From Aquamicrobium sp. (GTDB lineage: Bacteria > Pseudomonadota > Alphaproteobacteria > Rhizobiales > Rhizobiaceae), in assembly GCA_019739225.1 (NCBI GenBank), contig JAHHDT010000005.1, forward strand, positions 744,001 to 808,000: a stretch of 64,000 nt of DNA, read 5' to 3'. The notes beneath the pieces were generated by a model, which worked only from the letters and a program-made list of their open reading frames with translations, made no database searches and had not been told where the DNA came from. The position numbers and the translations under genes were made by a program. Of the stretch, positions 1 through 64,000 are shown one piece after another. Numbering within the stretch: the first letter of the stretch is position 1; each line of letters begins with the position of its first letter.

Positions 1-66
1 CGAGGACAGGCTCCGCGAGCCTCGAAGGACGCACCATCCTCGCTGCCCAACGGCGCGCCTCTTAGG

Positions 67-2256
67 CTACCGCAGCTCGCGCCGAAGAATCTTGCCGACA
101 TTGGTCTTCGGCAGCTCGGTGCGGAACTCGACCTGTCTGGGCCGCTTGTAGCCGGTCAGCTTGTCCTTGCAGAACTCGATGAGGTCCTTGTCGGTAAGGT
201 TCGGGTCCTTCTTCACGACGAAGATCTTCGGCACCTCGCCGGATTTCTCGTCGGGCACGCCGACCGCCGCGACTTCGAGTACGCCCGGATGCATGGCGAT
301 GACATCCTCGATCTCGTTGGGATAGACGTTGAAGCCGGAGACCAGGATCATGTCCTTCTTGCGGTCGACGATCTTCACATGGCCGCGCTCGTCCATGAAG
401 CCCATGTCGCCCGACTTGAAGAAGCCGTCCTTGGTCATGACCTTGGCGGTCTCGTCCGGGCGGTTCCAGTAACCGGCCATGACCTGAGGGCCCCTGATGC
501 AGATCTCGCCGACTTCGCCGAGCGGCACGTCCTTGCCGTCCTCGTCGCGGATGGCGATCTCCGTCGACGGGATCGGCAGGCCGATCGTGCCGGAGAACTC
601 GTCGGCGTCGAAACGGTTGGCGGTCGCGACGGGTGATGTCTCCGACAAGCCGTAGCCCTCGGAGATCACGATCCCCGTCAGCTTCTTCCAGCGTTCGGCG
701 ACGGCCTTCTGAACGGCCATGCCGCCGCCGAAGGTCAGGAGCAGCGGCTTGAAGTCGAGCTTCTGGAAATCCTCGTTGTTGAGCAGCGCGTTGAACAGCG
801 TGTTGAGGCCCGGGAAGACGTTGACCGGATACTTCTGCAGTTCCTTCACGAAGGCCGGAATGTCGCGCGGATTGGCGATGAGGATGTTTTCGGCCCCCTG
901 CTGCATACCCATCAGCGCGTTCACGGTGAGTGCGTAGATGTGATAGAGCGGCAGCGCGCAGACATAGATCAGCCGGTCCGGCTTCGGCCGCTTCACATAG
1001 GCGCTTTCCACCCACAGCGCGTTCTGCGCGACATTGGCCAGCACGTTGCTGTGGAGCAGCGCCGCTCCCTTCGAAACGCCGGTCGTGCCGCCGGTGTATT
1101 GCAGGAACGCAACATCATCGAGGCCGACATCGGGCTTCTTGAAGGTCTTCGACCGACCCTGGCTGAGTGCGTCGTTGAACTTCACATGGCCGGGCAGCGA
1201 CCATGCCGGCACCATCTTCTTTACCCGGCGCACGACCAGATTGACGATGAAACCCTTGAGGCCAAGCATGTCGCCCATGGCGGCGACGATCACGTGTTTG
1301 ACCGGGGTGTTCTTGAGCACCGACTGGAGGGTGGTGGCGAAGTTTTCCAGAATGACGATCGCCTCGGCGCCGGAATCCTTCAACTGGTGCTCGAGTTCGC
1401 GCGGCGTGTATAGCGGATTGACGTTGACCACGGTGTAGCCGGCCCGCAGGACTGCCATCATCGTCACCGGATATTGTAGCACGTTGGGCATCATGATCGC
1501 GACGCGCGCGCCCTTGGCGAGACCCTTCGACTGGAGGTAGGCGGCGAGGTGGCGCGAATGCTCCTCGAGTTGCGAGAAGGTGAGCGTCTTGCCCATGGAC
1601 GTGAAAGCCGGCCGCGCAGCGAAGGTCGCGCACGACTTGACCATCATGTCGCCGATCGAAGCGTCGGCAATCGGCTCGATCTCGTGCTTGACGACGTCGG
1701 GGTAGCTGGCAAGCCACGGCTTTGCCGATGCCTTGACAGATGCGGCCTTCTTTGGCGTGGAGGCCGCCTTTGTGGTCTTGCTGGATGCCTTTGCAGCGGC
1801 AGCAGTCTTTGCCGGTGCCGTGTGCTTTGCCACCGCAGCTTTCGCGCTGGGCTCCTTGGCTGCCTGTGCCTTGCTTGAAGCGGTTTTCGCGGCTGGAGCC
1901 TTGCTTGCCGCCGCCTTAGACGTCGCGCCGGCCTTGGTGGCAGCCTTGGCAGAAGCCGGCTTCGAGGCGGCTGCCTTCGCCGGAGACTTCGGTGCCGATG
2001 ATTTGGCCGTCGCGGCTGCCTTGGCCGGGGCCTTGGGTTTGGCGGCCGCCGACTTGGCGGGAGCCTTTGCCGCGACCGGTTTTGCTGCCGCCGTCTTTGC
2101 CGCGGCAGGCTTTGCGCTGGCGGAGGAGGTGGTCTTCTTCGGCGCGGTCGTCTTCTTCATCTCGGCGCTGGCCGCCTTCGCACCCGGCTCCTTCTTTGTC
2201 GTTCTGCTTGCGGCCGGCTTTTTGCCGGTAGCTGTTTTTGCCGGGGTTTTGGCCAC
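67..2256 (-). CDS. fadD: Long-chain acyl-CoA synthetase with histone-H1-like N-terminal tail
   Basis: This is an AMP-forming acyl-CoA ligase that activates fatty acids with ATP and CoA. Residues about 181-729 form a full-length adenylating enzyme: the P-loop-like YTGGTTGVSKG, the GYGLSETSP motif, and the C-terminal hinge DRKKDMILVSGFNVYPNEIE are all present. Residues 1-179 are extra, made almost only of Ala, Lys, Pro, Ser and Thr in AAK/PAK-like repeats. The start is GTG at 2256, preceded by a strong ribosome site (AGGGAGGAA), so the tail is probably translated. Tails like this occur in H1-like and PhaF-type proteins and bind nucleic acid or polyanions. The function here is not known. The enzyme call is firm; the substrate chain length is inferred. 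Confidence 0.9.
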   Translation of the reverse strand: MAKTPAKTATGKKPAASRTTKKEPGAKAASAEMKKTTAPKKTTSSASAKPAAAKTAAAKPVAAKAPAKSAAAKPKAPAKAAATAKSSAPKSPAKAAASKPASAKAATKAGATSKAAASKAPAAKTASSKAQAAKEPSAKAAVAKHTAPAKTAAAAKASSKTTKAASTPKKAASVKASAKPWLASYPDVVKHEIEPIADASIGDMMVKSCATFAARPAFTSMGKTLTFSQLEEHSRHLAAYLQSKGLAKGARVAIMMPNVLQYPVTMMAVLRAGYTVVNVNPLYTPRELEHQLKDSGAEAIVILENFATTLQSVLKNTPVKHVIVAAMGDMLGLKGFIVNLVVRRVKKMVPAWSLPGHVKFNDALSQGRSKTFKKPDVGLDDVAFLQYTGGTTGVSKGAALLHSNVLANVAQNALWVESAYVKRPKPDRLIYVCALPLYHIYALTVNALMGMQQGAENILIANPRDIPAFVKELQKYPVNVFPGLNTLFNALLNNEDFQKLDFKPLLLTFGGGMAVQKAVAERWKKLTGIVISEGYGLSETSPVATANRFDADEFSGTIGLPIPSTEIAIRDEDGKDVPLGEVGEICIRGPQVMAGYWNRPDETAKVMTKDGFFKSGDMGFMDERGHVKIVDRKKDMILVSGFNVYPNEIEDVIAMHPGVLEVAAVGVPDEKSGEVPKIFVVKKDPNLTDKDLIEFCKDKLTGYKRPRQVEFRTELPKTNVGKILRRELR
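1720..2256 (-). repeat. Lys/Ala/Pro low-complexity coding repeat
   Basis: This part of the acyl-CoA ligase gene encodes about 179 residues of degenerate AAK, PAK, SAK and TAK units. The DNA is correspondingly repetitive (recurring gcc/gct, aag and ccg codons read on the minus strand). It produces long open frames on the other strand that are not genes. Such a tract is prone to length variation by slippage. Confidence 0.85.
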
Positions 2257-2345
2257 GAGTTCCTCCCTGAGAGCTCTTGCTATTCACCTATCTAGGGCGA
2301 CAACCCATACGGGTGCAAGTCTCGCTGCGGAAGCGCTGACAGCTC

Positions 2346-2900
2346 TTACTGCCCGTAGCCGGAATGCCCTTCGAGGAAAGAGGCCTCGGCCTGGGTGCTT
2401 TCGCGCCCGAGCACGCGGTTGCGATGCGGGAAGCGTCCGTATTGCGCAACGATGTCGCGGTGCTCGATCGCATATTTCAGCCCGTCATCCTCGCCCAGCA
2501 TCCGGAAGAGATCGACGCATCGCTCCTGGTCGGCCGAAACCTCCGAGTGCATGAACGGCATGTACACGAACGACTTGGCTTCCGGCTGAACCTGGTTGTC
2601 GTAGCCGCGGTCGACCGCCAGCCGGGCGATGCCGATGGCAAGGTCGTCGGTAGCGAACGCGGCCGCCGTCTTGCGAAACATGTTGCGCGGGAACTGGTCG
2701 AACAGGATGATCGCCGCCAGCGCGGTCTGCGGATCGTCGATCGTCTTCACGTCAAGTTCGGCTTTCTGGCGCTCATAGACGTCCAGAAAGCGCGATCTTA
2801 TCTTCTCGTCCAGTTCTGGTGCGCCGCCGAACCAGTCCTCGTAGGTGAGTTCCTCGAACCAGAACTTGAGGATGTCGTCGACCCACTTTTCGCGCGCCAT
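2346..2900 (-). CDS. DUF924 family protein
   Basis: This 184-residue soluble protein belongs to the DUF924 family, an all-helical, TPR-like family of unknown biochemical role. Recognisable marks are the opening DDILKFWFEE, the central ILFDQFPRNMFR and the late FPHRNRVLGRESTQAE, all in the usual order and at the usual total length. The start ATG lies 15 bp after the end of the ABC transporter ATPase gene on the same strand, so it may be the last gene of that transcript. No functional link to peptide transport is evident. The family call is firm; the role is unknown. Confidence 0.88.
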   Translation of the reverse strand: MAREKWVDDILKFWFEELTYEDWFGGAPELDEKIRSRFLDVYERQKAELDVKTIDDPQTALAAIILFDQFPRNMFRKTAAAFATDDLAIGIARLAVDRGYDNQVQPEAKSFVYMPFMHSEVSADQERCVDLFRMLGEDDGLKYAIEHRDIVAQYGRFPHRNRVLGRESTQAEASFLEGHSGYGQ

Positions 2901-2914
2901 GGCTTTTCCCTTTC

Positions 2915-4548
<1,634 letters not shown>

Positions 4549-4549
<1 letters not shown>

Positions 4550-5505
4550 CAGCGCAGCCTCGGGTTGAGCGCGTCGCGCAGCCAGTCGCCAAGCAGGTTC
4601 ACGGCCAGCGCCAGAAGCACTAGCGTGATGGCGGGGAAGAACAGGATCCACCATTCGCCCGAGAACAGGAACTGCTGTCCGATGCGGATCAGCGTTCCCA
4701 GCGAAGGCTGGGTCGGTGGCACGCCGACGCCGAGGAAGGACAGTGTCGCCTCCTCAATGATCGCCAGCGCAAGCCCGATGGTGGCGATCACCAGCACGGG
4801 AGCCATGACGTTCGGCAGCACGTGGCGGATGAGGATAACCAGCGGATGCACGCCCATGATGCGCGCGGCAGAGACGTAGTCCTTCTGCCGTTCGACCATG
4901 GTGGCCCCGCGCACCGTGCGTGCGAACTGGGCCCAGTTGGAAAGGCCAATGGCCACGATCAGCACCCAGATCGCCATGCCTTCCTGCTGGCTCGGCGGAA
5001 TGATGCCGCGCGCGATGCCGAAGATGAGCAGCGCGATCAGGATGGCGGGGAAGGAGAGCTGGATGTCGGCGACGCGCATGATGATGGAGTCGGTCGTGCC
5101 GCCGACATACCCGGCGGTGAGGCCGAGCGAAATGCCGATCGCCATCGCGAACAGCGTTGCCGAAACGCCGACGAACAGCGACACGCGGCTGCCATAAAGA
5201 ATGGTCGACAGCACGTCGCGACCCTGATGGTCACTGCCCAGCAGGAAGTAGTTGCCCATCATCGAGTTTGAGTTCGGCGCGGTGAAGCCGTCCATCAGAT
5301 TGAGGCTTGCAGGGTCGAACGGATTGTAGGGCGCGATCCATGGCGCCAGGATCGCCGCAAGCACGAGCACGAATGCCACGGTTGCAGCGACGATGGTGAC
5401 CGGCGAGCGCCGGAACGAGAAGAAGACGTCGGAATCCCACATGCGGTAGAGGCGGGACGGCGGCTTGGTGGCCACGGGCGTGGCCGGGTTTTGTGGTGTG
5501 GACAT
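4549..5505 (-). CDS. Peptide-type ABC transporter permease (DppC-like)
   Basis: This 318-residue inner-membrane permease belongs to the binding-protein-dependent DppC/OppC group. It has a hydrophobic segment after a short cytoplasmic N-terminus, a periplasmic loop with LLGSDHQGRDVLS, and the coupling region around GVHPLVILIRHVLPN that contacts the ATPase. The C-terminus LGDWLRDALNPRLR is typical of the group. It starts 4 bp after the DppB-like gene and overlaps the ATPase start by one base, so the three are translationally coupled. The call is firm; the transported substrate is unknown. Confidence 0.93.
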
Positions 5506-5509
5506 GGGC

Positions 5510-6493
5510 CTATTTCCCCGATCCGGAGGCGTGTACCCGCAGGCGCGGATCGACGGCGTAGTAGAGGATATCGACGATCAGGTTGATCACGACGAAAACG
5601 AAGGCGATGAACATCAGGTAGGCGGCCATCACAGGCACGTCGACGACCTGCACCGAGTTGATGAACAGCGAGCCTACGCCGGGCCACTGGAACACGGTCT
5701 CGGTGACGATCGCGAAGGCGATGACAGAGCCGAGCTGCAGGCCGGTGATGGTGATGACCGGGACCATCGTGTTCTTCAGCGCGTGGCCGAAATTGATCGC
5801 ACGCTTGGACAACCCGCGCGCCCTGGCGAAGCGGATATAGTCCTGCCGGAGCACCTCCAGCATCTCCGCGCGCACGAGGCGCATGATGAGCGTGAGCTGG
5901 AAAAGCGACAGCGTTATCGCCGGCAGGATGAGCGAGCGCAGGCCGGACTCCGTGAGAAGTCCTGTTCGCCACCAGCCGAGATCGACGACATCGCCTCGCC
6001 CGAACGAGGGCAGCCACTGCAGTTCCACCGCGAAGATGTAGATCAGGCCGATGCCGATCAGGAAGGTCGGCAGCGACACGCCGACCAGCGACAGCGTCAT
6101 GATGACCGCTGTGGAAAGGCTTTTCGGACGCAGCGCGGTGAAGACGCCAAGCGTGACACCGACGACCAGAGCGATCAGCGCCGACGTGAAGGCGAGCTCG
6201 ATGGTTGCCGGCAGGCGCGACATGATGAGTTCGCTCACCGGCTGCTGCAGGCGGTACGAAATGCCGAATTCGCCCTGTATGGCATTGGCGATGAAGCGGA
6301 AGAACTGGATGTAAGCCGGGTCGTTCAGACCCAGCCTCTCACGGAGGGCTTCGAAGTCTTCCAGACGCGAATCCTGACCGAGCAGCGAGGCGACCGGATC
6401 GCCCACATAACGGAAGAGCATGAACGATATGAGAGCGACGACCAGCATCACGACGATGGACTGGGCTAGCCGTCTCAGGATGAAGGCAAGCAT
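5510..6493 (-). CDS. Peptide-type ABC transporter permease (DppB-like)
   Basis: This inner-membrane permease of about 327 residues is the DppB/OppB partner. It starts with the typical MLAFILRRLAQSIVV transmembrane entry, has the LGLNDPAYIQFFRFI segment and a coupling motif near DYIRFARARGLSKRAI. I choose ATG at 6493 because of a GGGGA ribosome site 8 bp upstream. ATG at 6508 is also possible, and the open frame goes to 6571. It lies downstream of the binding-protein gene, from which it is separated by a terminator hairpin at 6622-6656. Confidence 0.9.
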   Translation of the reverse strand: MLAFILRRLAQSIVVMLVVALISFMLFRYVGDPVASLLGQDSRLEDFEALRERLGLNDPAYIQFFRFIANAIQGEFGISYRLQQPVSELIMSRLPATIELAFTSALIALVVGVTLGVFTALRPKSLSTAVIMTLSLVGVSLPTFLIGIGLIYIFAVELQWLPSFGRGDVVDLGWWRTGLLTESGLRSLILPAITLSLFQLTLIMRLVRAEMLEVLRQDYIRFARARGLSKRAINFGHALKNTMVPVITITGLQLGSVIAFAIVTETVFQWPGVGSLFINSVQVVDVPVMAAYLMFIAFVFVVINLIVDILYYAVDPRLRVHASGSGK

Positions 6494-6621
6494 GACTTTG
6501 GTCCCCATAGGGTGCAGCGTCCGGCGTCGCCGAACAAACGATGCACGGCATCGCGGCGTCCACCGTTCCATCGATCAGGATGGAGGCGGAAACCGCGACC
6601 TTTGAATGCGGGATGCTAACG

Positions 6622-6656
6622 AAAAAGGCCCGCGCCGCAAAGCTTGCGACGCGGGC
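6622..6656 (-). terminator. Rho-independent terminator/attenuator after the binding-protein gene
   Basis: On the minus strand a stem formed by 6650-6656 (CGCGGGC) and 6628-6634 (GCCCGCG) is extended inward by CGCAA/TTGCG around an AGC loop. It is followed by a run of five T (read from 6622-6626). It lies 18 bp past the stop of the binding-protein gene and upstream of the permeases. Partial termination here would give more binding protein than permease. Confidence 0.8.
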
Positions 6657-6673
6657 GTTCAACGTAAGGCCTG

Positions 6674-8254
6674 TTACTCGCCGAAGGTGACGTTGTAGAG
6701 GCGCGGCTGGTTTTCCGGATGCACGTCCAGGTTCATGCCATCCTTCATGGCGTAGGCCAGAACCTGATTGTGGATCGGCAGCAGCACGCGGTCTTCCTGA
6801 ACCGTCGCCCAGATCTCGGCGATCGTGGCGTTGCGCTTGTCCAGGTCGACCTCCGTCTCGAGAGACTCGATCTTGGCGTCGAGTTCCGGGTTGGTATACC
6901 CGCTCGGGTTATAGGCGCCGTAGTGCCCCGCCTGCGTGTGGATCAGGTCGTTGAAGATGTAGGCCGAATCGAAGGTCGGAACGCCCCAGCCGAGCAGGTA
7001 GAAATCCGTCTCCGAATTCTGGATCAGCGGCGAGTGCTGGGTGATCGGACGCGAGGCGAGCGTCACCTTGATGCCGATCTGGCCGAGCATGCCGACAACC
7101 GCCTGACTGATCGCCTCGTCGTTGACGTAGCGATTGTTCGGCGTGTCCAGCGTGATGGTGAAGCCGTCCGGATAGCCGGCTTCCGCCAGAAGGGCCTTCG
7201 CCCCTTCGACATCGGCCTTTTCCGGATACGTGTCCAGCTCGGGCGTCCAGCCGTTGACGAAGGGCGGGGTCGCCACGCCGGTTGGAACAGACTGTCCGCG
7301 CATCACCACCTGCTGAATGGCGTTGCGGTCGATGGCGAGGTGCATCGCCTCGCGAACCTTCGGATCGTTGATCGGGTTCTTGTCCGTGACGTTCGAAGAC
7401 TTCAGCGGCTCATCACCGAAGCGGTAGCCGAAGTAGATAACGCGGTTCTCGGGTCCGGTCGTGACCTTGATGCCGTCGCTCGAGCCCAGGCGCTCGATGT
7501 CCTGCACGGGCACGTCCTGCACCAGATCGACTTCACCCGACAGCAGTGCCGCGACGCGGGTCGCGTTGTCGGCGATCGGGAGATAGATGATCTCGGTGAC
7601 GGCTGGCTTGGTCTCGGCCCAGTGCTCTTCGTTCAGCTTGAGGACCGAACGCACGTCGGGATCGCGCGATTCCAGCATGTACGGGCCGGTGCCGTTGGTG
7701 TTGCGCACGGCAAAGTTGTCGTCGGTCGAGCCGGCTTCCTGGACTTCCACGGCGTTGTTCGCCTCCGTCCAGGTCTTGTCCATCATGAAGGTGTTGGTCA
7801 GGTTGTTCGGATAGAGCGGCGAAGGTCCGCTCATCTTCACCTCGACCGTGTGGTCGTCGACGGCGGTGACGCTCTGGACGCCGGCATGAAGCTGCTTCAT
7901 GTTCGACTTGTCGGAACGGGCACGGTCGAGCGAGAACACCACGTCTTCGGCGGTGAAGTCGGCTCCGTCATGGAACTTGACGCCCTGGCGCAGGGTGAAC
8001 ACCCAGACCGTCGGATCGCCTTCCTTGACAGCCCACTCGGTGGCGAGCCGCGGAATGAGGGTGCCCTCGACGTCGCGGTCAACCAGCGTTTCGTAGATAT
8101 GGTGCGCGAAGGTGTGCGTCACGCCCTGGTTCTGCGAATGCGGATCGAGCGTAAGCGCGTCGGACGCGCGGGCCCAGCGAACGGTTTCCGCGGACGCCGG
8201 CATGACAGCGGCGCCGAGCGCGAGAACGCTCGCGGTGATCAGAAGTTTACGCAT
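6674..8254 (-). CDS. Periplasmic peptide-type substrate-binding protein (SBP family 5)
   Basis: This secreted ABC solute-binding protein of 526 residues delivers substrate to the permease pair encoded downstream. It has a Sec signal peptide (MRKLLITASVLALGAAVMPASA). The family 5 hallmarks follow: LDPHSQNQGVT near the N-terminus, FTLRQGVKFHDGADFTAEDVVFSL, then VREAMHLAIDRNAI. The ATG at 8254 has a GGGAG ribosome site 6 bp upstream; the longer open frame to 8386 has no signal peptide start. It is the first gene of the operon. The ligand may be a peptide, an opine or a sugar; the sequence does not decide. Confidence 0.93.
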   Translation of the reverse strand: MRKLLITASVLALGAAVMPASAETVRWARASDALTLDPHSQNQGVTHTFAHHIYETLVDRDVEGTLIPRLATEWAVKEGDPTVWVFTLRQGVKFHDGADFTAEDVVFSLDRARSDKSNMKQLHAGVQSVTAVDDHTVEVKMSGPSPLYPNNLTNTFMMDKTWTEANNAVEVQEAGSTDDNFAVRNTNGTGPYMLESRDPDVRSVLKLNEEHWAETKPAVTEIIYLPIADNATRVAALLSGEVDLVQDVPVQDIERLGSSDGIKVTTGPENRVIYFGYRFGDEPLKSSNVTDKNPINDPKVREAMHLAIDRNAIQQVVMRGQSVPTGVATPPFVNGWTPELDTYPEKADVEGAKALLAEAGYPDGFTITLDTPNNRYVNDEAISQAVVGMLGQIGIKVTLASRPITQHSPLIQNSETDFYLLGWGVPTFDSAYIFNDLIHTQAGHYGAYNPSGYTNPELDAKIESLETEVDLDKRNATIAEIWATVQEDRVLLPIHNQVLAYAMKDGMNLDVHPENQPRLYNVTFGE

Positions 8255-8742
8255 AATTGCTCCCAAACTCTTTTTTGTTTGTTCAATGTTCCCCGTGAGG
8301 GCCTGAGCCCGCCCACGATTGGCGGGTACCATAAGGGAGGGGATTGTGTTTGAAAAGCGCCCATTTTCGGGCTTGGCGGCCGTCATTGCCGGCTGTCTAA
8401 GCTACTGATTCCGGGGCATTTCGGAGCGTGAGGACGGGTGGGCTTCCACGTCCGCGGATACCGCCTAAACGCCCGTTCTTTGCGGTTGATGCCGACAGAC
8501 CTTTCAAACTTGAAATAATTAGTCCGCCAGTCGGCGTTTCTCGCAACATCGTTTCGCGAGGAGCGCGGAGCGGAAGTGATTAGGTGACAAGGTCCTATGA
8601 ATCCATGACCCGCCGGCTCGAGCGTCTTCGAGTTCGACATCTCGTCCGGCGAAGCCGACGCGGCGGCAATGGCCGTTCTCCAGTCCATGCAGTGCCGTAC
8701 GGTGACCCCGTTCACCGCACGCAAGGTTGGCTGAGCGGCGGT
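8255..8742. other. Intergenic region with transporter leader and a gene remnant
   Basis: This 488-bp gap lies between the binding-protein start and the 3' end of the iron-type ABC operon. Near the binding-protein start it holds a stem-loop (CCCGCC at 8308-8313 against GGCGGG at 8321-8326) that would sit in the mRNA leader. The promoter for importer 1 must be here, but I cannot pick a convincing -35/-10 pair. The part from 8609 to 8734 looks like the tail of a lost gene and is listed separately. Confidence 0.6.
8609..8734 (+). pseudogene. Possible 3' remnant of an unidentified gene
   Basis: A plus-strand frame of 41 codons runs from just after a TGA at 8606 to a TGA at 8732. It has almost only G or C at third codon positions and reads like a protein C-terminus (GSSVFEFDISSGEADAAAMA, ending in TPFTARKVG). 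No start codon with a ribosome site precedes it, and the in-frame stop lies immediately upstream. I do not recognise the family. It may be chance, since GC-rich DNA often shows such frames. Confidence 0.3.
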
Positions 8743-9489
8743 TCAGCGCACCGACGAATAATCCGCAACGATATGCGCCGACGTGGTTCCGCCAGCGTTC
8801 AGCCGCTTCATCTGCATGCCGTACAGATCTGACAGGTTCGCTTCTGTACAGACATCCTCGACCGCGCCTTCCTGAACCCTGCCGATGTCGTGCAGCAGGA
8901 CGGCGCGATCCGCGATCTCCAGCGCATGCGTGGGTTCGTGAGTCGTCATCACGATCGTGAGTCCCCGCTGCGTTGCCAGCCGACGCAACGTCGACAACAT
9001 GGTGGCCTGGTTTCTGAAATCGAGCGCCGCGGCTGGCTCGTCCAGCAGCAGCACATCGGCGTCCGAAGCCAGTGCGCGGGCGATGAGAACGAGCTGGCGC
9101 TCCCCTCCCGAAAGCGTCGCCACCGAGCGCCGGGCAAATCCGCCTATGCCGAGTTCCTCGAGCGCCGCACTGGCCCGGTCTCGGTCGGCGGCGGTCGGGT
9201 TGGAGAACAGGCCGACATGGCGCGCACGTCCCATCAAGACCACATCGAACACCGAATACGAGAATACCGGCGCGAAGCTCTGCGGGACATAGCCGATGAT
9301 GCCGTCGCAGCGTATCTCCCCGGCGCTCGGCTTGAGTAGGCCGGCGATGCATTTGAGCATCGTGGTCTTGCCGCGGCCGTTGCGCCCGAGCAGGACCAGG
9401 GTCTGCCCCTCGCGCAGCGAGAACGACAGGTCGTTGAACAGCCAGGGACCGGTCGCATGGCGAAATGCGACGGAGCGCGCTTCGATCAT
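8743..9489 (-). CDS. Iron-complex-type ABC transporter ATPase (FepC/BtuD-like)
   Basis: This 248-residue cytoplasmic ATPase of the siderophore/haem/cobalamin class has Walker A GRNGRGKT, Q-loop YVPQSF, signature TLSGGERQ, Walker B VLLLDEPAAALD and the switch His in TTHEPTHA. The ATG at 9489 overlaps the permease stop (ATGA), so I reject the much longer frame that runs through the permease region. It is the last gene of a five-gene operon with a FecCD permease, a TroA-like binding protein and two ThuA-like proteins. The substrate is probably a metal chelate. Confidence 0.92.
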   Translation of the reverse strand: MIEARSVAFRHATGPWLFNDLSFSLREGQTLVLLGRNGRGKTTMLKCIAGLLKPSAGEIRCDGIIGYVPQSFAPVFSYSVFDVVLMGRARHVGLFSNPTAADRDRASAALEELGIGGFARRSVATLSGGERQLVLIARALASDADVLLLDEPAAALDFRNQATMLSTLRRLATQRGLTIVMTTHEPTHALEIADRAVLLHDIGRVQEGAVEDVCTEANLSDLYGMQMKRLNAGGTTSAHIVADYSSVR

Positions 9490-10556
9490 GCCCGCCACGC
9501 CTCGCGCTGCGTGCGATGCAGAAGGACAAGGAACACTGGTGCACCGACGACAGCGGTGAGCACTCCGAGCGGTATCTCGGCTGCTATCAGCGAACGCGCC
9601 ATCAGGTCGACGAGCAGCATGTAGCTCGCGCCGAGAAGTGCAGCCGCCGGCAGCAGCACACGATGATCGGGACCCACGAGCGCGCGTGCAAGATGAGGCA
9701 CGACCAGCCCGACCCAGCCGATGATGCCGGAATTGGCGACGCTTGCCGCCGTGATGCCGGTGACGCAGCACAGCGCCAGCCAGCGCGTTCGTTCCACCTT
9801 CAGGCCCAGCGCCTTCGCCTCCTCGTCGCCAAGCGAAAGCACGTTGATGCGAAAGCGCATGAGAAGCAGGGGGGTGGCGAAGAGAGCCACGACCGGGAGC
9901 ATGTAGATCGCGCGTTCCGGCGTTGCGCTGGCGAACGAGCCCATCAGCCAGAAGACGATCGCGGGCAAGGTGTCGTTGGGATCCGCGAAATAGGTGGTCA
10001 GCGAAACCAGCGCGGAGAACAGGGCGGCGACGACCACTCCGGACAGTACCAGCATCAGCACCGACGACGTACCGGCGCTGCGGCTCATGACCAGAACCAG
10101 CAGCAGCGCGGCCAGGCCGGCAAAGAACGCCATCGACCACAGGCCGATCGCGCCCAGGCCGATCAGGATGGCTACCGCTCCGCCGAAGGCCGCACCTGAC
10201 GAAACCCCGATGACATGCGGGTCGACCAGCGGGTTGCGGAACACGCCCTGAAGGGCGGCACCAGCCAGCGCCAGTCCTCCACCGACGAAGGCGCCGATCA
10301 GCATGCGCGGCAAGCGCACCAGTTCCACGACACGCCACGACGCTTCCGCTACGGCTTCGCGACCGGCGCCCACGCCCACCCAGCCGAGCGCGATCGTCGA
10401 GAGGTCGCCGAGACCAACCGCGTAGCGGCCGACCGAAAGGGAGGCTACTGCGGCAACAAGCAGGAGCGTGACGAGGCCCGTAATCGCGGCGCCCGGGCCG
10501 AAACCGCGCGCCTCGTACGTCGACTTGATTGCCCGATCGTCCGCGCCCGCGTTCAT
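9486..10556 (-). CDS. Iron-complex-type ABC transporter permease (FecCD family)
   Basis: This multi-spanning inner-membrane permease of 356 residues belongs to the FecCD/BtuC family. Signs are RLPRMLIGAFVGGGLALAGA, the FRNPLVDPHVIGVSSGAA segment and the late WVGLVVPHLARALVGPDHR that contacts the ATPase. It would form a homodimer, as no second permease is encoded. It overlaps its neighbours on both sides by four bases, which shows tight translational coupling. The first 30 residues are hydrophilic and slightly longer than usual, so a later start is possible. Confidence 0.92.
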   Translation of the reverse strand: MNAGADDRAIKSTYEARGFGPGAAITGLVTLLLVAAVASLSVGRYAVGLGDLSTIALGWVGVGAGREAVAEASWRVVELVRLPRMLIGAFVGGGLALAGAALQGVFRNPLVDPHVIGVSSGAAFGGAVAILIGLGAIGLWSMAFFAGLAALLLVLVMSRSAGTSSVLMLVLSGVVVAALFSALVSLTTYFADPNDTLPAIVFWLMGSFASATPERAIYMLPVVALFATPLLLMRFRINVLSLGDEEAKALGLKVERTRWLALCCVTGITAASVANSGIIGWVGLVVPHLARALVGPDHRVLLPAAALLGASYMLLVDLMARSLIAAEIPLGVLTAVVGAPVFLVLLHRTQREAWRA

Positions 10557-11245
10557 CCGGCATTGTCCCCGGCGGCTGCAGGCTCCGCGGAGAACAGCAG
10601 TGCGTTCAGGATGTCGTGGAGCAGGTTCGGCTGGTTGCGCGGGTCGGAACAGAAGGCCTCGACATGATCGCCGTTGTGGACGAAGACCTTACCGCCGCCC
10701 GGCATGCGCCACACCCAGTCGACAGGCCCCTCGTGACTATCGCCGTCGGGCCCGGGACCCCCGATCATGCAAAGCCATTGCGCGCCCGCCGGGGCAGGGC
10801 TGTAGCCGCGCGCGTACTGGCCGAGTATGCCTTCGTGACGATGGAAATTCTCGAAATCCATGCGGCCAAAGTAAGCGCCCGGTTGCGCCGGCCTGATCAT
10901 CCAGTTGGTGTAGGGCTTCGGGCTGACTGCACGGAAGGTCGACAGGCATGGAAGCCATGGACGGATGATGTGGCCGTTGATGATGAAATTTCCGCCCGCC
11001 GCCAGATAGGCGACCAGCTTCGGCTCGATCGATTTCAGGAAGATCTGGTCGTGCATGCCCGTGAAGTAGAGGACGTCGACGTCGCCGAGGTCCCGGTCTT
11101 CCAGAGCGTAGATGTCGGCGGCGCTGTAGCGCCAGTTCTGCGGCACGAGACCGCCGATGCGGTCCTTGTTGTAGCTGCGCGTTGAACGCAGATAGAGAAG
11201 GTGAGGCCGGTCACCACCGCGAAACGGTAAGTCAGCGCGGCGCAC
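10553..11245 (-). CDS. ThuA/type 1 glutamine-amidotransferase-like protein, second copy
   Basis: This 230-residue protein sits inside a metal-chelate ABC operon. It has a beta-strand VDVLYFTGMHD followed by a helix and LVAYLAAGGNFIINGH, the arrangement seen in ThuA-like proteins with a class I glutamine-amidotransferase fold. It also has GGGKVFVHNGDHVEAF near the end. I see no Cys-His-Glu triad. There is no signal peptide or membrane segment, so it should be cytoplasmic. Its start overlaps the upstream gene by 14 bp. The fold is a tentative call and the function is unknown; it may process the imported ligand. Confidence 0.55.
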   Translation of the reverse strand: MRRADLPFRGGDRPHLLYLRSTRSYNKDRIGGLVPQNWRYSAADIYALEDRDLGDVDVLYFTGMHDQIFLKSIEPKLVAYLAAGGNFIINGHIIRPWLPCLSTFRAVSPKPYTNWMIRPAQPGAYFGRMDFENFHRHEGILGQYARGYSPAPAGAQWLCMIGGPGPDGDSHEGPVDWVWRMPGGGKVFVHNGDHVEAFCSDPRNQPNLLHDILNALLFSAEPAAAGDNAG

Positions 11246-11861
11246 GGGTCTGCACCTCCGCTTTGAGCCATGGATAGAAGCCGTGGAGAAAGCGCGTCGT
11301 CGCCGGCATGAACCGCCGTCCGTGATGTGTGTGGGGATCGACGGTCGAGGCGATCAGGCGGCCGTTCCGTCCGACCTTCTGGTCGTAGATCAGACATCCC
11401 TCGTCATTGTCGAGATTGAGGATCGGCATCGCACCGACCGGCAGCCGGAATGCGCCGAAGAAATGCCAGCACATGTCCTTCAGCGGGATGGCCCGGGCCA
11501 TCGGGTGCAGGGGTTCCGGCTGGTAGGCTTCCATGCGACCGCCAGGCTTCATCCACCACTTCCAGTCCTCGGTCTCGCGCGAGAACCACTGCACTTCGAC
11601 CGCATCCAGCCATTCATCCATCCGGTTGGGTTCGAAGACGATCAGAAACCCACCATTGCTTAGATAGTCGCTGATCTGCCGCGCGTGCCGGCGCAGCAGA
11701 TACTGGTTGGAGAAGTCCGGTATCACGACCGCCCGGTAGTCGGCGAGATCCACCCTGTCGAGGGTGCGCAGGTAGAGTTCGTCGTCGATATATTCGCGAA
11801 AATCCAGATAGCACTGGAGCTTCTCGCCGTCGCCGGAGGTGACGAAACCGATGTCCTTCAC
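11232..11861 (-). CDS. ThuA/type 1 glutamine-amidotransferase-like protein, first copy
   Basis: This 209-residue cytoplasmic protein is encoded between the binding protein and the second ThuA-like protein. It reads ADYRAVVIPDFSNQYLL, then a helix and YLSNGGFLIVFEPN, again a strand-helix-glycine-strand pattern of ThuA-like/GATase1-like folds, and it is rich in Trp and His (DWKWWMKPGG, PHTHHGRRFMP). The GATase nucleophile Cys is not obvious. The two proteins are similar in layout but not near-identical, so they could be an old duplication forming a heteromer. The function is unknown. Confidence 0.55.
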   Translation of the reverse strand: MKDIGFVTSGDGEKLQCYLDFREYIDDELYLRTLDRVDLADYRAVVIPDFSNQYLLRRHARQISDYLSNGGFLIVFEPNRMDEWLDAVEVQWFSRETEDWKWWMKPGGRMEAYQPEPLHPMARAIPLKDMCWHFFGAFRLPVGAMPILNLDNDEGCLIYDQKVGRNGRLIASTVDPHTHHGRRFMPATTRFLHGFYPWLKAEVQTRAPR

Positions 11862-11876
11862 GAGGCCGACCGGAAA

Positions 11877-12968
11877 CTATTGCGCTGCGCCGAACGCATC
11901 GGCATAGCCGGCGCTCTCGCCGTTCCAGTCCATCTGCATGAGGCTGTCGATCTGCGCGTTCGTCAGTTCCTTGTCGTAGAGCAGCTTGAAGCCGTCGGCG
12001 ACCACGGTTCGCATGTTTGCGTCGAAGAGGTCTGGATAGCCGATCTCGGCGAACCAAAGATAGGCGATCTCGCCGCCGGCCGCGGTCGCCGGATCTATGG
12101 CCGGCGTCTTGTAGACGCGCCCTTTCTTCACCGCATCGAGAGCGGCGAGTACCGGATGCTCGAGGATATTGGCCGGCTTGATCGCGTCGTTGTAGTAATT
12201 GACGAGGACGATGTCCGGATTCCACTCAAGGATTGCCTCGGCCCCGACTTTCACCGAGCCCTCCGTGAAGCCGGCTTCCGTCGCCGCATTGGTCAGGCCG
12301 GTGGTGGAGAAATAGGCCTCGTCCCGGCCGAACACCACAAACTCGTTTCCGTTCATGCTGTCGATGAACACGATCCGGGGTTCGGGTCGGCCTGCCTCCT
12401 TCAACACAGCACCGATGTCGGCAGCGGTCTTGTCCTCCCAGTCGAGGAAGGCCTGCGCGCGGTCTTCCTTGCCGAGAATCTTGCCCAGCATTGCAATGTA
12501 GCCGCGACGCGTCTCACGCGATTCCGTGCTGACGGTTGCGACCTTGATGCCGGCATTCTCCATCGGCGCAACGCGTTCGTCGCCGCGAGCCTGCCACTGT
12601 ACGACCAGATCGGGCGCCGCTTTCAGTATCTCTTCGACATTGGGAATGAAGTTCGGTGCGACGAGATCGGTGCGGATCTGGGCAATCTCGGGGAAGAGCT
12701 GGCCGATGACGCCGTTCATCAATGCGGCCTGGGCCCTCGGATTGATCGCGAGCAGGCGCTGCGTTCCACCGTCGATGGCGATCATCGCTTCGGGAATCGG
12801 CAGCGGGAAGATCGCGACCTTCTCCACCTCCTTGGGGACGACGATCTGCTGGCCGCGGGAATCTGTGATCGTCTGCGTATCCGCCGCAGCGGCACCGGGC
12901 GTCAGCAGACCGGCCGCCAGCATGGCCGCACCAAATCGACATCCAACCGAAAATCCGCCCAACTTCAT
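11877..12968 (-). CDS. Periplasmic metal-chelate binding protein (TroA-like, FecB/BtuF class)
   Basis: This solute-binding protein of 363 residues is the first gene of the iron-complex-type ABC operon. It has a signal peptide (MKLGGFSVGCRFGAAMLAAG, cleaved near AAAADT), then ITDSRGQQIVVPKEVEKVA. The helical-backbone class is shown by NVEEILKAAPDLVV and the C-terminal lobe ILEWNPDIVLVNYYND. ATG at 12968 is chosen for GGAGG five bases upstream; upstream ATGs at 12980 and 12989 lack such spacing. A TGA-N9-TCA site lies 39 bp upstream, which suggests iron control. The ligand is unknown. Confidence 0.9.
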   Translation of the reverse strand: MKLGGFSVGCRFGAAMLAAGLLTPGAAAADTQTITDSRGQQIVVPKEVEKVAIFPLPIPEAMIAIDGGTQRLLAINPRAQAALMNGVIGQLFPEIAQIRTDLVAPNFIPNVEEILKAAPDLVVQWQARGDERVAPMENAGIKVATVSTESRETRRGYIAMLGKILGKEDRAQAFLDWEDKTAADIGAVLKEAGRPEPRIVFIDSMNGNEFVVFGRDEAYFSTTGLTNAATEAGFTEGSVKVGAEAILEWNPDIVLVNYYNDAIKPANILEHPVLAALDAVKKGRVYKTPAIDPATAAGGEIAYLWFAEIGYPDLFDANMRTVVADGFKLLYDKELTNAQIDSLMQMDWNGESAGYADAFGAAQ

Positions 12969-13006
12969 GACCGCCTCCATGGAATCCATGGCGTTGGTAG
13001 AAATTA

Positions 13007-13021
13007 TGAGTATTCTCGTCA
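13007..13021. promoter_or_regulatory. Candidate RirA-type iron-responsive operator (TGA-N9-TCA)
   Basis: The sequence TGA GTATTCTCG TCA matches the TGA-N9-TCA core known for rhizobial iron-responsive operators, with AT-rich flanks on both sides. It lies 39 bp upstream of the start of the metal-chelate binding protein. A match to this core is expected by chance about once per 4 kb, so position and gene context carry most of the weight. Confidence 0.45.
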
Positions 13022-13075
13022 AGATAAATGATGGAGCTGCGCTCGCGGCAAGTTGCTCGAGCGCGTGATGAGAAT

Positions 13076-13118
13076 GCACGGGGAATGTGCCGGACCTCAA
13101 TCCGGCACATCCCCGTGC
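13076..13118 (-). terminator. Long stem-loop between two operons
   Basis: The arms 13076-13094 and 13101-13118 pair over 18 bp with one bulged A and a six-base loop. The hairpin lies 26 bp past the stop of the DapA-family gene and upstream of the metal-chelate operon. Neither side has a U-run, so it may act as a 3' stabiliser or a transcription barrier rather than a classical terminator. Confidence 0.6.
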
Positions 13119-13144
13119 ACCTGTGTTGGGTTTCTGCGCAGTGG

Positions 13145-14044
13145 CTAGAGTAGGCCGCTGCCGCGCAGGAAGGTGTTCAGCTTCTCCGACTGGCTGTCCG
13201 TCAGCGGCCAGGCAGACGGCGCGCGTGTCGGACCGCAATCCATGCCAAGCGCAATGAGTGCGGATTTCACGCCTGTCACGTTGGTGCCGTTCAGCTCCTC
13301 GGCGCGGATCACCTCGAACTCCTTCATCCCCGAAATCAGTTCGCGCGCCTTGGCGTAGTCGCCGGCCTCCAGCGCGGCATGGATCGCGACCGAGCGCTCC
13401 GGCCACACGTTGATCAGACCGGACGTGAATCCGCGCGCGCCAGCGGCATAGAACGGCGGCGCCCAGACTTCCGCCAGTCCACCGACCCAGGTGATGTGCT
13501 TCGGGCTCGCCTCGATCGCTTCAGAGAGGCGGAGCGCGTTCGGTGTCGCCCACTTGACGCCCTTGACGCCTTCGATCGAGCACAGTTCGGCAATCGTGCC
13601 GAGGCCTATGGCGTCGTTGCGCAGGTATAGAACCAGCGGGGTGCCGTCGCCTGCCTCAGCCACGCGTTTCACGTAGTCGACCGTGCCGCGCGGCGAGACG
13701 AAGGGGTCTGGAGGCTGGTGGACCATCAGGCCGGCCGTGCCGGCCTTCTTCGACTCAGCAGCCAGACGGCAGGCGTCCTTGACGCCTCGTCCCACACCCG
13801 CCAGCAGCGGCGCGCGGTCGCCTACCAGCTCCGCCACGGCATGAACCATGGTGACCGCCTCGTCGACGGTGAGCGCATAGAACTCACCGGTATTGCCGTT
13901 CACCACCGGCATGTGAACGCCGGCTGCAATCGCCTTGTCGACGATCGGCGAGAGCCTCTGCGGCGCAACCTCGCCGTCGGCCCCGTAGGGCGTCACGAGG
14001 ATGCCGGAAATGCCGGTCAGCGCGGCTAGGAAACGGTCGGACAT
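13145..14044 (-). CDS. DapA-family keto-deoxy sugar acid dehydratase/aldolase
   Basis: This cytosolic class I lyase of 299 residues belongs to the dihydrodipicolinate synthase superfamily. The Schiff-base Lys is K164 in GVKWATP, the catalytic Tyr is Y140 in LVLYLRND, and the N-terminal loop is VVNGNTGEFYAL. The C-terminus has GPTRAPSAWPL, as in sugar-acid members rather than in DapA itself. Together with the dehydratase genes upstream and an aldehyde dehydrogenase nearby, the likely job is to convert a 2-keto-3-deoxy acid to 2-oxoglutarate semialdehyde (KdgD or L-KDA dehydratase type). The start ATG at 14044 gives the normal family length. Confidence 0.85.
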   Translation of the reverse strand: MSDRFLAALTGISGILVTPYGADGEVAPQRLSPIVDKAIAAGVHMPVVNGNTGEFYALTVDEAVTMVHAVAELVGDRAPLLAGVGRGVKDACRLAAESKKAGTAGLMVHQPPDPFVSPRGTVDYVKRVAEAGDGTPLVLYLRNDAIGLGTIAELCSIEGVKGVKWATPNALRLSEAIEASPKHITWVGGLAEVWAPPFYAAGARGFTSGLINVWPERSVAIHAALEAGDYAKARELISGMKEFEVIRAEELNGTNVTGVKSALIALGMDCGPTRAPSAWPLTDSQSEKLNTFLRGSGLL

Positions 14045-14069
14045 AGTCAATCTCCAGTCGAGATGCGTT

Positions 14070-15827
14070 TCAGTTGATCGCGGGTTCGCCGGCGGCGGGG
14101 CCGAAATCGCGTGTGAGGTAGTCGAAGTCGCAGCCCTGATCGGCCTGCAGCACGTGCTCCTGGAACATGTGCCCCCAGCCGCGCTGGTAGCGTGGCGACG
14201 GCTTTCGCCAGGCCGCGCGGCGGCGCTCCAGTTCGACCTCCTCGACCAGCATGTCGAGGCGGCGATTTGCGAGGTCGAGGCGGATGATGTCGCCCGTCTC
14301 GAGCAGCGCGAGCGGCCCGCCGACGAAGGCTTCGGGTGCGACATGCAGGATGCAGGCACCGTAGGAGGTGCCGGACATGCGGGCGTCGGAGATGCGCAGC
14401 ATGTCGCGATGGCCCTGCTTGATCAGCGCCTTGGGGATGGGCAGCATCCCCCATTCGGGAAAGCCCGGCCCGCCGTGGGGACCCGCGTTGCGCAGCACCA
14501 GCACATGATCGGGCGACACCGCGAGGTTCTCGTCCTCCACCGCCTTCTTCATGTCTTCGTAGCTGTCGAAGACGAGTGCAGGCCCTTCGTGCTGGTGGAA
14601 CTTCGGATCGCAGGCGGCCGGCTTGATCACCGCGCCATCGGGGCAAAGATTGCCGCGCAGGACTGCGAGCGAACCTTCCTGATAGATCGGATTGTCGAGC
14701 GGACGGATCACATCGTCATTGTAGACCTCGGCGCCTTCGAGCGTCGCGCCAAGGCTGACGCCGGTGCAGGTGGTGACCGAGGTGTCGAGCTTGTCGCCAA
14801 GCTGCTTCATCAGGCCACGGATGCCGCCGGCATAGAAAAAGTCTTCCATGAGGTAGGTCGTGCCGGACGGTCTCACATTGGCGATCACCGGTGTGGTGCG
14901 GCCCAATGCGTCGAGATCGTCGAGTGACAGGTCGATGCCCGCGCGGCGCGCCATGGCAAGCAGGTGAACGACCGCGTTGGTCGAGCAGCCCATTGCCATC
15001 GCCACCGTCACCGCATTGCGGATCGCCGCGCTGGTGACGATCTCATGCGGCTGAAGGTCCTCCCACACCATGTCGACGATGCGTCGGCCGACCTGGGTGC
15101 TCATGCGCTGGTGGCCGGCATCCGCGGCAGGGATGGAGGATGCGCCAGGCAGGCACAGTCCCATCGCCTCGGCGATTGCCGTCATCGTGGAAGCGGTGCC
15201 CATGGTCATGCAGTGACCATAGGAGCGCGCGATGCCGCCCTCGAGGCCTGCCCATTCGCCGTCGGTGATGTTGCCGGCGCGGCGCTCGTCCCAGTATTTC
15301 CAGGCATCGGAGCCTGAGCCCAGGACCTTTCCCGCATAGTGGCCGCGCAACATCGGCCCGGCTGGCAGGAAGATGAACGGCACCCCCGCGCTCAGGGCGC
15401 CCATGACGAGGCCTGGCGTGGACTTGTCGCAGCCGCCCATCAGCACCACGCCGTCCAGCGGGTGCGAGCGGATGGTTTCCTCCGTCTCCATCGCGATCAT
15501 GTTGCGATAGAGCATCGATGTCGGCTTGGTGAAGCTCTCGTCGATGGAGATGGTCGGGATCTCCAGGCCGAGACCGCCCGCCTGCGCGACGCCGCGCTTC
15601 ACATGCTCTGCCCGCTCGCGGAAATGCGTGTGGCAGGGATTGAACTCCGACCAGGTGTTGAGGATGCCGATGATCGGCTTGCCTTCCCAGTCGACGGGGT
15701 CGAGACCCATCTGCATCATGCGGGAGCGATGGCCGAACGAGCGCAGGTCGTCGGGCCCGAACCATCGGGCGCTGCGCAGTTCCTCCGGCTTGCGGCGTGG
15801 GCGGCTCACGGCATCAATCCGAGACAT
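14070..15827 (-). CDS. IlvD/Edd-family sugar-acid dehydratase
   Basis: This iron-sulphur dehydratase of 585 residues removes water from an aldonic acid to give a 2-keto-3-deoxy acid. Three Cys expected to hold a [2Fe-2S] cluster are visible: C65 in NPCH, C133 in GGCDKSTP and C206 in YGHCMTMG. The Ser general base lies in DARMSGTSYG. The length and the WFGPDDLRSFGHRSR opening are of the L-arabinonate/D-xylonate/D-galactonate type rather than dihydroxy-acid dehydratase. The start is ATG at 15827; it overlaps the upstream enolase-superfamily gene by 14 bp. The exact substrate is open. Confidence 0.9.
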   Translation of the reverse strand: MSRIDAVSRPRRKPEELRSARWFGPDDLRSFGHRSRMMQMGLDPVDWEGKPIIGILNTWSEFNPCHTHFRERAEHVKRGVAQAGGLGLEIPTISIDESFTKPTSMLYRNMIAMETEETIRSHPLDGVVLMGGCDKSTPGLVMGALSAGVPFIFLPAGPMLRGHYAGKVLGSGSDAWKYWDERRAGNITDGEWAGLEGGIARSYGHCMTMGTASTMTAIAEAMGLCLPGASSIPAADAGHQRMSTQVGRRIVDMVWEDLQPHEIVTSAAIRNAVTVAMAMGCSTNAVVHLLAMARRAGIDLSLDDLDALGRTTPVIANVRPSGTTYLMEDFFYAGGIRGLMKQLGDKLDTSVTTCTGVSLGATLEGAEVYNDDVIRPLDNPIYQEGSLAVLRGNLCPDGAVIKPAACDPKFHQHEGPALVFDSYEDMKKAVEDENLAVSPDHVLVLRNAGPHGGPGFPEWGMLPIPKALIKQGHRDMLRISDARMSGTSYGACILHVAPEAFVGGPLALLETGDIIRLDLANRRLDMLVEEVELERRRAAWRKPSPRYQRGWGHMFQEHVLQADQGCDFDYLTRDFGPAAGEPAIN

Positions 15828-16977
15828 AGCCGGCTCCGTGTGCGGCCCGGTCCCATTCCACAAGCGGAGCCCGCAGGCTTTCCAATGCGTCCTCGTCCAG
15901 CTCTACTCCGAGGCCCGGACCATCCGGCACCACGAGGCGATTGCCTTCGAAGCGCACGCGCTCCTTCACCACATCCTCGACATAGAGGAGCGGACCGACG
16001 GTGTCGGAGGCCGAATGCAGTTCCGGCACCGATGCACCGAGATGCACATGCGCGGCGCTGCCAATGCTGAGCTCCTGCGTCGTGCCGATGAGAACCCGGA
16101 TGCCGGCCAGTTCGGCCAGAGCCATCAGCTTCTTGACCTGCAGAAGCCCCCCCGAATTGACTGTGATGTTGAAGATGTCGACTGCGCCGGTGCGGACAAG
16201 CTGCATCGCTTGGGCAGCCGAAGAGCAATGCTCGGCCACGTCCACCTCGACGCGGCGGCGGATTTCGGCCATGCCCTCGAAATCCTCGCGCCAGCTCGGG
16301 CTCTCGATCAGCTCGAAGCCGAACTGCTTCAGCCTTTCATAGGCGCGCAGCGTGTCCTTCCAGTAGTGCCGAGCCTGGAAGTCCAGCGCCTTGAGAATGA
16401 CGGTGTCGCCGAAGCGGTCGCGTACGGCGCCGAGGAACTTTTCGTCCTTGGCGAAGTCGACGCCTACATAATAGCGGAAGCGCGTGATGCCCTTGGCGGT
16501 CAGCTCCTCGATATAGCCGAGGTTGCGCTCGTAGTCGGCTTCCGCCTTCACCTGGAACAGCGGATAGCAGATTTCCATAGCGTCCCGGCACTTGCCGCCG
16601 AGCAGATTGTAGACCGGCGTGTCGAGTGCCCGCCCGACGATGTCGAAACAGGCCATGTCGATGCCCGCCGCGATCTGAGAAGCCGGCGTGAAGGGCGGAT
16701 AGCTGGGAGCCGACGCGAAGTAGTTGTGGAGATATTTCTCCATCTCGTTGTGCATGGCCTGGATGGCGAACGGGTCGCGCCCGAGCACGATCTTCTCGAT
16801 GCCCACGCGCACGGCCTCAACATCCGGCATGTACATGCGGTAGCAGTCCAGGTCCGAGATTTCACCGAGCCCGGTGATGCCCTCGTCGGTATGGATCTGC
16901 AGGATCAGGTGGGACGAGATCGAACCCGTACGGCGATGCGTCTGGATCGGCGTGAGCGTAATGCGGGAGATTTTCAT
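15814..16977 (-). CDS. Enolase-superfamily (mandelate racemase-like) protein with atypical active site
   Basis: This 387-residue protein is of the mandelate racemase/muconate cycloisomerase type, with an N-terminal capping domain and a TIM barrel. FDIVGRALDTPVYNLLGG and the C-terminal VPDGPGLGVELDEDAL fit sugar-acid dehydratase members. Two metal ligands are plausible (E in LIESPS, E in VAEHCSS), and the first may be the D in ALDFQ. The usual KxK pair is replaced by RYY in TRFRYYVG, so the normal catalytic Lys pair is missing. It may use another base, or act as a cycloisomerase or epimerase. Neighbours point to aldarate or aldonate catabolism. Confidence 0.82.
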   Translation of the reverse strand: MKISRITLTPIQTHRRTGSISSHLILQIHTDEGITGLGEISDLDCYRMYMPDVEAVRVGIEKIVLGRDPFAIQAMHNEMEKYLHNYFASAPSYPPFTPASQIAAGIDMACFDIVGRALDTPVYNLLGGKCRDAMEICYPLFQVKAEADYERNLGYIEELTAKGITRFRYYVGVDFAKDEKFLGAVRDRFGDTVILKALDFQARHYWKDTLRAYERLKQFGFELIESPSWREDFEGMAEIRRRVEVDVAEHCSSAAQAMQLVRTGAVDIFNITVNSGGLLQVKKLMALAELAGIRVLIGTTQELSIGSAAHVHLGASVPELHSASDTVGPLLYVEDVVKERVRFEGNRLVVPDGPGLGVELDEDALESLRAPLVEWDRAAHGAGYVSD

Positions 16978-16992
16978 GGAAGGATCGGTTCT

Positions 16993-18279
16993 TTAGCCTG
17001 CAAGCAGAAGGTTGGGCAGCCATAGGGATACGGCGGGCACGTAGGTGACGAGCATCAGCACGACGAAGATCGCGAGATAGAACGGCCAGATGGTCTTGAC
17101 GGTCTGCTCCATGCGAATGCCGCCGATGGTGCAGCCGAGAAACAGGCATGCGCCGACCGGGGGCGTCGTCAGACCTAGCCCGAGATTCATCATCATCAGA
17201 ATGCCGAACTGGACCGGATCCATGCCCGCCTGCACTGCCACCGGCAGGAAGATCGGGGTGCAGATCAGGATCAGCGCGGCCATATCCATGAAGCAGCCGA
17301 GGATCAGGAAGGAAATGTTGATGAGCAGCAGGATGACGAACGGATTGTCCGAAATGCCGCTCAGCGTGAACATGACCAGTTCCGGCATGCGATAGATCGA
17401 CAGCAGGTAGGCGAAGGAGGCGGCAGTCGCCACGAGGATCATCACCATCGCCGTGGTGCGCACGGTCGACACGAGCGAATCCATCAACATCCGCAGGGTC
17501 AGGGTGCGATAGAGCAGGGCGATGACCGCCAATGCGTAGATCACGCCGATGGCAGAACTTTCCGTCACCGTAAACACGCCCGACAGCACGCCGCCAACGA
17601 TGATGACACCGGTGAACATGCCCGGAAGGGCATGTGCCGCATAGATCAGCGTGGTGCGAATGCCCGGAAACGGCTCCGAGCCGTAGCCGCGCTTGACGGC
17701 GACGAAATAGGCCGCGACGCATAGCGACACGCACATGAGCACGCCAGGCACGATGCCCGCGATGAACAGGTTGGAGATTGATGCGGCGCCGCCCGCAGCC
17801 AGCGCGTAAAGCACCATGTTGTGGCTAGGCGGAATGACGATGCCGGCAAGCGACGATGTCACGGTCACGTTGACCGCGTAGTCTGTGTCGTAGCCGGCCT
17901 TCTTCATTACGGGGATCAGCATTGAGCCCAGTGCGGAGGTATCGGCGACCGCCGAGCCGGAAATGCCGCCGAACACCATCGAGGAGATGACGTTGACCTG
18001 GCCCAGCCCGCCCCGCACCCGGCCGACGAGCGCCAGGCACAGGTTGACGAGCTTCATTCCGATGCCTCCGCGCAGCATCAACTCGCCCGCGAAGATGAAG
18101 AACGGAACTGCCAGCAGCGAATAGATGCTGAGCCCGCCGACCACGCGCTGGAAGGCGATGGCCGGCGAAATGCCCTCGTAGAAGAAGGTGATCAGGGAGG
18201 CGAGTCCGAGCGCATAGGCGATCGGCATGCCGAAGCCAAGCAGCGCAAAGAACAGAACGAAGAGTATTGTCAGGCCCAT
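16993..18279 (-). CDS. dctM: TRAP transporter large permease (DctM)
   Basis: This 428-residue inner-membrane protein is the large subunit of a TRAP transporter, which imports an organic acid with sodium or proton symport. It is almost wholly hydrophobic, with the GMPIAYALGLASL opening, GGISGSAVADTSALGSMLIP in the first repeat, and MMNLGLGLTTPPVGACLF in the second; these are the conserved loops of the DctM family. It lies 15 bp after the small permease gene and just before the enolase-superfamily gene, so uptake and catabolism are co-transcribed. Confidence 0.95.
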   Translation of the reverse strand: MGLTILFVLFFALLGFGMPIAYALGLASLITFFYEGISPAIAFQRVVGGLSIYSLLAVPFFIFAGELMLRGGIGMKLVNLCLALVGRVRGGLGQVNVISSMVFGGISGSAVADTSALGSMLIPVMKKAGYDTDYAVNVTVTSSLAGIVIPPSHNMVLYALAAGGAASISNLFIAGIVPGVLMCVSLCVAAYFVAVKRGYGSEPFPGIRTTLIYAAHALPGMFTGVIIVGGVLSGVFTVTESSAIGVIYALAVIALLYRTLTLRMLMDSLVSTVRTTAMVMILVATAASFAYLLSIYRMPELVMFTLSGISDNPFVILLLINISFLILGCFMDMAALILICTPIFLPVAVQAGMDPVQFGILMMMNLGLGLTTPPVGACLFLGCTIGGIRMEQTVKTIWPFYLAIFVVLMLVTYVPAVSLWLPNLLLAG

Positions 18280-18294
18280 GAGGAGATATCCAGG

Positions 18295-18816
18295 TCAGAG
18301 CGAGAACGGTGCGGATTGCGGCTCGGAGGCGCGCTTCGGCTCGGCGATCGACCACGCGATGCGTTCAGCAACGAACACCACCGTCAGCACGCCGGAGATC
18401 GCGAGCGGCAGGTAGGTGTAGGCGCGGCTCCAGCCGATCAGCGGGATCGCCTGAGCTGCCGTGCGCGTCATGAGTTCGATGCCGGCGTCGGCCATGACCC
18501 AGCCGTAGAAACCCAGCCCCACGAGAATGAGAAGTTCCTGCCAGTAGCGCCAGCGCGGCGACAGCATGTCCGGCAGCATCTCGACTGCGAGATGGAACTT
18601 CTGCCTGATGCCCACGGCGGCCAGTGGCAACGATATGTAGAGGATGAGCAGGAGCGCAGCCTGCTCCGTCCAGGTCGGCGAGCTGTTGAGGACGTAACGA
18701 CCCCACACCTGCCAGCCGGAGAAGATGACCAGCAAGGTCATTGCCAGGGCGGACAAGGCGTAGATGACCCAAACCGCGAGATCGAGAACGCGGGAAACCG
18801 CGCGAAGGACAGCCAT
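18295..18816 (-). CDS. dctQ: TRAP transporter small permease (DctQ)
   Basis: This 173-residue membrane protein has four predicted spans and the DctQ landmarks: FSGWQVWGRYVLNSSPTWTEQ near residue 40 and PLAISGVLTVVF near the C-terminus. It pairs with the DctM subunit encoded directly downstream. It is separated from the binding-protein gene by a strong terminator hairpin, so the two membrane subunits are probably made in lower amounts than the periplasmic receptor. Confidence 0.92.
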   Translation of the reverse strand: MAVLRAVSRVLDLAVWVIYALSALAMTLLVIFSGWQVWGRYVLNSSPTWTEQAALLLILYISLPLAAVGIRQKFHLAVEMLPDMLSPRWRYWQELLILVGLGFYGWVMADAGIELMTRTAAQAIPLIGWSRAYTYLPLAISGVLTVVFVAERIAWSIAEPKRASEPQSAPFSL

Positions 18817-18840
18817 TGGTGTTGCTCCGGCCGGGCACTG

Positions 18841-18874
18841 AAAAAGCGACCCGGCGCGTGTTGCGCCGGGTCGC
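18841..18874 (-). terminator. Rho-independent terminator/attenuator after dctP
   Basis: A perfect 12-bp stem (18863-18874 with 18846-18857) closes a five-base loop and is followed on the minus strand by five T read from 18841-18845. It sits 10 bp past the dctP stop and upstream of dctQ. It probably limits read-through into the permease and enzyme genes. Confidence 0.88.
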
Positions 18875-18883
18875 CGGGGAGGA

Positions 18884-19870
18884 TTACTCGACTGCCTGGA
18901 TGTCGGTCAGCAGCGTGCGCAGCTCATCCGTGTCCACCAGCTTCTCGTAGACCGGGCCCATCGCGTCGATGAAGGGCTGCTTGTCTTCGATGGCGTTCAC
19001 CTTGACGCCGGCTTCGGCGAGGATCGCGTTGGACTTCTCCTCGCGTTCCGCCCAGAGCTGGCGCTGATGTTCGGCGGACTCGCGCGCCACCGTGCGGAAG
19101 ATGTCCTGGTCTTCGGCCGACAGGCTGTCCCAAAGCGTTTTGGAGACCACCAGCGCTTCCGGCACCATCAGGTGTTCGTCGAGGCTGTAGAACTTCGCGA
19201 CTTCATAGTGGCGGGTCGATTCGAACGAGGGCGCGTTGTTCTCCGCACCGTCGATCACGCCGGTCTGCAGCGCGGTGTAGACCTCGCCGAAGGCGAGCGG
19301 CGTGGCGTTGGCGCCCAGCGCCTCGACCGTCGACACGAAAATCTCGGCGTCCGGCACGCGGATCTTGAGGCCTTCGAGATCTGCCGGCGAGTTGACCGGC
19401 TTTCCGACCGTGTAGAACGAGCGCGCACCGCCGGTGTACCAGGCAAGCGCGACCATGTTGTGGTCGGCCAGCGCGTCCGAAAGGCGATCGCCGATCTCGC
19501 CATCGACGACCGCATACATGTGCTCGGCCGAACGAAAGATGTAGGGCATCGACACGATCTTCAGCGGGCTTGCGAAATCGCCAAGGCTGCCGCCGCTGAA
19601 CACGGCGAAGTCAATGCCGTCGAGCGCGAACTGCTCGATGGCGAAGCGCTGGTCGCCGAGCTGGCCGTTGTGGAATACGGAGCCCGTGTAGCGACCTTCC
19701 GTGCGCTCGGCGAGCAACTCGCCGAATTTCTCCATGGCAATGGAGCCCGGGTAGTCCGGTACGTGCAGGTTCCAGCCGCGAAGCTCCCGGGCTTCGGCGG
19801 TGAAGCTGAAGGCGACTGCGCTGACGGCAGCCACGGCGGCGATGCGGCCGAGCCGCTGTGCAAGGTTCAT
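18884..19870 (-). CDS. dctP: TRAP transporter substrate-binding protein (DctP)
   Basis: This periplasmic receptor of 328 residues has a Sec signal peptide ending near AVAFSFTAEA. The family marks are FGELLAERTEGRY, then NSPADLEGLKIRVPDAEIFV with the ligand-binding Arg in IRVP, and GEVYTALQTGVIDGAENN. ATG at 19870 has GGAGG seven bases upstream. It is the first gene of a long minus-strand operon (TRAP genes, then enolase-superfamily, IlvD and DapA-family enzymes). The ligand is expected to be a uronate or other sugar acid, inferred from context only. Confidence 0.94.
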   Translation of the reverse strand: MNLAQRLGRIAAVAAVSAVAFSFTAEARELRGWNLHVPDYPGSIAMEKFGELLAERTEGRYTGSVFHNGQLGDQRFAIEQFALDGIDFAVFSGGSLGDFASPLKIVSMPYIFRSAEHMYAVVDGEIGDRLSDALADHNMVALAWYTGGARSFYTVGKPVNSPADLEGLKIRVPDAEIFVSTVEALGANATPLAFGEVYTALQTGVIDGAENNAPSFESTRHYEVAKFYSLDEHLMVPEALVVSKTLWDSLSAEDQDIFRTVARESAEHQRQLWAEREEKSNAILAEAGVKVNAIEDKQPFIDAMGPVYEKLVDTDELRTLLTDIQAVE

Positions 19871-19931
19871 GATCTTCCTCCCTTTCGTGCTGTGGGAACG
19901 GTGCCGGAGTCTCCTCCCAGCTGGGATCGGG

Positions 19932-19959
19932 ATCATAGAAATCGGCAAAAGGTTGTCAA
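19932..19959 (-). promoter_or_regulatory. Sigma70-like promoter of the TRAP/sugar-acid operon
   Basis: On the minus strand TTGACA (from 19954-19959) is followed after 16 bases by TATGAT (from 19932-19937). This predicts a transcript start near 19925 and a leader of about 55 bases before dctP. The flanks are AT-rich, unlike the rest of the region, and could hold operators for one of the two FadR-type regulators encoded nearby. Confidence 0.6.
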
Positions 19960-20129
19960 TTTATTTTATATCTTTTCACCGAAATTGTCGCTCAAGGCCA
20001 GTTGTGCATGCAAGTGTGGTTTTGTGAGCATGAGTATGGATGCGCTTTGATTGGCATCTAAATTATTGAAATAAATATATAAATCAAAAATCCGCAGCCC
20101 ACGTGGCATGTGCTCTGGTGCGCCCGTAG

Positions 20130-20158
20130 CTGACAATTCGAGAAAGGCGTTGTAAATA
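20130..20158 (+). promoter_or_regulatory. Candidate promoter for the uronate-dehydrogenase-like gene
   Basis: CTGACA at 20130-20135 and TAAATA at 20153-20158 are 17 bases apart and point toward the plus-strand dehydrogenase gene. The -10 match is weak. The whole 369-bp divergent gap (19871-20239) has unusually AT-rich stretches, and I see no gene in it. Confidence 0.35.
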
Positions 20159-20239
20159 GGGCTGACATTGAGTAGCGATTCCAGCGATCTCGATGCCCGG
20201 CCCTCGCTAGCGGGCCGCAACGCAATGGAGGTAACCCGG

Positions 20240-21079
20240 ATGTCCGAGAAGAAACCGCTGCCGCGTTCCATCCTGGTCACGGGCGCTGCTGGCCGGCTGG
20301 GCCATCAGGTCAGCGATCATCTCGTGCAGGCGCTTCGCGACGGCCGCATCAGCCGGCTTCGTCTGCTCGACATTGAGCCGACTGCCTTGTCGGGTCCGGG
20401 CGTCGAGGTGGTGCAGACATCGCTGGCCGGCCGCGAAGCCGCCTTCGCGGCGGCCGAGAGCATGGATGCCATCGTACATCTGGCCGGCGTATCGAGCGAA
20501 AACGAGTGGGAAAATCTCGTGCCCGCAAATCTTGCGGCCATCGCGCATCTTTACGATGCCGCAGTTGTGCACGGCGTCGACCGGGTGCTGTTCGCCAGCT
20601 CCAACCATGCCATCGGTTTTTATCCGGTTACGCAGCGGATCGATCACACCGCGCCGGGCCTGGTCGACAGCCGCTACGGTCTCACCAAACTGTTCGGCGA
20701 GGAATTGGCCCGACTCTATGCCACCAAGACGCCCGTGCGCGGGTTCTGCATGCGCATCGGCAGTTGCTTCCCCGCGGCGACTGCCGCGCGCCACATGTAC
20801 ACATATCAGTCTTTTGCCGATTTCATACGACTGGTGGAAGTCGGGCTTTCAGCCGACTACCGCTTCGAGATCGTTTACGGCGTATCCGATGTGCCGGATG
20901 GATACTGGGACAATTCCAATGCCTTCCGTCTCGGCTATCAGCCGGCGGACAAGCCGGAGGATTTCGTTTTCGGCGAACTGGAACCGACGCAATACGACTT
21001 CCAGGGCGGTTCGTTCGCGACCGATCCGCTGCCCGGCGTCACCCCGCCCCCTGGTCGATTACGCGATAGCGGACGCTGA
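20240..21079 (+). CDS. udh: NAD-dependent sugar epimerase/dehydrogenase, uronate-dehydrogenase-like
   Basis: This Rossmann-fold extended short-chain dehydrogenase of 279 residues closely follows the uronate dehydrogenase pattern, which oxidises a uronate at C1 to an aldarolactone. It has nucleotide-binding VTGAAGRLG, the SSNHAIGFYP segment carrying the active-site Ser, Y-x3-K in YGLTK, then RIGSC and YWDNSNAFRLGYQP. GGAGG lies before ATG 20240, which is why I start there and not at 20168. Its last 41 bases overlap the 3' end of the opposing FadR-type gene, so the final residues may be a recent read-through extension. Confidence 0.82.
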   Translation: MSEKKPLPRSILVTGAAGRLGHQVSDHLVQALRDGRISRLRLLDIEPTALSGPGVEVVQTSLAGREAAFAAAESMDAIVHLAGVSSENEWENLVPANLAAIAHLYDAAVVHGVDRVLFASSNHAIGFYPVTQRIDHTAPGLVDSRYGLTKLFGEELARLYATKTPVRGFCMRIGSCFPAATAARHMYTYQSFADFIRLVEVGLSADYRFEIVYGVSDVPDGYWDNSNAFRLGYQPADKPEDFVFGELEPTQYDFQGGSFATDPLPGVTPPPGRLRDSGR

Positions 21080-21776
21080 CCAGATGGTAGTGCATGAACA
21101 GCTTGGCGAGCTCGCCGTCCCCGATCTCGATCGCCTTCAGGATGTTCCTGTGCTCCTGGATGACGGTGCTCTTGCGCTGCTCGGTGCCGACGCGGGTAAT
21201 GTCGGCGGCGACGTTCATCATGCCCATCATGTCCGGCTTGAGGAGCAGGAGCTGCTTTTCGAACAGGTCGTTCTCCGAAGCCCTCGCGATCTCGAGATGA
21301 AACTGGAAGTCGGCCTCCTGCATGCCGGTGCCTGTGTTCATCGAGTCGATCATGGCGTCGAGCGCATTGTTCAGCCGCTTGACGCTTGCCCGGTTGACGC
21401 GCAGCGCAGCAAGCCGCGCCGCTTCGGTTTCGAGACACTGACGCACTTCGTAGGCGCGCATGTATTGCGCCAGCCGCACGTCGTCTGTGTAGCGCGCCAT
21501 CTCGCGCGGTGGCAGCCGCAGGACGAAGGTACCCGCGCCGCGCCGCGTGTCGATCAGCCCGTCATTCTGCAGAAACTGCAGGGCCTCGCGCACCACCGGC
21601 CGCGACACGTCGAACATCGTCGCCATCTCGTGCTCGGTGGGCAGGCGCTCGCCCACCTCGTATCGGCCGGTCGAAAGCTGAAGCAGGATCTGCGCATAGA
21701 TCTCGTCGGCCAGTCGGCGCTTGCGCAGCGGCTTTACCGCAAGATCCTGATCCTGATCGGGAGTGTGGCTCGACAT
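21039..21776 (-). CDS. FadR-subfamily GntR regulator (FCD domain), copy 1
   Basis: This 245-residue transcription factor has an N-terminal GntR winged helix (LADEIYAQILLQLSTGRY, LPTEHEMATMFDVSRPVVRE) and a C-terminal helical FCD domain with metal or acid-binding positions around FQFHLEIARASEN and HRNILKAIEIGD. The ATG at 21776 begins a short polar lead into the HTH. It is divergent from the lactonase gene with a short shared promoter gap, and convergent with the udh-like gene. It probably represses the sugar-acid genes until an intermediate binds. Confidence 0.9.
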   Translation of the reverse strand: MSSHTPDQDQDLAVKPLRKRRLADEIYAQILLQLSTGRYEVGERLPTEHEMATMFDVSRPVVREALQFLQNDGLIDTRRGAGTFVLRLPPREMARYTDDVRLAQYMRAYEVRQCLETEAARLAALRVNRASVKRLNNALDAMIDSMNTGTGMQEADFQFHLEIARASENDLFEKQLLLLKPDMMGMMNVAADITRVGTEQRKSTVIQEHRNILKAIEIGDGELAKLFMHYHLVSVRYRVIDQGAG

Positions 21777-21853
21777 CGCGGTACCGGCTTGAGTTGTAAA
21801 CTTGTCATAATATGGCAGCCTCCCTCCCAATCCACAATGCAGGAAAGGTGAAC

Positions 21854-22726
21854 GTGTTGAAGGTTGAGATCGCATTGCGCGCGCGGGCGAAAGTCGGGGA
21901 GTCACCGGTCTGGTGCGAACGGCGTCAACTGCTTTGGTGGGTCGACATCCAGGCAGGCGAGTTGCATGCGTTTTCGCCCGAAACCGGAGACGACCGGTGC
22001 TGGCCGATGGACCAGCCGATCGGCTGTGTGGCGCTTACCGATGGCGAGGCGTTGATCGTGGGCCTGCGCGATGGGGTCTATCTGTTCGAACCATCCAGCG
22101 GCGCGCTCACCCTCTTGTCCCGGCCGGAAGCACACCTCCCGCACAATCGCCCGAACGATGCGACGATGACCCGCGATGGCCGCTTCTTCGTTGGCACCAT
22201 GGCGCAGCAGCCGGATGGCACGCCGCGCGGAAACCTCTACCGGATCGACCCCGACGGCAGCATGCACCATATGCTCGACGGACTGCATGTGCCAAACGGC
22301 CTGGCGGTCAGTCCCGACAATCGTACGCTGTATCTGTCCGATTCCTGGGCCTCCATTCGCAGCATCTGGGCTTTCGACCTGGACCCATCGGGCGCCATCT
22401 CCAACCGCCGGCTCTTCTTCGACACCGCCACGATGCCGGGGCGTCCCGACGGCGCCTGCATGGACGAGGAGGGCGGTTACTGGAGCGCGGGCATCGATGG
22501 CGGCGAGGTACTGCGCATTTTGCCGGACGGCACGGTGGACACGCGCATAGCACTGCCGCTCAACCGTCCCACCAAGCCTTGTTTTGGCGGCGCGGACCTG
22601 TCGACGATGTTCATCACCTCGCTGAGCGCCGGGGACGACAGCGAATGCGCAGGTGCGATCCTCGCTGTCCGGCCCGGGCGCTGCGGTCTTGCGGAGCCTA
22701 GAATGGCCGTCAGGGTCGAAGCGTAG
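21854..22726 (+). CDS. SMP-30/gluconolactonase-like lactonase
   Basis: This six-bladed propeller lactonase of about 290 residues opens sugar lactones such as aldono- or aldarolactones. Metal ligands of the family are visible: E in VGESPVW, N in HNRPND, N in VPNGLAVSPD and D in GRPDGACMD. I prefer GTG at 21854, six bases after AGGAAAGG, over ATG at 21812, which has no ribosome site. Its product fits the step after the uronate-dehydrogenase-like enzyme. It is followed 25 bp later by a FadR-type regulator gene on the same strand. Confidence 0.87.
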   Translation: MLKVEIALRARAKVGESPVWCERRQLLWWVDIQAGELHAFSPETGDDRCWPMDQPIGCVALTDGEALIVGLRDGVYLFEPSSGALTLLSRPEAHLPHNRPNDATMTRDGRFFVGTMAQQPDGTPRGNLYRIDPDGSMHHMLDGLHVPNGLAVSPDNRTLYLSDSWASIRSIWAFDLDPSGAISNRRLFFDTATMPGRPDGACMDEEGGYWSAGIDGGEVLRILPDGTVDTRIALPLNRPTKPCFGGADLSTMFITSLSAGDDSECAGAILAVRPGRCGLAEPRMAVRVEA

Positions 22727-22751
22727 CGGCGAGCCTCAAAGGGAGACTTCC

Positions 22752-23465
22752 ATGGAAGGAAAGATCGAGCGCCTGCGAGGAGGACATGGGACGCTGGCCG
22801 ACCAGGTCTATGAGCAGGTCTATCAGGCGATCAGCCTGGGTTACTGGAAGGTCGGCGGCAAGCTGCCGACGGAGGTGGAGCTCGCCGAGCGGTATGGTGT
22901 TTCCCGCCCGGTCGTGCGCGAGGCGCTTATGCGCCTGCGTATCGATGGCGTGATCGAGAGCAGGCAGGGGGCGGGCACGCGTGTCATCAGTTCGCCCAGC
23001 CGCTCGGTGATGGAATTCGCGGAGCCCGGCAGCATCGCGGATTTGCAGCGCTGCTACGAATTCCGCGTCGGCGTGGAGGGAGAGGCGGCCTACATGGCGG
23101 CTGAACGCCAGTCGGAGGCGCGTATCGCGGACATAGCCGAAGCGCTGCGGCAATTGCTGCCGTCGGGAGAGGACGCCCCGCCGCCGAGTGCCGAGCACGA
23201 CATCGCCTTTCATCTCGCGGTCGCGAAGGCGACCGAGAACAGCTACTACGTACAGACGATCGAGGCGATCACGCAGGCGCTTCATGTCGGCACGCGGATC
23301 GCACGGGTCTTGTCGCATTGGTCCGACGGCCATCGCCGGGACATGCTGCACACCGAACACAAGCGCATCTACGACGCGATTGCGGCCGGCGAGCCCGAGA
23401 TCGCGCGTCAGGCCATGCGGGCGCATATCGAGAGCGCGCGACGGCGCGTTTTCCTGGGACTTTGA
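22752..23465 (+). CDS. FadR-subfamily GntR regulator (FCD domain), copy 2
   Basis: This 237-residue regulator has a GntR winged helix (DQVYEQVYQAISLGYW, LPTEVELAERYGVSRPVVREAL) and an FCD ligand domain (IAFHLAVAKATENSYY, HKRIYDAIAAGEPEIARQAM). ATG at 22752 follows GGGAGA. It resembles the other FadR-type protein encoded 1 kb away in layout but clearly differs in sequence. Being downstream of the lactonase gene, it is probably co-expressed with it and may control a different half of the island. Confidence 0.9.
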   Translation: MEGKIERLRGGHGTLADQVYEQVYQAISLGYWKVGGKLPTEVELAERYGVSRPVVREALMRLRIDGVIESRQGAGTRVISSPSRSVMEFAEPGSIADLQRCYEFRVGVEGEAAYMAAERQSEARIADIAEALRQLLPSGEDAPPPSAEHDIAFHLAVAKATENSYYVQTIEAITQALHVGTRIARVLSHWSDGHRRDMLHTEHKRIYDAIAAGEPEIARQAMRAHIESARRRVFLGL

Positions 23466-23474
23466 CCGGACGTG

Positions 23475-24107
23475 TCAGCCCAGATAGTCCCGAACCGGTT
23501 CCACCAGCGCGGCCCCGATGGCGCGTGTGTTAGCCGCATCGAGATGCACGCCGTCGGAGCCGTGCGCCGTCGCGACAGTCGCCGCATCGAAGAAGCCGCA
23601 ACCCCCGAGCCGGGAAATTTCGCGATAACCGGCGGCAAGCTTGCGCGATTCATCAATGATGCGGCCAGACGCCGGGCCGTCGCCGTTCGTACACATGGAA
23701 AAATGCGGCGGCGATACCACGAAGACACGCGGCGCGCTCATCCCCCGGCGATACGGAAAGGTCCGCACGATCTCGATCAGCCTCGTCATGCCGGCAAGCG
23801 CGCCATGGGCCGTCGGGCAGATCTGCGCTTTCAGGTCATTGGCCCCGAGCATGATGATGACGAGGTCGAGCGGGGAATGCGTCGCCAGAAGCATCGGCAG
23901 TGCCTTGGCGCCGTTGCGCTCAAAGGCGGCCGTGTGGTCGTCATAGGCGGTGGTCCGTCCACCCAGCCCTTCCGAAATCACGCTGTGGCCGGAACCCAGA
24001 CCCGCTTCGAGCACGTTCGGCCAGCGATCCTCGAACGCGTGGCGCCCGCCGCCCTCCGGATTGGTGCCCCAGGTAAGGCTGTCGCCGAAGGCCATGATCG
24101 TGCGCAT
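23475..24107 (-). CDS. SGNH/GDSL esterase
   Basis: This 210-residue hydrolase has all four SGNH blocks: FGDSLTWG with nucleophile S10, a Gly near residue 50, LGANDLK with N90, and the D185/H188 pair in DGVHLD. There is no signal peptide, so it acts in the cytoplasm. It belongs to the arylesterase/acylhydrolase group. Among sugar-acid genes it could remove acetyl or other acyl groups from an imported sugar derivative, which is inference. It ends 9 bp from the convergent regulator gene. Confidence 0.88.
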   Translation of the reverse strand: MRTIMAFGDSLTWGTNPEGGGRHAFEDRWPNVLEAGLGSGHSVISEGLGGRTTAYDDHTAAFERNGAKALPMLLATHSPLDLVIIMLGANDLKAQICPTAHGALAGMTRLIEIVRTFPYRRGMSAPRVFVVSPPHFSMCTNGDGPASGRIIDESRKLAAGYREISRLGGCGFFDAATVATAHGSDGVHLDAANTRAIGAALVEPVRDYLG

Positions 24108-24172
24108 GTTCGATTTGTCCTTTCCGTTTACAACTTCGCTCTAGCCAATGCGCCGGGCGCGGGCAACCGGCC

Positions 24173-25216
24173 ATGACCGTTCGCGTCTTTGGAATCATGC
24201 CGGATGGTGATCCGGTGAAGGAGGTTACGCTTCGGGCAGGTCGCCTCTTTGCGAAGATCATCACGTGGGGGGCGGTCCTGCGCGATCTGCGGATCGACCT
24301 GGGACGCGAGGTTCGCCCACTCGTTCTGGGTTTCGAGCAGCTCGAGCATTACCTGAAGCATGCGCGCAACCATGGGGCGAATGTCGGTCGCTATGGCGGG
24401 CGCACCCGCGATGGACGGCTGGTCGTTGACGGGCAGGAATTCACGCTCAGCCGCAATCTCGATGGCAGGCACCATCTTCATGGCGGATTTCTAGGGCTCG
24501 GCAGACGCAACTGGCGGCTCGTCGATGCAACGCATCAGACGGCAACGCTGGAGATCGTTTCGCCCGACAGCGACGAAGGTTACCCGGGCGAACTGGTGCT
24601 ACGCTGCCGGTATAGCCTGACGCCTACGGCTCTGATGGTCGAGTTGACGGCGACGGCCGATGCGCCTACCCCGGTCAACGTGCTGCATCACAGCTACTTC
24701 AATCTCGACGGTCAGGGGCAGGTTGCTGGCCATACGCTCCAGATCGCAGCGGACGAGTATCTCGAGTTTGACGAAGCAGGCCTGCCCACAGGCCGACGCC
24801 TCAAGCTCGCGGGAGCCTATGCCGATTTCACGACGGGGCGCCGCTTGATCGAGGATGAACGTTTCGACGTGAGCTTCGTCATATCGCCGGATGTGCAGCC
24901 CCGACCGGTTTGTGCCGCGACGCTCGTTTCCTCATCCGAGGATCTGATGATGATCGTGCGCACGACGGAGCCTGGCCTGCATTTCTACAATGGCTACGCC
25001 GCCGCCGCGCCCGTGCCCGGTCTGGATGGCCGTCCACACCTGCCCTCGTCGGGCATCTGCCTGGAGGCGACCCGATACAACGATGCCATGAACATGCCCG
25101 GCCTTGGCGACGTGATCCTGCGTCCGGGCCAGACCTATCGCCAGAAGACCCAATTCGCCTTCGAGAGGCTTGATGCCGAAGGCGCAGAACCGAACACTCA
25201 GGGAGATTACTCATGA
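24173..25216 (+). CDS. galM: Aldose 1-epimerase (mutarotase)
   Basis: This 347-residue GalM-family enzyme interconverts anomers of a free sugar. The family features are visible: GRYGGRTRDGRL, HHLHGGFLGLGRRNW, the HHSYFNLDGQG block with the catalytic His, and the late Glu in GICLEATRYND. It overlaps the next gene by four bases (ATGA), so the two are coupled. A mutarotase next to an aldehyde dehydrogenase and a lactonase argues that the pathway handles a free aldose or uronate. Confidence 0.92.
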   Translation: MTVRVFGIMPDGDPVKEVTLRAGRLFAKIITWGAVLRDLRIDLGREVRPLVLGFEQLEHYLKHARNHGANVGRYGGRTRDGRLVVDGQEFTLSRNLDGRHHLHGGFLGLGRRNWRLVDATHQTATLEIVSPDSDEGYPGELVLRCRYSLTPTALMVELTATADAPTPVNVLHHSYFNLDGQGQVAGHTLQIAADEYLEFDEAGLPTGRRLKLAGAYADFTTGRRLIEDERFDVSFVISPDVQPRPVCAATLVSSSEDLMMIVRTTEPGLHFYNGYAAAAPVPGLDGRPHLPSSGICLEATRYNDAMNMPGLGDVILRPGQTYRQKTQFAFERLDAEGAEPNTQGDYS

Positions 25217-26733
25217 CCTTCACCCCGCATGGCAAGCACCTCGTTTCCGGTGACTGGGTTTCCGGCGACGGCACGTTCCGGTCCGAGCCTGCCACCGGAC
25301 CGGCGCACACCTTCGCCGTCGGCACGGTTGCGCTCGTCGACCGGGCATGCCGCGCGGCCGAGGACGCCTTCTGGACCTACGGCTATTCGACGCGGCAGGA
25401 GCGGGCGGACTTTCTCAACGCGATTGCCGACGAGATCGAGGCGCGCGGCGCCGCCATCACCGAAATCGGCACGCAGGAAACCGGCCTGCCCGCAGCCCGC
25501 CTCGAGGGTGAGCGCGGCCGCACCACCGGCCAGCTCCGGCTGTTCGCCTCGCACATCCTGAAAGGCGAGTATCTCGACCGCCGCACCGACGAGGCACTGC
25601 CCGACCGCCAGCCGCTGCCACGGCCCGAGCTGCGCATGGTCCAGCGCCCCATCGGCCCGGTGGCCGTATTCGGCGCGTCCAACTTCCCGCTTGCTTTTTC
25701 GACGGCCGGTGGCGACACGGCGGCCGCACTCGCGGCGGGCTGTCCGGTGGTGGTGAAGGGCCATTCGGCCCACCCCGGCACGGGCGAGATCGTCGCCGAG
25801 GCGATCGACGCGGCACGGCAAAAATGCGGACTGCACCCGGGCGTATTCTCGCTCATTCAGGGAGGCAAGCGCGACGTCGGGACGGCGCTGGTCCAGCATC
25901 CGTTGATCAAGGCGGTCGGCTTCACCGGCTCGCTCGCCGGCGGGCGGGCCCTGTTCGACCTTTGCGCGCAGCGCCCCGAGCCGATCCCGTTCTTCGGCGA
26001 GCTTGGCTCCGTCAACCCGATGTTCCTCCTGCCTCAGGCGCTTGCGGCGCGCGGTGAGGCGATCGGCAAGGGCTGGGCCGGGTCGCTGACCATGGGCGCG
26101 GGCCAGTTCTGCACCAACCCCGGCATCGCGGTGGTTCCCAACGGACCGGACGGCGACCGTTTCGTCGCCTCGGCCAGGACCGCCTTGGAGGAGGTCGGCC
26201 CGCAGGTGATGCTCACCGACGGCATAGCCAGTGCCTATCATCAGGGCCGGCAGCGCTTCGCCGGGCGCAATGCCGTCGAGGCGCTGATCCTCAACGACGA
26301 GGAGGGCCGTACCGTGCGTCCCAACCTGTTCGAGACGTCCGCCGACCAATACCTCCAGGACCATGGGTTGGGTGAGGAAGTGTTCGGGCCGCTGGGTCTC
26401 GTCGTCCGCATCGACAATGACGACGAGATGGTCACGCTGGCGCGCGGTTTCGAGGGCCAGCTCACGGCCACAATCCACATGGACGGAGGCGATGCGGCTC
26501 TGGCGCAGCGCCTGATGCCCGTACTGGAGCGCAAGGCCGGACGCGTTCTCTTCAACGGGTTCCCGACCGGCGTGGAAGTGGCCGACGCGATGGTGCATGG
26601 TGGCCCGTATCCCGCCTCGACCAATTTCGGCGCAACCTCCGTCGGCACGCTTTCCATCCGCCGCTTTCTCAGACCCGTCTGCTTCCAGAACATGCCAGCC
26701 GAACTGGTGGAGGGGGACCTGGGCGCTTCCTGA
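25213..26733 (+). CDS. Aldehyde dehydrogenase, probable 2-oxoglutarate semialdehyde dehydrogenase
   Basis: This 506-residue NAD(P)-dependent aldehyde dehydrogenase belongs to the 2,5-dioxovalerate dehydrogenase group. FGASNFPLAFSTAGGDTAAALAAG (about residues 155-180), the FTGSLAGGRALFDL cofactor site, the Glu in FGELGSVNPMF, and the nucleophile Cys in GAGQFCTNPG are present. In this group the product is 2-oxoglutarate, which closes the oxidative sugar-acid route begun by the dehydratase and DapA-family enzymes encoded 11 kb away. Confidence 0.92.
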   Translation: MTFTPHGKHLVSGDWVSGDGTFRSEPATGPAHTFAVGTVALVDRACRAAEDAFWTYGYSTRQERADFLNAIADEIEARGAAITEIGTQETGLPAARLEGERGRTTGQLRLFASHILKGEYLDRRTDEALPDRQPLPRPELRMVQRPIGPVAVFGASNFPLAFSTAGGDTAAALAAGCPVVVKGHSAHPGTGEIVAEAIDAARQKCGLHPGVFSLIQGGKRDVGTALVQHPLIKAVGFTGSLAGGRALFDLCAQRPEPIPFFGELGSVNPMFLLPQALAARGEAIGKGWAGSLTMGAGQFCTNPGIAVVPNGPDGDRFVASARTALEEVGPQVMLTDGIASAYHQGRQRFAGRNAVEALILNDEEGRTVRPNLFETSADQYLQDHGLGEEVFGPLGLVVRIDNDDEMVTLARGFEGQLTATIHMDGGDAALAQRLMPVLERKAGRVLFNGFPTGVEVADAMVHGGPYPASTNFGATSVGTLSIRRFLRPVCFQNMPAELVEGDLGAS

Positions 26734-26778
26734 GGAGCGCCGTCCAGTCGGGACGCTACGGGTGGTGACTGCATGCCG

Positions 26779-28749
26779 TCACCCCCGCGCCGCCACGCCT
26801 TTCGACAGCAGGTATATGAGATACGGTCCGCCAATCATGGAAGCGGTCAACCCGACCGGAAGCTGATACGGAAACGCAACCATACGGGCCAGCCAGTCCG
26901 ACACCACCATCAGCGTAGCGCCGATCATCATCGCGCCGATGAGGTGATGGCGTGCGCGGCCGAGGCCGAGCAGCCGCGCTAGATGGGGGGCGATCAGGCC
27001 AATGAAGCTGAGTGGTCCGACGAACAGGGCGGCAATCGCGGTGAGCAGCGCGGTTGTCATGATGACCGACAATCTGGCTGCAGCAAGCGGAATGCCGAGA
27101 CTGCGGGCGGCTTCGGTTCCCAGTGGAAGAATGTCGAGCCAGCGCGAGAAGAACAGGCTCGCCCCCACCAGCGGAGCCATGAAGGCGAAGGCGATTGCTG
27201 CCTGCCCGAAGTCGGCCTGGCTGGTGGACCCGGTCAGCCAGGCAAGGAGGACATAGGATTGGCTGGTGCCCATGGCTATCACCGCTGTAACGATCGCGCT
27301 GGCAACCGCCCCCGTGGCCACGCCGCCGAGTAGCAGGCGTTCGGGGCCGAAACGCCCACGCGCGGCGATCGTCAGAATTATCAGCAGCGCTCCCAGCGCA
27401 CCGGCCATCGCGCCGCCGATCTGCCAAGCCAGGCCCGCTGACGCGCTGACGAGGAGAACCACGGCAAGTCCTGCGCCCGATCCCGCGCCCACGCCCAGAA
27501 TCTCGGGGCTGGCGAGGGGATTGCCTGTCAGCCGCTGGATCATCACACCGGCTGCAGCCAGCATGGTACCCGATGCTGCGGCGACGAGGATGCGTGGCAA
27601 GCGCCAGTGCGCCAGGTCAGCGAGCAGATCGCCGTTGGCCAGAAACCAGCCGTCGGGCCCGTTGCCTGCCAGAAGCGCTGCGATGAGGGCAAACACGAGC
27701 CCGATGACGGCGAGGCTCAGCAGTACCGCCGGTCGCGCCGCCCGATGGGAAACGACGATGGTTCTGGCAAGCATCGGCCATTCCATCATGCGCAGCCGCG
27801 GCAGGATCCACAGGAGCAGCGGTCCGCCGAGAAGGGCGGTGGCGGCACCGGTCGGCAGGCGCTCTCCGCTCACGCCGGCGGTGAGCTGAACCAGCCCGTC
27901 CGTAGCCCAAAGCAGGATCGCGCCGATCAGCGGCGCGGCAACGATACGCTGCCCGAGCGTACGCGCACCGGACAGCGCGGCGAGCGCCGGCGCCGCCAGC
28001 CCGACGAAACCGACAACGCCGACTTCGGCGGCGACCGTTGTGGCGATCCAGACCGCAAGCGCGACTATGGCAAGCCGGCTTGCATGAAGCGCGACGCCAA
28101 GGCTGCGCGCTGAGGCGTCGTCGAGACCGAGGATGGCAAGTGGGCGCAGGAGCAACAGCGCCGCGGCAAGTCCGACCGCAAGGCGGCTGGCGATGACGAT
28201 CGTCGGGTCCCAGCTCTGCTGGACGAGAGAACCGCCGCCCCAGATGAAAAGAGAAAACAGGTAGTCGCCATTGGCAAGGATCAGCGCAGCGCTGGCCGCA
28301 TTCGCGGTCAGGGCGATCATCATGCCGGCAAGCACGACGGACACCGGCTCCAGCCCGCGCCGCCATGTCAGGGCCAGGACGATCGCCACTGCCGCGATCC
28401 CGCCGGCAAAGGCGACCAGCGATACCGACCATGCCATCAGCATTGGCGCGTAAAGCGTGGCGACTGCCATCGCCAGTTGCGCGCCGGCCGAGATGCCAAG
28501 GGTTGACGGTTCAGCCAGCGCGTTGCGCAGCACGCGCTGGAGCAGCAGTCCGGCAAGGCCAAGCGCTGCGCCAGCCAGTATCGCCACGGCCGCGCGCGGC
28601 AGCACGGCATATTCGAGAATGACGCTCTGAAGGTGGGCAGAAACTGGGTCGCGCCCGTTCGGCCAGGCAATGTAGACCTGAAACAGGAAAAGCGCCGCAG
28701 CGAGAATGCCGAGCCCCACCCACGGCAGAATGATGCGTCTTCCGCTCAT
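26779..28749 (-). CDS. fhuB: Ferric-hydroxamate-type ABC permease, double length (FhuB)
   Basis: This 656-residue inner-membrane protein holds two FecCD-type permease halves in one chain, as in FhuB. The first half has LPRAAVAILAGAALGLAG and NALAEPSTLGISAGAQL. The second half has LPRILVAAASGTMLAAAG and NPLASPEILGVGAGSG. Both halves have the ATPase-contacting segment (VGFVGLAAPALA, LSFIGLIAPHLARLLG). ATG at 28749 overlaps the FhuD-like stop by four bases. It is the last gene of the siderophore operon. Confidence 0.94.
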   Translation of the reverse strand: MSGRRIILPWVGLGILAAALFLFQVYIAWPNGRDPVSAHLQSVILEYAVLPRAAVAILAGAALGLAGLLLQRVLRNALAEPSTLGISAGAQLAMAVATLYAPMLMAWSVSLVAFAGGIAAVAIVLALTWRRGLEPVSVVLAGMMIALTANAASAALILANGDYLFSLFIWGGGSLVQQSWDPTIVIASRLAVGLAAALLLLRPLAILGLDDASARSLGVALHASRLAIVALAVWIATTVAAEVGVVGFVGLAAPALAALSGARTLGQRIVAAPLIGAILLWATDGLVQLTAGVSGERLPTGAATALLGGPLLLWILPRLRMMEWPMLARTIVVSHRAARPAVLLSLAVIGLVFALIAALLAGNGPDGWFLANGDLLADLAHWRLPRILVAAASGTMLAAAGVMIQRLTGNPLASPEILGVGAGSGAGLAVVLLVSASAGLAWQIGGAMAGALGALLIILTIAARGRFGPERLLLGGVATGAVASAIVTAVIAMGTSQSYVLLAWLTGSTSQADFGQAAIAFAFMAPLVGASLFFSRWLDILPLGTEAARSLGIPLAAARLSVIMTTALLTAIAALFVGPLSFIGLIAPHLARLLGLGRARHHLIGAMMIGATLMVVSDWLARMVAFPYQLPVGLTASMIGGPYLIYLLSKGVAARG

Positions 28750-29639
28750 GCCGCGGGCCAGTTTCCAACAGCTGTCTGAAGCAGCCGCGCGAAGCGGCGC
28801 GCGGAAGGCAGGCCGCCGAAATGATTGACGGGGGCAATCGTGGACACGCGGTTTTCGATGACCGCCGGTAGCGCGTTCCATACCGCGTTTCGGGGTAGGG
28901 TTCGGGCGGTCTCCGGAGGGGCGGGCTCGACGATAACGATGCCGGCCTCCGGCGCCCGCGCCAAAGCCTCGATGCCGACAGGCGCGGCGGCACTGTAGCT
29001 CGTCGTGTCGGTCCACGCGTTTTGCAGGCCGAGCTGGGCGAGAACATCGCCGAACATGGAATCGCCGCCAAACGCCCGGAAGTGTCTCGAGTCGCCGAGG
29101 CTTATTACGAAGACCGGCCTCGTTCTGCCGGAGGCGAGCGAGGAACGCGCGCGTGCAAGCGCATCTGCGGTCGTTTCCACATATGCCTGCGCCCCGGTTC
29201 GATGGCCGAGCGCCTCCCCGAGTTTCAGCGTCGAACTTTCGAGGAGGGCATAGGGCGGTGTACCGGCTTGATGAACAGGCAGGTCCAGTACCGGCGCGAC
29301 CCTCTCGAGTTGCGCACGCTGATAGCTGTAGAACTGTGAAATCAGGATGAGGTCCGGCTTCACCAGCCGCAGCATCTCGAAATTGGGCGTGCCACGCAGG
29401 CCCAGATCGTTCACGGTCGCCGGAGCCTCCGGTTCCACCACCAGCTTGCGATACTGGACCAGTTCGCTGGCAGCCAGGGGCACGATGCCGAGCGCCAGGC
29501 AGGTTTCGAGAAGAGCCCAGTCGATTACCGCTACGCGCGGTGCCTGACTCGCCACGGCGGCGCGCGTCGAGATAGCCGCAGCGATCGCGGACAGGAATGT
29601 GCGACGGGTAAACGAGGAGGCTGGAGTGCGGCCCGTCAT
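28746..29639 (-). CDS. fhuD: Siderophore-binding periplasmic protein (FhuD-like)
   Basis: This 297-residue binding protein is of the FhuD/TroA-like class. It begins with a twin-arginine-like export signal (TRRTFLSAIAAAI), then VAVIDWALLETCLALGIVPLA. The middle has NFEMLRLVKPDLILISQFY, typical of hydroxamate-binding FhuD proteins, and the C-terminal lobe is present. It is placed between the ATPase and the double permease genes with near-zero spacing. Ferric hydroxamates are the likely cargo by analogy. Confidence 0.9.
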   Translation of the reverse strand: MTGRTPASSFTRRTFLSAIAAAISTRAAVASQAPRVAVIDWALLETCLALGIVPLAASELVQYRKLVVEPEAPATVNDLGLRGTPNFEMLRLVKPDLILISQFYSYQRAQLERVAPVLDLPVHQAGTPPYALLESSTLKLGEALGHRTGAQAYVETTADALARARSSLASGRTRPVFVISLGDSRHFRAFGGDSMFGDVLAQLGLQNAWTDTTSYSAAAPVGIEALARAPEAGIVIVEPAPPETARTLPRNAVWNALPAVIENRVSTIAPVNHFGGLPSARRFARLLQTAVGNWPAA

Positions 29640-29643
29640 GCGT

Positions 29644-30444
29644 TCAGGAGACGAAGCTCAACGGCTGTCCGGTGCCGGGATGCGGCAGGATGCCCATCGG
29701 CAGGCCGTAGAGCTTGCCGAGCGTCTCGGGCTCCACGATGACTTGCGGCGCGCCACGGGCAACGACCTCTCCATCCTTGATGGCGATGAGCTCGTCGCAA
29801 TAACGCGCGGCCATGTTGATGTCGTGCAGCACGACCAGCGCGCTCAGCTCGTGTTCGCGCGTCAGCATATGCACCAGCGCCAGCATCTCAGCCTGGTGCG
29901 CAATGTCGAGTGCCGACGTCGGCTCGTCGAGGATCAGGCAGGACGTGTCTTGCGCAAGCATCATCGCCAGCCAGGCGCGCTGGCGTTCGCCTCCCGAAAG
30001 GCTGTCGACCAGCCGGTCCGCCAGTCCAGACAGGTCCGTGCGCTCGAGCGCGGACTCCACCTTCGCGGCATCCTGCGGGCCGAAGCGCCCGAGCGCTCCA
30101 TGCCAGGGAAAACGGCCGAGCGCCACCAGTTCGCGCACCGTCATGCCTTCGGCGGGCGGCGTGAACTGGGGAAGATAGGCGATCTCGCGGGCGAGTTCGC
30201 GATCGCGAAAATCGTCCAGCGGCCTGCCGGCAAGACGGATCTCCCCCGAACTGGGTTTCTGCTGCCGGGCTATGAGCCGCACCAGTGAGCTCTTGCCGGA
30301 TCCGTTCGGTCCGATGACTCCGGTCATCACGCCTCGCCGCAGAGCGAGCGACACGGGTTTCAGGATTAGCACCGCACCCGCGCTGAAGGTCACATCCTTC
30401 AATTCCAGCAATGCTTCCCGGGTGCGGGCACTGTCTTTGTCCAT
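29644..30444 (-). CDS. fhuC: Siderophore ABC transporter ATPase (FhuC-like)
   Basis: This 266-residue ATPase has Walker A GPNGSGKSS, Q-loop AYLPQFTPP, signature SLSGGERQRAW, Walker [13 protein letters not shown] and switch His in VLHDINMA. The sequence follows the FhuC/FepC group closely. It starts 2 bp before the end of the receptor gene's intergenic space, directly after the TonB-dependent receptor on the same strand. It drives uptake through the FhuB-like permease. Confidence 0.94.
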   Translation of the reverse strand: MDKDSARTREALLELKDVTFSAGAVLILKPVSLALRRGVMTGVIGPNGSGKSSLVRLIARQQKPSSGEIRLAGRPLDDFRDRELAREIAYLPQFTPPAEGMTVRELVALGRFPWHGALGRFGPQDAAKVESALERTDLSGLADRLVDSLSGGERQRAWLAMMLAQDTSCLILDEPTSALDIAHQAEMLALVHMLTREHELSALVVLHDINMAARYCDELIAIKDGEVVARGAPQVIVEPETLGKLYGLPMGILPHPGTGQPLSFVS

Positions 30445-30446
30445 GA

Positions 30447-32624
30447 CTACCAGCGTGTTGACGCTTTCAACTTGAACGAGCGACCCTCACCATAGGAGCA
30501 GGTGGAGACGCCCTGGCAACTTGCCACATAGGTCTTGTCGAAGACATTGGTGACGTTGAGGTCGAGGCCCCAGTTGTCGCGTTGATAGCCGAGCTTCAGA
30601 TCGACGAGCGTGACGGCTGGGACCTTGAGCGTGTTCTCATTGTCCGCCCATGACGACCCGATATGCCGAATGCCCGCGCCGACCGTGATGCCGTCATACC
30701 AGGAACCGTCCCGAAACGTGTAGTCGGCAGATGCAGAGGCGAGCACTTCCGGCACGATGAACGGCGTGTTGCCGATCAGATCCGGATTGGCGTCCCGGGT
30801 TATGTCGATATCGTATGCGGTGATGCCAGCCGTGATCTTGAAATGCTCCGTGACGTTGATCTTGGCTTCGGCCTCGAAGCCGCGCGAGCGTACTTCACCG
30901 GTCTGCATCTGGGTGAAAGGCGTGACGTTGGTGGGCACGTTCTGCCGCGTCAGGTCAAACACGGCGAAGGTGAACAGCCCGTCGACGAAGCTGGGCGCAT
31001 ATTTGATGCCCGCCTCGTATTGGACGCCTTCCTCGGGCCTGAACAGATCGCCGTTCGCATCGGTGCCGATGATGGGATTGAAGAACGTGGCAACACTGGC
31101 GTAGGGGGTCAGGCCGTTGGCGAATTCGTAGGCGAGGCCGGCGCGCCCGGAAAACTCGCCATCGCTGCGCTTCTGCGTCACGTTCTGATCCGGGCTGTAA
31201 AAGGTCGGCCGGTCATGAGCCGTCAGCCAGCCGCGATCGTAGCGCCCGTTGAGCGTTGCAATCCAGCCATTGCCGAAGCGCATCTGGTCCTGGACATAGA
31301 AGCCGAGCTGGCTCTGCGTGAGATCCTGATTGATATAGCTGACCGGGTCCGGCAAGGGCGCTCCCGGGATCGGCAGGAAGGCGTCGATGTCCGGCGTGGT
31401 GCCGAAGATCGCCGATGACTGAACCTGGTCGATATTGAAATATTTGTAGTCTATGCCTGCCAGCAGCCGGTGTTCGACCGGGCCGGTGTCGATCTTGCCC
31501 TCGATCTGGTTGTCGATCAGGAAGGTGGTGGACTTCGTCTGGTGGGCAAAGTTGATGCGGGCGAGTTCCGTGTCACTTGCCCAGCCGTTGGCGTAGACGA
31601 ACTGCTCATCGATATCGGACATGCCGAACCGGGCCAGCGAGCGTATCGTCCAGTCGTTGTCGAATGTGTGCTCGAACTCGTAGCCAAGCGCCCCCTGCTC
31701 GCGGAGGTACTTGTCGACGGACTGCTCGCTGAAATTCGCGTCGCGCCGAATACGGCCGTAGTTCACCCCATTGACGACGCGATCGACTACCGTCCCCTCA
31801 TAAGGCAGGAAGCTGTCGCCATTATGCGTCTCGTCGATGTGCATGTAGTTGGCGAAAAGCGTGAGGCTGGTCTGCTCGTCGGGCTTGAAGGTGACGCTGG
31901 GGGCGATGAAGCCACGCCATCCCTTCTGATAGTCGCTGTAGCCTTCGCCGCCCTGAAGCCGGCCGTTCATCCGCCAACTGACGGTATCGCTGGCAAGGTC
32001 GGATATGTCGAAGCCGAGATAGGCGGTGCCGGCATCGTTGATGCCGCTTTCGACATATCGGTTGCGACTGAAATCGGGGCGCTTGCTGACATAGTTGACG
32101 ATGCCGCCTGGGTTGCTGCCTCCGTACAGAACGGAAGCCGGGCCCTTCAGCACGTCGATCCGCTCCAGCCCGAACGTGTCGACATAGAAGCCGCCGAACG
32201 CATATGCAAAGAGCTGCAGCCCATCCAGATAGGCGCCCGTCTGCGTCGCCTGAAAACCGCGCAGGAAAAGCCAGTTGGTGTCGGCATCGGTCCCGAAGGG
32301 CTGGGTGAAGACGCCCGGCGTATAGCGCAGCGCTTCGCCGACGTTCTGGGCACCCGCGTCATCCATCTCCTCGCGGCCGACGACAGATACGGATTGCGGG
32401 ATCTCGTTTATCGCCGTCGCCGATTTCGCGCCGGTTCGGCTTGATCGCGCGACAACGCCGCTGACCGGACCCACTCCGGTGGAATCGCCGTCCCCGTCGC
32501 TTTCGACCACGATTTCCTCGAGCTGTGTCGGCTGGCGTTGCTGAGCGTGAACGCCCGAGACGGTAAGCAAAGCCACTGCCGCGCTGCAGCCGAGGAGGAA
32601 AAGCGTACGGGATCGAGTGGTCAT
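30447..32624 (-). CDS. TonB-dependent siderophore receptor
   Basis: This outer-membrane receptor of 725 residues has a signal peptide (to about 28, ending VHAQ), a TonB-box-like LEEIVV, a plug domain (ALRYTPGVFTQPFGTD, GLERIDVLKGPASVLYGGSNPGG) and a 22-strand barrel ending in the aromatic FKLKASTRW. It is of the FhuA/FoxA/FpvA siderophore class. ATG at 32624 follows GGAG by five bases; a GTG one codon earlier is too close to it. It leads the fhu-type operon and follows an AraC regulator gene. Confidence 0.94.
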   Translation of the reverse strand: MTTRSRTLFLLGCSAAVALLTVSGVHAQQRQPTQLEEIVVESDGDGDSTGVGPVSGVVARSSRTGAKSATAINEIPQSVSVVGREEMDDAGAQNVGEALRYTPGVFTQPFGTDADTNWLFLRGFQATQTGAYLDGLQLFAYAFGGFYVDTFGLERIDVLKGPASVLYGGSNPGGIVNYVSKRPDFSRNRYVESGINDAGTAYLGFDISDLASDTVSWRMNGRLQGGEGYSDYQKGWRGFIAPSVTFKPDEQTSLTLFANYMHIDETHNGDSFLPYEGTVVDRVVNGVNYGRIRRDANFSEQSVDKYLREQGALGYEFEHTFDNDWTIRSLARFGMSDIDEQFVYANGWASDTELARINFAHQTKSTTFLIDNQIEGKIDTGPVEHRLLAGIDYKYFNIDQVQSSAIFGTTPDIDAFLPIPGAPLPDPVSYINQDLTQSQLGFYVQDQMRFGNGWIATLNGRYDRGWLTAHDRPTFYSPDQNVTQKRSDGEFSGRAGLAYEFANGLTPYASVATFFNPIIGTDANGDLFRPEEGVQYEAGIKYAPSFVDGLFTFAVFDLTRQNVPTNVTPFTQMQTGEVRSRGFEAEAKINVTEHFKITAGITAYDIDITRDANPDLIGNTPFIVPEVLASASADYTFRDGSWYDGITVGAGIRHIGSSWADNENTLKVPAVTLVDLKLGYQRDNWGLDLNVTNVFDKTYVASCQGVSTCSYGEGRSFKLKASTRW

Positions 32625-32777
32625 CACAACTCCAGTCAGTCTGCCTGGGCGCGAAGCGCCCTCCTTATAATACCTGACTGCGTATCTCTACTTATCTCAT
32701 GAGGATTGGATATTCTTGACCCGATTGTCCGATTTTGAGCGGGCGACCCCTGCCGCCGCATCATTGATGCAAAAATG
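32625..32777 (-). promoter_or_regulatory. Leader and promoter region of the siderophore receptor operon
   Basis: This 153-bp gap lies between the AraC-type gene and the receptor. On the minus strand it has a -10-like TATTAT (from 32666-32671), with no good -35, as expected for an activator-dependent promoter. It also has a six-bp stem-loop (32646-32651 with 32655-32660) just ahead of the ribosome site. I looked for TGA-N9-TCA and found only one-off mismatches. Confidence 0.4.
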
Positions 32778-33668
32778 TCACGTCTGCTGTTCCCGTTTCC
32801 AGGCCGCAGGGCTCGTGCCTACAATGGAGCGAAAGACGCGGTTGAAGTGCGCTTGGTCTGCAAAGCCGCATTGCGCGGCGATACTGCCGGCCGAGGCCTC
32901 GGATTCGCACAGCAACTTCTGTGCCTGCCGAACACGCGCCTGCATCACGTAACGATGCGGCGCCACACCGGCCGCGGCCTTGAACGCATGACTGAAATAA
33001 GTCTCGGACAGCCCCACCAATTCCGCAAGTTCGCTGAGCCGCAACGGGTCGCAGCAATTCGCGTGAATATACTCTACGGCCTGACTAAGCTGCGCACGCG
33101 ACAAGGCTGGACGACGCCGACGCGGCTCCTGTTTCACCTCGAACAGAAGCGCCAGCAACGCATTGCCCAGGCCTTCGAGATAGATGCGATGATCGGCGGC
33201 TTCCGTTTCCAGTGTTTCGGCGATCATATTGGCCAGCACGGAGATCCTTGGATCATCGAGGACCAGACGGGGCGTCTCCAGCCGATCGCGTGAAAGCGCT
33301 TTCCCGAACCGGCGCTGAATGGCGGCTTCGCTCAGGTGAAGATCCATGTGACGGATACGCGTAATGCCGGTGGCGCGGCTGCGTGTCGGATAGTTTGCGG
33401 GGATATAGCTCAGCGATTGGCCCGCTGGCGCACGAAAATCATGCTCTGCCCGCTTGCCGCTGAGTTTGAATGTCCCATCGCCGTCGATCGACAACGGCAT
33501 GAACAGTCGGGGATAAGGCGCCATGTAGCGCCCCCGCGCCCCTTCCGTGCATGTGACGTCCCACAGGTCGGCCACGATGCCGTCCCAGGCACGCCACTTG
33601 AGTTCGCCAATTACGGAAAACCCCTCGATATGACTTTCCATATGCGGGCTGAAGGTGCCGATGGTCAT
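32778..33668 (-). CDS. AraC-family regulator of siderophore uptake
   Basis: This 296-residue regulator has an N-terminal sensing domain of about 185 residues and a C-terminal double helix-turn-helix (LRLSELAELVGLSETYFSHAFKAAAGVAPHRY; AGSIAAQCGFADQAHFNRVFRSIVGTSPAAW). Genes of this kind (FhuR, RhrA, YbtA types) often sit beside siderophore receptors and activate them when the siderophore is present. It is encoded immediately upstream of the receptor on the same strand. Confidence 0.9.
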   Translation of the reverse strand: MTIGTFSPHMESHIEGFSVIGELKWRAWDGIVADLWDVTCTEGARGRYMAPYPRLFMPLSIDGDGTFKLSGKRAEHDFRAPAGQSLSYIPANYPTRSRATGITRIRHMDLHLSEAAIQRRFGKALSRDRLETPRLVLDDPRISVLANMIAETLETEAADHRIYLEGLGNALLALLFEVKQEPRRRRPALSRAQLSQAVEYIHANCCDPLRLSELAELVGLSETYFSHAFKAAAGVAPHRYVMQARVRQAQKLLCESEASAGSIAAQCGFADQAHFNRVFRSIVGTSPAAWKREQQT

Positions 33669-33957
33669 GTGGAATTGCCCCCCGCCAGCGATCGGCCGGC
33701 GTCACACGCGCCCGTCGTCACCCATACCCGTTCAAGTTCAAGCAGATAATAAATAGATGATCTTTAAACTCCAGTTTATCTGGCTGATGCAACAGGTTCA
33801 GACATCGAACCGGCATTGCCAGGCGACGCTGCAATTGCAGTGAAAGCTTAATTGGGTACCCAAACGCGGCAGCTTGATGCTGCCCGTCAGCAGGCTTTAG
33901 GTCTCCCGCAGGACCGGGACGGCGTTTTCGACCACAGCCGCCGCGGCGATCGGATGG
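33669..33957. promoter_or_regulatory. Gap with palindromes upstream of the AraC-type gene
   Basis: This 289-bp gap has an AT-rich stretch with the inverted repeat AAACT-CC-AGTTT near 33765, a perfect 12-bp palindrome TTGGGTACCCAA at 33852-33863, and a six-bp stem-loop at 33868-33884 (GGCAGC/GCTGCC). The first is about 95 bp upstream of the AraC-type gene and may be its operator. The stem-loop lies past the stop of the 91-aa gene and may end the peptide cluster transcript, but it lacks a U-run. No gene is evident. Confidence 0.4.
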
Positions 33958-34233
33958 TCAGACGATGCGGACTCTGATCGGGCGGGCAGGTCCGAACCGG
34001 CGGCCTGTGCGCGCGCTTACGAGCGTCTGACTGTTCCGGGTCTCGTCGGCCGCGACGATGGAGCGGTCGCGGTCCTGTTCGTCGGCGGGACGCTCCAGCG
34101 CGAATTTCTGTAACGACAGTCGCACCGGCGCGGACAAAAGTGGTGGCTTGGAGGTTGTTTTCTGCGGCGCAGACTCCACGGCGGCGCTCTTTGTTCCTTC
34201 GTCCGGCTTTGTCGGATTTTTTGACTTTGCCAC
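33958..34233 (-). CDS. Small basic protein at the end of the RiPP cluster
   Basis: This 91-residue protein starts with GTG at 34233, with AAAGGA about nine bases upstream. It is Lys/Arg-rich and low in hydrophobic residues, with SAPVRLSLQKFALERPADEQ in the middle and a very basic tail (RTGRRFGPARPIRVRIV). It has no signal peptide, membrane segment or Cys. I do not recognise it. It is the last gene of the minus-strand cluster of two precursor peptides, a protease and an amide-forming enzyme, so it could be a third substrate, an immunity factor or a scaffold. An overlapping 118-codon frame is less likely. Confidence 0.5.
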   Translation of the reverse strand: MAKSKNPTKPDEGTKSAAVESAPQKTTSKPPLLSAPVRLSLQKFALERPADEQDRDRSIVAADETRNSQTLVSARTGRRFGPARPIRVRIV

Positions 34234-34267
34234 GACTATTCATCCTTTGTCAGAGTTCTAGTCAAAC

Positions 34268-34303
34268 GGCGGGCCGGCATCGCTTGCGCGTAGACGGCCC
34301 GCC
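34268..34303 (-). promoter_or_regulatory. Stem-loop after precursor peptide 1
   Basis: Arms GGCGGGCC (34268-34275) and GGCCCGCC (34296-34303) form a perfect eight-bp stem. On the minus strand it is followed by GTTTGACT, a poor U-run. It lies just after the 48-aa precursor stop, so it may be a weak terminator or an mRNA-stabilising hairpin that raises precursor levels over the 91-aa gene. Confidence 0.5.
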
Positions 34304-34309
34304 AACTTA

Positions 34310-34456
34310 TCAGATGGCGCCGGCAATCGCATAGATCTGGTCAAGCCAGGGATTGGCGCCTGGCCAGTAGGACGCTCTGACACCGAGGCCTTCGGGGGTT
34401 GTCGCCACACGGTCGACCTTTCGAACCACCGCAGGCATCTGCTTGGGCAGCTTCAC
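34310..34456 (-). CDS. RiPP precursor peptide 1 (48 aa)
   Basis: This 48-codon gene starts with GTG at 34456 and has AAGGAAG six bases upstream. Residues 1-25 align without gaps to the other precursor: MKLP, Q6, PAV at 8-10, RK at 12-13, D15, A18, PEG at 21-23 and G25 are shared (16 of 25 identical). The following segment is unrelated and aromatic-rich (GVRASYWPGANPW, then LDQIYAIAGAI). A conserved leader with a variable C-terminal core is the hallmark of RiPP precursors. The first acidic residue of the proposed core is D39, too far for a standard 7-9 residue lasso ring starting at G25. Confidence 0.8.
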   Translation of the reverse strand: MKLPKQMPAVVRKVDRVATTPEGLGVRASYWPGANPWLDQIYAIAGAI

Positions 34457-34482
34457 TGTACACTTCCTTTTGCTTCACTCAC

Positions 34483-34512
34483 CGTGGGGCGCACCACATG
34501 ATGCGTCCCACG
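34483..34512 (-). promoter_or_regulatory. Stem-loop between the two precursor genes
   Basis: The segments 34483-34493 and 34502-34512 pair over eleven bases with one mismatch around an eight-base loop. It lies in the 79-bp gap between precursor 2 and precursor 1, upstream of the ribosome site of precursor 1. It could set the ratio of the two peptides. No U-run follows. Confidence 0.45.
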
Positions 34513-34535
34513 TAGTTGAGTGTCTTCCTGCGCGA

Positions 34536-34697
34536 TCAAAACATCGACGCGAAGGTCGGGATGAGCGGTGCCACCTTGCCGATGCCACCCACGATATCTT
34601 CAAAGATCCCGGCAGCCTGCATGCCGGCACCCTCGGGCACAACGGCGCACTTGTCGGTCTTGCGCTCCACCGCGGGAAGCTGTCTGGGAAGTTTCAT
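34536..34697 (-). CDS. RiPP precursor peptide 2 (53 aa)
   Basis: This 53-codon gene starts with ATG at 34697 after a good ribosome site (AAGGAGC). The leader MKLPRQLPAVERKTDK matches that of precursor 1 up to G25, after the shared PEG motif. The proposed core from G25 is hydrophobic and glycine-rich (GIFEDIVGGIGKVAPLIP, ending TFASMF), reminiscent of membrane-active peptides. If the core begins at G25, E33 is its ninth residue, the spacing of a lasso-type macrolactam; precursor 1 does not share this. The single Cys (C17) lies in the leader. It is encoded 155 bp after the protease gene. Confidence 0.82.
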   Translation of the reverse strand: MKLPRQLPAVERKTDKCAVVPEGAGMQAAGIFEDIVGGIGKVAPLIPTFASMF

Positions 34698-34813
34698 GAT
34701 ATTAGCTCCTTTGGACCTGGGTTGAGCCGCCTGCCAAGACTGGCGGCCATCGCTGTCACCGTCGCGTAAAAAACTCTTCGACCGCATCGACGGTTCATAC
34801 GGCCGAACCCTGG

Positions 34814-34832
34814 CCCGCGCCGTTGGCGCGGG
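34814..34832 (-). promoter_or_regulatory. Stem-loop between protease and precursor genes
   Basis: CCCGCGCC (34814-34821) and GGCGCGGG (34825-34832) form a perfect eight-bp stem with a three-base loop, 21 bp past the protease stop. No U-run follows on the minus strand. It may protect a processed precursor mRNA or slow transcription between the enzyme and substrate genes. Confidence 0.5.
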
Positions 34833-34852
34833 ACAAAAGCCACTGCCGCGGG

Positions 34853-37201
34853 CTAGTAGACGTACCAGCTGCGCAGGCTGCCCACATTGACGGGCATGAC
34901 GTCGCTTACGTCGACGGTGCGGCGATAGAGTTTTCGTGCCTTCTCGAAACGCTGCGTCGGGTCGAAGAACGTCAGCAGCACATCGTAGCAAAGCGACTCC
35001 GGTCGGCTGATTGCGCTCTGCTCGCAGGTGATCTTGTCGAGCTCCATCTTGTCGCGGGCCGCCTCGACGAAGACTTCGCCGGCAGAGAACGCGTTGGTAG
35101 CGAGATAGTTGATCGCCCGCTCGTCCGGTGCCTGTCCCGTGTTTCTGAGCTCGTAGTAGATACGGTCGAGAAAGTTGCGCAGGCGTTCACGCAATTCATC
35201 CTCGCCTTCGCCGTCGAGAACCCGGATTTTTGCCGGATCCTCCTTGAACTGGTCGACGAGCAGATCGACGAGCAGCCTGGGCTCCCAGTTCGACATGCCG
35301 CGCAAGGTCGGTTCGATCGAAGGCACGACCGTGCCGTTGTACAGGCGTTTCGAGCCAAGGATGCGTCCGGCGACGGAAATGCGATCGCTCAACCCCTCAG
35401 CGGTTTCTCTCAGGAAGTCGATCAGGGTGAGGAAGATGATGAGATCGAAATTGCCCATCGGCCGGATTTCATAGATCGGGATCGAATCTGTGTTGAGTGT
35501 CCAGATCAACGCGTTGGAGTCCGCCTGGGTCGCGTTGTATTTGGGATCGATGCGACCGGCGTTGAGATAGGTGGCCATCGCCTTGTAGTTCTCGGGCAGC
35601 GGGATGTTGCCCTCGCTGACCTCCGCCGCTTCCCTCAGCCGGTTGTCCTGGAAGAGCGCCTGGAATTGCTGGACGAAATAGTCGCGCCGCGCCTCCGTTC
35701 CGAAATCGTAACCGATCTCGCCGGTGATGAAGACGAGCTGCGAGTTGCGGAAAGTTACAAAATCGTTCTCGGGAAACCCGGTTGCTTGTACGGGTGGCGG
35801 CGCTGCCTCCATTGGCAACACGCCCCGGCTGCCCGGCTCGCGGTCGGCTGGCTGAAGGCCGCTGCCCGTCGCCCCAGCCGTCGCGAGATGCGGTGCCGTC
35901 TGTGCTTGCGGCGCAGCGGCCTGAACCGCGGCTGGTTGCATTGCCGTCGGGGCGGCATTCGTTATCTGGGCCGTCGGCGGCGGGGCGGCCTGGGCGGTTG
36001 CAGACCTCACCGAATCGGCAACGAGCCCTTCAAGACGCGAAATCAGGCCGCCAATTTCCGTCTGGGTCGATGGAACGACTCCGTCGAACGCACTATTCTC
36101 GATTTGACTGGTCATAGCGTGCAACTCCTCCTCTACGGGTAGTGCTGGTACTAGGGGTGTCGACGAAAGATGCTCGGTTTGCGAAAGGCCTGCGCTTTCC
36201 TGGAGGATGGCTGATGCGGACAGATCAGCCCCAAAGAGGATCGCGTAAGCGCCTGGAATGTTGATGCGCCCACAGAGCATTCGCGTGCTTTGCTCCTGCG
36301 GCTCTCCCGCGCTGCAAGGGAGCGCGCTCGCTATCAGGGCGTCTCGAACCTCGGCGAGCTTCGCGTCGGATCGTTGTGACTTGAGGAGCGACCACAGCAG
36401 GGCGAGAACGCCCGTCACGATCGGCGTGGCGAAACTCGTGCCGCTTCGTGCGCCGAGACCGCCATCGGCCCTCGTGCCCGGAATGTCGACGCCCGGCGCA
36501 AGCAGACCGCTGATCTTCCTGCGAGCATCCCAGTTGCTGAAGCCTAGCGGCAGCCCATCCTTGTCGGCAGCGCCAACTGCCAGCACACCATCGAGGCAAG
36601 CAGGTACATTCGGTAACGGATCGCCATTGTTTCCAACCGCCGCCACGATGACCACATCGCAATCGCGACATTTCCGGATCGCATCCAGCAGGAAGGGGTC
36701 TGCCACGCCCTCCGGGGCCGCCTCCCCACCACTGATATTCAGGATCCTGGCGCCTTCGCCCCGCGCGAGCGAGATCGCACGTGCAAGATCCATCTGGCTG
36801 CAAGGGCGCAACCGGCCCTCTACAGACTCATGGAAGATCGGTACCGATAGGCCGCGACATCCTGGAGCAATTCCCCGCACCGGACTTCCCGGCTGGCCGA
36901 AGATGATGCTGGCGACGTGGCTCCCGTGGCCGGCCACGGCGATGCCGCTGTTGTCGATCCAGGCAGGCCTATGCTCGGTCAGGTTCGATCCTGCAAAGCA
37001 GGGAAGGCCGAGGTCCACGCAACCGTCTATGATGCCTAGACAGACAGAAGAATCCCCTTGAGCCTTTGCCATAAGTTCAGCCAGCCCCGGGAGTATGTCC
37101 GCTGGGTGCAACAAGAAACGCTTCGCGCCAAAAGGCGTGCTCCTAAGTATGACCTGATCGGTGCAGAATAGATGATCCTCACCTTGCACAACTGTGCGCA
37201 A
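34853..37201 (-). CDS. Subtilase with cyanobactin PatA/PatG-type C-terminal domain
   Basis: This 782-residue protein has three parts. Residues about 50-325 are an S8 serine protease with D59 (GIIDGCVD), H92 (GHGSHVASIIFGQ), oxyanion Asn in VGNNG and S256 (SGTSFATP). FGQPGSPVRGIAPGCRGLSVPIF is very like PatA/PatG proteases. Residues 330-485 are an Ala/Gln/Pro linker. Residues 486-782 match the PatG C-terminal region (ITGEIGYDFGTEARRD, LIWTLNTDSIPIYEIRP, LRGMSNWEP). It has no signal peptide, so it should cut the precursors in the cytoplasm. The start is uncertain: TTG 37201 or GTG 37189, neither with a ribosome site. It is the first gene after an AT-rich promoter gap. Confidence 0.87.
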   Translation of the reverse strand: MRTVVQGEDHLFCTDQVILRSTPFGAKRFLLHPADILPGLAELMAKAQGDSSVCLGIIDGCVDLGLPCFAGSNLTEHRPAWIDNSGIAVAGHGSHVASIIFGQPGSPVRGIAPGCRGLSVPIFHESVEGRLRPCSQMDLARAISLARGEGARILNISGGEAAPEGVADPFLLDAIRKCRDCDVVIVAAVGNNGDPLPNVPACLDGVLAVGAADKDGLPLGFSNWDARRKISGLLAPGVDIPGTRADGGLGARSGTSFATPIVTGVLALLWSLLKSQRSDAKLAEVRDALIASALPCSAGEPQEQSTRMLCGRINIPGAYAILFGADLSASAILQESAGLSQTEHLSSTPLVPALPVEEELHAMTSQIENSAFDGVVPSTQTEIGGLISRLEGLVADSVRSATAQAAPPPTAQITNAAPTAMQPAAVQAAAPQAQTAPHLATAGATGSGLQPADREPGSRGVLPMEAAPPPVQATGFPENDFVTFRNSQLVFITGEIGYDFGTEARRDYFVQQFQALFQDNRLREAAEVSEGNIPLPENYKAMATYLNAGRIDPKYNATQADSNALIWTLNTDSIPIYEIRPMGNFDLIIFLTLIDFLRETAEGLSDRISVAGRILGSKRLYNGTVVPSIEPTLRGMSNWEPRLLVDLLVDQFKEDPAKIRVLDGEGEDELRERLRNFLDRIYYELRNTGQAPDERAINYLATNAFSAGEVFVEAARDKMELDKITCEQSAISRPESLCYDVLLTFFDPTQRFEKARKLYRRTVDVSDVMPVNVGSLRSWYVY

Positions 37202-37243
37202 AGAGATGAAATGATCCGAATCTGCTTGTGAGTGCCAAGGTAA

Positions 37244-37271
37244 ATAATATTCGAAAAAGCTAATTTATCAA
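37244..37271 (-). promoter_or_regulatory. Sigma70-like promoter in the AT-rich gap before the protease
   Basis: On the minus strand TTGATA (from 37266-37271), a 16-base spacer and TATTAT (from 37244-37249) lie about 43 bp before the protease start. The surrounding 236-bp gap (37202-37437) is strikingly AT-rich compared with the rest of the window and has no gene. This suggests that the protease and precursors can be transcribed apart from the synthetase-like gene. Confidence 0.6.
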
Positions 37272-37437
37272 ATACCGCATTGGGCGTATAATTTTCAGAT
37301 TTTAAATATAAATTTAATATATTTGCCTGCGGTAAACTGATATTAAAAAGGCAATATGATATTATTAAAATGCGGCTGAACCGCCCAGTAAATATGGGGG
37401 GCTTGCGACGAATTTTAGCAAGAGCCTGTTCGAGTTT

Positions 37438-39651
37438 TCAGACAACGAGGACCCCGAACTCCAGGGACTCTTCCAGGTCTTTCCAGATTCGATGACGTTC
37501 AAAGCGCAAGTCTTGAAGCAGTGTCTCGATGGATGTGTTCCCATCGATCCTCGCGAGAAATGAACGCCACTCTGGGCGTGCGTCGCTCAGTTCGTAGCGA
37601 AGCTCGGATCCGATCATGATGAAAAGCGCGCCGGGTTGACCGAAATCGGGGTCGCCGGTGACACATTCGACAAGCCGCACTCCCGGAGCGAATTTCGGTA
37701 TGGCCGTGACCGTCAACGTCTTGTCTCGTGCGACCATATCCACGGATGCCGCCTTTTCGAATGACGGCCAGTCCGGTCCGATCTCGATCCTCTCCAGAAC
37801 CGGCGTTGGCTGCGCCGCCGGCGGTTCGCTCACCATGTGCGACAACAGGGCCATGTTGACGAGCTCGAAGACGCGGTCGACCAACGCAAACTCGGGATCC
37901 TGAGAGATCGAGGTCAGGACGCGCAGCATCGCACCGGCATCGAGCGCTGGATTGTCCTGCCCCGCCGAGCACGCCTCCTCGACCAGCGCCATGTTGCTGT
38001 GGCACAGCAAGGTGTAGAGCATGCGGCGCGTGTACCGCTCGTCCTCACCGGTGAAGAACGGCACCTTCGGCCGCATCCGCAGGTCGTCAGGAACTATCCC
38101 GTGGACGGCGTCGCGCAGTATCGCCTTGTTCCAGAACATTGCCTCGTAAGAGTCCTGAGGTACGCGATAGCAAAGCTCGACCAGACGATGATCGAGGAAA
38201 GGGACCCTTGCCTCGATCCCATGCGCGGCGGCCGTGCGATCCTCATGCCAGAGGTGATAGACCTGCAGAAGGTAGCGATAGGCGTCCCGATAGGCGTGCC
38301 AGGGATGCCTGTATTCCGCGGTGTCGGCTCGCTGGCTCAGGAATGCTTGGGCGAACACACCATCAGGTGCGTCGAGTGCAAGATATTCGTTGCGACCGAT
38401 ACCGAACTCAACCTCGGACGCGCGGGTCAACATCGACATCTGTCTGAGAAAATCCTGCCAGTTTGGCGCGTCCGGGCCGCGGCAAAAAGTTGCCGCGTAG
38501 CCGCCATTGAACTCGTCGCTACCGGATCCGAGGAGCATGACCTTGAGATCGGGAAAATGCGCCTTCGCGTAACCGTGCAGGAAGAACTTGTAGAGGTGCT
38601 CGGCATTGGCCAGGGGCGTCTCCAGGGACCACAGGATCGACTTCCAGAGCTCCGGGGTGACTGCCATGTCGCGCCAGTCGAACTTGACCAGATGCGATTC
38701 AATGCCGAGCCGCTCCGCGGCGGCATGGGCGTGCGCTGCGTCGCCGTTGGTCATGGTGCTTTGCGACATCACGGAGAAGGACCGGATTGTCGCGCCACGC
38801 GCAGCCAGCGATGTGACACTCAGCGAGTCGATACCACCGCTGAGAAACACGCCCATGGGAACATCCGACATGAGTTGCATGTCGACGGAGTCCGAAAGAA
38901 TCTCGCGGTATGCTGCCACGCACTCGGCGTTGGAGCTCAACGGTGGGCCGGCAGCGGCGGGATCCCACCACCGCCGGATCTCGTAGGACCCGCTGTCGAG
39001 GTCGAGTTCAAGATAGCTGCCGCCGGGAAGCTGGCGAATGCCCAGGAAGTGCGTATCCGGCAGCCGATCTTCCCGCGGCAGGAACATGCGCTGCCGGAAT
39101 GCCACGGCCGTGTTCCAGTCGAAGCTGCGGGGCGCCTGCGGGTATGCAAGCAAAGCCTTGATTTCCGAAGCAAACCCGAAATGCCCGTCATTGACGAAAT
39201 AGAACAGCGGTTTCACGCCAAGACGGTCACGTGCAAGATAGAGGCGGCGGCTCTGACGATCGAGGATTGCTGTGGCGAAGATGCCGTTGACTTGCTCGAG
39301 ATAGCCGATGCCGAATTCCTCATAGAGATGAGTGATGACCTCGCAGTCCGACGCGGAGCCGAGCTGGTGGTTGCGTTCCAGGCGGGGTCTCCAGGCGGCG
39401 TGATTGAAAATTTCTCCATTGGTTGCCGAAAACAGCGTACGGCTCTCGTTCCAGATCGGCTGCTGCCCGCCTTCCGGGTCGATGATGGCAAGCCGGCAGA
39501 AAGCAAGCCCGAAAGCGTCTTCGACGTAGATCTTCGCATCGTCCGGGCCGCGATGACGGATACGGTCCAGCGACCGCGCAAGCAGCAGCCTCAACGCTTG
39601 CGGTGCGAAATTGCCGCCGTCCAATCTAACGAGCCCAGTCAAACCGCACAT
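37438..39651 (-). CDS. Asparagine-synthetase-like RiPP enzyme with C-terminal recognition-element-like domain
   Basis: This 737-residue protein has a class II glutaminase domain (catalytic C2, RHRGPDD, NGEIFN) and an ATP-pyrophosphatase domain with SGGIDS (271-276), LLGSGSDEFNGGY (374-385) and Lys in MRPKVPFF. Lasso-peptide cyclases and AsnB share this plan; it adenylates a carboxylate and forms an amide. Beyond residue 612 is about 125 residues that AsnB lacks. Its last 50 (WRSFLARIDGNTSIETLLQD onward) read like a PqqD/RRE-type winged helix that could bind a leader peptide. Next to two precursors and a protease, a peptide-modifying role is more likely than asparagine synthesis. The intact glutaminase Cys leaves ammonia transfer possible. 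Confidence 0.83.
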   Translation of the reverse strand: MCGLTGLVRLDGGNFAPQALRLLLARSLDRIRHRGPDDAKIYVEDAFGLAFCRLAIIDPEGGQQPIWNESRTLFSATNGEIFNHAAWRPRLERNHQLGSASDCEVITHLYEEFGIGYLEQVNGIFATAILDRQSRRLYLARDRLGVKPLFYFVNDGHFGFASEIKALLAYPQAPRSFDWNTAVAFRQRMFLPREDRLPDTHFLGIRQLPGGSYLELDLDSGSYEIRRWWDPAAAGPPLSSNAECVAAYREILSDSVDMQLMSDVPMGVFLSGGIDSLSVTSLAARGATIRSFSVMSQSTMTNGDAAHAHAAAERLGIESHLVKFDWRDMAVTPELWKSILWSLETPLANAEHLYKFFLHGYAKAHFPDLKVMLLGSGSDEFNGGYAATFCRGPDAPNWQDFLRQMSMLTRASEVEFGIGRNEYLALDAPDGVFAQAFLSQRADTAEYRHPWHAYRDAYRYLLQVYHLWHEDRTAAAHGIEARVPFLDHRLVELCYRVPQDSYEAMFWNKAILRDAVHGIVPDDLRMRPKVPFFTGEDERYTRRMLYTLLCHSNMALVEEACSAGQDNPALDAGAMLRVLTSISQDPEFALVDRVFELVNMALLSHMVSEPPAAQPTPVLERIEIGPDWPSFEKAASVDMVARDKTLTVTAIPKFAPGVRLVECVTGDPDFGQPGALFIMIGSELRYELSDARPEWRSFLARIDGNTSIETLLQDLRFERHRIWKDLEESLEFGVLVV

Positions 39652-40092
39652 GTTGCAGGCCTAGTCTCAGAGGATTTGCGATGAAGCAGCCGCTCCTCTT
39701 TTCACGAGTGAATAAGGATGCCGCGCGTCAGCCGCATGCAATTGAGGACGCTAAACAGTCCTCGCTTCGGACACGTTTCGTCAGCCGAAGGTGGTCTTTT
39801 TGAAAGGCAACTGTTTACCACGTCTGCCAGCCGATCTCACGGGAGATCGAGGTCGGCCTCCAGTTTGAGTTTATGCAAAGTTAAACTGGATCGGTCGTGC
39901 GCCGAATTGGCGTCTCTGGCGGCCGGAACTGCCGAGGCTCTCCCAGTCCGGCATCTCAGACACTGGGCGGACCAGAATGCCGACGTAGTATCTGACCTCT
40001 ATTCAGCTGTGTTTACCGTCGGCAGATGCTGGTGCCATGGGTTTAACTGGCGGTCGCCTGCGTATGTCGAAGGAAAAACAGCAGACCGGACT
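39652..40092. other. 441-bp gap upstream of the synthetase-like gene
   Basis: The gap separates the RiPP cluster from the peptide ABC operon, both on the minus strand. It contains the inverted repeat CCAGTTT (39860-39866) / AAACTGG (39883-39889), which shares the nine bases CTCCAGTTT with the AraC promoter region near 33769. A weak minus-strand promoter for the synthetase-like gene must lie here. A plus-strand frame of 150 codons (39718-40170) has no family features and overlaps the ABC gene, so I do not call it. Confidence 0.4.
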
Positions 40093-41787
40093 CTATTGCG
40101 CCGGCAGCCGGATCATTCCATCGCTTGCGTTTCCACCAGTCCCGGCATCGCTGTGAAAACGCCACCCTAGTTTCACCCCGCCGTGGCCCGTTCGGACAAG
40201 GGTGGGAATGGCCTGCAGCAATTCCCTCGTGTATTCGTGCTGGGGATTGTCGAAGATCGCATCGCGGCTTCCCTGTTCGACCACGACGCCCCTCTTCATT
40301 ACGATCACACGATCGGCGATCTGCTCGACAACGGCCAGATCATGGCTGATGAACAGGCATGAGAAGCCGTGTTTGCGTTGCAGTTCGGCAAAAAGCTTAA
40401 GGACCTGTGCGCGGACCGTGACATCCAGCGCGGATACAGGTTCGTCGGCGATGACGAATTGCGGCCGCGTCACGACGGCACGGGCTATGGCGATACGCTG
40501 GCGTTGTCCCCCGGAGAGCTGGTGCGGAAACCTGGTTGCAAAGGATGCAGCCAAGCCGACTTCATCGAGAATTTCCGTCACTCGCGAACGCTTTTCGTTC
40601 GCCGACAGTTCTTTGCGGTGGCGCAACGCTTCCCCCACCAGGCCAGCGACTGTCATGCGGGGATCGAGCGACGAATAAGGATCCTGGAAAACCATCTGGC
40701 AGTTTACCCGATAGTTCCCATAATTCGTCGACGAGGGCGATATGGGATCGCCGTTGAAGAGAACCTGGCCTTCCGTCGGGGGAATCAACCCGGCGATCGC
40801 CCGGCCGAGCGTCGTCTTGCCCGAACCCGATCCTCCGACCACCGCAACGACTTCCCCCGGCATCACATTCAGGCTGATGCCGTTCAGTGCGCGCTCGGGT
40901 TTCCCCTCGCGAAACAGGCCCTGGCGCGCGGCATAATCGACGACGAGCCCATCGACCTCGATCCGCGCCACCGGCGTATTCTCGATTGCGCGAGCGGGCA
41001 TGCGCTGCGGCAGGGCCGACAGGAGCTTGCCTGTATAGGCATGTCGCGGCGCCTCCAGCAGGCTGCGCGTTTCGCCCTGCTCGACGATCTCGCCCTGCGA
41101 CATGACAACGACGCGGTCGGAGTAGGTCGCCACCATCGCCAGATCGTGGCTGATCATCAGCACGGCCGTGTTGTTCTCGCGCGTCAGTTCGACCATCAGT
41201 TCCAGAACGTCGCGCTGCACCACCGCGTCCAACGCGGTCGTCGGCTCATCGGCGATCAGCAATGCCGGCTTGAGCAGCATCATCGCAGCGAGCATGATGC
41301 GCTGGCGCATACCGCCGGAGAAATGATGCGGCATGGCCGAAAGCGCCGTACTCGGATCGTTCAGGCCGACACGTGCGAGCATGTCGACGATCAACCGGTG
41401 GCGCTCGCGCTTCGTATGGCCACTGTGAAGGCGCAACCCCTCTTCCATTTGCCGGCCGATGGTCATCGACGGGTTGAGGGAGGTCATGGGCTCCTGAAAC
41501 ACCATGCCAACGCGGGCGCCGCGCAGCGCCCGCAGGTCGCGCTTGCTCATGGTGCATATGTCGCGGTCTTCGAATCGTATCGAGCCACTGGTGCGTCGGA
41601 TGTCGGGCGGGTTGAGAGCGACGATGGAACGCGCCGCCATCGACTTTCCGGAACCGGATTCGCCCACGATGCCGACAATCTCGCCGGCATTCACATTGAA
41701 GCTGACGTGCTTGAGGATCTGGATTCCTGTTCGCCCGACCTCGAGTGAAAGGTCGCGCACATCAAGGATGGGCCTTGGCTCGTGCAT
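40093..41787 (-). CDS. Peptide-type ABC transporter, fused ATPase (second system)
   Basis: This 564-residue double ATPase has Walker A GESGSGKS (42-49) with signature FSGGMRQR in the first half and GGSGSGKT with LSGGQRQR in the second, each with a DEP Walker B segment. ATG at 41787 is chosen because it lies two bases after the permease stop and precedes the conserved ILDVRDLSLEV strand; the frame is open further upstream. It is a distant paralogue of the ATPase encoded at 2.9-4.5 kb. It ends the operon for peptide importer 2. Confidence 0.93.
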   Translation of the reverse strand: MHEPRPILDVRDLSLEVGRTGIQILKHVSFNVNAGEIVGIVGESGSGKSMAARSIVALNPPDIRRTSGSIRFEDRDICTMSKRDLRALRGARVGMVFQEPMTSLNPSMTIGRQMEEGLRLHSGHTKRERHRLIVDMLARVGLNDPSTALSAMPHHFSGGMRQRIMLAAMMLLKPALLIADEPTTALDAVVQRDVLELMVELTRENNTAVLMISHDLAMVATYSDRVVVMSQGEIVEQGETRSLLEAPRHAYTGKLLSALPQRMPARAIENTPVARIEVDGLVVDYAARQGLFREGKPERALNGISLNVMPGEVVAVVGGSGSGKTTLGRAIAGLIPPTEGQVLFNGDPISPSSTNYGNYRVNCQMVFQDPYSSLDPRMTVAGLVGEALRHRKELSANEKRSRVTEILDEVGLAASFATRFPHQLSGGQRQRIAIARAVVTRPQFVIADEPVSALDVTVRAQVLKLFAELQRKHGFSCLFISHDLAVVEQIADRVIVMKRGVVVEQGSRDAIFDNPQHEYTRELLQAIPTLVRTGHGGVKLGWRFHSDAGTGGNASDGMIRLPAQ

Positions 41788-41789
41788 CG

Positions 41790-42602
41790 TCAATGTCTCA
41801 TCCTTGGGTCGAGTTTGTCCCGTAACGCGTCGCCCAGGAGATTGATTCCGAGCAGCGTGAGCGAGATGCAAAGGCCTGGGAAGATGGCCAGCCAAACCGC
41901 CTGCGAGATGAATGGGCGCCCACTCGCGAGCATGTTCCCCCAGGTCGGCGCGGGTGGCGGTACACCGAGCCCGAGAAAGCTCAGCGCGCTTTCGGCAAGC
42001 AACACCCATCCAAACATCGATGTGGCCAGAACCGTCAGTGGCGCGATGCAGTTTGGCAGAATGTGACGCAGCATTGTGTAGGCATTCGAATTACCCATGA
42101 CACGGGACGCTTCGATGAACTCCCGCTCGCGTAGCGACATGACGGCGCCACGCACGATGCGGACAACGGTCGGCGTATATGCCAGCCCCAGAGCCAGCAC
42201 GATGCCGTACTTGTTTGCGCCGAAGATCGCGAGCAGGCCGAGGGCCAGCAGAATGCCGGGGAAAGCCAGCAGCGCGTCGTTGAACATCATCACAACGCGA
42301 TCGACCCAGCCTCGAAAATAACCCGTGACGATCCCGATCACGGTGCCGGCACTTACCGCCAGACATACGGTGAGGAAACTTATCCAGAAGCTCGTTGCCG
42401 CGCCGGTCAGCAATCGGCTGAGCACGTCCCGCCCGAACTCGTCCGTGCCAAGCCAGTGCGCGGCCCCTGGACCAGCCAGCTTGAGGGTGAAATTGAGCCC
42501 CAACGGATCGTAAGGGGTCCAGACCGCCCCCAGCAACGCGGCACATAGAAGTGCCCCGGTAAGCAGCACACCCAGAACCGCACTTGGAGATAACCGGGTC
42601 AT
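41790..42602 (-). CDS. Peptide-type ABC transporter permease (DppC-like, second system)
   Basis: This 270-residue inner-membrane permease has LGTDEFGRDVLSRLLTGAATS after the first span and the coupling motif VMGNSNAYTMLRHILPN. The C-terminus LGDALRDKLDPRMRH is typical of DppC. It overlaps the DppB-like gene by four bases (ATGA) and lies two bases before the ATPase gene, so translation is coupled. The substrate is unknown; an M20 peptidase gene upstream suggests small peptides or acyl amino acids. Confidence 0.93.
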   Translation of the reverse strand: MTRLSPSAVLGVLLTGALLCAALLGAVWTPYDPLGLNFTLKLAGPGAAHWLGTDEFGRDVLSRLLTGAATSFWISFLTVCLAVSAGTVIGIVTGYFRGWVDRVVMMFNDALLAFPGILLALGLLAIFGANKYGIVLALGLAYTPTVVRIVRGAVMSLREREFIEASRVMGNSNAYTMLRHILPNCIAPLTVLATSMFGWVLLAESALSFLGLGVPPPAPTWGNMLASGRPFISQAVWLAIFPGLCISLTLLGINLLGDALRDKLDPRMRH

Positions 42603-43543
42603 TGGGCGTTCACTTTCGGGTCAAACACCGGATACAGCAGATCCACCACCAGATTGACGAGGACGTAGATGGTCGCGATCATCAGCAGGCAGCCCTGGAT
42701 CACCGGGTAGTCGCGGGCGAAGATTGCTTCCACAAGCAGCCGCCCGAGGCCTGGTATCGCAAACACGGTTTCAATGACCGCGATGCCGCCGAGCAGGTTT
42801 CCAAGAACAATTCCGATGAGTGTCCATGTCGGACCAAAAGCGTTTTTGAACGCATGTCGCCACATGACTGCGGCTTCGGACAGGCCCTTGGCGCGGGCAT
42901 GGGTGATGTAGTCCAGTTGCATAACTTCAAGCGTGGACGCGCGGGCCATCCGCATGATCACGCCGATCTCGTGGAGCAGAAGCGTTGCAACTGGCAGGAT
43001 GATGTAGAGAAGGCCCTGCATGAAATCCTGGCTGATCGAGACATATCCGACCAGCGGCAACCAGCCGAGCTTGAGCACGAACAGCAGGAGTAGCAACAAG
43101 CCCATCCAGAATGCGGGAATGGAAAGCAGGACCGTTGCGATACTCACCAGGGCCACGTCGGTGAGGCTGTTCTGGCGCCAGGCGGCAATCATGCCGGCAG
43201 GCACGGCTATGACGCTGGCAAGAAGTACCGCTATCAGCACGATCTCCGCGCTGACACGAAGCCGCCCGAGGATGAGAGGCAGGACCTCCTGCTGGCTGGT
43301 GATCGACCGGCCAAAATCTCCGCTGAGTATGTTGCCCAGCCAGATCGTGAACTGAACTGGAATGCTCTGGTCAAGTCCGAGCCGTGACCGCAGGTCGGCA
43401 AGGCTGGCCGCATCGGCAAGATCGCCCAACATCAGCGAGGCTGGGTCGCCCGGGATTAGCCGAATAAGAAAGAAGACGGATACCGACACGATGAACAGTG
43501 TCGGTATCGCCGCAATAATCCGGCTTATTGCGAATTTTAGCAT
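42599..43543 (-). CDS. Peptide-type ABC transporter permease (DppB-like, second system)
   Basis: This 314-residue permease starts with a hydrophobic FAISRIIAAIPTLFIVSVSVFFLIRLIPGDPA, the standard DppB opening, and has LGLDQSIPVQFTIWLGN and the coupling motif DYITHARAKGLSEAAVMWRH. It follows the binding-protein gene by 25 bp. Together with the DppC-like subunit it forms the channel of peptide importer 2. Confidence 0.93.
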   Translation of the reverse strand: MLKFAISRIIAAIPTLFIVSVSVFFLIRLIPGDPASLMLGDLADAASLADLRSRLGLDQSIPVQFTIWLGNILSGDFGRSITSQQEVLPLILGRLRVSAEIVLIAVLLASVIAVPAGMIAAWRQNSLTDVALVSIATVLLSIPAFWMGLLLLLLFVLKLGWLPLVGYVSISQDFMQGLLYIILPVATLLLHEIGVIMRMARASTLEVMQLDYITHARAKGLSEAAVMWRHAFKNAFGPTWTLIGIVLGNLLGGIAVIETVFAIPGLGRLLVEAIFARDYPVIQGCLLMIATIYVLVNLVVDLLYPVFDPKVNAQ

Positions 43544-43568
43544 TGTCTAACCGTGATCAGATGAAAAT

Positions 43569-45107
43569 CTACTGCTTCGCCACTTCCCAGAGGCGCAGCT
43601 TCGACTGCCATGACACAGCGCCTTCCAGTCGCTTGTTCGATACGATGTCGTTGACGCCATTGCTGTAGATGATCATGGGCACATCGTGCAGCAGAAGCGT
43701 GTGCAATTCGTCGAAGATCGCCTGGCGCCTTGCGGGATCGGACACGGCCTTGCCTTCGTCAATCAGCTTGAGCGCTTCGGGGTTGTTCCAGACCTTGCCG
43801 GAGGTAGTATCCTTGGGTCCAGAAAACTGCTCGAAGCTGAGCGCTGGGTCGAAGCGGGACGAGTATGAAAATGCCATCATCTGGTAATTGCCGGAGAAGT
43901 AGCGGCTAAGCTGCGTGCCCCACTCCATCACCTCGATCGTGGCATTGATTCCAGCAGCTTGCAGCATGGCCTGTGCCACCACAGCCGTCTCGAAGCTCGG
44001 CGTGGTTGGCCGCTTGTTGGCAATTATGGTGATGGGTTCGCCCTTGTAGCCTGCCTTGGCAAGCAGCTCCCGCGCCTTGTCCAGATCATGCGCGAACGCC
44101 TGCTTCTGCACGTCGCTGTAATACATCGATTGTGGAAAGATGGCCGAATTGTTCGGTCGACCGGAGCCGTTGGTCACCTGGGTTACGAGCGTCGGCAAGT
44201 CCAGGGCGGCGGCAATAGCCTGACGCATTTCGACCTTGGAGAGCAGCGGATCGGCGACCTGCAGAGACAAGGTGTGCTTTGACGCGTCAACCGAGTCCGC
44301 GACATTGAAGTCCGGATTTGCTGCGAACTCCGGTACATCGGTGCTGGCAACGGCGGCGAGGTCCACGGTGCCGGACAGCAGGCCGGCCTTGATCGTTTCC
44401 GGATCGCTGATGACGTAGAAGCGGACCTTTTCCGCCAGCGGCTTCTTTGCACCGACATATCCGTCCGGTGCGCTGCCAGCGGGCGTCACATAGTCCGAGA
44501 ATGCTTCCAGCTCAAAATATTCGCCGCGCTTCCAGGTTCCGAATTTGTACGGGCCGGTTCCGATCGGCTGGTTCCAAGTACCGTCTTCGTTGACAGACGC
44601 ATAGTGCAGGATGCCTGCCATACCGCAGTCTGTGCGCGCAAGCGCATCGAGGAAAACGGCGCTTGGCTGGTTGATTGTCATCACGATGGTTTGCGCGTCG
44701 GGTGCGGTTACGCTCTCGACCTTCAGGCCGTTTCGGCCGTCAAACTCCGCGAGGCACCGCCATTCGGTTGCCGGGTCCATGTAACGGGTCCAGTTCCACA
44801 GGACGTTTTCGGCGCTGAAGGTTTCACCGTTGTGAAAGGTAATCCCTGTCCTCAGCTTGAATGTGTATGTCAGCCCGTCTGCGGACATGTCCACGCTCTG
44901 CGCGAGCAGTGGACCCACAGAGCCATCTTCGCGATAGCCGACCAGGCCCTCGACCATATGCAGTACGACGCCATCGGTCGTGTCATCGCGGTTGACGCCC
45001 GGGTTGGTGCTGCGAACATCCTGGGCGATGGAAGCCGTGATCGTTTGCGCCATCGCCTGCGGCGATAGCAACCCAAGCATCATGGCTGAAAGCACAATAC
45101 GTTTCAT
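43569..45107 (-). CDS. Periplasmic peptide-type binding protein (SBP family 5, second system)
   Basis: This 512-residue receptor has a signal peptide (MKRIVLSAMMLGLLSPQAMAQ) and the SBP family 5 marks: YTFKLRTGITFHNGETFSAENVLWNW, IGTGPYKFGTWKRGEYFEL and VEMRQAIAAALDLPTL. GGGGAAC precedes the ATG. It is the receptor of importer 2 and the largest product of that operon. It is unlike the first-system receptor except at the family motifs, so the two importers should have different ligands. Confidence 0.93.
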   Translation of the reverse strand: MKRIVLSAMMLGLLSPQAMAQTITASIAQDVRSTNPGVNRDDTTDGVVLHMVEGLVGYREDGSVGPLLAQSVDMSADGLTYTFKLRTGITFHNGETFSAENVLWNWTRYMDPATEWRCLAEFDGRNGLKVESVTAPDAQTIVMTINQPSAVFLDALARTDCGMAGILHYASVNEDGTWNQPIGTGPYKFGTWKRGEYFELEAFSDYVTPAGSAPDGYVGAKKPLAEKVRFYVISDPETIKAGLLSGTVDLAAVASTDVPEFAANPDFNVADSVDASKHTLSLQVADPLLSKVEMRQAIAAALDLPTLVTQVTNGSGRPNNSAIFPQSMYYSDVQKQAFAHDLDKARELLAKAGYKGEPITIIANKRPTTPSFETAVVAQAMLQAAGINATIEVMEWGTQLSRYFSGNYQMMAFSYSSRFDPALSFEQFSGPKDTTSGKVWNNPEALKLIDEGKAVSDPARRQAIFDELHTLLLHDVPMIIYSNGVNDIVSNKRLEGAVSWQSKLRLWEVAKQ

Positions 45108-45128
45108 TCCAAGTTCCCCGCTTTATGT

Positions 45129-45152
45129 ATCCCGGGCGTTCCTGTCCGGGAT
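45129..45152 (-). promoter_or_regulatory. Stem-loop upstream of the second peptide-binding protein
   Basis: ATCCCGG (45129-45135) and CCGGGAT (45146-45152) form a perfect seven-bp stem around ten bases. It lies 22 bp upstream of the binding-protein start, in the 155-bp gap after the M20 peptidase gene. With no U-run it may be a leader structure or a processing site rather than a terminator. Confidence 0.4.
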
Positions 45153-45262
45153 TTCTATTAATTTCCGAACCAAAGAAGGCATTGTCCGGCATCTTCTATT
45201 CGCTCACCGCACTGCATGGCGATGTGTATGCACCCGATTGCACATTCGGATTTCTGGTGGGA

Positions 45263-46675
45263 TCAGAGGCTCGCTGCGCCCGCGCGAGGCGATGGCGGCG
45301 GTGTCTCGTGGAGGTCCCAGAACAGACCCGCCATGACCCCAAGTCCTTCCTCGGCCAGTGGCATCAGAAGGTGTTCGTTCGGGGCGTGTTGATTGCAACC
45401 CCAATACGAATGAGGAACCCAGATCGTCGGCATGCCGAGCAGGGTCGAAAAACAATCGTTGGGAAGCGAGCCGCCGGCATTCGGCAGGATGATCGGCTGC
45501 TTGCCGGTGGTATTGGCTACAGATGACGCCGCCCACGCCATCAAGGGGTGATCCGGCTCGAGCCGCGTCGCGCCCGATATGTCGCGTTCCACATTCGGGA
45601 CGAACTGGATTTGCTGAAATCCGTTCTCGTCAAGAAACGCGCGGATAGTTGCCTCGAATGTGCTCGGATCGACATCCACCGTATAGCGGATCTGCATCCG
45701 CGCCCACGCAATCGGCGGGATTGCGTTGACAGGAAGCTCCGGTGTGCCGGCGGTCATGGCGAGCACCTCGAGCGCGGTCCATCCGAAGACGCGCTCCGCC
45801 GGGGAAAGGCCGGGCTCCCCCCACCACGCGTCAAGGTCCGGCCCTTCCTCCGTCCTTCTGAGTTTAATTCCCTGCAAGGCATCGGTGACTGCCGCAGGAA
45901 CCTGCTGCGGTACGATACCGCGAACGCGAATGTGCCCTTCAGCGGAAATCAGGCTGGAAACCGCATTGCACAGTATCGTTGCCGGGTTGGCGATCAGCCC
46001 GCCCCAATTGCCGGAGTGATGCGCGCCTTCGCGAAGATTGCAGACGAGATCGAATGTGTAGACCCCGCGGGTGCCGCCCTTGAGGGTTGGAGTTTCAGGA
46101 AACAGCCGTGGGCCGTCGGAGGCAATAAGCCAGTCTGCCGAAAGCAGGTCACGATGCGTTTCGCAGGTCTCATGAAGTCCCGAAGAGCCGGTTTCCTCGG
46201 ACGTTTCGACAAAGAAAGTGACGTTGTAGCCCAAGGATTTGCGCGCCGTCAGAACCGCCTCGAGCGCAAGGGCCGCGATCGTATGCTGCCCCTTGTTGTC
46301 AGCCGTTCCGCGACCATAGATCTTTTCGCCCTCGACAGAGAGTTTCCAGGGGTCGCGCCCATCGCTCCAGCGCGTCTCCATCCCCGCGACCACATCGCCA
46401 TGGCCATAGATCAGAAGGGTAGGCAGCGTTTCGTCCTCAATGCGCCTGGCAATGAGGTACGGTCCCCCAACGGCTGTCGGGTTGTCGATGATGCGCCCTT
46501 CAAAGCCAAGTTCCGCAAGGTCGTCGGCGAAAAGCTTCAAATACTGGTAGCAGCTCGGCAACCGATCGGGATTCTGACTCTCGGTCGGGATCGCGACCCG
46601 TTTAGCAAGGTCATGCAGAAAGCGACCCTCGCGACAGTAGGAGCGGGCGATGGCGATAGCTCGTTCGCGAGACAT
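45263..46675 (-). CDS. M20-family metallopeptidase/deacylase
   Basis: This cytosolic zinc hydrolase of 470 residues is of the M20 (ArgE/DapE/carnosinase-like) family. Metal ligands and catalytic residues are visible: H92 and D94 in YGHGDV, D126 in RGTADNKG, and the E160-E161 pair in TSEETGS, with a second His near WGCNQHAPNEH. ATG at 46675 is chosen for AGGA six bases upstream. It precedes the peptide importer 2 genes on the same strand, so it probably hydrolyses the imported dipeptide or acyl amino acid. Confidence 0.92.
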   Translation of the reverse strand: MSRERAIAIARSYCREGRFLHDLAKRVAIPTESQNPDRLPSCYQYLKLFADDLAELGFEGRIIDNPTAVGGPYLIARRIEDETLPTLLIYGHGDVVAGMETRWSDGRDPWKLSVEGEKIYGRGTADNKGQHTIAALALEAVLTARKSLGYNVTFFVETSEETGSSGLHETCETHRDLLSADWLIASDGPRLFPETPTLKGGTRGVYTFDLVCNLREGAHHSGNWGGLIANPATILCNAVSSLISAEGHIRVRGIVPQQVPAAVTDALQGIKLRRTEEGPDLDAWWGEPGLSPAERVFGWTALEVLAMTAGTPELPVNAIPPIAWARMQIRYTVDVDPSTFEATIRAFLDENGFQQIQFVPNVERDISGATRLEPDHPLMAWAASSVANTTGKQPIILPNAGGSLPNDCFSTLLGMPTIWVPHSYWGCNQHAPNEHLLMPLAEEGLGVMAGLFWDLHETPPPSPRAGAASL

Positions 46676-46778
46676 AATTTTCCTCAACTCTTAGGTTGAC
46701 AAAATTAAGCCACACGTCACTTTTCAACACAAACCAATAATCCTGCACCTGAGGCACAATTGAATTAGGTCTAAAAGA

Positions 46779-47675
46779 ATGGTTCGCCGCCTTCCTCCGC
46801 TGACCGCCCTGCGTGCATTCGAAGCAGCCGCCCGGCATCTGAATTTTGTACGAGCGGGCGCAGAGCTGGGGGTCACGCCCGGCGCGATCAGCCATCAGGT
46901 CAAGCAGCTCGAAGAATGGGTCGGCGGCACGCTTTTCGAACGTCGCGCACACGGCGTAACGCTGACCTCCAGGGGCGTGAGTTTTTCAAAGCAACTTGGC
47001 GCGATTTTCGATCAGATCTCGGTTGCCTCATTCTCCGCGCGTTCCAGGGAACTGGACAGCGAGGTGCTGATCCGGTGCCAATATTCACTGGCAATGCGGT
47101 GGCTTGCTCCCCGGATGGCGAGATTCCACGAAGTCCATCCGGACATAGCGATCCGGATCTCGGCTATGTCGCAGAAGTGGAACGCGCAGGACCCGACCCC
47201 CGATCTCGCCATCTACCACAGCCTCGCCGAGAAAAAGGACATGCAGCAGGATCTCTTGTTGGCGGGGCATCTCACGGCGGTGTGTACGCCGGCTTTCGTC
47301 GAAAGATTGCCGCCGCAGCCGACGCCGGCGGATCTGGTGAAACAGCCCTTGATCAAGGTCGATTTCTCCGAGCCGGGCTGGAACGTCGATAGTTGGGAAA
47401 ACTGGTTCTACGCAGCGGGCTTCACGAACATCACGCTGAAATTCAGCACGTCGGTCAACCTCCTCGTGCTTGCAATCGAAGCGTGTCTGGCAGGCGCCGG
47501 CTTTGCGCTCATTCCGAATTTTCTGATCGAGAAAGAACTGGCCGAAGGCCTGTTGGTCGACCCCTTCCAGATACATTTCCCCGTCCGGATCCCCTATGTC
47601 CTGATGACGCCGGTCGCCAGCTTCGATCGGCCGGACGTGGCGATCGTGCGCAATTGGCTGCTTTCGCATCGCTAG
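46779..47675 (+). CDS. LysR-family regulator (GcvA-like)
   Basis: This 298-residue regulator has the N-terminal LysR winged helix with the GcvA-type opening LPPLTALRAFEAAARHLNFVRAGAELGVTPGAISHQVKQLE, and a C-terminal periplasmic-binding-like sensor domain. It is divergent from the M20 peptidase gene with 103 bp between the start codons, the usual arrangement for control of the neighbouring operon. The likely target is the M20-dpp operon. The inducer is unknown. Confidence 0.92.
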   Translation: MVRRLPPLTALRAFEAAARHLNFVRAGAELGVTPGAISHQVKQLEEWVGGTLFERRAHGVTLTSRGVSFSKQLGAIFDQISVASFSARSRELDSEVLIRCQYSLAMRWLAPRMARFHEVHPDIAIRISAMSQKWNAQDPTPDLAIYHSLAEKKDMQQDLLLAGHLTAVCTPAFVERLPPQPTPADLVKQPLIKVDFSEPGWNVDSWENWFYAAGFTNITLKFSTSVNLLVLAIEACLAGAGFALIPNFLIEKELAEGLLVDPFQIHFPVRIPYVLMTPVASFDRPDVAIVRNWLLSHR

Positions 47676-47688
47676 TTCGAAAGCGCGC

Positions 47689-47952
47689 CTATGGAAGCTG
47701 CGTGACGTTCACCGTGCGCGTCGTGACGAGTGTTTGTAGCCGGCACGCGATTGAAGCGGCTTCGCTCTCTGCAAACTCCCTTACAGTGACCGTGATGGTA
47801 AGCGCTTCCGGCCCTTGCTCAATATTGATTGTTTCCGGCATCACCGATCGTTGGGCAAGGACATCAAGAACGCGCATCGCGGCCTGCATGCCTTTGTCGA
47901 CAGTAATCAGCAGGCGGTATGCTGGCTGACGGCCAGCGGCAGCGGCGTTCAT
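47689..47952 (-). CDS. Small ACT-domain-like protein
   Basis: This 87-residue protein reads as a single ACT-like fold: AYRLLITVDKGMQAAMRVLDVLAQRSVMPETINIEQ gives strand-helix-strand, then ALTITVTVREFAESEAASIACRLQTLVTTRTVNV. It resembles IlvM or the ACT part of acetolactate synthase small subunits. It overlaps the stop of the amino-acid dehydrogenase gene by four bases, so the two are coupled. It may give amino-acid feedback to that enzyme or be a free sensor. The fold call is good; the partner is inferred. Confidence 0.7.
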   Translation of the reverse strand: MNAAAAGRQPAYRLLITVDKGMQAAMRVLDVLAQRSVMPETINIEQGPEALTITVTVREFAESEAASIACRLQTLVTTRTVNVTQLP

Positions 47953-49034
47953 GGGGCGCTGTCCGCAGGAAACGGTGACGGGCCTGCCGCAATCATGGCG
48001 CGGGCCAGTTCGTCTGCAGCTTGGTTGGGAGCGATCCCGGTTGCGGATGCGTGATCCAGCACGCGGATAAGCCTGTTGCCGGTATCGGCTATGCGTCGCT
48101 GTGTGTCCTTTTCCGTCCAGCCGAAATATTCGCCGGCAACGTTGATGATGCCGCCCGCATTCACCACGTAATCCGGGGCGTACAGGATGCCGCGCTCGGC
48201 AAGCCGCGCGCCGTCATCGGGTGTGGCGAGCTGGTTGTTGGCAGCACCGCATATTATTCTGGCCCGGATGGTGCCGATGCTGGTTTCGTCGAAGATCGCG
48301 CCCAGTGCGCAAGGGGCGAGAACGTCGACCTCCACCGAGAGGATTTGGTCGGCGGGAACCACCGTTGCTCCGGTTTCAGCAACAACGCGGCGGACGTTTT
48401 GTTCGGAAATATCCGCAACGAGCAACCGTGCGCCGGCGTCATGCAGCATCCGCGCGAGCGAACGGCCGACATGACCGAGGCCTTGGACCGCAACAACGCA
48501 ATCCGAAAGGTCCTTGGAAAGATGACGCCCAACGAGCGTCTCCATGGAGACGAAGACGCCTTGCGCCGTCCAAGGGGAGGGATCGCCGCCGGGACCGCCA
48601 GCTTCTGAGGGGAGCCCCGCGACAAAGCGCGTTTTCTCGGACACCGCTTGCATATCCTCGACACTGGTGCCGACATCCTCCGCCGTAATATAGCGGCCGC
48701 CCAGCGCATCCACCGCTCGGCCGAAGGCGCGGAAAAGCTCGTGCCGCGAAAAGGACCCCTGCGGCAACCGGATGACGGCCTTACCGCCGCCCATTGGCAG
48801 CCCGGCGAGCGCATTCTTGTAGCTCATGCCCTCCGCCAGACGGAAAGCATCGGCCTGCATCAGGGATGCGTCCTGATAGTGCAGCAGCCGACACCCGCCC
48901 GCTGCCGGCCCGAGTGCGGTCGAGTGAAGGACAATCAGGCCTTCGAGTCCGCTGTCAGGGTCACATAACGTATGAACGCCCTCAGGCGCGGTGACATGTT
49001 GCTTATTCACCCCATTCTCTCCCGCACGGTGCAT
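47949..49034 (-). CDS. Leucine-dehydrogenase-family amino acid dehydrogenase
   Basis: This Glu/Leu/Phe/Val dehydrogenase of about 361 residues interconverts an amino acid and its 2-oxo acid with NAD. The active-site Lys lies in LPMGGGKAVI, the second domain has VQGLGHVGRSLARML, and PCALGAIFDE and AANNQLATPDDG are typical of leucine dehydrogenase. ATG at 49034 is a weak choice; GTG at 49010 has a better-spaced GGGAG and is possible. It is divergent from an Lrp-family gene and coupled to a small ACT-like gene. Confidence 0.9.
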   Translation of the reverse strand: MHRAGENGVNKQHVTAPEGVHTLCDPDSGLEGLIVLHSTALGPAAGGCRLLHYQDASLMQADAFRLAEGMSYKNALAGLPMGGGKAVIRLPQGSFSRHELFRAFGRAVDALGGRYITAEDVGTSVEDMQAVSEKTRFVAGLPSEAGGPGGDPSPWTAQGVFVSMETLVGRHLSKDLSDCVVAVQGLGHVGRSLARMLHDAGARLLVADISEQNVRRVVAETGATVVPADQILSVEVDVLAPCALGAIFDETSIGTIRARIICGAANNQLATPDDGARLAERGILYAPDYVVNAGGIINVAGEYFGWTEKDTQRRIADTGNRLIRVLDHASATGIAPNQAADELARAMIAAGPSPFPADSAP

Positions 49035-49128
49035 CAACACTTCCACGCAGGATGTTGGCCAATAATTGCCGCGAATATCTCCCGATCTTTATGCTATTTC
49101 GCAGGATTGCAGAACAGGAATCACATGA

Positions 49129-49650
49129 ATGGCCACTTCACGAAATAAACGTTCTCGATCTACGATGACTGGGATTTCCGGCGAGATCGATCTGATGGAC
49201 CGCAAGATCCTGTCCGCACTGCGCGCCGACGGGCGGCTGACCACCAGCGAACTCGGGGCAAAGGTGGGGTTGTCTGCCTCTCCCTGCTGGACACGGGTCA
49301 AGAAGCTTGAAGCGAGTGGAGCGATCGAAGGCTATGTCGCGCTGCTCAATCACGCAGCTTTTGGGTTATTCAACACGGTGTTCGTCGAGGTGACGCTCGA
49401 CAAGCACAACGACGCGGTACTGGCCGAGTTTGGTGAAGCCTTGCTCAGGATACCTGAAGTGGTGGAGGCCCACCTTGCGACGGGAGATTACGATTACCTG
49501 ATCAAGGTCGCAGTCTCAGACACGCTGCACTACGAAAGGTTCTTGCGGGAGAGACTCTACAAATTGCCCGGCATCCGCAACACACGCTCGACCTTCGCGC
49601 TACGCGCGCTCAAGCGCTCGACTTCGGTCGATCCGCTACTGTTGGTCTGA
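49129..49650 (+). CDS. Lrp/AsnC-family regulator
   Basis: This 173-residue regulator has an AsnC-type helix-turn-helix (LMDRKILSALRADGRLTTSELGAKVGLSASPCWTRVKKLE) and a C-terminal effector domain with EAHLATGDYDYLIKV. The start is ATG 49129; a second ATG at 49165 would remove a basic lead of 12 residues. It is divergent from the leucine-dehydrogenase-like gene with a 94-bp gap, and by the usual pattern (BkdR-like) it should control that gene in response to a branched-chain amino acid. Confidence 0.92.
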   Translation: MATSRNKRSRSTMTGISGEIDLMDRKILSALRADGRLTTSELGAKVGLSASPCWTRVKKLEASGAIEGYVALLNHAAFGLFNTVFVEVTLDKHNDAVLAEFGEALLRIPEVVEAHLATGDYDYLIKVAVSDTLHYERFLRERLYKLPGIRNTRSTFALRALKRSTSVDPLLLV

Positions 49651-49936
49651 TACGCCCCAACGACTACGTCGTCAAAATATCCGATACCGCCGAATTGCCG
49701 GCCTGCGTTAGGGCTTTCGACTTGTTGGTGCTAGTTGTCCGCAACCCTGAACGCATTGTCGCCCATCGTCCGCCGACACCATCGGCCAAGCCGCGCTTGT
49801 CGTGGTAGCGACGCCGGGCGGTCCGGTGCCTGAGGCAGGTAGCTGTCCAAATGTTTGAGGCGAATGCGCTGTAACCCACGGGAAAGACGTAGCTATCCCG
49901 AGACGCCACAGAGACTGGCAAAGGCGAGGAAGTAAG

Positions 49937-50012
49937 TGGTGCCGCTTGCGTGACTCGAACACGCGACCCCATCATTACGAATGATGTGCTCTACCGACTG
50001 AGCTAAAGCGGC
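49937..50012 (-). tRNA. tRNA-Thr (anticodon CGT)
   Basis: On the minus strand the gene begins GCCGCTTTAGCTCAG, has a CATCA/TGATG anticodon stem with loop TTCGTAA, a T arm with GTTCGAG, and ends in AAGCGGCA followed by an encoded CCA (49937-49939). All four arms fold. The anticodon CGT reads the Thr codon ACG. Confidence 0.95.
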
Positions 50013-50280
50013 GCCTCGGCAGCGCGGTGGCGCATCTGCCGAAAGTGGGCGCGTGATAGCGTCATTGCAGACGAAAGACAAGCGCGAGATTGGCCCTTTT
50101 ATGCGTGTGCCGGGCGGCCGGTGCTTCGTGCCCCCGACGTGGCGCCGAAAAATGTATCGCGCTTATGACCTTGGCCCCATGGACTCTTTGCGGAGGCGCG
50201 GTAATCTGCCCTCAGGTAAGGCGCGTCCGGACCCCATTCTCCAGAAGCGTTTTGCCCGGCCGGCAATCTGGAGGAGATTC

Positions 50281-50781
50281 ATGTCGCAAGTCGAAATGGT
50301 GGTGAACGGACGCAAGGTGTCCGGAACCGTGGAAGATCGCACCTTGCTCGTGCACTACCTGCGCGAGCATCTTGGGATGACGGGCACGCATGTCGGCTGC
50401 GATACCTCGCAGTGCGGCGCCTGTGTCGTTCACATGGACGGCAAGGCGGTAAAGTCCTGCTCGATCCTGGCCGCACAGGCATCGGGATCCGACATCGTCA
50501 CCATCGAAGGTCTGGCCAACGGCGCGGACCTGCACCCCGTGCAGGCGGCTTTCAGGGAACATCACGGCCTTCAATGCGGCTTCTGCACGCCAGGCATGAT
50601 CATGGCGGCCACCGACATGATCGCGCGCCATCCCGAAGGTCTGGACGAAAAGACCGTGCGCGCCGAGCTTGAGGGCAATATCTGCCGCTGCACGGGCTAT
50701 CACAATATCGTCAAGGCCATCCTTGCCGCCTCCAAGGCGATGGGCAAGGCCGGCAAGGGCAAGACGAAGAAAGCTGCTTGA
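50281..50781 (+). CDS. coxS: Aerobic CO-dehydrogenase-type small subunit ([2Fe-2S])
   Basis: This 166-residue electron-transfer subunit carries two [2Fe-2S] centres of the molybdenum hydroxylase type. C40, C45, C48 and C60 form the plant-ferredoxin site ([13 protein letters not shown]), and C99, C102, C135 and C137 form the second ([16 protein letters not shown]). The ATG at 50281 follows GGAGG; the frame is open for 76 codons upstream without a ribosome site. It heads a coxS-coxL-coxM set. The oxidised substrate is uncertain because the large subunit is form II. Confidence 0.93.
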
Positions 50782-50786
50782 ATAAC

Positions 50787-50870
50787 GGGAGTAGGGCAGT
50801 AGGGCATTAAGGCAGTAGGAAATACCTGTCGAAGTGTCGGGCCTACCTACTGCCTTATTGCCTTACTCCC
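50787..50870. repeat. Imperfect inverted repeat between coxS and coxL
   Basis: The left side (50787-50819) repeats GGCAGTAGG-like units and the right side (50846-50870) is close to its reverse complement, giving a long hairpin around a 23-base loop. The unit GTAGGGCAGTAGGG / CCTACTGCC recurs several times. It looks like a dispersed intergenic palindromic element inserted within an operon rather than a gene-specific signal. Confidence 0.65.
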
Positions 50871-50900
50871 CGACTGCCCTTTCTTCCGGAGGAGGAAGCA

Positions 50901-53255
50901 ATGGGAATTGAAGGCATCGGCGCACGCGTTGCGCGCAAGGAAGACAAGAGGTTCATCACCGGCTCGGGCCGCTATGTCGACGACATGGTCGTGCCGGGCA
51001 TGAAACATGCCGCATTCGTGCGTTCCCCGCACGCGCATGCCGACATCAAGAAGATCGACGTGAAGGCCGCGCAGGCGATGCCGGGCGTGATCGCGGTGCT
51101 GACCGGCAAGGAGATCAAGGCCGACGGGATCGGCAATCTGATCTGCGGCTGGATGATTCATTCGAAGGACGGCACGCCCATGAAGATGGGCGCATGGTCC
51201 CCGATGGCCGTAGACCGCGTGCGCTATGTTGGCGACGCCGTGGCGATCGTGGTCGCCGAGACGAAGGGCCAGGCGCGGGACGCCGCGGAGGCGGTCGAGG
51301 TTACCTACAAGGAGAAGAAATCCGTCGCCGATGCGGTCGAGGCGCTCAAGAAAGGCGCGCCGCAGCTTCATCCCGAAGCCGACGGCAACCTCATCTACGA
51401 CTGGGAGATCGGCGATTCCGCTGCGACCGACGCGGCGATCGCCAAGGCGGCCCACGTCACGAAGATGCACATCGTCAACAACCGGCTGGTGCCAAACGCG
51501 ATGGAACCGCGTGCGGCGCTTGGCCACTACGACAAGGGCGAGGATCACTACACCTGCTGGACGACGTCACAGAACCCGCACGTCGCGCGACTGGTGATGA
51601 GCGCCTTCTACAATGTCGCGCCGGAGAACAAGCTACGCGTGATCGCGCCTGATGTCGGCGGCGGCTTCGGCTCCAAGATCTTCATCTATCCCGAAGAAAT
51701 CGTCTGTCTGTGGGCCTCCAAGCGCGCCGGCGTCCCGGTCAAATGGGTGGCCGACCGCACCGAAAGCTTCCTGACTGATGCGCACGGTCGCGATCATGTG
51801 TCCGAGGTGCAGCTTGCCTTTGATGCGGACAACAGGATGACGGCGCTTAAGGTCGACACGGTCGCCAATTTCGGCGCCTACATGTCTTTGTTCTCGTCCT
51901 CGGTGCCAACCTATCTCTACGCCACGTTGCTGTCGGGCCAGTACGCCATTCCCGCGATCCACGCCAATGTGCGCGCCGTCTATACCAATACGGCGCCGGT
52001 CGACGCCTATCGCGGGGCGGGGCGACCCGAAGCGACCTATCTGCTGGAGCGGGTGGTCGAGACGGCCGCGCGCGAACTCGGCGTCTCGCCTGCCGAGCTG
52101 CGGCGCAAGAACTTCATCCGCGAGTTCCCTTACCAGACGCCCGTGATCATGGCCTACGACGCCGGCGACTACGAGACCTCGCTGGAGGCGGCCATGAAGG
52201 AGGCCGACTACGCCGGCTTCGAGAAACGCCGTGAAAAAGCGAAGAAGGCCGGCAAGCTGCGCGGCATCGGCATGAGCTGCTACATCGAGGCCTGCGGCAT
52301 CGCGCCGTCGGCCGCAGTGGGGTCGCTGGGCGCTGGCGTCGGCCTTTGGGAATCCGCCGAAGTGCGTGTCAACGCGGTCGGCACGATCGAGGTGCTGACA
52401 GGTTCGCACAGCCACGGCCAGGGTCACGAGACGACGTTCTCGCAACTCGTGGCGGATCGCTTCGGCGTTCCGATCGACTCCGTCTCCATCGTCCATGGCG
52501 ACACCGACAAGGTGCAGATGGGCATGGGAACTTACGGCTCTCGCTCCGGCGCTGTTGGCATGTCGGCCGTGGTCAAGGCACTCGACAAGGTCGAGGCCAA
52601 GGCCAAGAAGATCGCCGCCCATCTGATGGAGGCCGACGAGGGCGACATCGTGATCGAGAACGGCGAACTCAAGGTGGCCGGCACCGACAAGTCGGTGCCG
52701 TGGTTCCAGCTCGCGCTGGCTGCCTACACGGCCCACAACCTGCCGGGCGGCATGGAACCGGGCCTGAAGGAAGGCGCGTTCTACGATCCGACCAACTTCA
52801 CCTTCCCGGCCGGCTGCTATATCTGCGAGGTCGAGGTCGATCCCGATACGGGCGAGACCGAGATTGTGCAGTTCGTGGCTGCCGACGATTTCGGCAACAT
52901 CATCAACCCGATGATCGTCGAGGGGCAGGTGCATGGCGGCATCGCGCAGGGGATCGGCCAGGCGCTGCTGGAAGGTGCACATTACGATCCCGCGTCAGGC
53001 CAGCTTCTGACGGCCAGCTACATGGACTACACCATGCCGCGTGCTGACGATCTGCCGTCCTTCAAGGTCTCGACCTCGAACACGCCGTGCCCGGGCAACC
53101 CGCTCGGTATCAAGGGCTGTGGCGAAGCGGGCGCGATCGGCTCGCCGCCGGCGGTCATCAACGCCATCACGAATGCAATCGGCAACAACGACCTGGCCAT
53201 GCCGGCAACCGCGCAGAAGGTCTGGTCGGCGCTCAAGGCCGCGACGAAGCACTGA
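50901..53255 (+). CDS. coxL: Molybdenum hydroxylase large subunit, CoxL form II
   Basis: This 784-residue molybdopterin-cytosine-dinucleotide-type catalytic subunit binds Mo with GGGFGSK (253-259) and the late Glu in GIKGCGEAGAIGSPPA. The active-site loop is AYRGAGR (369-375), the form II signature, not the AYXCSFR loop of proven CO dehydrogenases that holds the Cu-binding Cys. It may therefore oxidise an aldehyde or heterocycle instead of CO. GGAGGAGG precedes the ATG. A hairpin repeat separates it from coxS. Confidence 0.93.
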   Translation: MGIEGIGARVARKEDKRFITGSGRYVDDMVVPGMKHAAFVRSPHAHADIKKIDVKAAQAMPGVIAVLTGKEIKADGIGNLICGWMIHSKDGTPMKMGAWSPMAVDRVRYVGDAVAIVVAETKGQARDAAEAVEVTYKEKKSVADAVEALKKGAPQLHPEADGNLIYDWEIGDSAATDAAIAKAAHVTKMHIVNNRLVPNAMEPRAALGHYDKGEDHYTCWTTSQNPHVARLVMSAFYNVAPENKLRVIAPDVGGGFGSKIFIYPEEIVCLWASKRAGVPVKWVADRTESFLTDAHGRDHVSEVQLAFDADNRMTALKVDTVANFGAYMSLFSSSVPTYLYATLLSGQYAIPAIHANVRAVYTNTAPVDAYRGAGRPEATYLLERVVETAARELGVSPAELRRKNFIREFPYQTPVIMAYDAGDYETSLEAAMKEADYAGFEKRREKAKKAGKLRGIGMSCYIEACGIAPSAAVGSLGAGVGLWESAEVRVNAVGTIEVLTGSHSHGQGHETTFSQLVADRFGVPIDSVSIVHGDTDKVQMGMGTYGSRSGAVGMSAVVKALDKVEAKAKKIAAHLMEADEGDIVIENGELKVAGTDKSVPWFQLALAAYTAHNLPGGMEPGLKEGAFYDPTNFTFPAGCYICEVEVDPDTGETEIVQFVAADDFGNIINPMIVEGQVHGGIAQGIGQALLEGAHYDPASGQLLTASYMDYTMPRADDLPSFKVSTSNTPCPGNPLGIKGCGEAGAIGSPPAVINAITNAIGNNDLAMPATAQKVWSALKAATKH

Positions 53256-53267
53256 GGAGACACGACC

Positions 53268-54068
53268 ATGTATTCCACCAACTACCATCGCGCTTCCTCC
53301 GTCGCCGACGCCGTGAAGCTTCTCAAGAAGGCGGATGACGGCAAGTTCGTCTCCGGGGGCATGACGCTGATTCCGGCAATGAAGACGCGGCTTGCGGCCC
53401 CGTCCGATCTCGTCGACCTGCGCCATGTGCCCGAACTGAAAGGCGTGAAGATTTCCGGAAAGACCGTGACGATCGGTGCCGCCACGACACACGCCGAGGT
53501 CGCCGCGAACGCCAAGCTCGCATCCGTCTGCCCGGCGATCTGCAATCTTGCGGCGCATATCGGTGACCCGCATGTGCGTCATATGGGCACGATAGGTGGA
53601 TCGATCGCCAACAACGATCCGGCGGCCGACTATCCGGCGGCGCTGCTTGCGCTCGGGGCCACCATCTTCACCAACAAGCGCGAGATCGCTGCGGACAAGT
53701 TCTTCACCGGCCTGTTCGAGACAGCGCTCAAGGATGACGAGGTCATCACTGCCGTCGCCTTCACAGCGCCGGCAAAATGCGGCTATGCGAAATTCCCGAA
53801 TCCGGCTTCACGTTATGCGATGACCGGCGTGTTCGTAGCCAAAGCGAAGGATGGCGTACGCGTTGCGGTGACCGGGGCGGGAGAGGACGGCGTCTTCCGC
53901 TCGAAGGAAATCGAGGCGGCATTGTCCAAGAAGTTCGACGCCTCTGCGCTGGAAGGCGTTTCCGTGTCCGCCGGAACGCTGATGAGCGACATCCACGCGA
54001 ACGCCGAATATCGTGCCAATCTGGTCGTCGTCATGGCCAAGCGCGCTGTGGCCTCGGCAAACGGGTGA
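53268..54068 (+). CDS. coxM: Molybdenum hydroxylase FAD subunit (CoxM)
   Basis: This 266-residue flavoprotein subunit has both FAD-binding segments of the family: SGGMTLIPAMKTRLA near residue 30 and MGTIGGSIANNDPAADYPAALLAL near residue 100. It starts 12 bp after coxL. The gene order S-L-M is that reported for form II clusters, while form I clusters are usually M-S-L. No coxD, coxE, coxF or coxG maturation gene follows in this window. Confidence 0.93.
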   Translation: MYSTNYHRASSVADAVKLLKKADDGKFVSGGMTLIPAMKTRLAAPSDLVDLRHVPELKGVKISGKTVTIGAATTHAEVAANAKLASVCPAICNLAAHIGDPHVRHMGTIGGSIANNDPAADYPAALLALGATIFTNKREIAADKFFTGLFETALKDDEVITAVAFTAPAKCGYAKFPNPASRYAMTGVFVAKAKDGVRVAVTGAGEDGVFRSKEIEAALSKKFDASALEGVSVSAGTLMSDIHANAEYRANLVVVMAKRAVASANG

Positions 54069-54178
54069 CGAGCGGCATTCCGCGAAGGCGAGGGAAGGGG
54101 CTGCTCCGCCCCTTCTCCTTGGCAAGGCGCAGGGGATGGCTATGATGTATCCGGTCAATTCCTAGCTGCGATGCGGCG

Positions 54179-55735
54179 ATGCGCATGTTCCTGATTCTTC
54201 TTGTCTGTGCGCTCGTTCTTGTTGCAGCGTCGTTCCTCGCAGCCCTTTCTTATGGCCATTTCGCTCGCCATGCCCGTGGCGAGGACATGTGGGCGCTGCC
54301 TACCGACCCGGCCTTCACCGTCCTGGATCGCGGCATCGGCCCGCGCGTTGAAGCGCAGCATGGCCGCAGCGGCCTGACCCTGCTGCCCGACAACCTGGAT
54401 GCCTTCGCAGCGCGCGCCCTGACCGCCCGCGTGGCGGCCCGCAGTCTCGACCTCATGTATTATTACTGGCTGGACGACCTGACCGGGCGTCTCCTTGCCA
54501 ACGAGCTCATTGGAGCTGCCGATCGCGGCGTGCGCGTCCGGCTTCTGCTCGACGACATCAACGCCAGCGGCAAGGACAGCATCTATCTCGCGCTCGATGC
54601 GCATCCCGGCATTTCCGTTCGGCTGTTCAACCCCAGCCGCGCCCGCGATGGCGGGCTGCGGCGTGGGCTCGAAATGGTCCTGCGCGCTTTCAGCGTGACG
54701 CGGCGTATGCACAACAAGGCCTGGATCGCCGACGGCAGGCTCGCCATCATCGGCGGGCGCAACATCGGCGACGAGTATTTCGATGCGGCCGAAACGTCCA
54801 ACTTCCGCGACATCGACATGCTCATGATGGGACCGGTGGTCCGGCAGACGGAAGTCATCTTCGATAGCTTCTGGAACAGCGACGTCTCAATGCCGATCGG
54901 CGCACTCGCGACGGCGCGCGAAGGCGGACTGGAAACGCTGCAGAAAGGTCTTTCCCAACTGTCTAGAACTGGCGAGGCAGCACCCTATGTCGATCGGGCT
55001 CTGGAACGCATATCGGTGCTCTCCATGCTCGACGGCGGCTTGCCGACCTACTGGACAAGCGAAGCCAAGGTCATTTCGGATCCGCCGGAAAAGGCGCTGG
55101 CCAAGAACCCGGATAACTGGATGATGACCACCCTGATGCCGGTCATCGCTTCCGCGGACCGCTCCGTAGAGATCACATCGCCTTATTTCGTGCCCGGTGT
55201 GGAAGGAACGGGTGGCCTCACCGGCATGGTCAGGAACGGTGTCGACGTTGCCGTGCTCACCAACTCGCTCGCCGCCACCGACGTCGCCGCGGTGCATGGC
55301 GGCTACGCGCCCTACCGTCCGCAACTGCTTGCCGGAGGCGTACGGCTCTTCGAGCTGCAGCCGCATGCCCGGCCGTCGGACATGTCGCTGTTCGGCTCGA
55401 GTGCGGCGAGCCTGCATACCAAGGCCTTCACTGTGGACGGCGAGACCGGCTTCGTCGGATCGTTCAACTTCGATCCACGGTCCGCGTCGCTCAATACGGA
55501 AATGGGCGTGCTGTTTGCGGACGAAAGGCTCGTCGGCCAGATGCGTGAGGTCTTCGCCGAGGAAACAGCGCCCGCCATGAGTTATCGCGTCTATCTCGAT
55601 GCCGGGGGAGACCTGCGTTGGGAAGGCGAGCGTGATGGCAAGATGCAGATTTACGATCGGGAGCCGGAGGCGGGTTTGACGCGTCGTATCATCGCCAGGA
55701 TCGTCTCATGGCTGCCGATCGAATCGCAGCTTTGA
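54179..55735 (+). CDS. Phospholipase D family protein (cardiolipin-synthase-like)
   Basis: This 518-residue protein has one N-terminal membrane span (residues 3-25) and two HKD motifs: H178-K180-D185 (MHNKAWIADG) and H413-K415-D420 (LHTKAFTVDG), each followed by a GG/GS-N segment. Paired HKD sites make a phosphatidyltransferase or phospholipase active site. The layout fits the cardiolipin-synthase-like PLD group anchored in the inner membrane and facing the periplasm. It lies 111 bp after coxM, on the same strand, with no functional link apparent. Confidence 0.87.
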   Translation: MRMFLILLVCALVLVAASFLAALSYGHFARHARGEDMWALPTDPAFTVLDRGIGPRVEAQHGRSGLTLLPDNLDAFAARALTARVAARSLDLMYYYWLDDLTGRLLANELIGAADRGVRVRLLLDDINASGKDSIYLALDAHPGISVRLFNPSRARDGGLRRGLEMVLRAFSVTRRMHNKAWIADGRLAIIGGRNIGDEYFDAAETSNFRDIDMLMMGPVVRQTEVIFDSFWNSDVSMPIGALATAREGGLETLQKGLSQLSRTGEAAPYVDRALERISVLSMLDGGLPTYWTSEAKVISDPPEKALAKNPDNWMMTTLMPVIASADRSVEITSPYFVPGVEGTGGLTGMVRNGVDVAVLTNSLAATDVAAVHGGYAPYRPQLLAGGVRLFELQPHARPSDMSLFGSSAASLHTKAFTVDGETGFVGSFNFDPRSASLNTEMGVLFADERLVGQMREVFAEETAPAMSYRVYLDAGGDLRWEGERDGKMQIYDREPEAGLTRRIIARIVSWLPIESQL

Positions 55736-55791
55736 CCGGTTCGCCCGCCAATGCGACAATGCGACTTCGCTGACGTACGAGCGGAACCGTC

Positions 55792-56103
55792 ATGCCAACG
55801 AGCAACCCAACCACGACGCCGAAAACCAGGACCAAGCCGAAGATCGAGCGGCCACGACTGCACAAGGTGATCCTCGTCAATGACGATTTCACCCCGCGCG
55901 AGTTCGTGGTCACCGTGCTCAAGGGCGAGTTCCGCATGAGCGAGGATCAGGCACATCGTGTCATGATCACCGCACACCAACGCGGTGTCTGCGTCGTGGC
56001 TGTCTTTACGCGGGATGTGGCTGAAACCAAGGCGACGCGCGCGACAGATGCGGGTCGCGCCAAGGGCTACCCGCTACTGTTCACGACCGAGCCGGAGGAG
56101 TGA
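55792..56103 (+). CDS. clpS: ClpS adaptor
   Basis: This 103-residue adaptor delivers N-degron substrates to ClpA. It has the core ClpS fold with KVILVNDDFTPREFVV (N-degron pocket), the helix QAHRVMITAHQRG, and YPLLFTTEPEE at the end. The N-terminal 25 residues are Thr/Lys/Pro-rich and flexible. clpA is not adjacent; downstream genes are on other strands or unrelated. Alphaproteobacteria often have two ClpS copies, and this could be the ClpS2 type, but I cannot decide. Confidence 0.9.
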   Translation: MPTSNPTTTPKTRTKPKIERPRLHKVILVNDDFTPREFVVTVLKGEFRMSEDQAHRVMITAHQRGVCVVAVFTRDVAETKATRATDAGRAKGYPLLFTTEPEE

Positions 56104-56128
56104 GGCCAGTTTCCGGTTCTGTTTAGGT

Positions 56129-56530
56129 TCATGTCTCTGACCGTGCGCTGGCAAAGGGGAAGATCGCGCGCAGACGCGGGTCGCGCAACCACAGCCCGCC
56201 CCACATGAACAGGCCGAGATAGAGGCTGAACAGGACGTGGCTGAAGAGCGGGCTTTCGGCTCGCACCTGCGTCGCCATCGCGCCGCCGAGAAGCCCCATG
56301 GTCAGCACCGCACCAAGCACGCTCGTCCGCGGATAGACGTAGAGGATCACGCAGAAGAGTTCTATGACGCCGATCATCATGGCGTAGCCTGCCGGCCAGC
56401 CGAGCTGCGCCATGGTCTCTTCCGCCACCGGCATGCCGGCAAGCTTGGGTGTCACGGAAGCACCCAGCATGAAGAGTACAAAAAGTCCTGAAAGAATGCG
56501 GCCAGTCCAGAGCATTGCGGTCGTGTTCAT
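56129..56530 (-). CDS. DoxX-like membrane protein
   Basis: This 133-residue inner-membrane protein has four hydrophobic segments and reads like the DoxX-like family (RILSGLFVLFMLGASVTPKLAG, then a conserved MIGVIELFCVILYVYPR). ATG at 56530 has GGAGG close upstream; the frame extends to 56581 without need. Family members are small four-helix proteins of mostly unknown role. It is convergent with clpS. Confidence 0.8.
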   Translation of the reverse strand: MNTTAMLWTGRILSGLFVLFMLGASVTPKLAGMPVAEETMAQLGWPAGYAMMIGVIELFCVILYVYPRTSVLGAVLTMGLLGGAMATQVRAESPLFSHVLFSLYLGLFMWGGLWLRDPRLRAIFPFASARSET

Positions 56531-56707
56531 ATGTCCCTCCTTCACGAGGCTTCGTTGCTGCTGCCTCAAGGACGCACGCACCGCCGGGTATCCGACATGC
56601 GTTCGAAAATTTCTCGCGGAAGGGTTGTGAACAGCGAAGCGCGCCGGTGCCTCAATTCGTTCACAGTCGCCGCATCTATCGTCGGTTGTTGCCGAAGGGG
56701 ATAGCCG

Positions 56708-57676
56708 ATGAAGAAATTTGCCGCGTTCGCGCTGCTCCTCCTGCTCGCAGTCTATTTACTGAACGCTTCATGGCTCGCCGCCACACCGGAGACGCCAGCC
56801 GCGAAGCTGATCGCGCATCGTGGCGTTCACCACACCTTCGATCGCACCGACCTCGACAGCGACACCTGCACGGCGTTGCGTATCCATCCGCCCGAGCACG
56901 ACTTCTTCGAGAACACGATACCGTCCATGCAGGCCGCGTTCGCTGCCGGCGCCGAAATCGTCGAACTAGACGTTCATCCGACCACCGATGGCCAGTTCGC
57001 CGTCATGCATGATTGGACGGTCGACTGCCGGACGGAGGGCACTGGCGAGACGCGCAGCCACGACATGGCCTATCTGAAAACGCTGGACGTCGGCTACGGC
57101 TATAGCGCCGACGGCGGCGAGACTTTTCCCCTGCGCGGCAAGGGCGTGGGGTTGATGCCGTCGCTGACGGACGTGCTGGCCGCCATGCCGGAGCGCCGCT
57201 TCCTGATCAACTTCAAGTCCAACGAAGAGCGCGAGGCGGCGATGCTCGCCGATCTTGCGGAGCGGGAGCCGGAGTGGAGGGCATCGCTTTGGGGCGCTTA
57301 TGGCGGCGACGCCCCCACGCTCGCGGCCCAGAAACGCCTGCCGGCGCTGAAGACCTGGACGCGGCGAGGCCTCGTCGCCTGTCTCGGGCGATACCTCGCG
57401 CTCGGCTGGTCCGGCTATGTGCCGGAGGCCTGCCGGGACACGATGGTCATGTTGCCGATCAACGTCGCGCCATGGCTATGGGGGTGGCCGAACCGCTTCC
57501 AGCAGCGTCTCGCCGCCGCTGGAAGCGGAATCATCCTGCTCGGACCGTACAGTGCCGGCGATCCGGGAACCGCCGGCATCGACGACCTCGAGACGCTGGA
57601 TCGCGTCCCGTCCAGCTTCAACGGCTATGTCTGGACCAACCGGATCGAGATCATCGGTCCCGCCCTCGGACGCTGA
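56708..57676 (+). CDS. Glycerophosphodiester phosphodiesterase family protein
   Basis: This 322-residue protein has an N-terminal signal peptide or anchor (residues 4-24) and a GDPD TIM barrel. Catalytic and metal residues are seen in IAHRGVHH, FENTIPSM, IVELDVHPTTDG and AVMHDWTVDC. A Cys-containing insertion between the HRG and ENT motifs is longer than in standard GlpQ/UgpQ. It should hydrolyse glycerophosphodiesters at the periplasmic face. It is monocistronic by strand. Confidence 0.87.
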   Translation: MKKFAAFALLLLLAVYLLNASWLAATPETPAAKLIAHRGVHHTFDRTDLDSDTCTALRIHPPEHDFFENTIPSMQAAFAAGAEIVELDVHPTTDGQFAVMHDWTVDCRTEGTGETRSHDMAYLKTLDVGYGYSADGGETFPLRGKGVGLMPSLTDVLAAMPERRFLINFKSNEEREAAMLADLAEREPEWRASLWGAYGGDAPTLAAQKRLPALKTWTRRGLVACLGRYLALGWSGYVPEACRDTMVMLPINVAPWLWGWPNRFQQRLAAAGSGIILLGPYSAGDPGTAGIDDLETLDRVPSSFNGYVWTNRIEIIGPALGR

Positions 57677-57682
57677 TAGGGC

Positions 57683-58678
57683 TCAGCCCAGCGCGTCGAC
57701 CAGACGGGCAGCGCCGTCGCGGAACGTATCAACCGCCGGCAGGCCCATGCGCTGCTCGACCTCTGCGAGGTAATTGCGCGCCTCGTCCACCGACATTCCT
57801 GCCGTGTTGACCGATATGCCGATCACCTTGACGTCGGGATTGACCACGCGCGCCATGTCCAGCGCGGTATCCCTCAGCGTTTCGAGCGATGGGAGTTGGT
57901 AGTGCGGCAGGCCGCGCATATGTGTGCGGGTCGGCTCGTGGCATAGCACCAGCGTGTCGGGCTGGCCGCCATGCACCAGCGCCAGCGTCACGCCCGAATA
58001 GGACGGGTGGAACAGGCTGCCCTGGCCCTCGATGAGGTCCCAGTGGTCCGCGTCGTTGTCGGGCGTCAGCCACTCGACCGCGCCGGCCATGAAGTCCGCC
58101 ACCACTGCATCGAGCGGCACGCCGGAGCCGGTGATCAGGATGCCGGTCTGCCCGGTGGCGCGGAAGCTGGCCTTTAGGCCCCGCGCCCGCATTTCCTTTT
58201 CCATCGCAAGCGCGGTGTACATCTTGCCGACCGAGCAATCGGTGCCGACCGCCAGACAGCGCTTGCCTGTCCGCTTCTTGCCGTCGGCAATCGGGTATTC
58301 GACGGTCGGAACGCGCACGTCGAAGAGTTCGACACCGGCCTTCGCGGCCGCGTTCACCAGTTCCTTGCGATCGCGCAGAAGGTTGTGCAGGCCGGAGGCG
58401 ATGTCCATGCCGGCCTCGATGGCCTCGATCAGCGTGGCGATCCATGCGTCCGAAATGACGCCGCCGCGATTGGCGGCTCCAACGACGAGCGTCTGCGCGC
58501 CGGCGGCCTTGGCCTCGGCGATCGTCATGTTGGGAAGGCCGAGCTCGGCCTTGCAGCCCTCGAGCTTGAGTTGGCCGAGCGAGAACTCCGGCCGCCAGTC
58601 CTTGATGCCCTGGGCAACCTTCGCGGCAAGCTGGTCCGGCGCGTCGCCGAGAAAGAGGAGGTAGGGCGTCTTGAGCAT
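57683..58678 (-). CDS. DUF1611 family protein, DgcN-like
   Basis: This 331-residue cytosolic protein is of the DUF1611 family. A Rossmann-like N-terminal domain (YLLFLGDAPDQLAAKVAQG) is followed by a P-loop domain with VGTDCSVGKMYTA, a Walker-A-like GTxxxxGK, and WDLIEGQGSLFHPSYSG. Members called DgcN were reported to N-acetylate D-amino acids, working with the dehydrogenase-like DgcA. No dgcA lies beside this gene, so the role is uncertain. ATG at 58678 fits the conserved N-terminus. Confidence 0.82.
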   Translation of the reverse strand: MLKTPYLLFLGDAPDQLAAKVAQGIKDWRPEFSLGQLKLEGCKAELGLPNMTIAEAKAAGAQTLVVGAANRGGVISDAWIATLIEAIEAGMDIASGLHNLLRDRKELVNAAAKAGVELFDVRVPTVEYPIADGKKRTGKRCLAVGTDCSVGKMYTALAMEKEMRARGLKASFRATGQTGILITGSGVPLDAVVADFMAGAVEWLTPDNDADHWDLIEGQGSLFHPSYSGVTLALVHGGQPDTLVLCHEPTRTHMRGLPHYQLPSLETLRDTALDMARVVNPDVKVIGISVNTAGMSVDEARNYLAEVEQRMGLPAVDTFRDGAARLVDALG

Positions 58679-58940
58679 CGGCTGTCTGCCTTTCGTTTCA
58701 ATGTTTGGCGCAGCAATAGCAGTGTCGCGCGCGCGCGTCATGCCCCCGATGATGGGCCAGCAAAGCCGCTCCCTTTAGCCGGCTGCGAAGGTATTTCTTG
58801 ACCAAAGGGTCAACGCAGGGGAACATTCATCAAGCGATCACAGAACCGGGCCATATCCGGGCCGGGGACACCCGTCTCCGACCATCATCCAGGCCCGGCG
58901 TCGCGGGGAACATCAAAGCGCGAAAAAGGAGGCGCACGAA

Positions 58941-60638
58941 ATGTCTAGCAACGACAAGAAGAACGCAGGCGGGACACCGGAAACCGCACTCAGCCGCCGC
59001 AGGTTCCTGCAGGTGGCAGGCGCCAGCCTGGTCGTCGCCGGCGGCGTTTCGACCGGCCATTTCTCGATGACGTCGGCCCGCGCGCAGGGCGCGTACAAAC
59101 TCAACGTGCTGCATATCAACGACATGCATTCGCGTGTCGAGTCGATCAGCAAGTACAACTCCACCTGCTCGGCCGAGGATGCGGGCGAAGGCAAGTGTTT
59201 CGGCGGCTTTGGCCGCCTTGCCACGAAGATCCGCGAGCGGCGCAAGGAAATCGAGGACGCCGGCGAGAATGTGATCACGCTCGACGCGGGCGACCAGTTC
59301 CAGGGTTCGCTGTTCTACACCACCTACCGCGGCAAGGCGGAAGGCGAGTTCATGAACAAGATCGGCTTCGACACGATGGCGCTCGGCAACCATGAATTCG
59401 ACAACGGGCCGGACAATCTGGCCGACTTCGTTGATCTGGTCGAATTCCCCGTGGTCTGCGGCAACCTGACCGTTGCCGAGTCGGAGAAGCTGCACGGCAA
59501 GGTCGCGGAATGGTCGATCCTTGAAGCCGGTGGCGAGAAGATCGGCATCCTGTCCGTCTTGACCGCCGACACGGCCGTCACCTCGTCGCCTGGCCCCAAT
59601 GTCAGCTTCGGTGATGAGATCGAATACCTCACGGATGCCGTCTCGCGTATCCGTGGCGACGGCGTCAACAAGGTGTTGCTGCTGTCGCATGTCGGCTTCA
59701 CGCGCGACCAGGAGATCGCCGCAGCGGTCGAAGGCATCTCGGCAATCATCGGCGGTCACAGCCACACGCTGCTGTCCAACACCGAGGAAGGTGCGCCGGC
59801 CTATGCCACTCTGGTCGAAAACCCGGCCGGCCGCGCCGTACCGATCGTGCAGGCAGGCGCCTATTCCAAGCATCTCGGCGATCTGACACTCGTCTTCGAC
59901 GCCGATGGCTATGTTGCGGAGGCCACGGGCGACACCCGTATCCTCGATGCGTCGATCGAGCCTGATCCGGAGATCGAGGCGCGCATCAAGGAACTGGCCG
60001 GTCCGATCGAGACGCTCAAGGCGACGGAAGTGGGAGAGGTCGCGGCCCCGATCGACGGCAGCCGTGAGAGCTGCCGTGCCAAGGAATGCGAGATGGGCAA
60101 TCTCGTCACCGACGCCATTCTGGCGCGCACGGCAGACCAGGGCGTCACCATCGCGATCCAGAACGGCGGCGGCCTGCGGGCCTCCATCGACGAGGGCATG
60201 GCGACGGTCGGCGACGTTCTCTCCGTCCTGCCGTTCCAGAACACGCTGGCGACGATGAAGCTCAAGGGTGCCGACATCGTCGCCTCGCTGGAGACGGCGG
60301 TGAACGACATCGAGAACGGCGCAGGCAAGTTCCCGCAGGTTGGTGGTCTCAAATACACGCTCGACATGACCGTCGCGCCCGACCAGGGCCGCATCAAGGA
60401 CGTCGAAGTGCTCGACGGTGACCAGTGGGTGGCCATAGAGATGGAGAAGGTCTACGGCGTCGGCACCAACGACTTCATGCGCAAGGGCGGCGACGGCTAT
60501 GCGCTGTTCGCATCCAACGCGACGGATCCATACGACTACGGCCCCGGCATGGAGGAGATCGTGGCGGAATACCTCGCCAACAACGCTCCCTACCAGCCCA
60601 AGCTCGAGGGCCGCATCACGGTGATCGAGGCGAACTGA
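58941..60638 (+). CDS. Tat-exported 5'-nucleotidase/UshA-type metallophosphatase
   Basis: This 565-residue periplasmic phosphohydrolase begins with a twin-arginine signal (SRRRFLQVAGASLVVAGG). The catalytic domain has the dinuclear metal site DMHSR, DAGDQ, GNHEFDNG and GGHSHTLL. The C-terminal nucleotidase domain has MGNLVTDA and NGGGLRASID, the substrate-binding part. It probably hydrolyses nucleotides to nucleosides and phosphate. AAAGGAGG precedes the ATG. It ends at a textbook terminator and so forms a single-gene unit. Confidence 0.93.
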   Translation: MSSNDKKNAGGTPETALSRRRFLQVAGASLVVAGGVSTGHFSMTSARAQGAYKLNVLHINDMHSRVESISKYNSTCSAEDAGEGKCFGGFGRLATKIRERRKEIEDAGENVITLDAGDQFQGSLFYTTYRGKAEGEFMNKIGFDTMALGNHEFDNGPDNLADFVDLVEFPVVCGNLTVAESEKLHGKVAEWSILEAGGEKIGILSVLTADTAVTSSPGPNVSFGDEIEYLTDAVSRIRGDGVNKVLLLSHVGFTRDQEIAAAVEGISAIIGGHSHTLLSNTEEGAPAYATLVENPAGRAVPIVQAGAYSKHLGDLTLVFDADGYVAEATGDTRILDASIEPDPEIEARIKELAGPIETLKATEVGEVAAPIDGSRESCRAKECEMGNLVTDAILARTADQGVTIAIQNGGGLRASIDEGMATVGDVLSVLPFQNTLATMKLKGADIVASLETAVNDIENGAGKFPQVGGLKYTLDMTVAPDQGRIKDVEVLDGDQWVAIEMEKVYGVGTNDFMRKGGDGYALFASNATDPYDYGPGMEEIVAEYLANNAPYQPKLEGRITVIEAN

Positions 60639-60662
60639 CACCCTATCTCACGACGGGTGAAG

Positions 60663-60690
60663 AAGCCGGCGGAAACGCCGGCTTTTTTTT
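60663..60690 (+). terminator. Rho-independent terminator of the 5'-nucleotidase gene
   Basis: AAGCCGGCG (60663-60671) and CGCCGGCTT (60676-60684) form a perfect nine-bp stem with a GAAA tetraloop, followed by a run of T to 60690. It begins 24 bp after the stop codon. Confidence 0.95.
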
Positions 60691-60997
60691 CTGCAGAATT
60701 TCGGTCGAAGCCGTCTTGTTTGGCACGGTTTTGTCGGCGCAGCTCATCTCGCACCTGCGAACAGCGGCTTGACATGGCGGCTATGCTATCGGATGTTTTG
60801 GCAACCATGGCACCGGGTTCGAGCCGCTTCCTTCCGACCAGCAGGGCGTCGGAACAGAACGGACCCGCGATGCCGAGAACATCCCAAACCTCTCAGACCT
60901 CCGCACAGATTGCTGGTGCGCATCTCCACGTGCGTGGCCCTGTCGAGGCGGGCGGTCGGGACGGCAGGTTGGTCCCTTGGTATGACAAGGAGGACAG
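60691..60997. other. Gap upstream of the 2OG oxygenase gene
   Basis: This 307-bp stretch follows the nucleotidase terminator. It contains a TTGACA near 60769 but no properly spaced -10, and an AAGGAGG ribosome site just before the oxygenase. Open frames across it have no family features. I see no gene here; it should hold the promoter of the oxygenase and binding-protein pair. Confidence 0.5.
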
Positions 60998-62038
60998 ATG
61001 AGCCGACACACTGCACAGACCATTCCGGCAATCGACATCGCAGCACTGTTTGGTGCTCCGTCGCCTGCGCGCGACGAGGCCGACCGCCACGTCTTCGAAG
61101 CTGCTTCCGGCATCGGGTTCATGACCGTGCGCGGGTTCCCGGGCGCTGAGTTGCTTACTGTTGAGAAGCGGGGTGAACTGCTGAAAATCTTCTCGCTTTC
61201 GGATGCGGAAAAGCAAAAGCTGCTTCGCTGGAATTTCGACCCATCGAAGAAGAACTATTACCGCGGCTGGTTTCCTCTTCAGCCGACCGCTGTCTCCTAC
61301 AAGGAAGGCATCGACATCGGGCCGGACATTGCCCATCCCGACGCTTCGTTCGCCGAAGACGACCCGCTGCTCGAGCGCACCCCGCTGCCCGATGAAACTG
61401 ATCTCCCGGGCTGGAGGGCGGTGATCGCTCATTACTATAAGTCGATGGAGAAGGTGGGTGCGGCCCTGATGGCCTCGATTGCGCGCAGCCTCGGACTGCC
61501 GGAAGCCACCTTCGATGGCCATTTCCGTGGCGGCATCTCGACACTGCGCCTGATCCGCTATCCGCACAGAACCGAGGATGGCACCGTCGATCTCTCCGGC
61601 CCGGAACATTCGGTCATGCATAAGGGGCAACGACGCCTGGTGATCGGCCGCGAGCACGCAGATTCAGGCTTCGTTACCCTTCTGGCGCAGGACGGTGTAG
61701 AGGGGCTGCAGGCGAAGAACCACGCCGGCGAGTGGATCGACGTCCCGCCGGCAAACGGCACCCTGGCGATCAACTTCGGGCGCCTGCTCGAACGATGGAC
61801 GGGCGGCGTGGTACAGGCCACCAGTCACCGGGTGCTGGCGCCGGACAAACAGCGCTATTCGATCCCGTTCTTCTACGAGCCACGGGTCGATGCCGAGATC
61901 GCGCCGCTGCCGATCGCGGGTTCCAGTGATTTCGCGCCGTTCCTCTATGGGGACTATCTTTGGGAACAGGCGACCAGTTTTGTCGAAATGGCAGGGGTCA
62001 AGTCGATCCGCACGCCGCGACGACCGCCGGCGGCCTGA
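60998..62038 (+). CDS. 2-oxoglutarate/Fe(II) dioxygenase, isopenicillin-N-synthase-like
   Basis: This 346-residue cytosolic oxygenase has the non-haem iron triad H220-x-D222 (REHADSG) and H277 (TSHRVL), and the 2-oxoglutarate-binding R286-x-S288 (QRYSIPFFYEP). N-terminal IPAIDIAALFG and the SGIGFMTVRGFPG segment are those of the isopenicillin-N-synthase-like superfamily. AAGGAGG precedes the ATG. It is followed 42 bp later by a solute-binding protein gene, so it may act on an imported small molecule. The substrate is unknown. Confidence 0.9.
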   Translation: MSRHTAQTIPAIDIAALFGAPSPARDEADRHVFEAASGIGFMTVRGFPGAELLTVEKRGELLKIFSLSDAEKQKLLRWNFDPSKKNYYRGWFPLQPTAVSYKEGIDIGPDIAHPDASFAEDDPLLERTPLPDETDLPGWRAVIAHYYKSMEKVGAALMASIARSLGLPEATFDGHFRGGISTLRLIRYPHRTEDGTVDLSGPEHSVMHKGQRRLVIGREHADSGFVTLLAQDGVEGLQAKNHAGEWIDVPPANGTLAINFGRLLERWTGGVVQATSHRVLAPDKQRYSIPFFYEPRVDAEIAPLPIAGSSDFAPFLYGDYLWEQATSFVEMAGVKSIRTPRRPPAA

Positions 62039-62080
62039 CGCCTCCGGCCTACCACCCATAAGCCAAGAACGGGGACAGAC

Positions 62081-63721
62081 ATGAACACCGACAGAACAAC
62101 TGCCCGCCTTCCCGAAATTCTCAACGGCTGGACGCAATCGGTCCGGGCAGGCACCGTCGATCGCCGCGAGTTCCTCGCGATTGCCAGCGCCCTTGGTGCG
62201 ACGACGGCGATGGCCTACGCACTTGCGGGATTGGCCTTGCCGACGCCCGCAGCCGCGCAGGAGCCGAAGAAGGGTGGCGTCCTGAAGGTCGCCATGCTCA
62301 TTCCCGGCTTCAAGGACCCGCGCACATTCGACTCTGCCGATCTCGGCAATATGGGCCGCCAGTTCCTGGAGCCCCTCGTCGCCTACACAAGGGACTTCAC
62401 CTTCAAGCCGATGCTGGCGGAGCGTTGGGAGGTCAACGATGACGCCACGCGCTACACCTTCCATCTTCGCAAGGATGCGACGTGGAACAACGGCGATCCG
62501 TTTACAGCCGATGATGTCGTTTTCAACTTCACCCGCTGGTGCGACGGCTCGGCTGCCGGCAATTCGATGGCGCGCCGGTTCCCTGGCCTCGTGGCCGAGG
62601 ACAAGCTGCGCGATGGCGCCGTTGAAAAGGTGGACGACTACACGGTCGTGCTCAACCTGTCGGAGCCCGACGTGACGCTGGTCCCCAACCTCGCGGACTA
62701 TCCGGCTCTGCTGGTCCATCCGTCACTGGACGAGAACGGCGGCGATCTGGCTGCCAGCCCGGTCGGCACGGGCGCTTTCGAGCTGGTTTCGCTGGATGTC
62801 GGCCGCAGCGCGGTATTCAAGCGTCGCGAGAACGGCAAATGGTGGGGCGGCGAAGCGTTGCTCGACGGCGTGGAGATGGTCGACTACGGCGCCGATCCGA
62901 ACGCGCTTGTGAGCGCGTTCGAGGCTGGTGAGGTCCACACGAACCTGGACTCCAACGGCGATTTCATTGCCATCTTCGACGATCTGGGCCTGCAGAAAAG
63001 CGAGGTGCTTTCGGCGTCGACGGTCGTTGCTCGCGTCAATTCGACCTTGGAGCCCTATACCGATCGCAACGTGCGCCGCGCCCTGCAGCTCGCCGTTGAC
63101 AACAATGCGGTCCTGCAGCTCGGCATCGCCGGAGCGGGGGAAGTCGCGGAGAACCACCACGTCTGCCGCATTCATCCCGAATATGCGGAACTTCCGCCGG
63201 TCGAGCGCGATCTCGAAGAGGCGCGCCGGCTGATGACCGAGGCCGGGCAGATCGATTTCGAACACGAGCTGATCTCTATCGACGACGACTATCGCAAGAG
63301 CACGGCCGACGTCATAGCCTCTCAGCTTCGCGAGGCAGGCTTCAAGGTCCGGCGGACCGTGCTGCCGGCGTCTACATACTGGAACGACTGGGCGAAGTTT
63401 CCGTATTCGACCACGAACTGGGCCATGCGTCCGCTCGGTGTGCAGGTTCTGGCGCTCGCCTACCGCTCGGGCGAGGCATGGAACGAGACCGGTTTCTCCT
63501 CCGGCGACTTCGACGGCAAGCTCTCTGAAGCACTGAGAACGGCCGACGTCGAAAAGCGCCGGGCGGTGATGAAGGATGTGCAGCAGATTCTTCAGGACTC
63601 GGGCGTCATCATCCAGCCCTACTGGATGAAGCTCTATTGCCACTCGGCACCCGAGGTCATGAATCGCCACGTCCACCCAACCTACGAGTTGGATCTCACC
63701 GAGGTGTGGCTGTCGGCGTAG
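62081..63721 (+). CDS. Periplasmic peptide-type binding protein (SBP family 5), orphan
   Basis: This 546-residue solute-binding protein has a twin-arginine-like signal ([24 protein letters not shown]) and family 5 marks ([29 protein letters not shown], then [19 protein letters not shown]). It lies downstream of a 2OG oxygenase gene. The next gene, 34 bp away, is on the opposite strand, so its permease and ATPase genes are not here. It must use a distant importer. It is not closely similar to the two other family 5 proteins in the window. Confidence 0.92.
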
Positions 63722-63754
63722 AGGCGCTGAGCGAGAAGGTGGCTGCGCGCGGCC

Positions 63755-64000
63755 TCAGGCCGCGATCTTGCTCTTCGCGGCCTCGTACTCGCGCGCGAGG
63801 CGGTCGACCAGTTCGGCGGCGCCCACCACGTCGCTGACCGCGCCGATGCCCTGGCCACAGCCCCAGATGTGTTTCCAGGCCTTCGTCTTGTCGCTGCCGA
63901 AATCCATCTTCGACGGGTCCGATTGCGGAAGGTTGTCCGGGTCGAGCCCGGCCGCGGTGACGGAGCCCTTGAGATAGTTGCCGTGAACGCCGGTGAAGAG
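63755..64000 (-). CDS. Nitronate-monooxygenase-like protein, C-terminal part
   Basis: This is the 3' end of a minus-strand gene that runs off the right edge; only 81 codons are present. The C-terminal segment with KAWKHIWGCGQGIGAVSD and AAELVDRLAREYEAA fits the nitronate monooxygenase (2-nitropropane dioxygenase-like, FMN-dependent) family. The FMN-binding core lies outside the window. Convergent with the orphan binding-protein gene. Confidence 0.75.
   Translation of the reverse strand, partial: LFTGVHGNYLKGSVTAAGLDPDNLPQSDPSKMDFGSDKTKAWKHIWGCGQGIGAVSDVVGAAELVDRLAREYEAAKSKIAA

Follow-up and report, generated by a model that had tools for sequence, protein, structure and literature searches.

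Cyanobactin clusters are described as encoding two proteases, A and G, together with B and C genes (PMC4663559). Among AS-like enzymes, TsrC and ScdTA are reported to amidate peptide C-termini, ScdTA doing so on scytodecamide, which its paper's title calls a cyanobactin, and PesC of the nitrilobacillin pathway acts on a ribosomal peptide, as is proposed below for the AsnB-like enzyme P0005 (all as outlined in PMC13060819). The locus considered here, in a window of 64,000 nucleotides of Aquamicrobium sp. (the whole stretch of DNA that was analysed), places an AsnB-like gene beside a PatG_C protease. This adjacency is the unusual part; that a cyanobactin pathway can include an AS-like enzyme had already been reported. 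The original prediction had held that cyanobactin clusters lack an AsnB-like enzyme, a contrast that is wrong because ScdTA was already in print (PMC13060819). The scytodecamide pathway is cyanobacterial, unlike this locus, and the likeness is drawn from its description rather than from its gene cluster or the ScdTA sequence.

The five frames first proposed within 33958-39651 were confirmed on the minus strand with unchanged positions, including the 91-aa basic frame P0001. The features are, read along the minus strand:

37438..39651, minus strand: P0005, AsnB-like amidotransferase of 737 aa with an extra C-terminal region (ORF, Pfam)
37441..37830, minus strand: C-terminal extension of P0005, aa 608-737, with a weak PqqD or winged-helix likeness
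37202..37437, minus strand: AT-rich gap (35% GC) from the AsnB-like gene to the protease, with promoter-like and terminator-like consensus matches only
34853..37201 (longest common start), minus strand: P0004, PatA/PatG-family subtilase with S8, PatG_D and PatG_C domains (Pfam, TIGR03895)
34536..34697, minus strand: P0003, putative precursor of 53 aa, with a 29-aa leader MKLPRQLPAVER...GMQAA and the core GIFEDIVGGIGKVAPLIPTFASMF
34539..34610, minus strand: predicted core of P0003, from a PatA-type site and the leader length common with P0002
34310..34456, minus strand: P0002, putative precursor of 48 aa with a GTG start, a 29-aa leader KLPKQMPAVVR...GVRAS and the core YWPGANPWLDQIYAIAGAI
34313..34369, minus strand: predicted core of P0002, after GVRAS
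33958..34233, minus strand: P0001, basic ORF of 91 aa with a weak motif and the tail RTGRRFGPARPIRVRIV, possibly a third precursor

We read these genes as a minimal cyanobactin-like RiPP cluster in which the AsnB-like enzyme amidates and the products are linear, C-terminally amidated peptides, a reading that we consider to have an even chance of being correct. Its broader part, RiPP-type genes in which precursors with a common leader accompany a protease of the PatA/PatG family, is well supported by homology.

P0004 matched Peptidase_S8, PatG_D and PatG_C in Pfam and passed the curated TIGR03895 cut-off for PatA/PatG proteases (506.6 vs 421.05 bits), so that the subtilase with a PatG-type C-terminal region is as originally described; by these domains and this score it is a PatA/PatG-family maturation protease. 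For these searches it was read from 37258, from which its residue numbers count; the start codon is uncertain (candidates are TTG 37201, GTG 37189 and TTG 37114/37111). Its S8 domain scored 241.6 and 236.9 bits against the N-terminal cyanobactin proteases 4h6w and 3zxx, and 175.7 and 175.5 bits against the thiazoline oxidase/subtilisin-like (PatG-type) chains 4h6x and 4aks, whose alignments begin only near residue 106, at the His motif. The S8 domain is PatA-like, nearest to the N-terminal cyanobactin proteases. A TIGR03895 search of the whole genome gave one match above the cut-off, P0004 itself, and five weaker subtilase matches. A first scan of contigs from other genomes with the whole of P0004 as query gave no relative. 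Where cyanobactin clusters have the pair A and G, this locus has a single protease.

The claim of two small genes with a common leader and different tails also held. P0002 and P0003 match at 55% over 29 aa (E ~2e-8, in a small database of five loci) and share the N-terminal leader motif KLPxQxxAVxR. This is a member of the motif family [KRN]LPx[QL]xxP[VI]xR, which occurs next to PatG_C proteases in six phyla, as judged from record titles, and is often followed there by a PatA-type cleavage site. As to the B and C genes of cyanobactin clusters, the small frames P0001-P0003 had no match in NCBIfam at E 0.1, and for P0002 and P0003 a search at E 1 was also empty. The search for such short frames near PatG_C proteases, which had been suggested as a check, found them in 17/35 loci outside the cyanobacteria (34 distinct). 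A matrix was built from 58 distinct 11-mers of other PatG_C loci, whose likeness to one another is partly by construction because they were collected with a strict pattern from short ORFs anywhere in the loci, PatB-type proteins included. With this matrix the leader 11-mer of P0002 comes first and that of P0003 third among the 741 ORFs of the window, and they were equalled by 1/20000 and 6/20000 shuffles, respectively. Their scores (19.1 and 12.2 bits) are both below the lowest training score of 20.9, one unrelated frame in the window reaches 14.3 bits, and both leaders have Ala where all 58 of the training 11-mers have Pro. The patellamide leader model TIGR03678 gives weak matches, under its cut-off, to two of the relatives, located at the motif (E 0.008 and 0.042). 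P0001 carries a weaker form, KPPLLSAPVRL, at aa 29-39 (rank 4/741; 125/20000 shuffles equally good), and is a possible third precursor. An AAAGGA- or AGGA-type site precedes the start of each of P0001, P0002 and P0003.

PatG_C loci of other genomes were divided by hand, from record titles, into cyanobacterial (43) and other. YcaO was found in 0/38 of the non-cyanobacterial loci (36 distinct; tblastn with one PatD query, E 1e-4) and, with one such PatD search, nowhere in the window. The locus is taken as a minimal cyanobactin-like system because the leader-motif family stands beside PatG_C proteases in non-cyanobacterial loci without YcaO; the protease type is the same as well. These minimal loci differ in having no AsnB-like gene nearby, and many of their cores are rich in Cys, whereas those of P0002 and P0003 contain none. 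Co-occurrence of a PatG_C protease with an AsnB-like gene had been proposed as a check, and it came out negative: 0/75 loci, taken from the best 80 of 266 relatives, and 0/9 others, hence 0/84 (82 distinct), although a neighbour could go unnoticed in some loci because several span only 3-5 kb. (The distinct counts of 82, 36 and 34 arise because L105 and L114 duplicate L037 and L038.) One weak match among the nine, at L036 (E 3e-5), was set aside as a PurF-type glutaminase by eye. The pairing was thus seen once, in this genome. On account of this result the system is not set up as a separate class: of the original proposal, the RiPP cluster with a PatA/PatG protease stands by homology, and the conserved AsnB plus PatG class falls. 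In viral contigs, 36 stretches matched a pattern, and a PatG_C relative was confirmed in none.

In the proposed pathway, KLPxQxxAVxR would serve in docking, and the common motif suggests a leader-reading role for the PatA/PatG domain. P0004 is predicted, from the family consensus, to cut after GVRAS and GMQAA and so to release the two cores. The PatA consensus is given as G(L/V)E(A/P)S (PMC10885120), to which GVRAS conforms at 4/5 places and GMQAA at 2/5. Both precursors end with the core and have no C-terminal AYDG-type recognition sequence after it; macrocyclisation of the PatG type is not expected because the cores reach the C-terminus without a follower. P0005 would then convert a peptide carboxylate to the acyl-adenylate and amidate it with ammonia from glutamine, most probably at the C-terminus, by analogy with ScdTA on scytodecamide (PMC13060819). 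The C-terminal amide is our best guess for this step. Points against the main reading are the 2/5 fit of GMQAA, the Ala-for-Pro leaders with scores under the training minimum, the single pairing, the 236-bp gap with its terminator-like and promoter-like sites, the single protease in place of an A/G pair, the weak RRE signs in the AsnB extension and the absence of a separate PqqD gene from the scanned neighbours. If the reading is true, a Gram-negative bacterium would have a genetically encoded route of two enzymes to linear peptides with a C-terminal amide. We suggest, more tentatively, that a cyanobactin-like family free of YcaO extends over several phyla and is defined by its PatA-type protease together with a leader, LPx[QL]xxP[VI]xR, which PatG_D/PatG_C would read. 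In this proteobacterium the family would have acquired an AsnB-like amidase of the PqqD-linked clade, and its peptides would be linear and amidated at the C-terminus. The leader motif may also help in searching beyond the cyanobacteria for cyanobactin-like clusters that lack YcaO.

P0005 matched Asn_synthase, GATase_7 and GATase_6, and the extra C-terminal region was found as predicted. The glutaminase residues are retained (MCG, with Cys2, NGE and SDCE), and the glutaminase and ATP-binding motifs are compatible with glutamine-dependent peptide amidation. In a tree of 35 sequences P0005 groups with four plasmid AsnB-like enzymes (100/100), with a PqqD-family gene annotated within ~5 kb at 4/4 of their loci (confirmed by Pfam for two, L041 and L044). 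Searches for the AsnB clade across the order (at the strict limit of E 1e-110, with scores for no more than two candidates in each genome) found it in the own genome only of 397, as did a search across the class with the C-terminal region, own genome only of 385, the single 130-aa query reaching close relatives only. An RRE was considered for the extension and is not claimed because the signs are weak: hhalign against PqqD proteins gave a probability of 22% (E 1e-3), Pfam no family at E 1, and a single-sequence model a pLDDT of 44, too low for use.

The strongest alternative, which we would grant perhaps one chance in four, is that protease and precursors form a PatA-type minimal peptide cluster, with a different role for the AsnB-like gene. 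The 0/84 count favours this, as does the gap of 236 bp between the two genes, which may hold a terminator and a promoter of their own (consensus matches only); two transcripts are possible. Against it, P0004 and P0005 are adjacent on one strand and lie together on one side of a synteny break, neither is among the matches listed (to E ~4e-7) for 7 same-genus genomes, and the nearest relatives of P0005 adjoin PqqD-family and tailoring-type genes. Eight neighbouring genes were searched against Pfam, and among them are ABC genes of importer type, an AraC regulator and a TonB-dependent receptor. The eight contain no B2 protease, PqqD-like B1 protein, exporter, MNIO or separate PqqD gene, so that the absences originally claimed hold for B2 and exporter within these eight genes and for YcaO by the one PatD search. 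Rfam gave nothing at gathering score over 30000-43000.

Of the two products first envisaged, macrolactam or amidated peptide, the lasso-type macrolactam is disfavoured. Lasso precursors are described as having an invariant Thr at leader position -2 (PMC10885120), and lasso clusters share with this locus an AsnB homologue and small precursors. That P0005 closes a ring, lasso-like or head-to-tail, once P0004 has removed the leader is improbable in our view, even though lasso cyclases are AsnB homologues, the lasso model NF033535 matches P0005 at 198 bits, and GANPWLD in P0002 would allow a G1-D7 ring. The 525-bit cut-off of that model decides nothing here because loci verified as lasso by their PqqD and Transglut_core3 neighbours also fall below it (L128 at 340, L135 at 244; 0/142 genomes pass). 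The cyclases of these two loci, with PqqD and transglutaminase-like (Transglut_core3) partners where this locus has a subtilase, carry Ser2 in contrast to Cys2 of P0005, and three further, unverified lasso-type matches (L131, L133, L134) have Ser or Thr there. In the tree the lasso-type cyclases form a branch that does not include P0005 (100/99). To bring D/E to core positions 7-9, the cut would have to move by +1 to +3 in P0002 and by -2 to -4 in P0003, in opposite directions, and by eye no such site has Thr at -2.

Equally improbable is a nitrile, or amidation of Asp/Glu side chains instead of the C-terminus. Acidic residues do occur in both cores, and PesC is a precedent for turning a C-terminal carboxylate into a nitrile; however, PesC, described from Bacillus-related genera, requires prior hydroxylation by an MNIO of the Asp beside the C-terminus (as stated in PMC13060819), and the scanned neighbours include no MNIO.

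A housekeeping asparagine synthetase next to the protease locus, the objection foreseen in the original prediction, looks very unlikely from the sequence: P0005 does exceed the TIGR01536 cut-off (347.8 vs 267.1 bits), but the genome has two further AsnB-like places at E <=0.001, P0005 has Ser in place of the Glu of GEGSDE in E. coli AsnB (1ct9), a residue that we assume to be important, and in the tree it stands apart from 25 other AsnB-type rows, which are the best lasso-model matches, are unproven as asparagine synthetases and include the own paralogue L163 and leave out L162. In viral contigs, 78 AsnB-type loci were matched.

The cluster in the 5.35 Mb Aquamicrobium sp. genome (7 contigs) is real, minimal and cyanobactin-like, and comprises:

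37438-39651, minus strand, AsnB-like enzyme (P0005)
between P0005 and P0004, AT-rich gap of 236 bases in the minus-strand gene set
34853 to about 37201, minus strand, PatA/PatG-family protease (P0004)
34536-34697, minus strand, precursor (P0003)
34310-34456, minus strand, precursor with GTG start (P0002)
33958-34233, minus strand, basic ORF of 91 aa (P0001)

Adjoining it at 26779-33668 is a siderophore-type uptake set, as judged by Pfam domains: a frame with two FecCD permease stretches, a periplasmic binding protein, an ABC ATPase, a TonB-dependent receptor and an AraC regulator.

P0004 contains Peptidase_S8, PatG_D and PatG_C domains (Pfam) and scores 506.6 bits against TIGR03895; among six matches in its own genome it alone passes the cut-off. 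Its S8 domain scores best with the solved N-terminal cyanobactin proteases (4h6w, 241.6; 3zxx, 236.9; 4h6v, 236.8 bits), whereas oxidase/protease (PatG-type) chains score lower (4h6x, 175.7; 4aks, 175.5 bits) and their alignments begin only at residue 106, at the His motif. With 4uvq the C-terminal region scores 136.3 bits. By sequence P0004 is thus a PatA-like protease, and the PatA-like S8 scores, together with the late start of the PatG-type alignments, lead us to read it as a leader peptidase lacking the macrocyclase insert, given the position that we take this insert to have in PatG-type proteases. The protease step is predicted from good homology and, by analogy, the cluster should work like the leader-removing half of the cyanobactin pathway.

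PatG_C is scarce near the host: 2 of 385 genomes of the class and 2 of 398 of the phylum have it (own genome included in both); the TIGR03895 cut-off is passed by 5 of 150 relatives, own included. Genome contigs were scanned with a PatG_C alignment, and the best 80 of 266 relatives gave 75 loci. Short ORFs in PatG_C loci have in common the motif [KRN]LPx[QL]xxP[VI]xR (58 distinct 11-mers under the strict pattern), spread, according to record titles, over Pseudomonadota, Acidobacteriota, Bacillota, Bacteroidota, Actinomycetota (L047) and Cyanobacteria. A motif ORF is present in 17 and lacking in 18 of 35 non-cyanobacterial loci, 34 of them distinct. A loose pattern, [GS][ILVM]x[APL][SNA], follows the motif in 14 non-cyanobacterial loci; in L076 and L077 this stretch, a long one, is probably not the cleavage site.

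A scoring matrix built from the 58 11-mers was applied to the 741 window ORFs. P0002 ranked first (19.1 bits, equalled in 1 of 20000 shuffles), followed by an unrelated frame at 59324-59749 (14.3 bits), P0003 (12.2 bits, 6 of 20000) and P0001 (10.2 bits, 125 of 20000). The leaders end at residue 29 with GVRAS in P0002 and GMQAA in P0003; the accessible text of PMC10885120 gives the PatA consensus as G(L/V)E(A/P)S.

Pfam assigns glutaminase and synthetase domains to P0005. Since Cys2, NGE and SDCE are present, it is expected to draw ammonia from glutamine, from which we infer that amidation is favoured over lactam formation. The original prediction had allowed for a macrolactam; one of lasso type is disfavoured by these residues and by the tree. 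The lasso cyclases verified by PqqD and Transglut_core3 neighbours (L128, L135) have Ser2, whereas P0005 has Cys2; L131, L133 and L134, lasso-type by match rather than by neighbours, have Ser or Thr2. In a tree of 35 sequences, P0005 groups with four plasmid AsnB-like enzymes (L041-L044; 100/100) and is separated from five lasso-type cyclases (100/99) as well as from 25 further AsnB-type rows (98/89), the latter being best lasso-model matches rather than proven asparagine synthetases. The tree leaves out the own paralogue L162 and locus L129, and L044, L128, L131 and L135 have long branches. The lasso model cut-off is uninformative, as 0 of 142 genomes pass it.

As far as the accessible text of PMC13060819 goes, the AS-like enzymes TsrC and ScdTA amidate peptide C-termini and the AS-like PesC forms a nitrile. 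Amidation by P0005 is, by analogy, a reasoned guess; for such chemistry the precedent in print is scytodecamide.

Co-occurrence of AsnB and PatG_C in other genomes, named in the original prediction as support for a class, was not found, with an AsnB relative in 0 of 75 PatG_C loci at E 1e-4 and, among nine further loci (L036-L039, L045-L048, L052), a weak match in L036 only, by eye a PurF-type glutaminase. The pairing with a PatA/PatG protease has been seen once, in this genome. Among plasmid proteins, P0005 is best matched by three from Streptomyces (34-37% identity over 91-100% of the query) and by enterobacterial ones (33-34% over 78%). All four plasmid loci opened have an annotated PqqD-family gene less than about 5 kb from the AsnB-like gene (Pfam-confirmed for L041 and L044). 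L041 also has an AurF-type oxygenase nearby, L044 a JmjC-type protein and a methyltransferase, and L042 LanM; a nucleotidyltransferase is a further neighbour in the clade. This clade of Streptomyces and enterobacterial plasmids looks like an uncharacterised peptide-tailoring group.

A DNA search of seven same-genus genomes with 28700-45200 gave no cluster match among the matches listed, which reach to about E 4e-7; G004, one of this genus, was 97% identical over 40074-45200. Compared with 60 kb of G004, the window is 92-96% identical over 40074-49650, with only short 68-70% stretches to the left. The break is 423 bases upstream of where the AsnB-like gene starts, which places AsnB-like gene, protease and precursors all on one side of it; the sequence suggests an island or rearrangement left of about 40074. 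Against a single transcript for P0005 and P0004 stand a terminator-like (37384-37372) and a promoter-like site (37271-37244) on the minus strand of the gap, both consensus matches only, from a scan that gave 7 promoter-like sites where 2.0 were expected, and 10 terminator-like ones where the expectation was 5.4.

According to the available part of PMC4663559, every active cyanobactin cluster encodes E, B and C in addition to the A and G proteases, and by its predicted genes this cluster is therefore not a cyanobactin cluster in the strict sense. The absence of YcaO originally claimed agrees with the window having no match to a single PatD query, which likewise found none in 38 loci from outside the cyanobacteria (36 distinct); of the 43 cyanobacterial loci in the PatG_C scan, 13 have a relative. 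The same part of PMC4663559 leaves open the role of the PatA/PatG extra domain and cites work in which linear substrates were not bound; this opposes the idea that the domain reads the leader, unless those substrates lacked the motif. Roseomonas oryzae has a cyanobactin peptidase and likely a cyanobactin-like peptide (PMC8776678, accessible text). No report of a PatA/PatG and AsnB cluster outside cyanobacteria was found in the literature searched, mostly non-subscription, an absence of little weight.

In cyanobacterial loci the motif also stands at the start of what we read as PatE-type leaders and at the PatB start (TIGR04220, 124 bits for the single PatB scored). The N-terminus KLPKQSPPVKR, common to PatB-type proteins (e.g., L086, L097) and precursor leaders, hints at a common partner. 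A Cys-rich core family, G-C-[NDS]-[IV]-[FL]-K ... C-[IV]-D-C, recurs after the same leader in Proteobacteria (L037 9468-9683; L039 8461-8676; L108 11111-11326; L076 1922-2167). On the Streptomyces sp. NBC_00299 plasmid (L047, 12764-13750), four precursors stand in tandem; their leaders are LQMPQQVPPVDR, their sites GVEAN, and cores such as FLPLLGALGSLLF resemble short amphipathic antimicrobial peptides.
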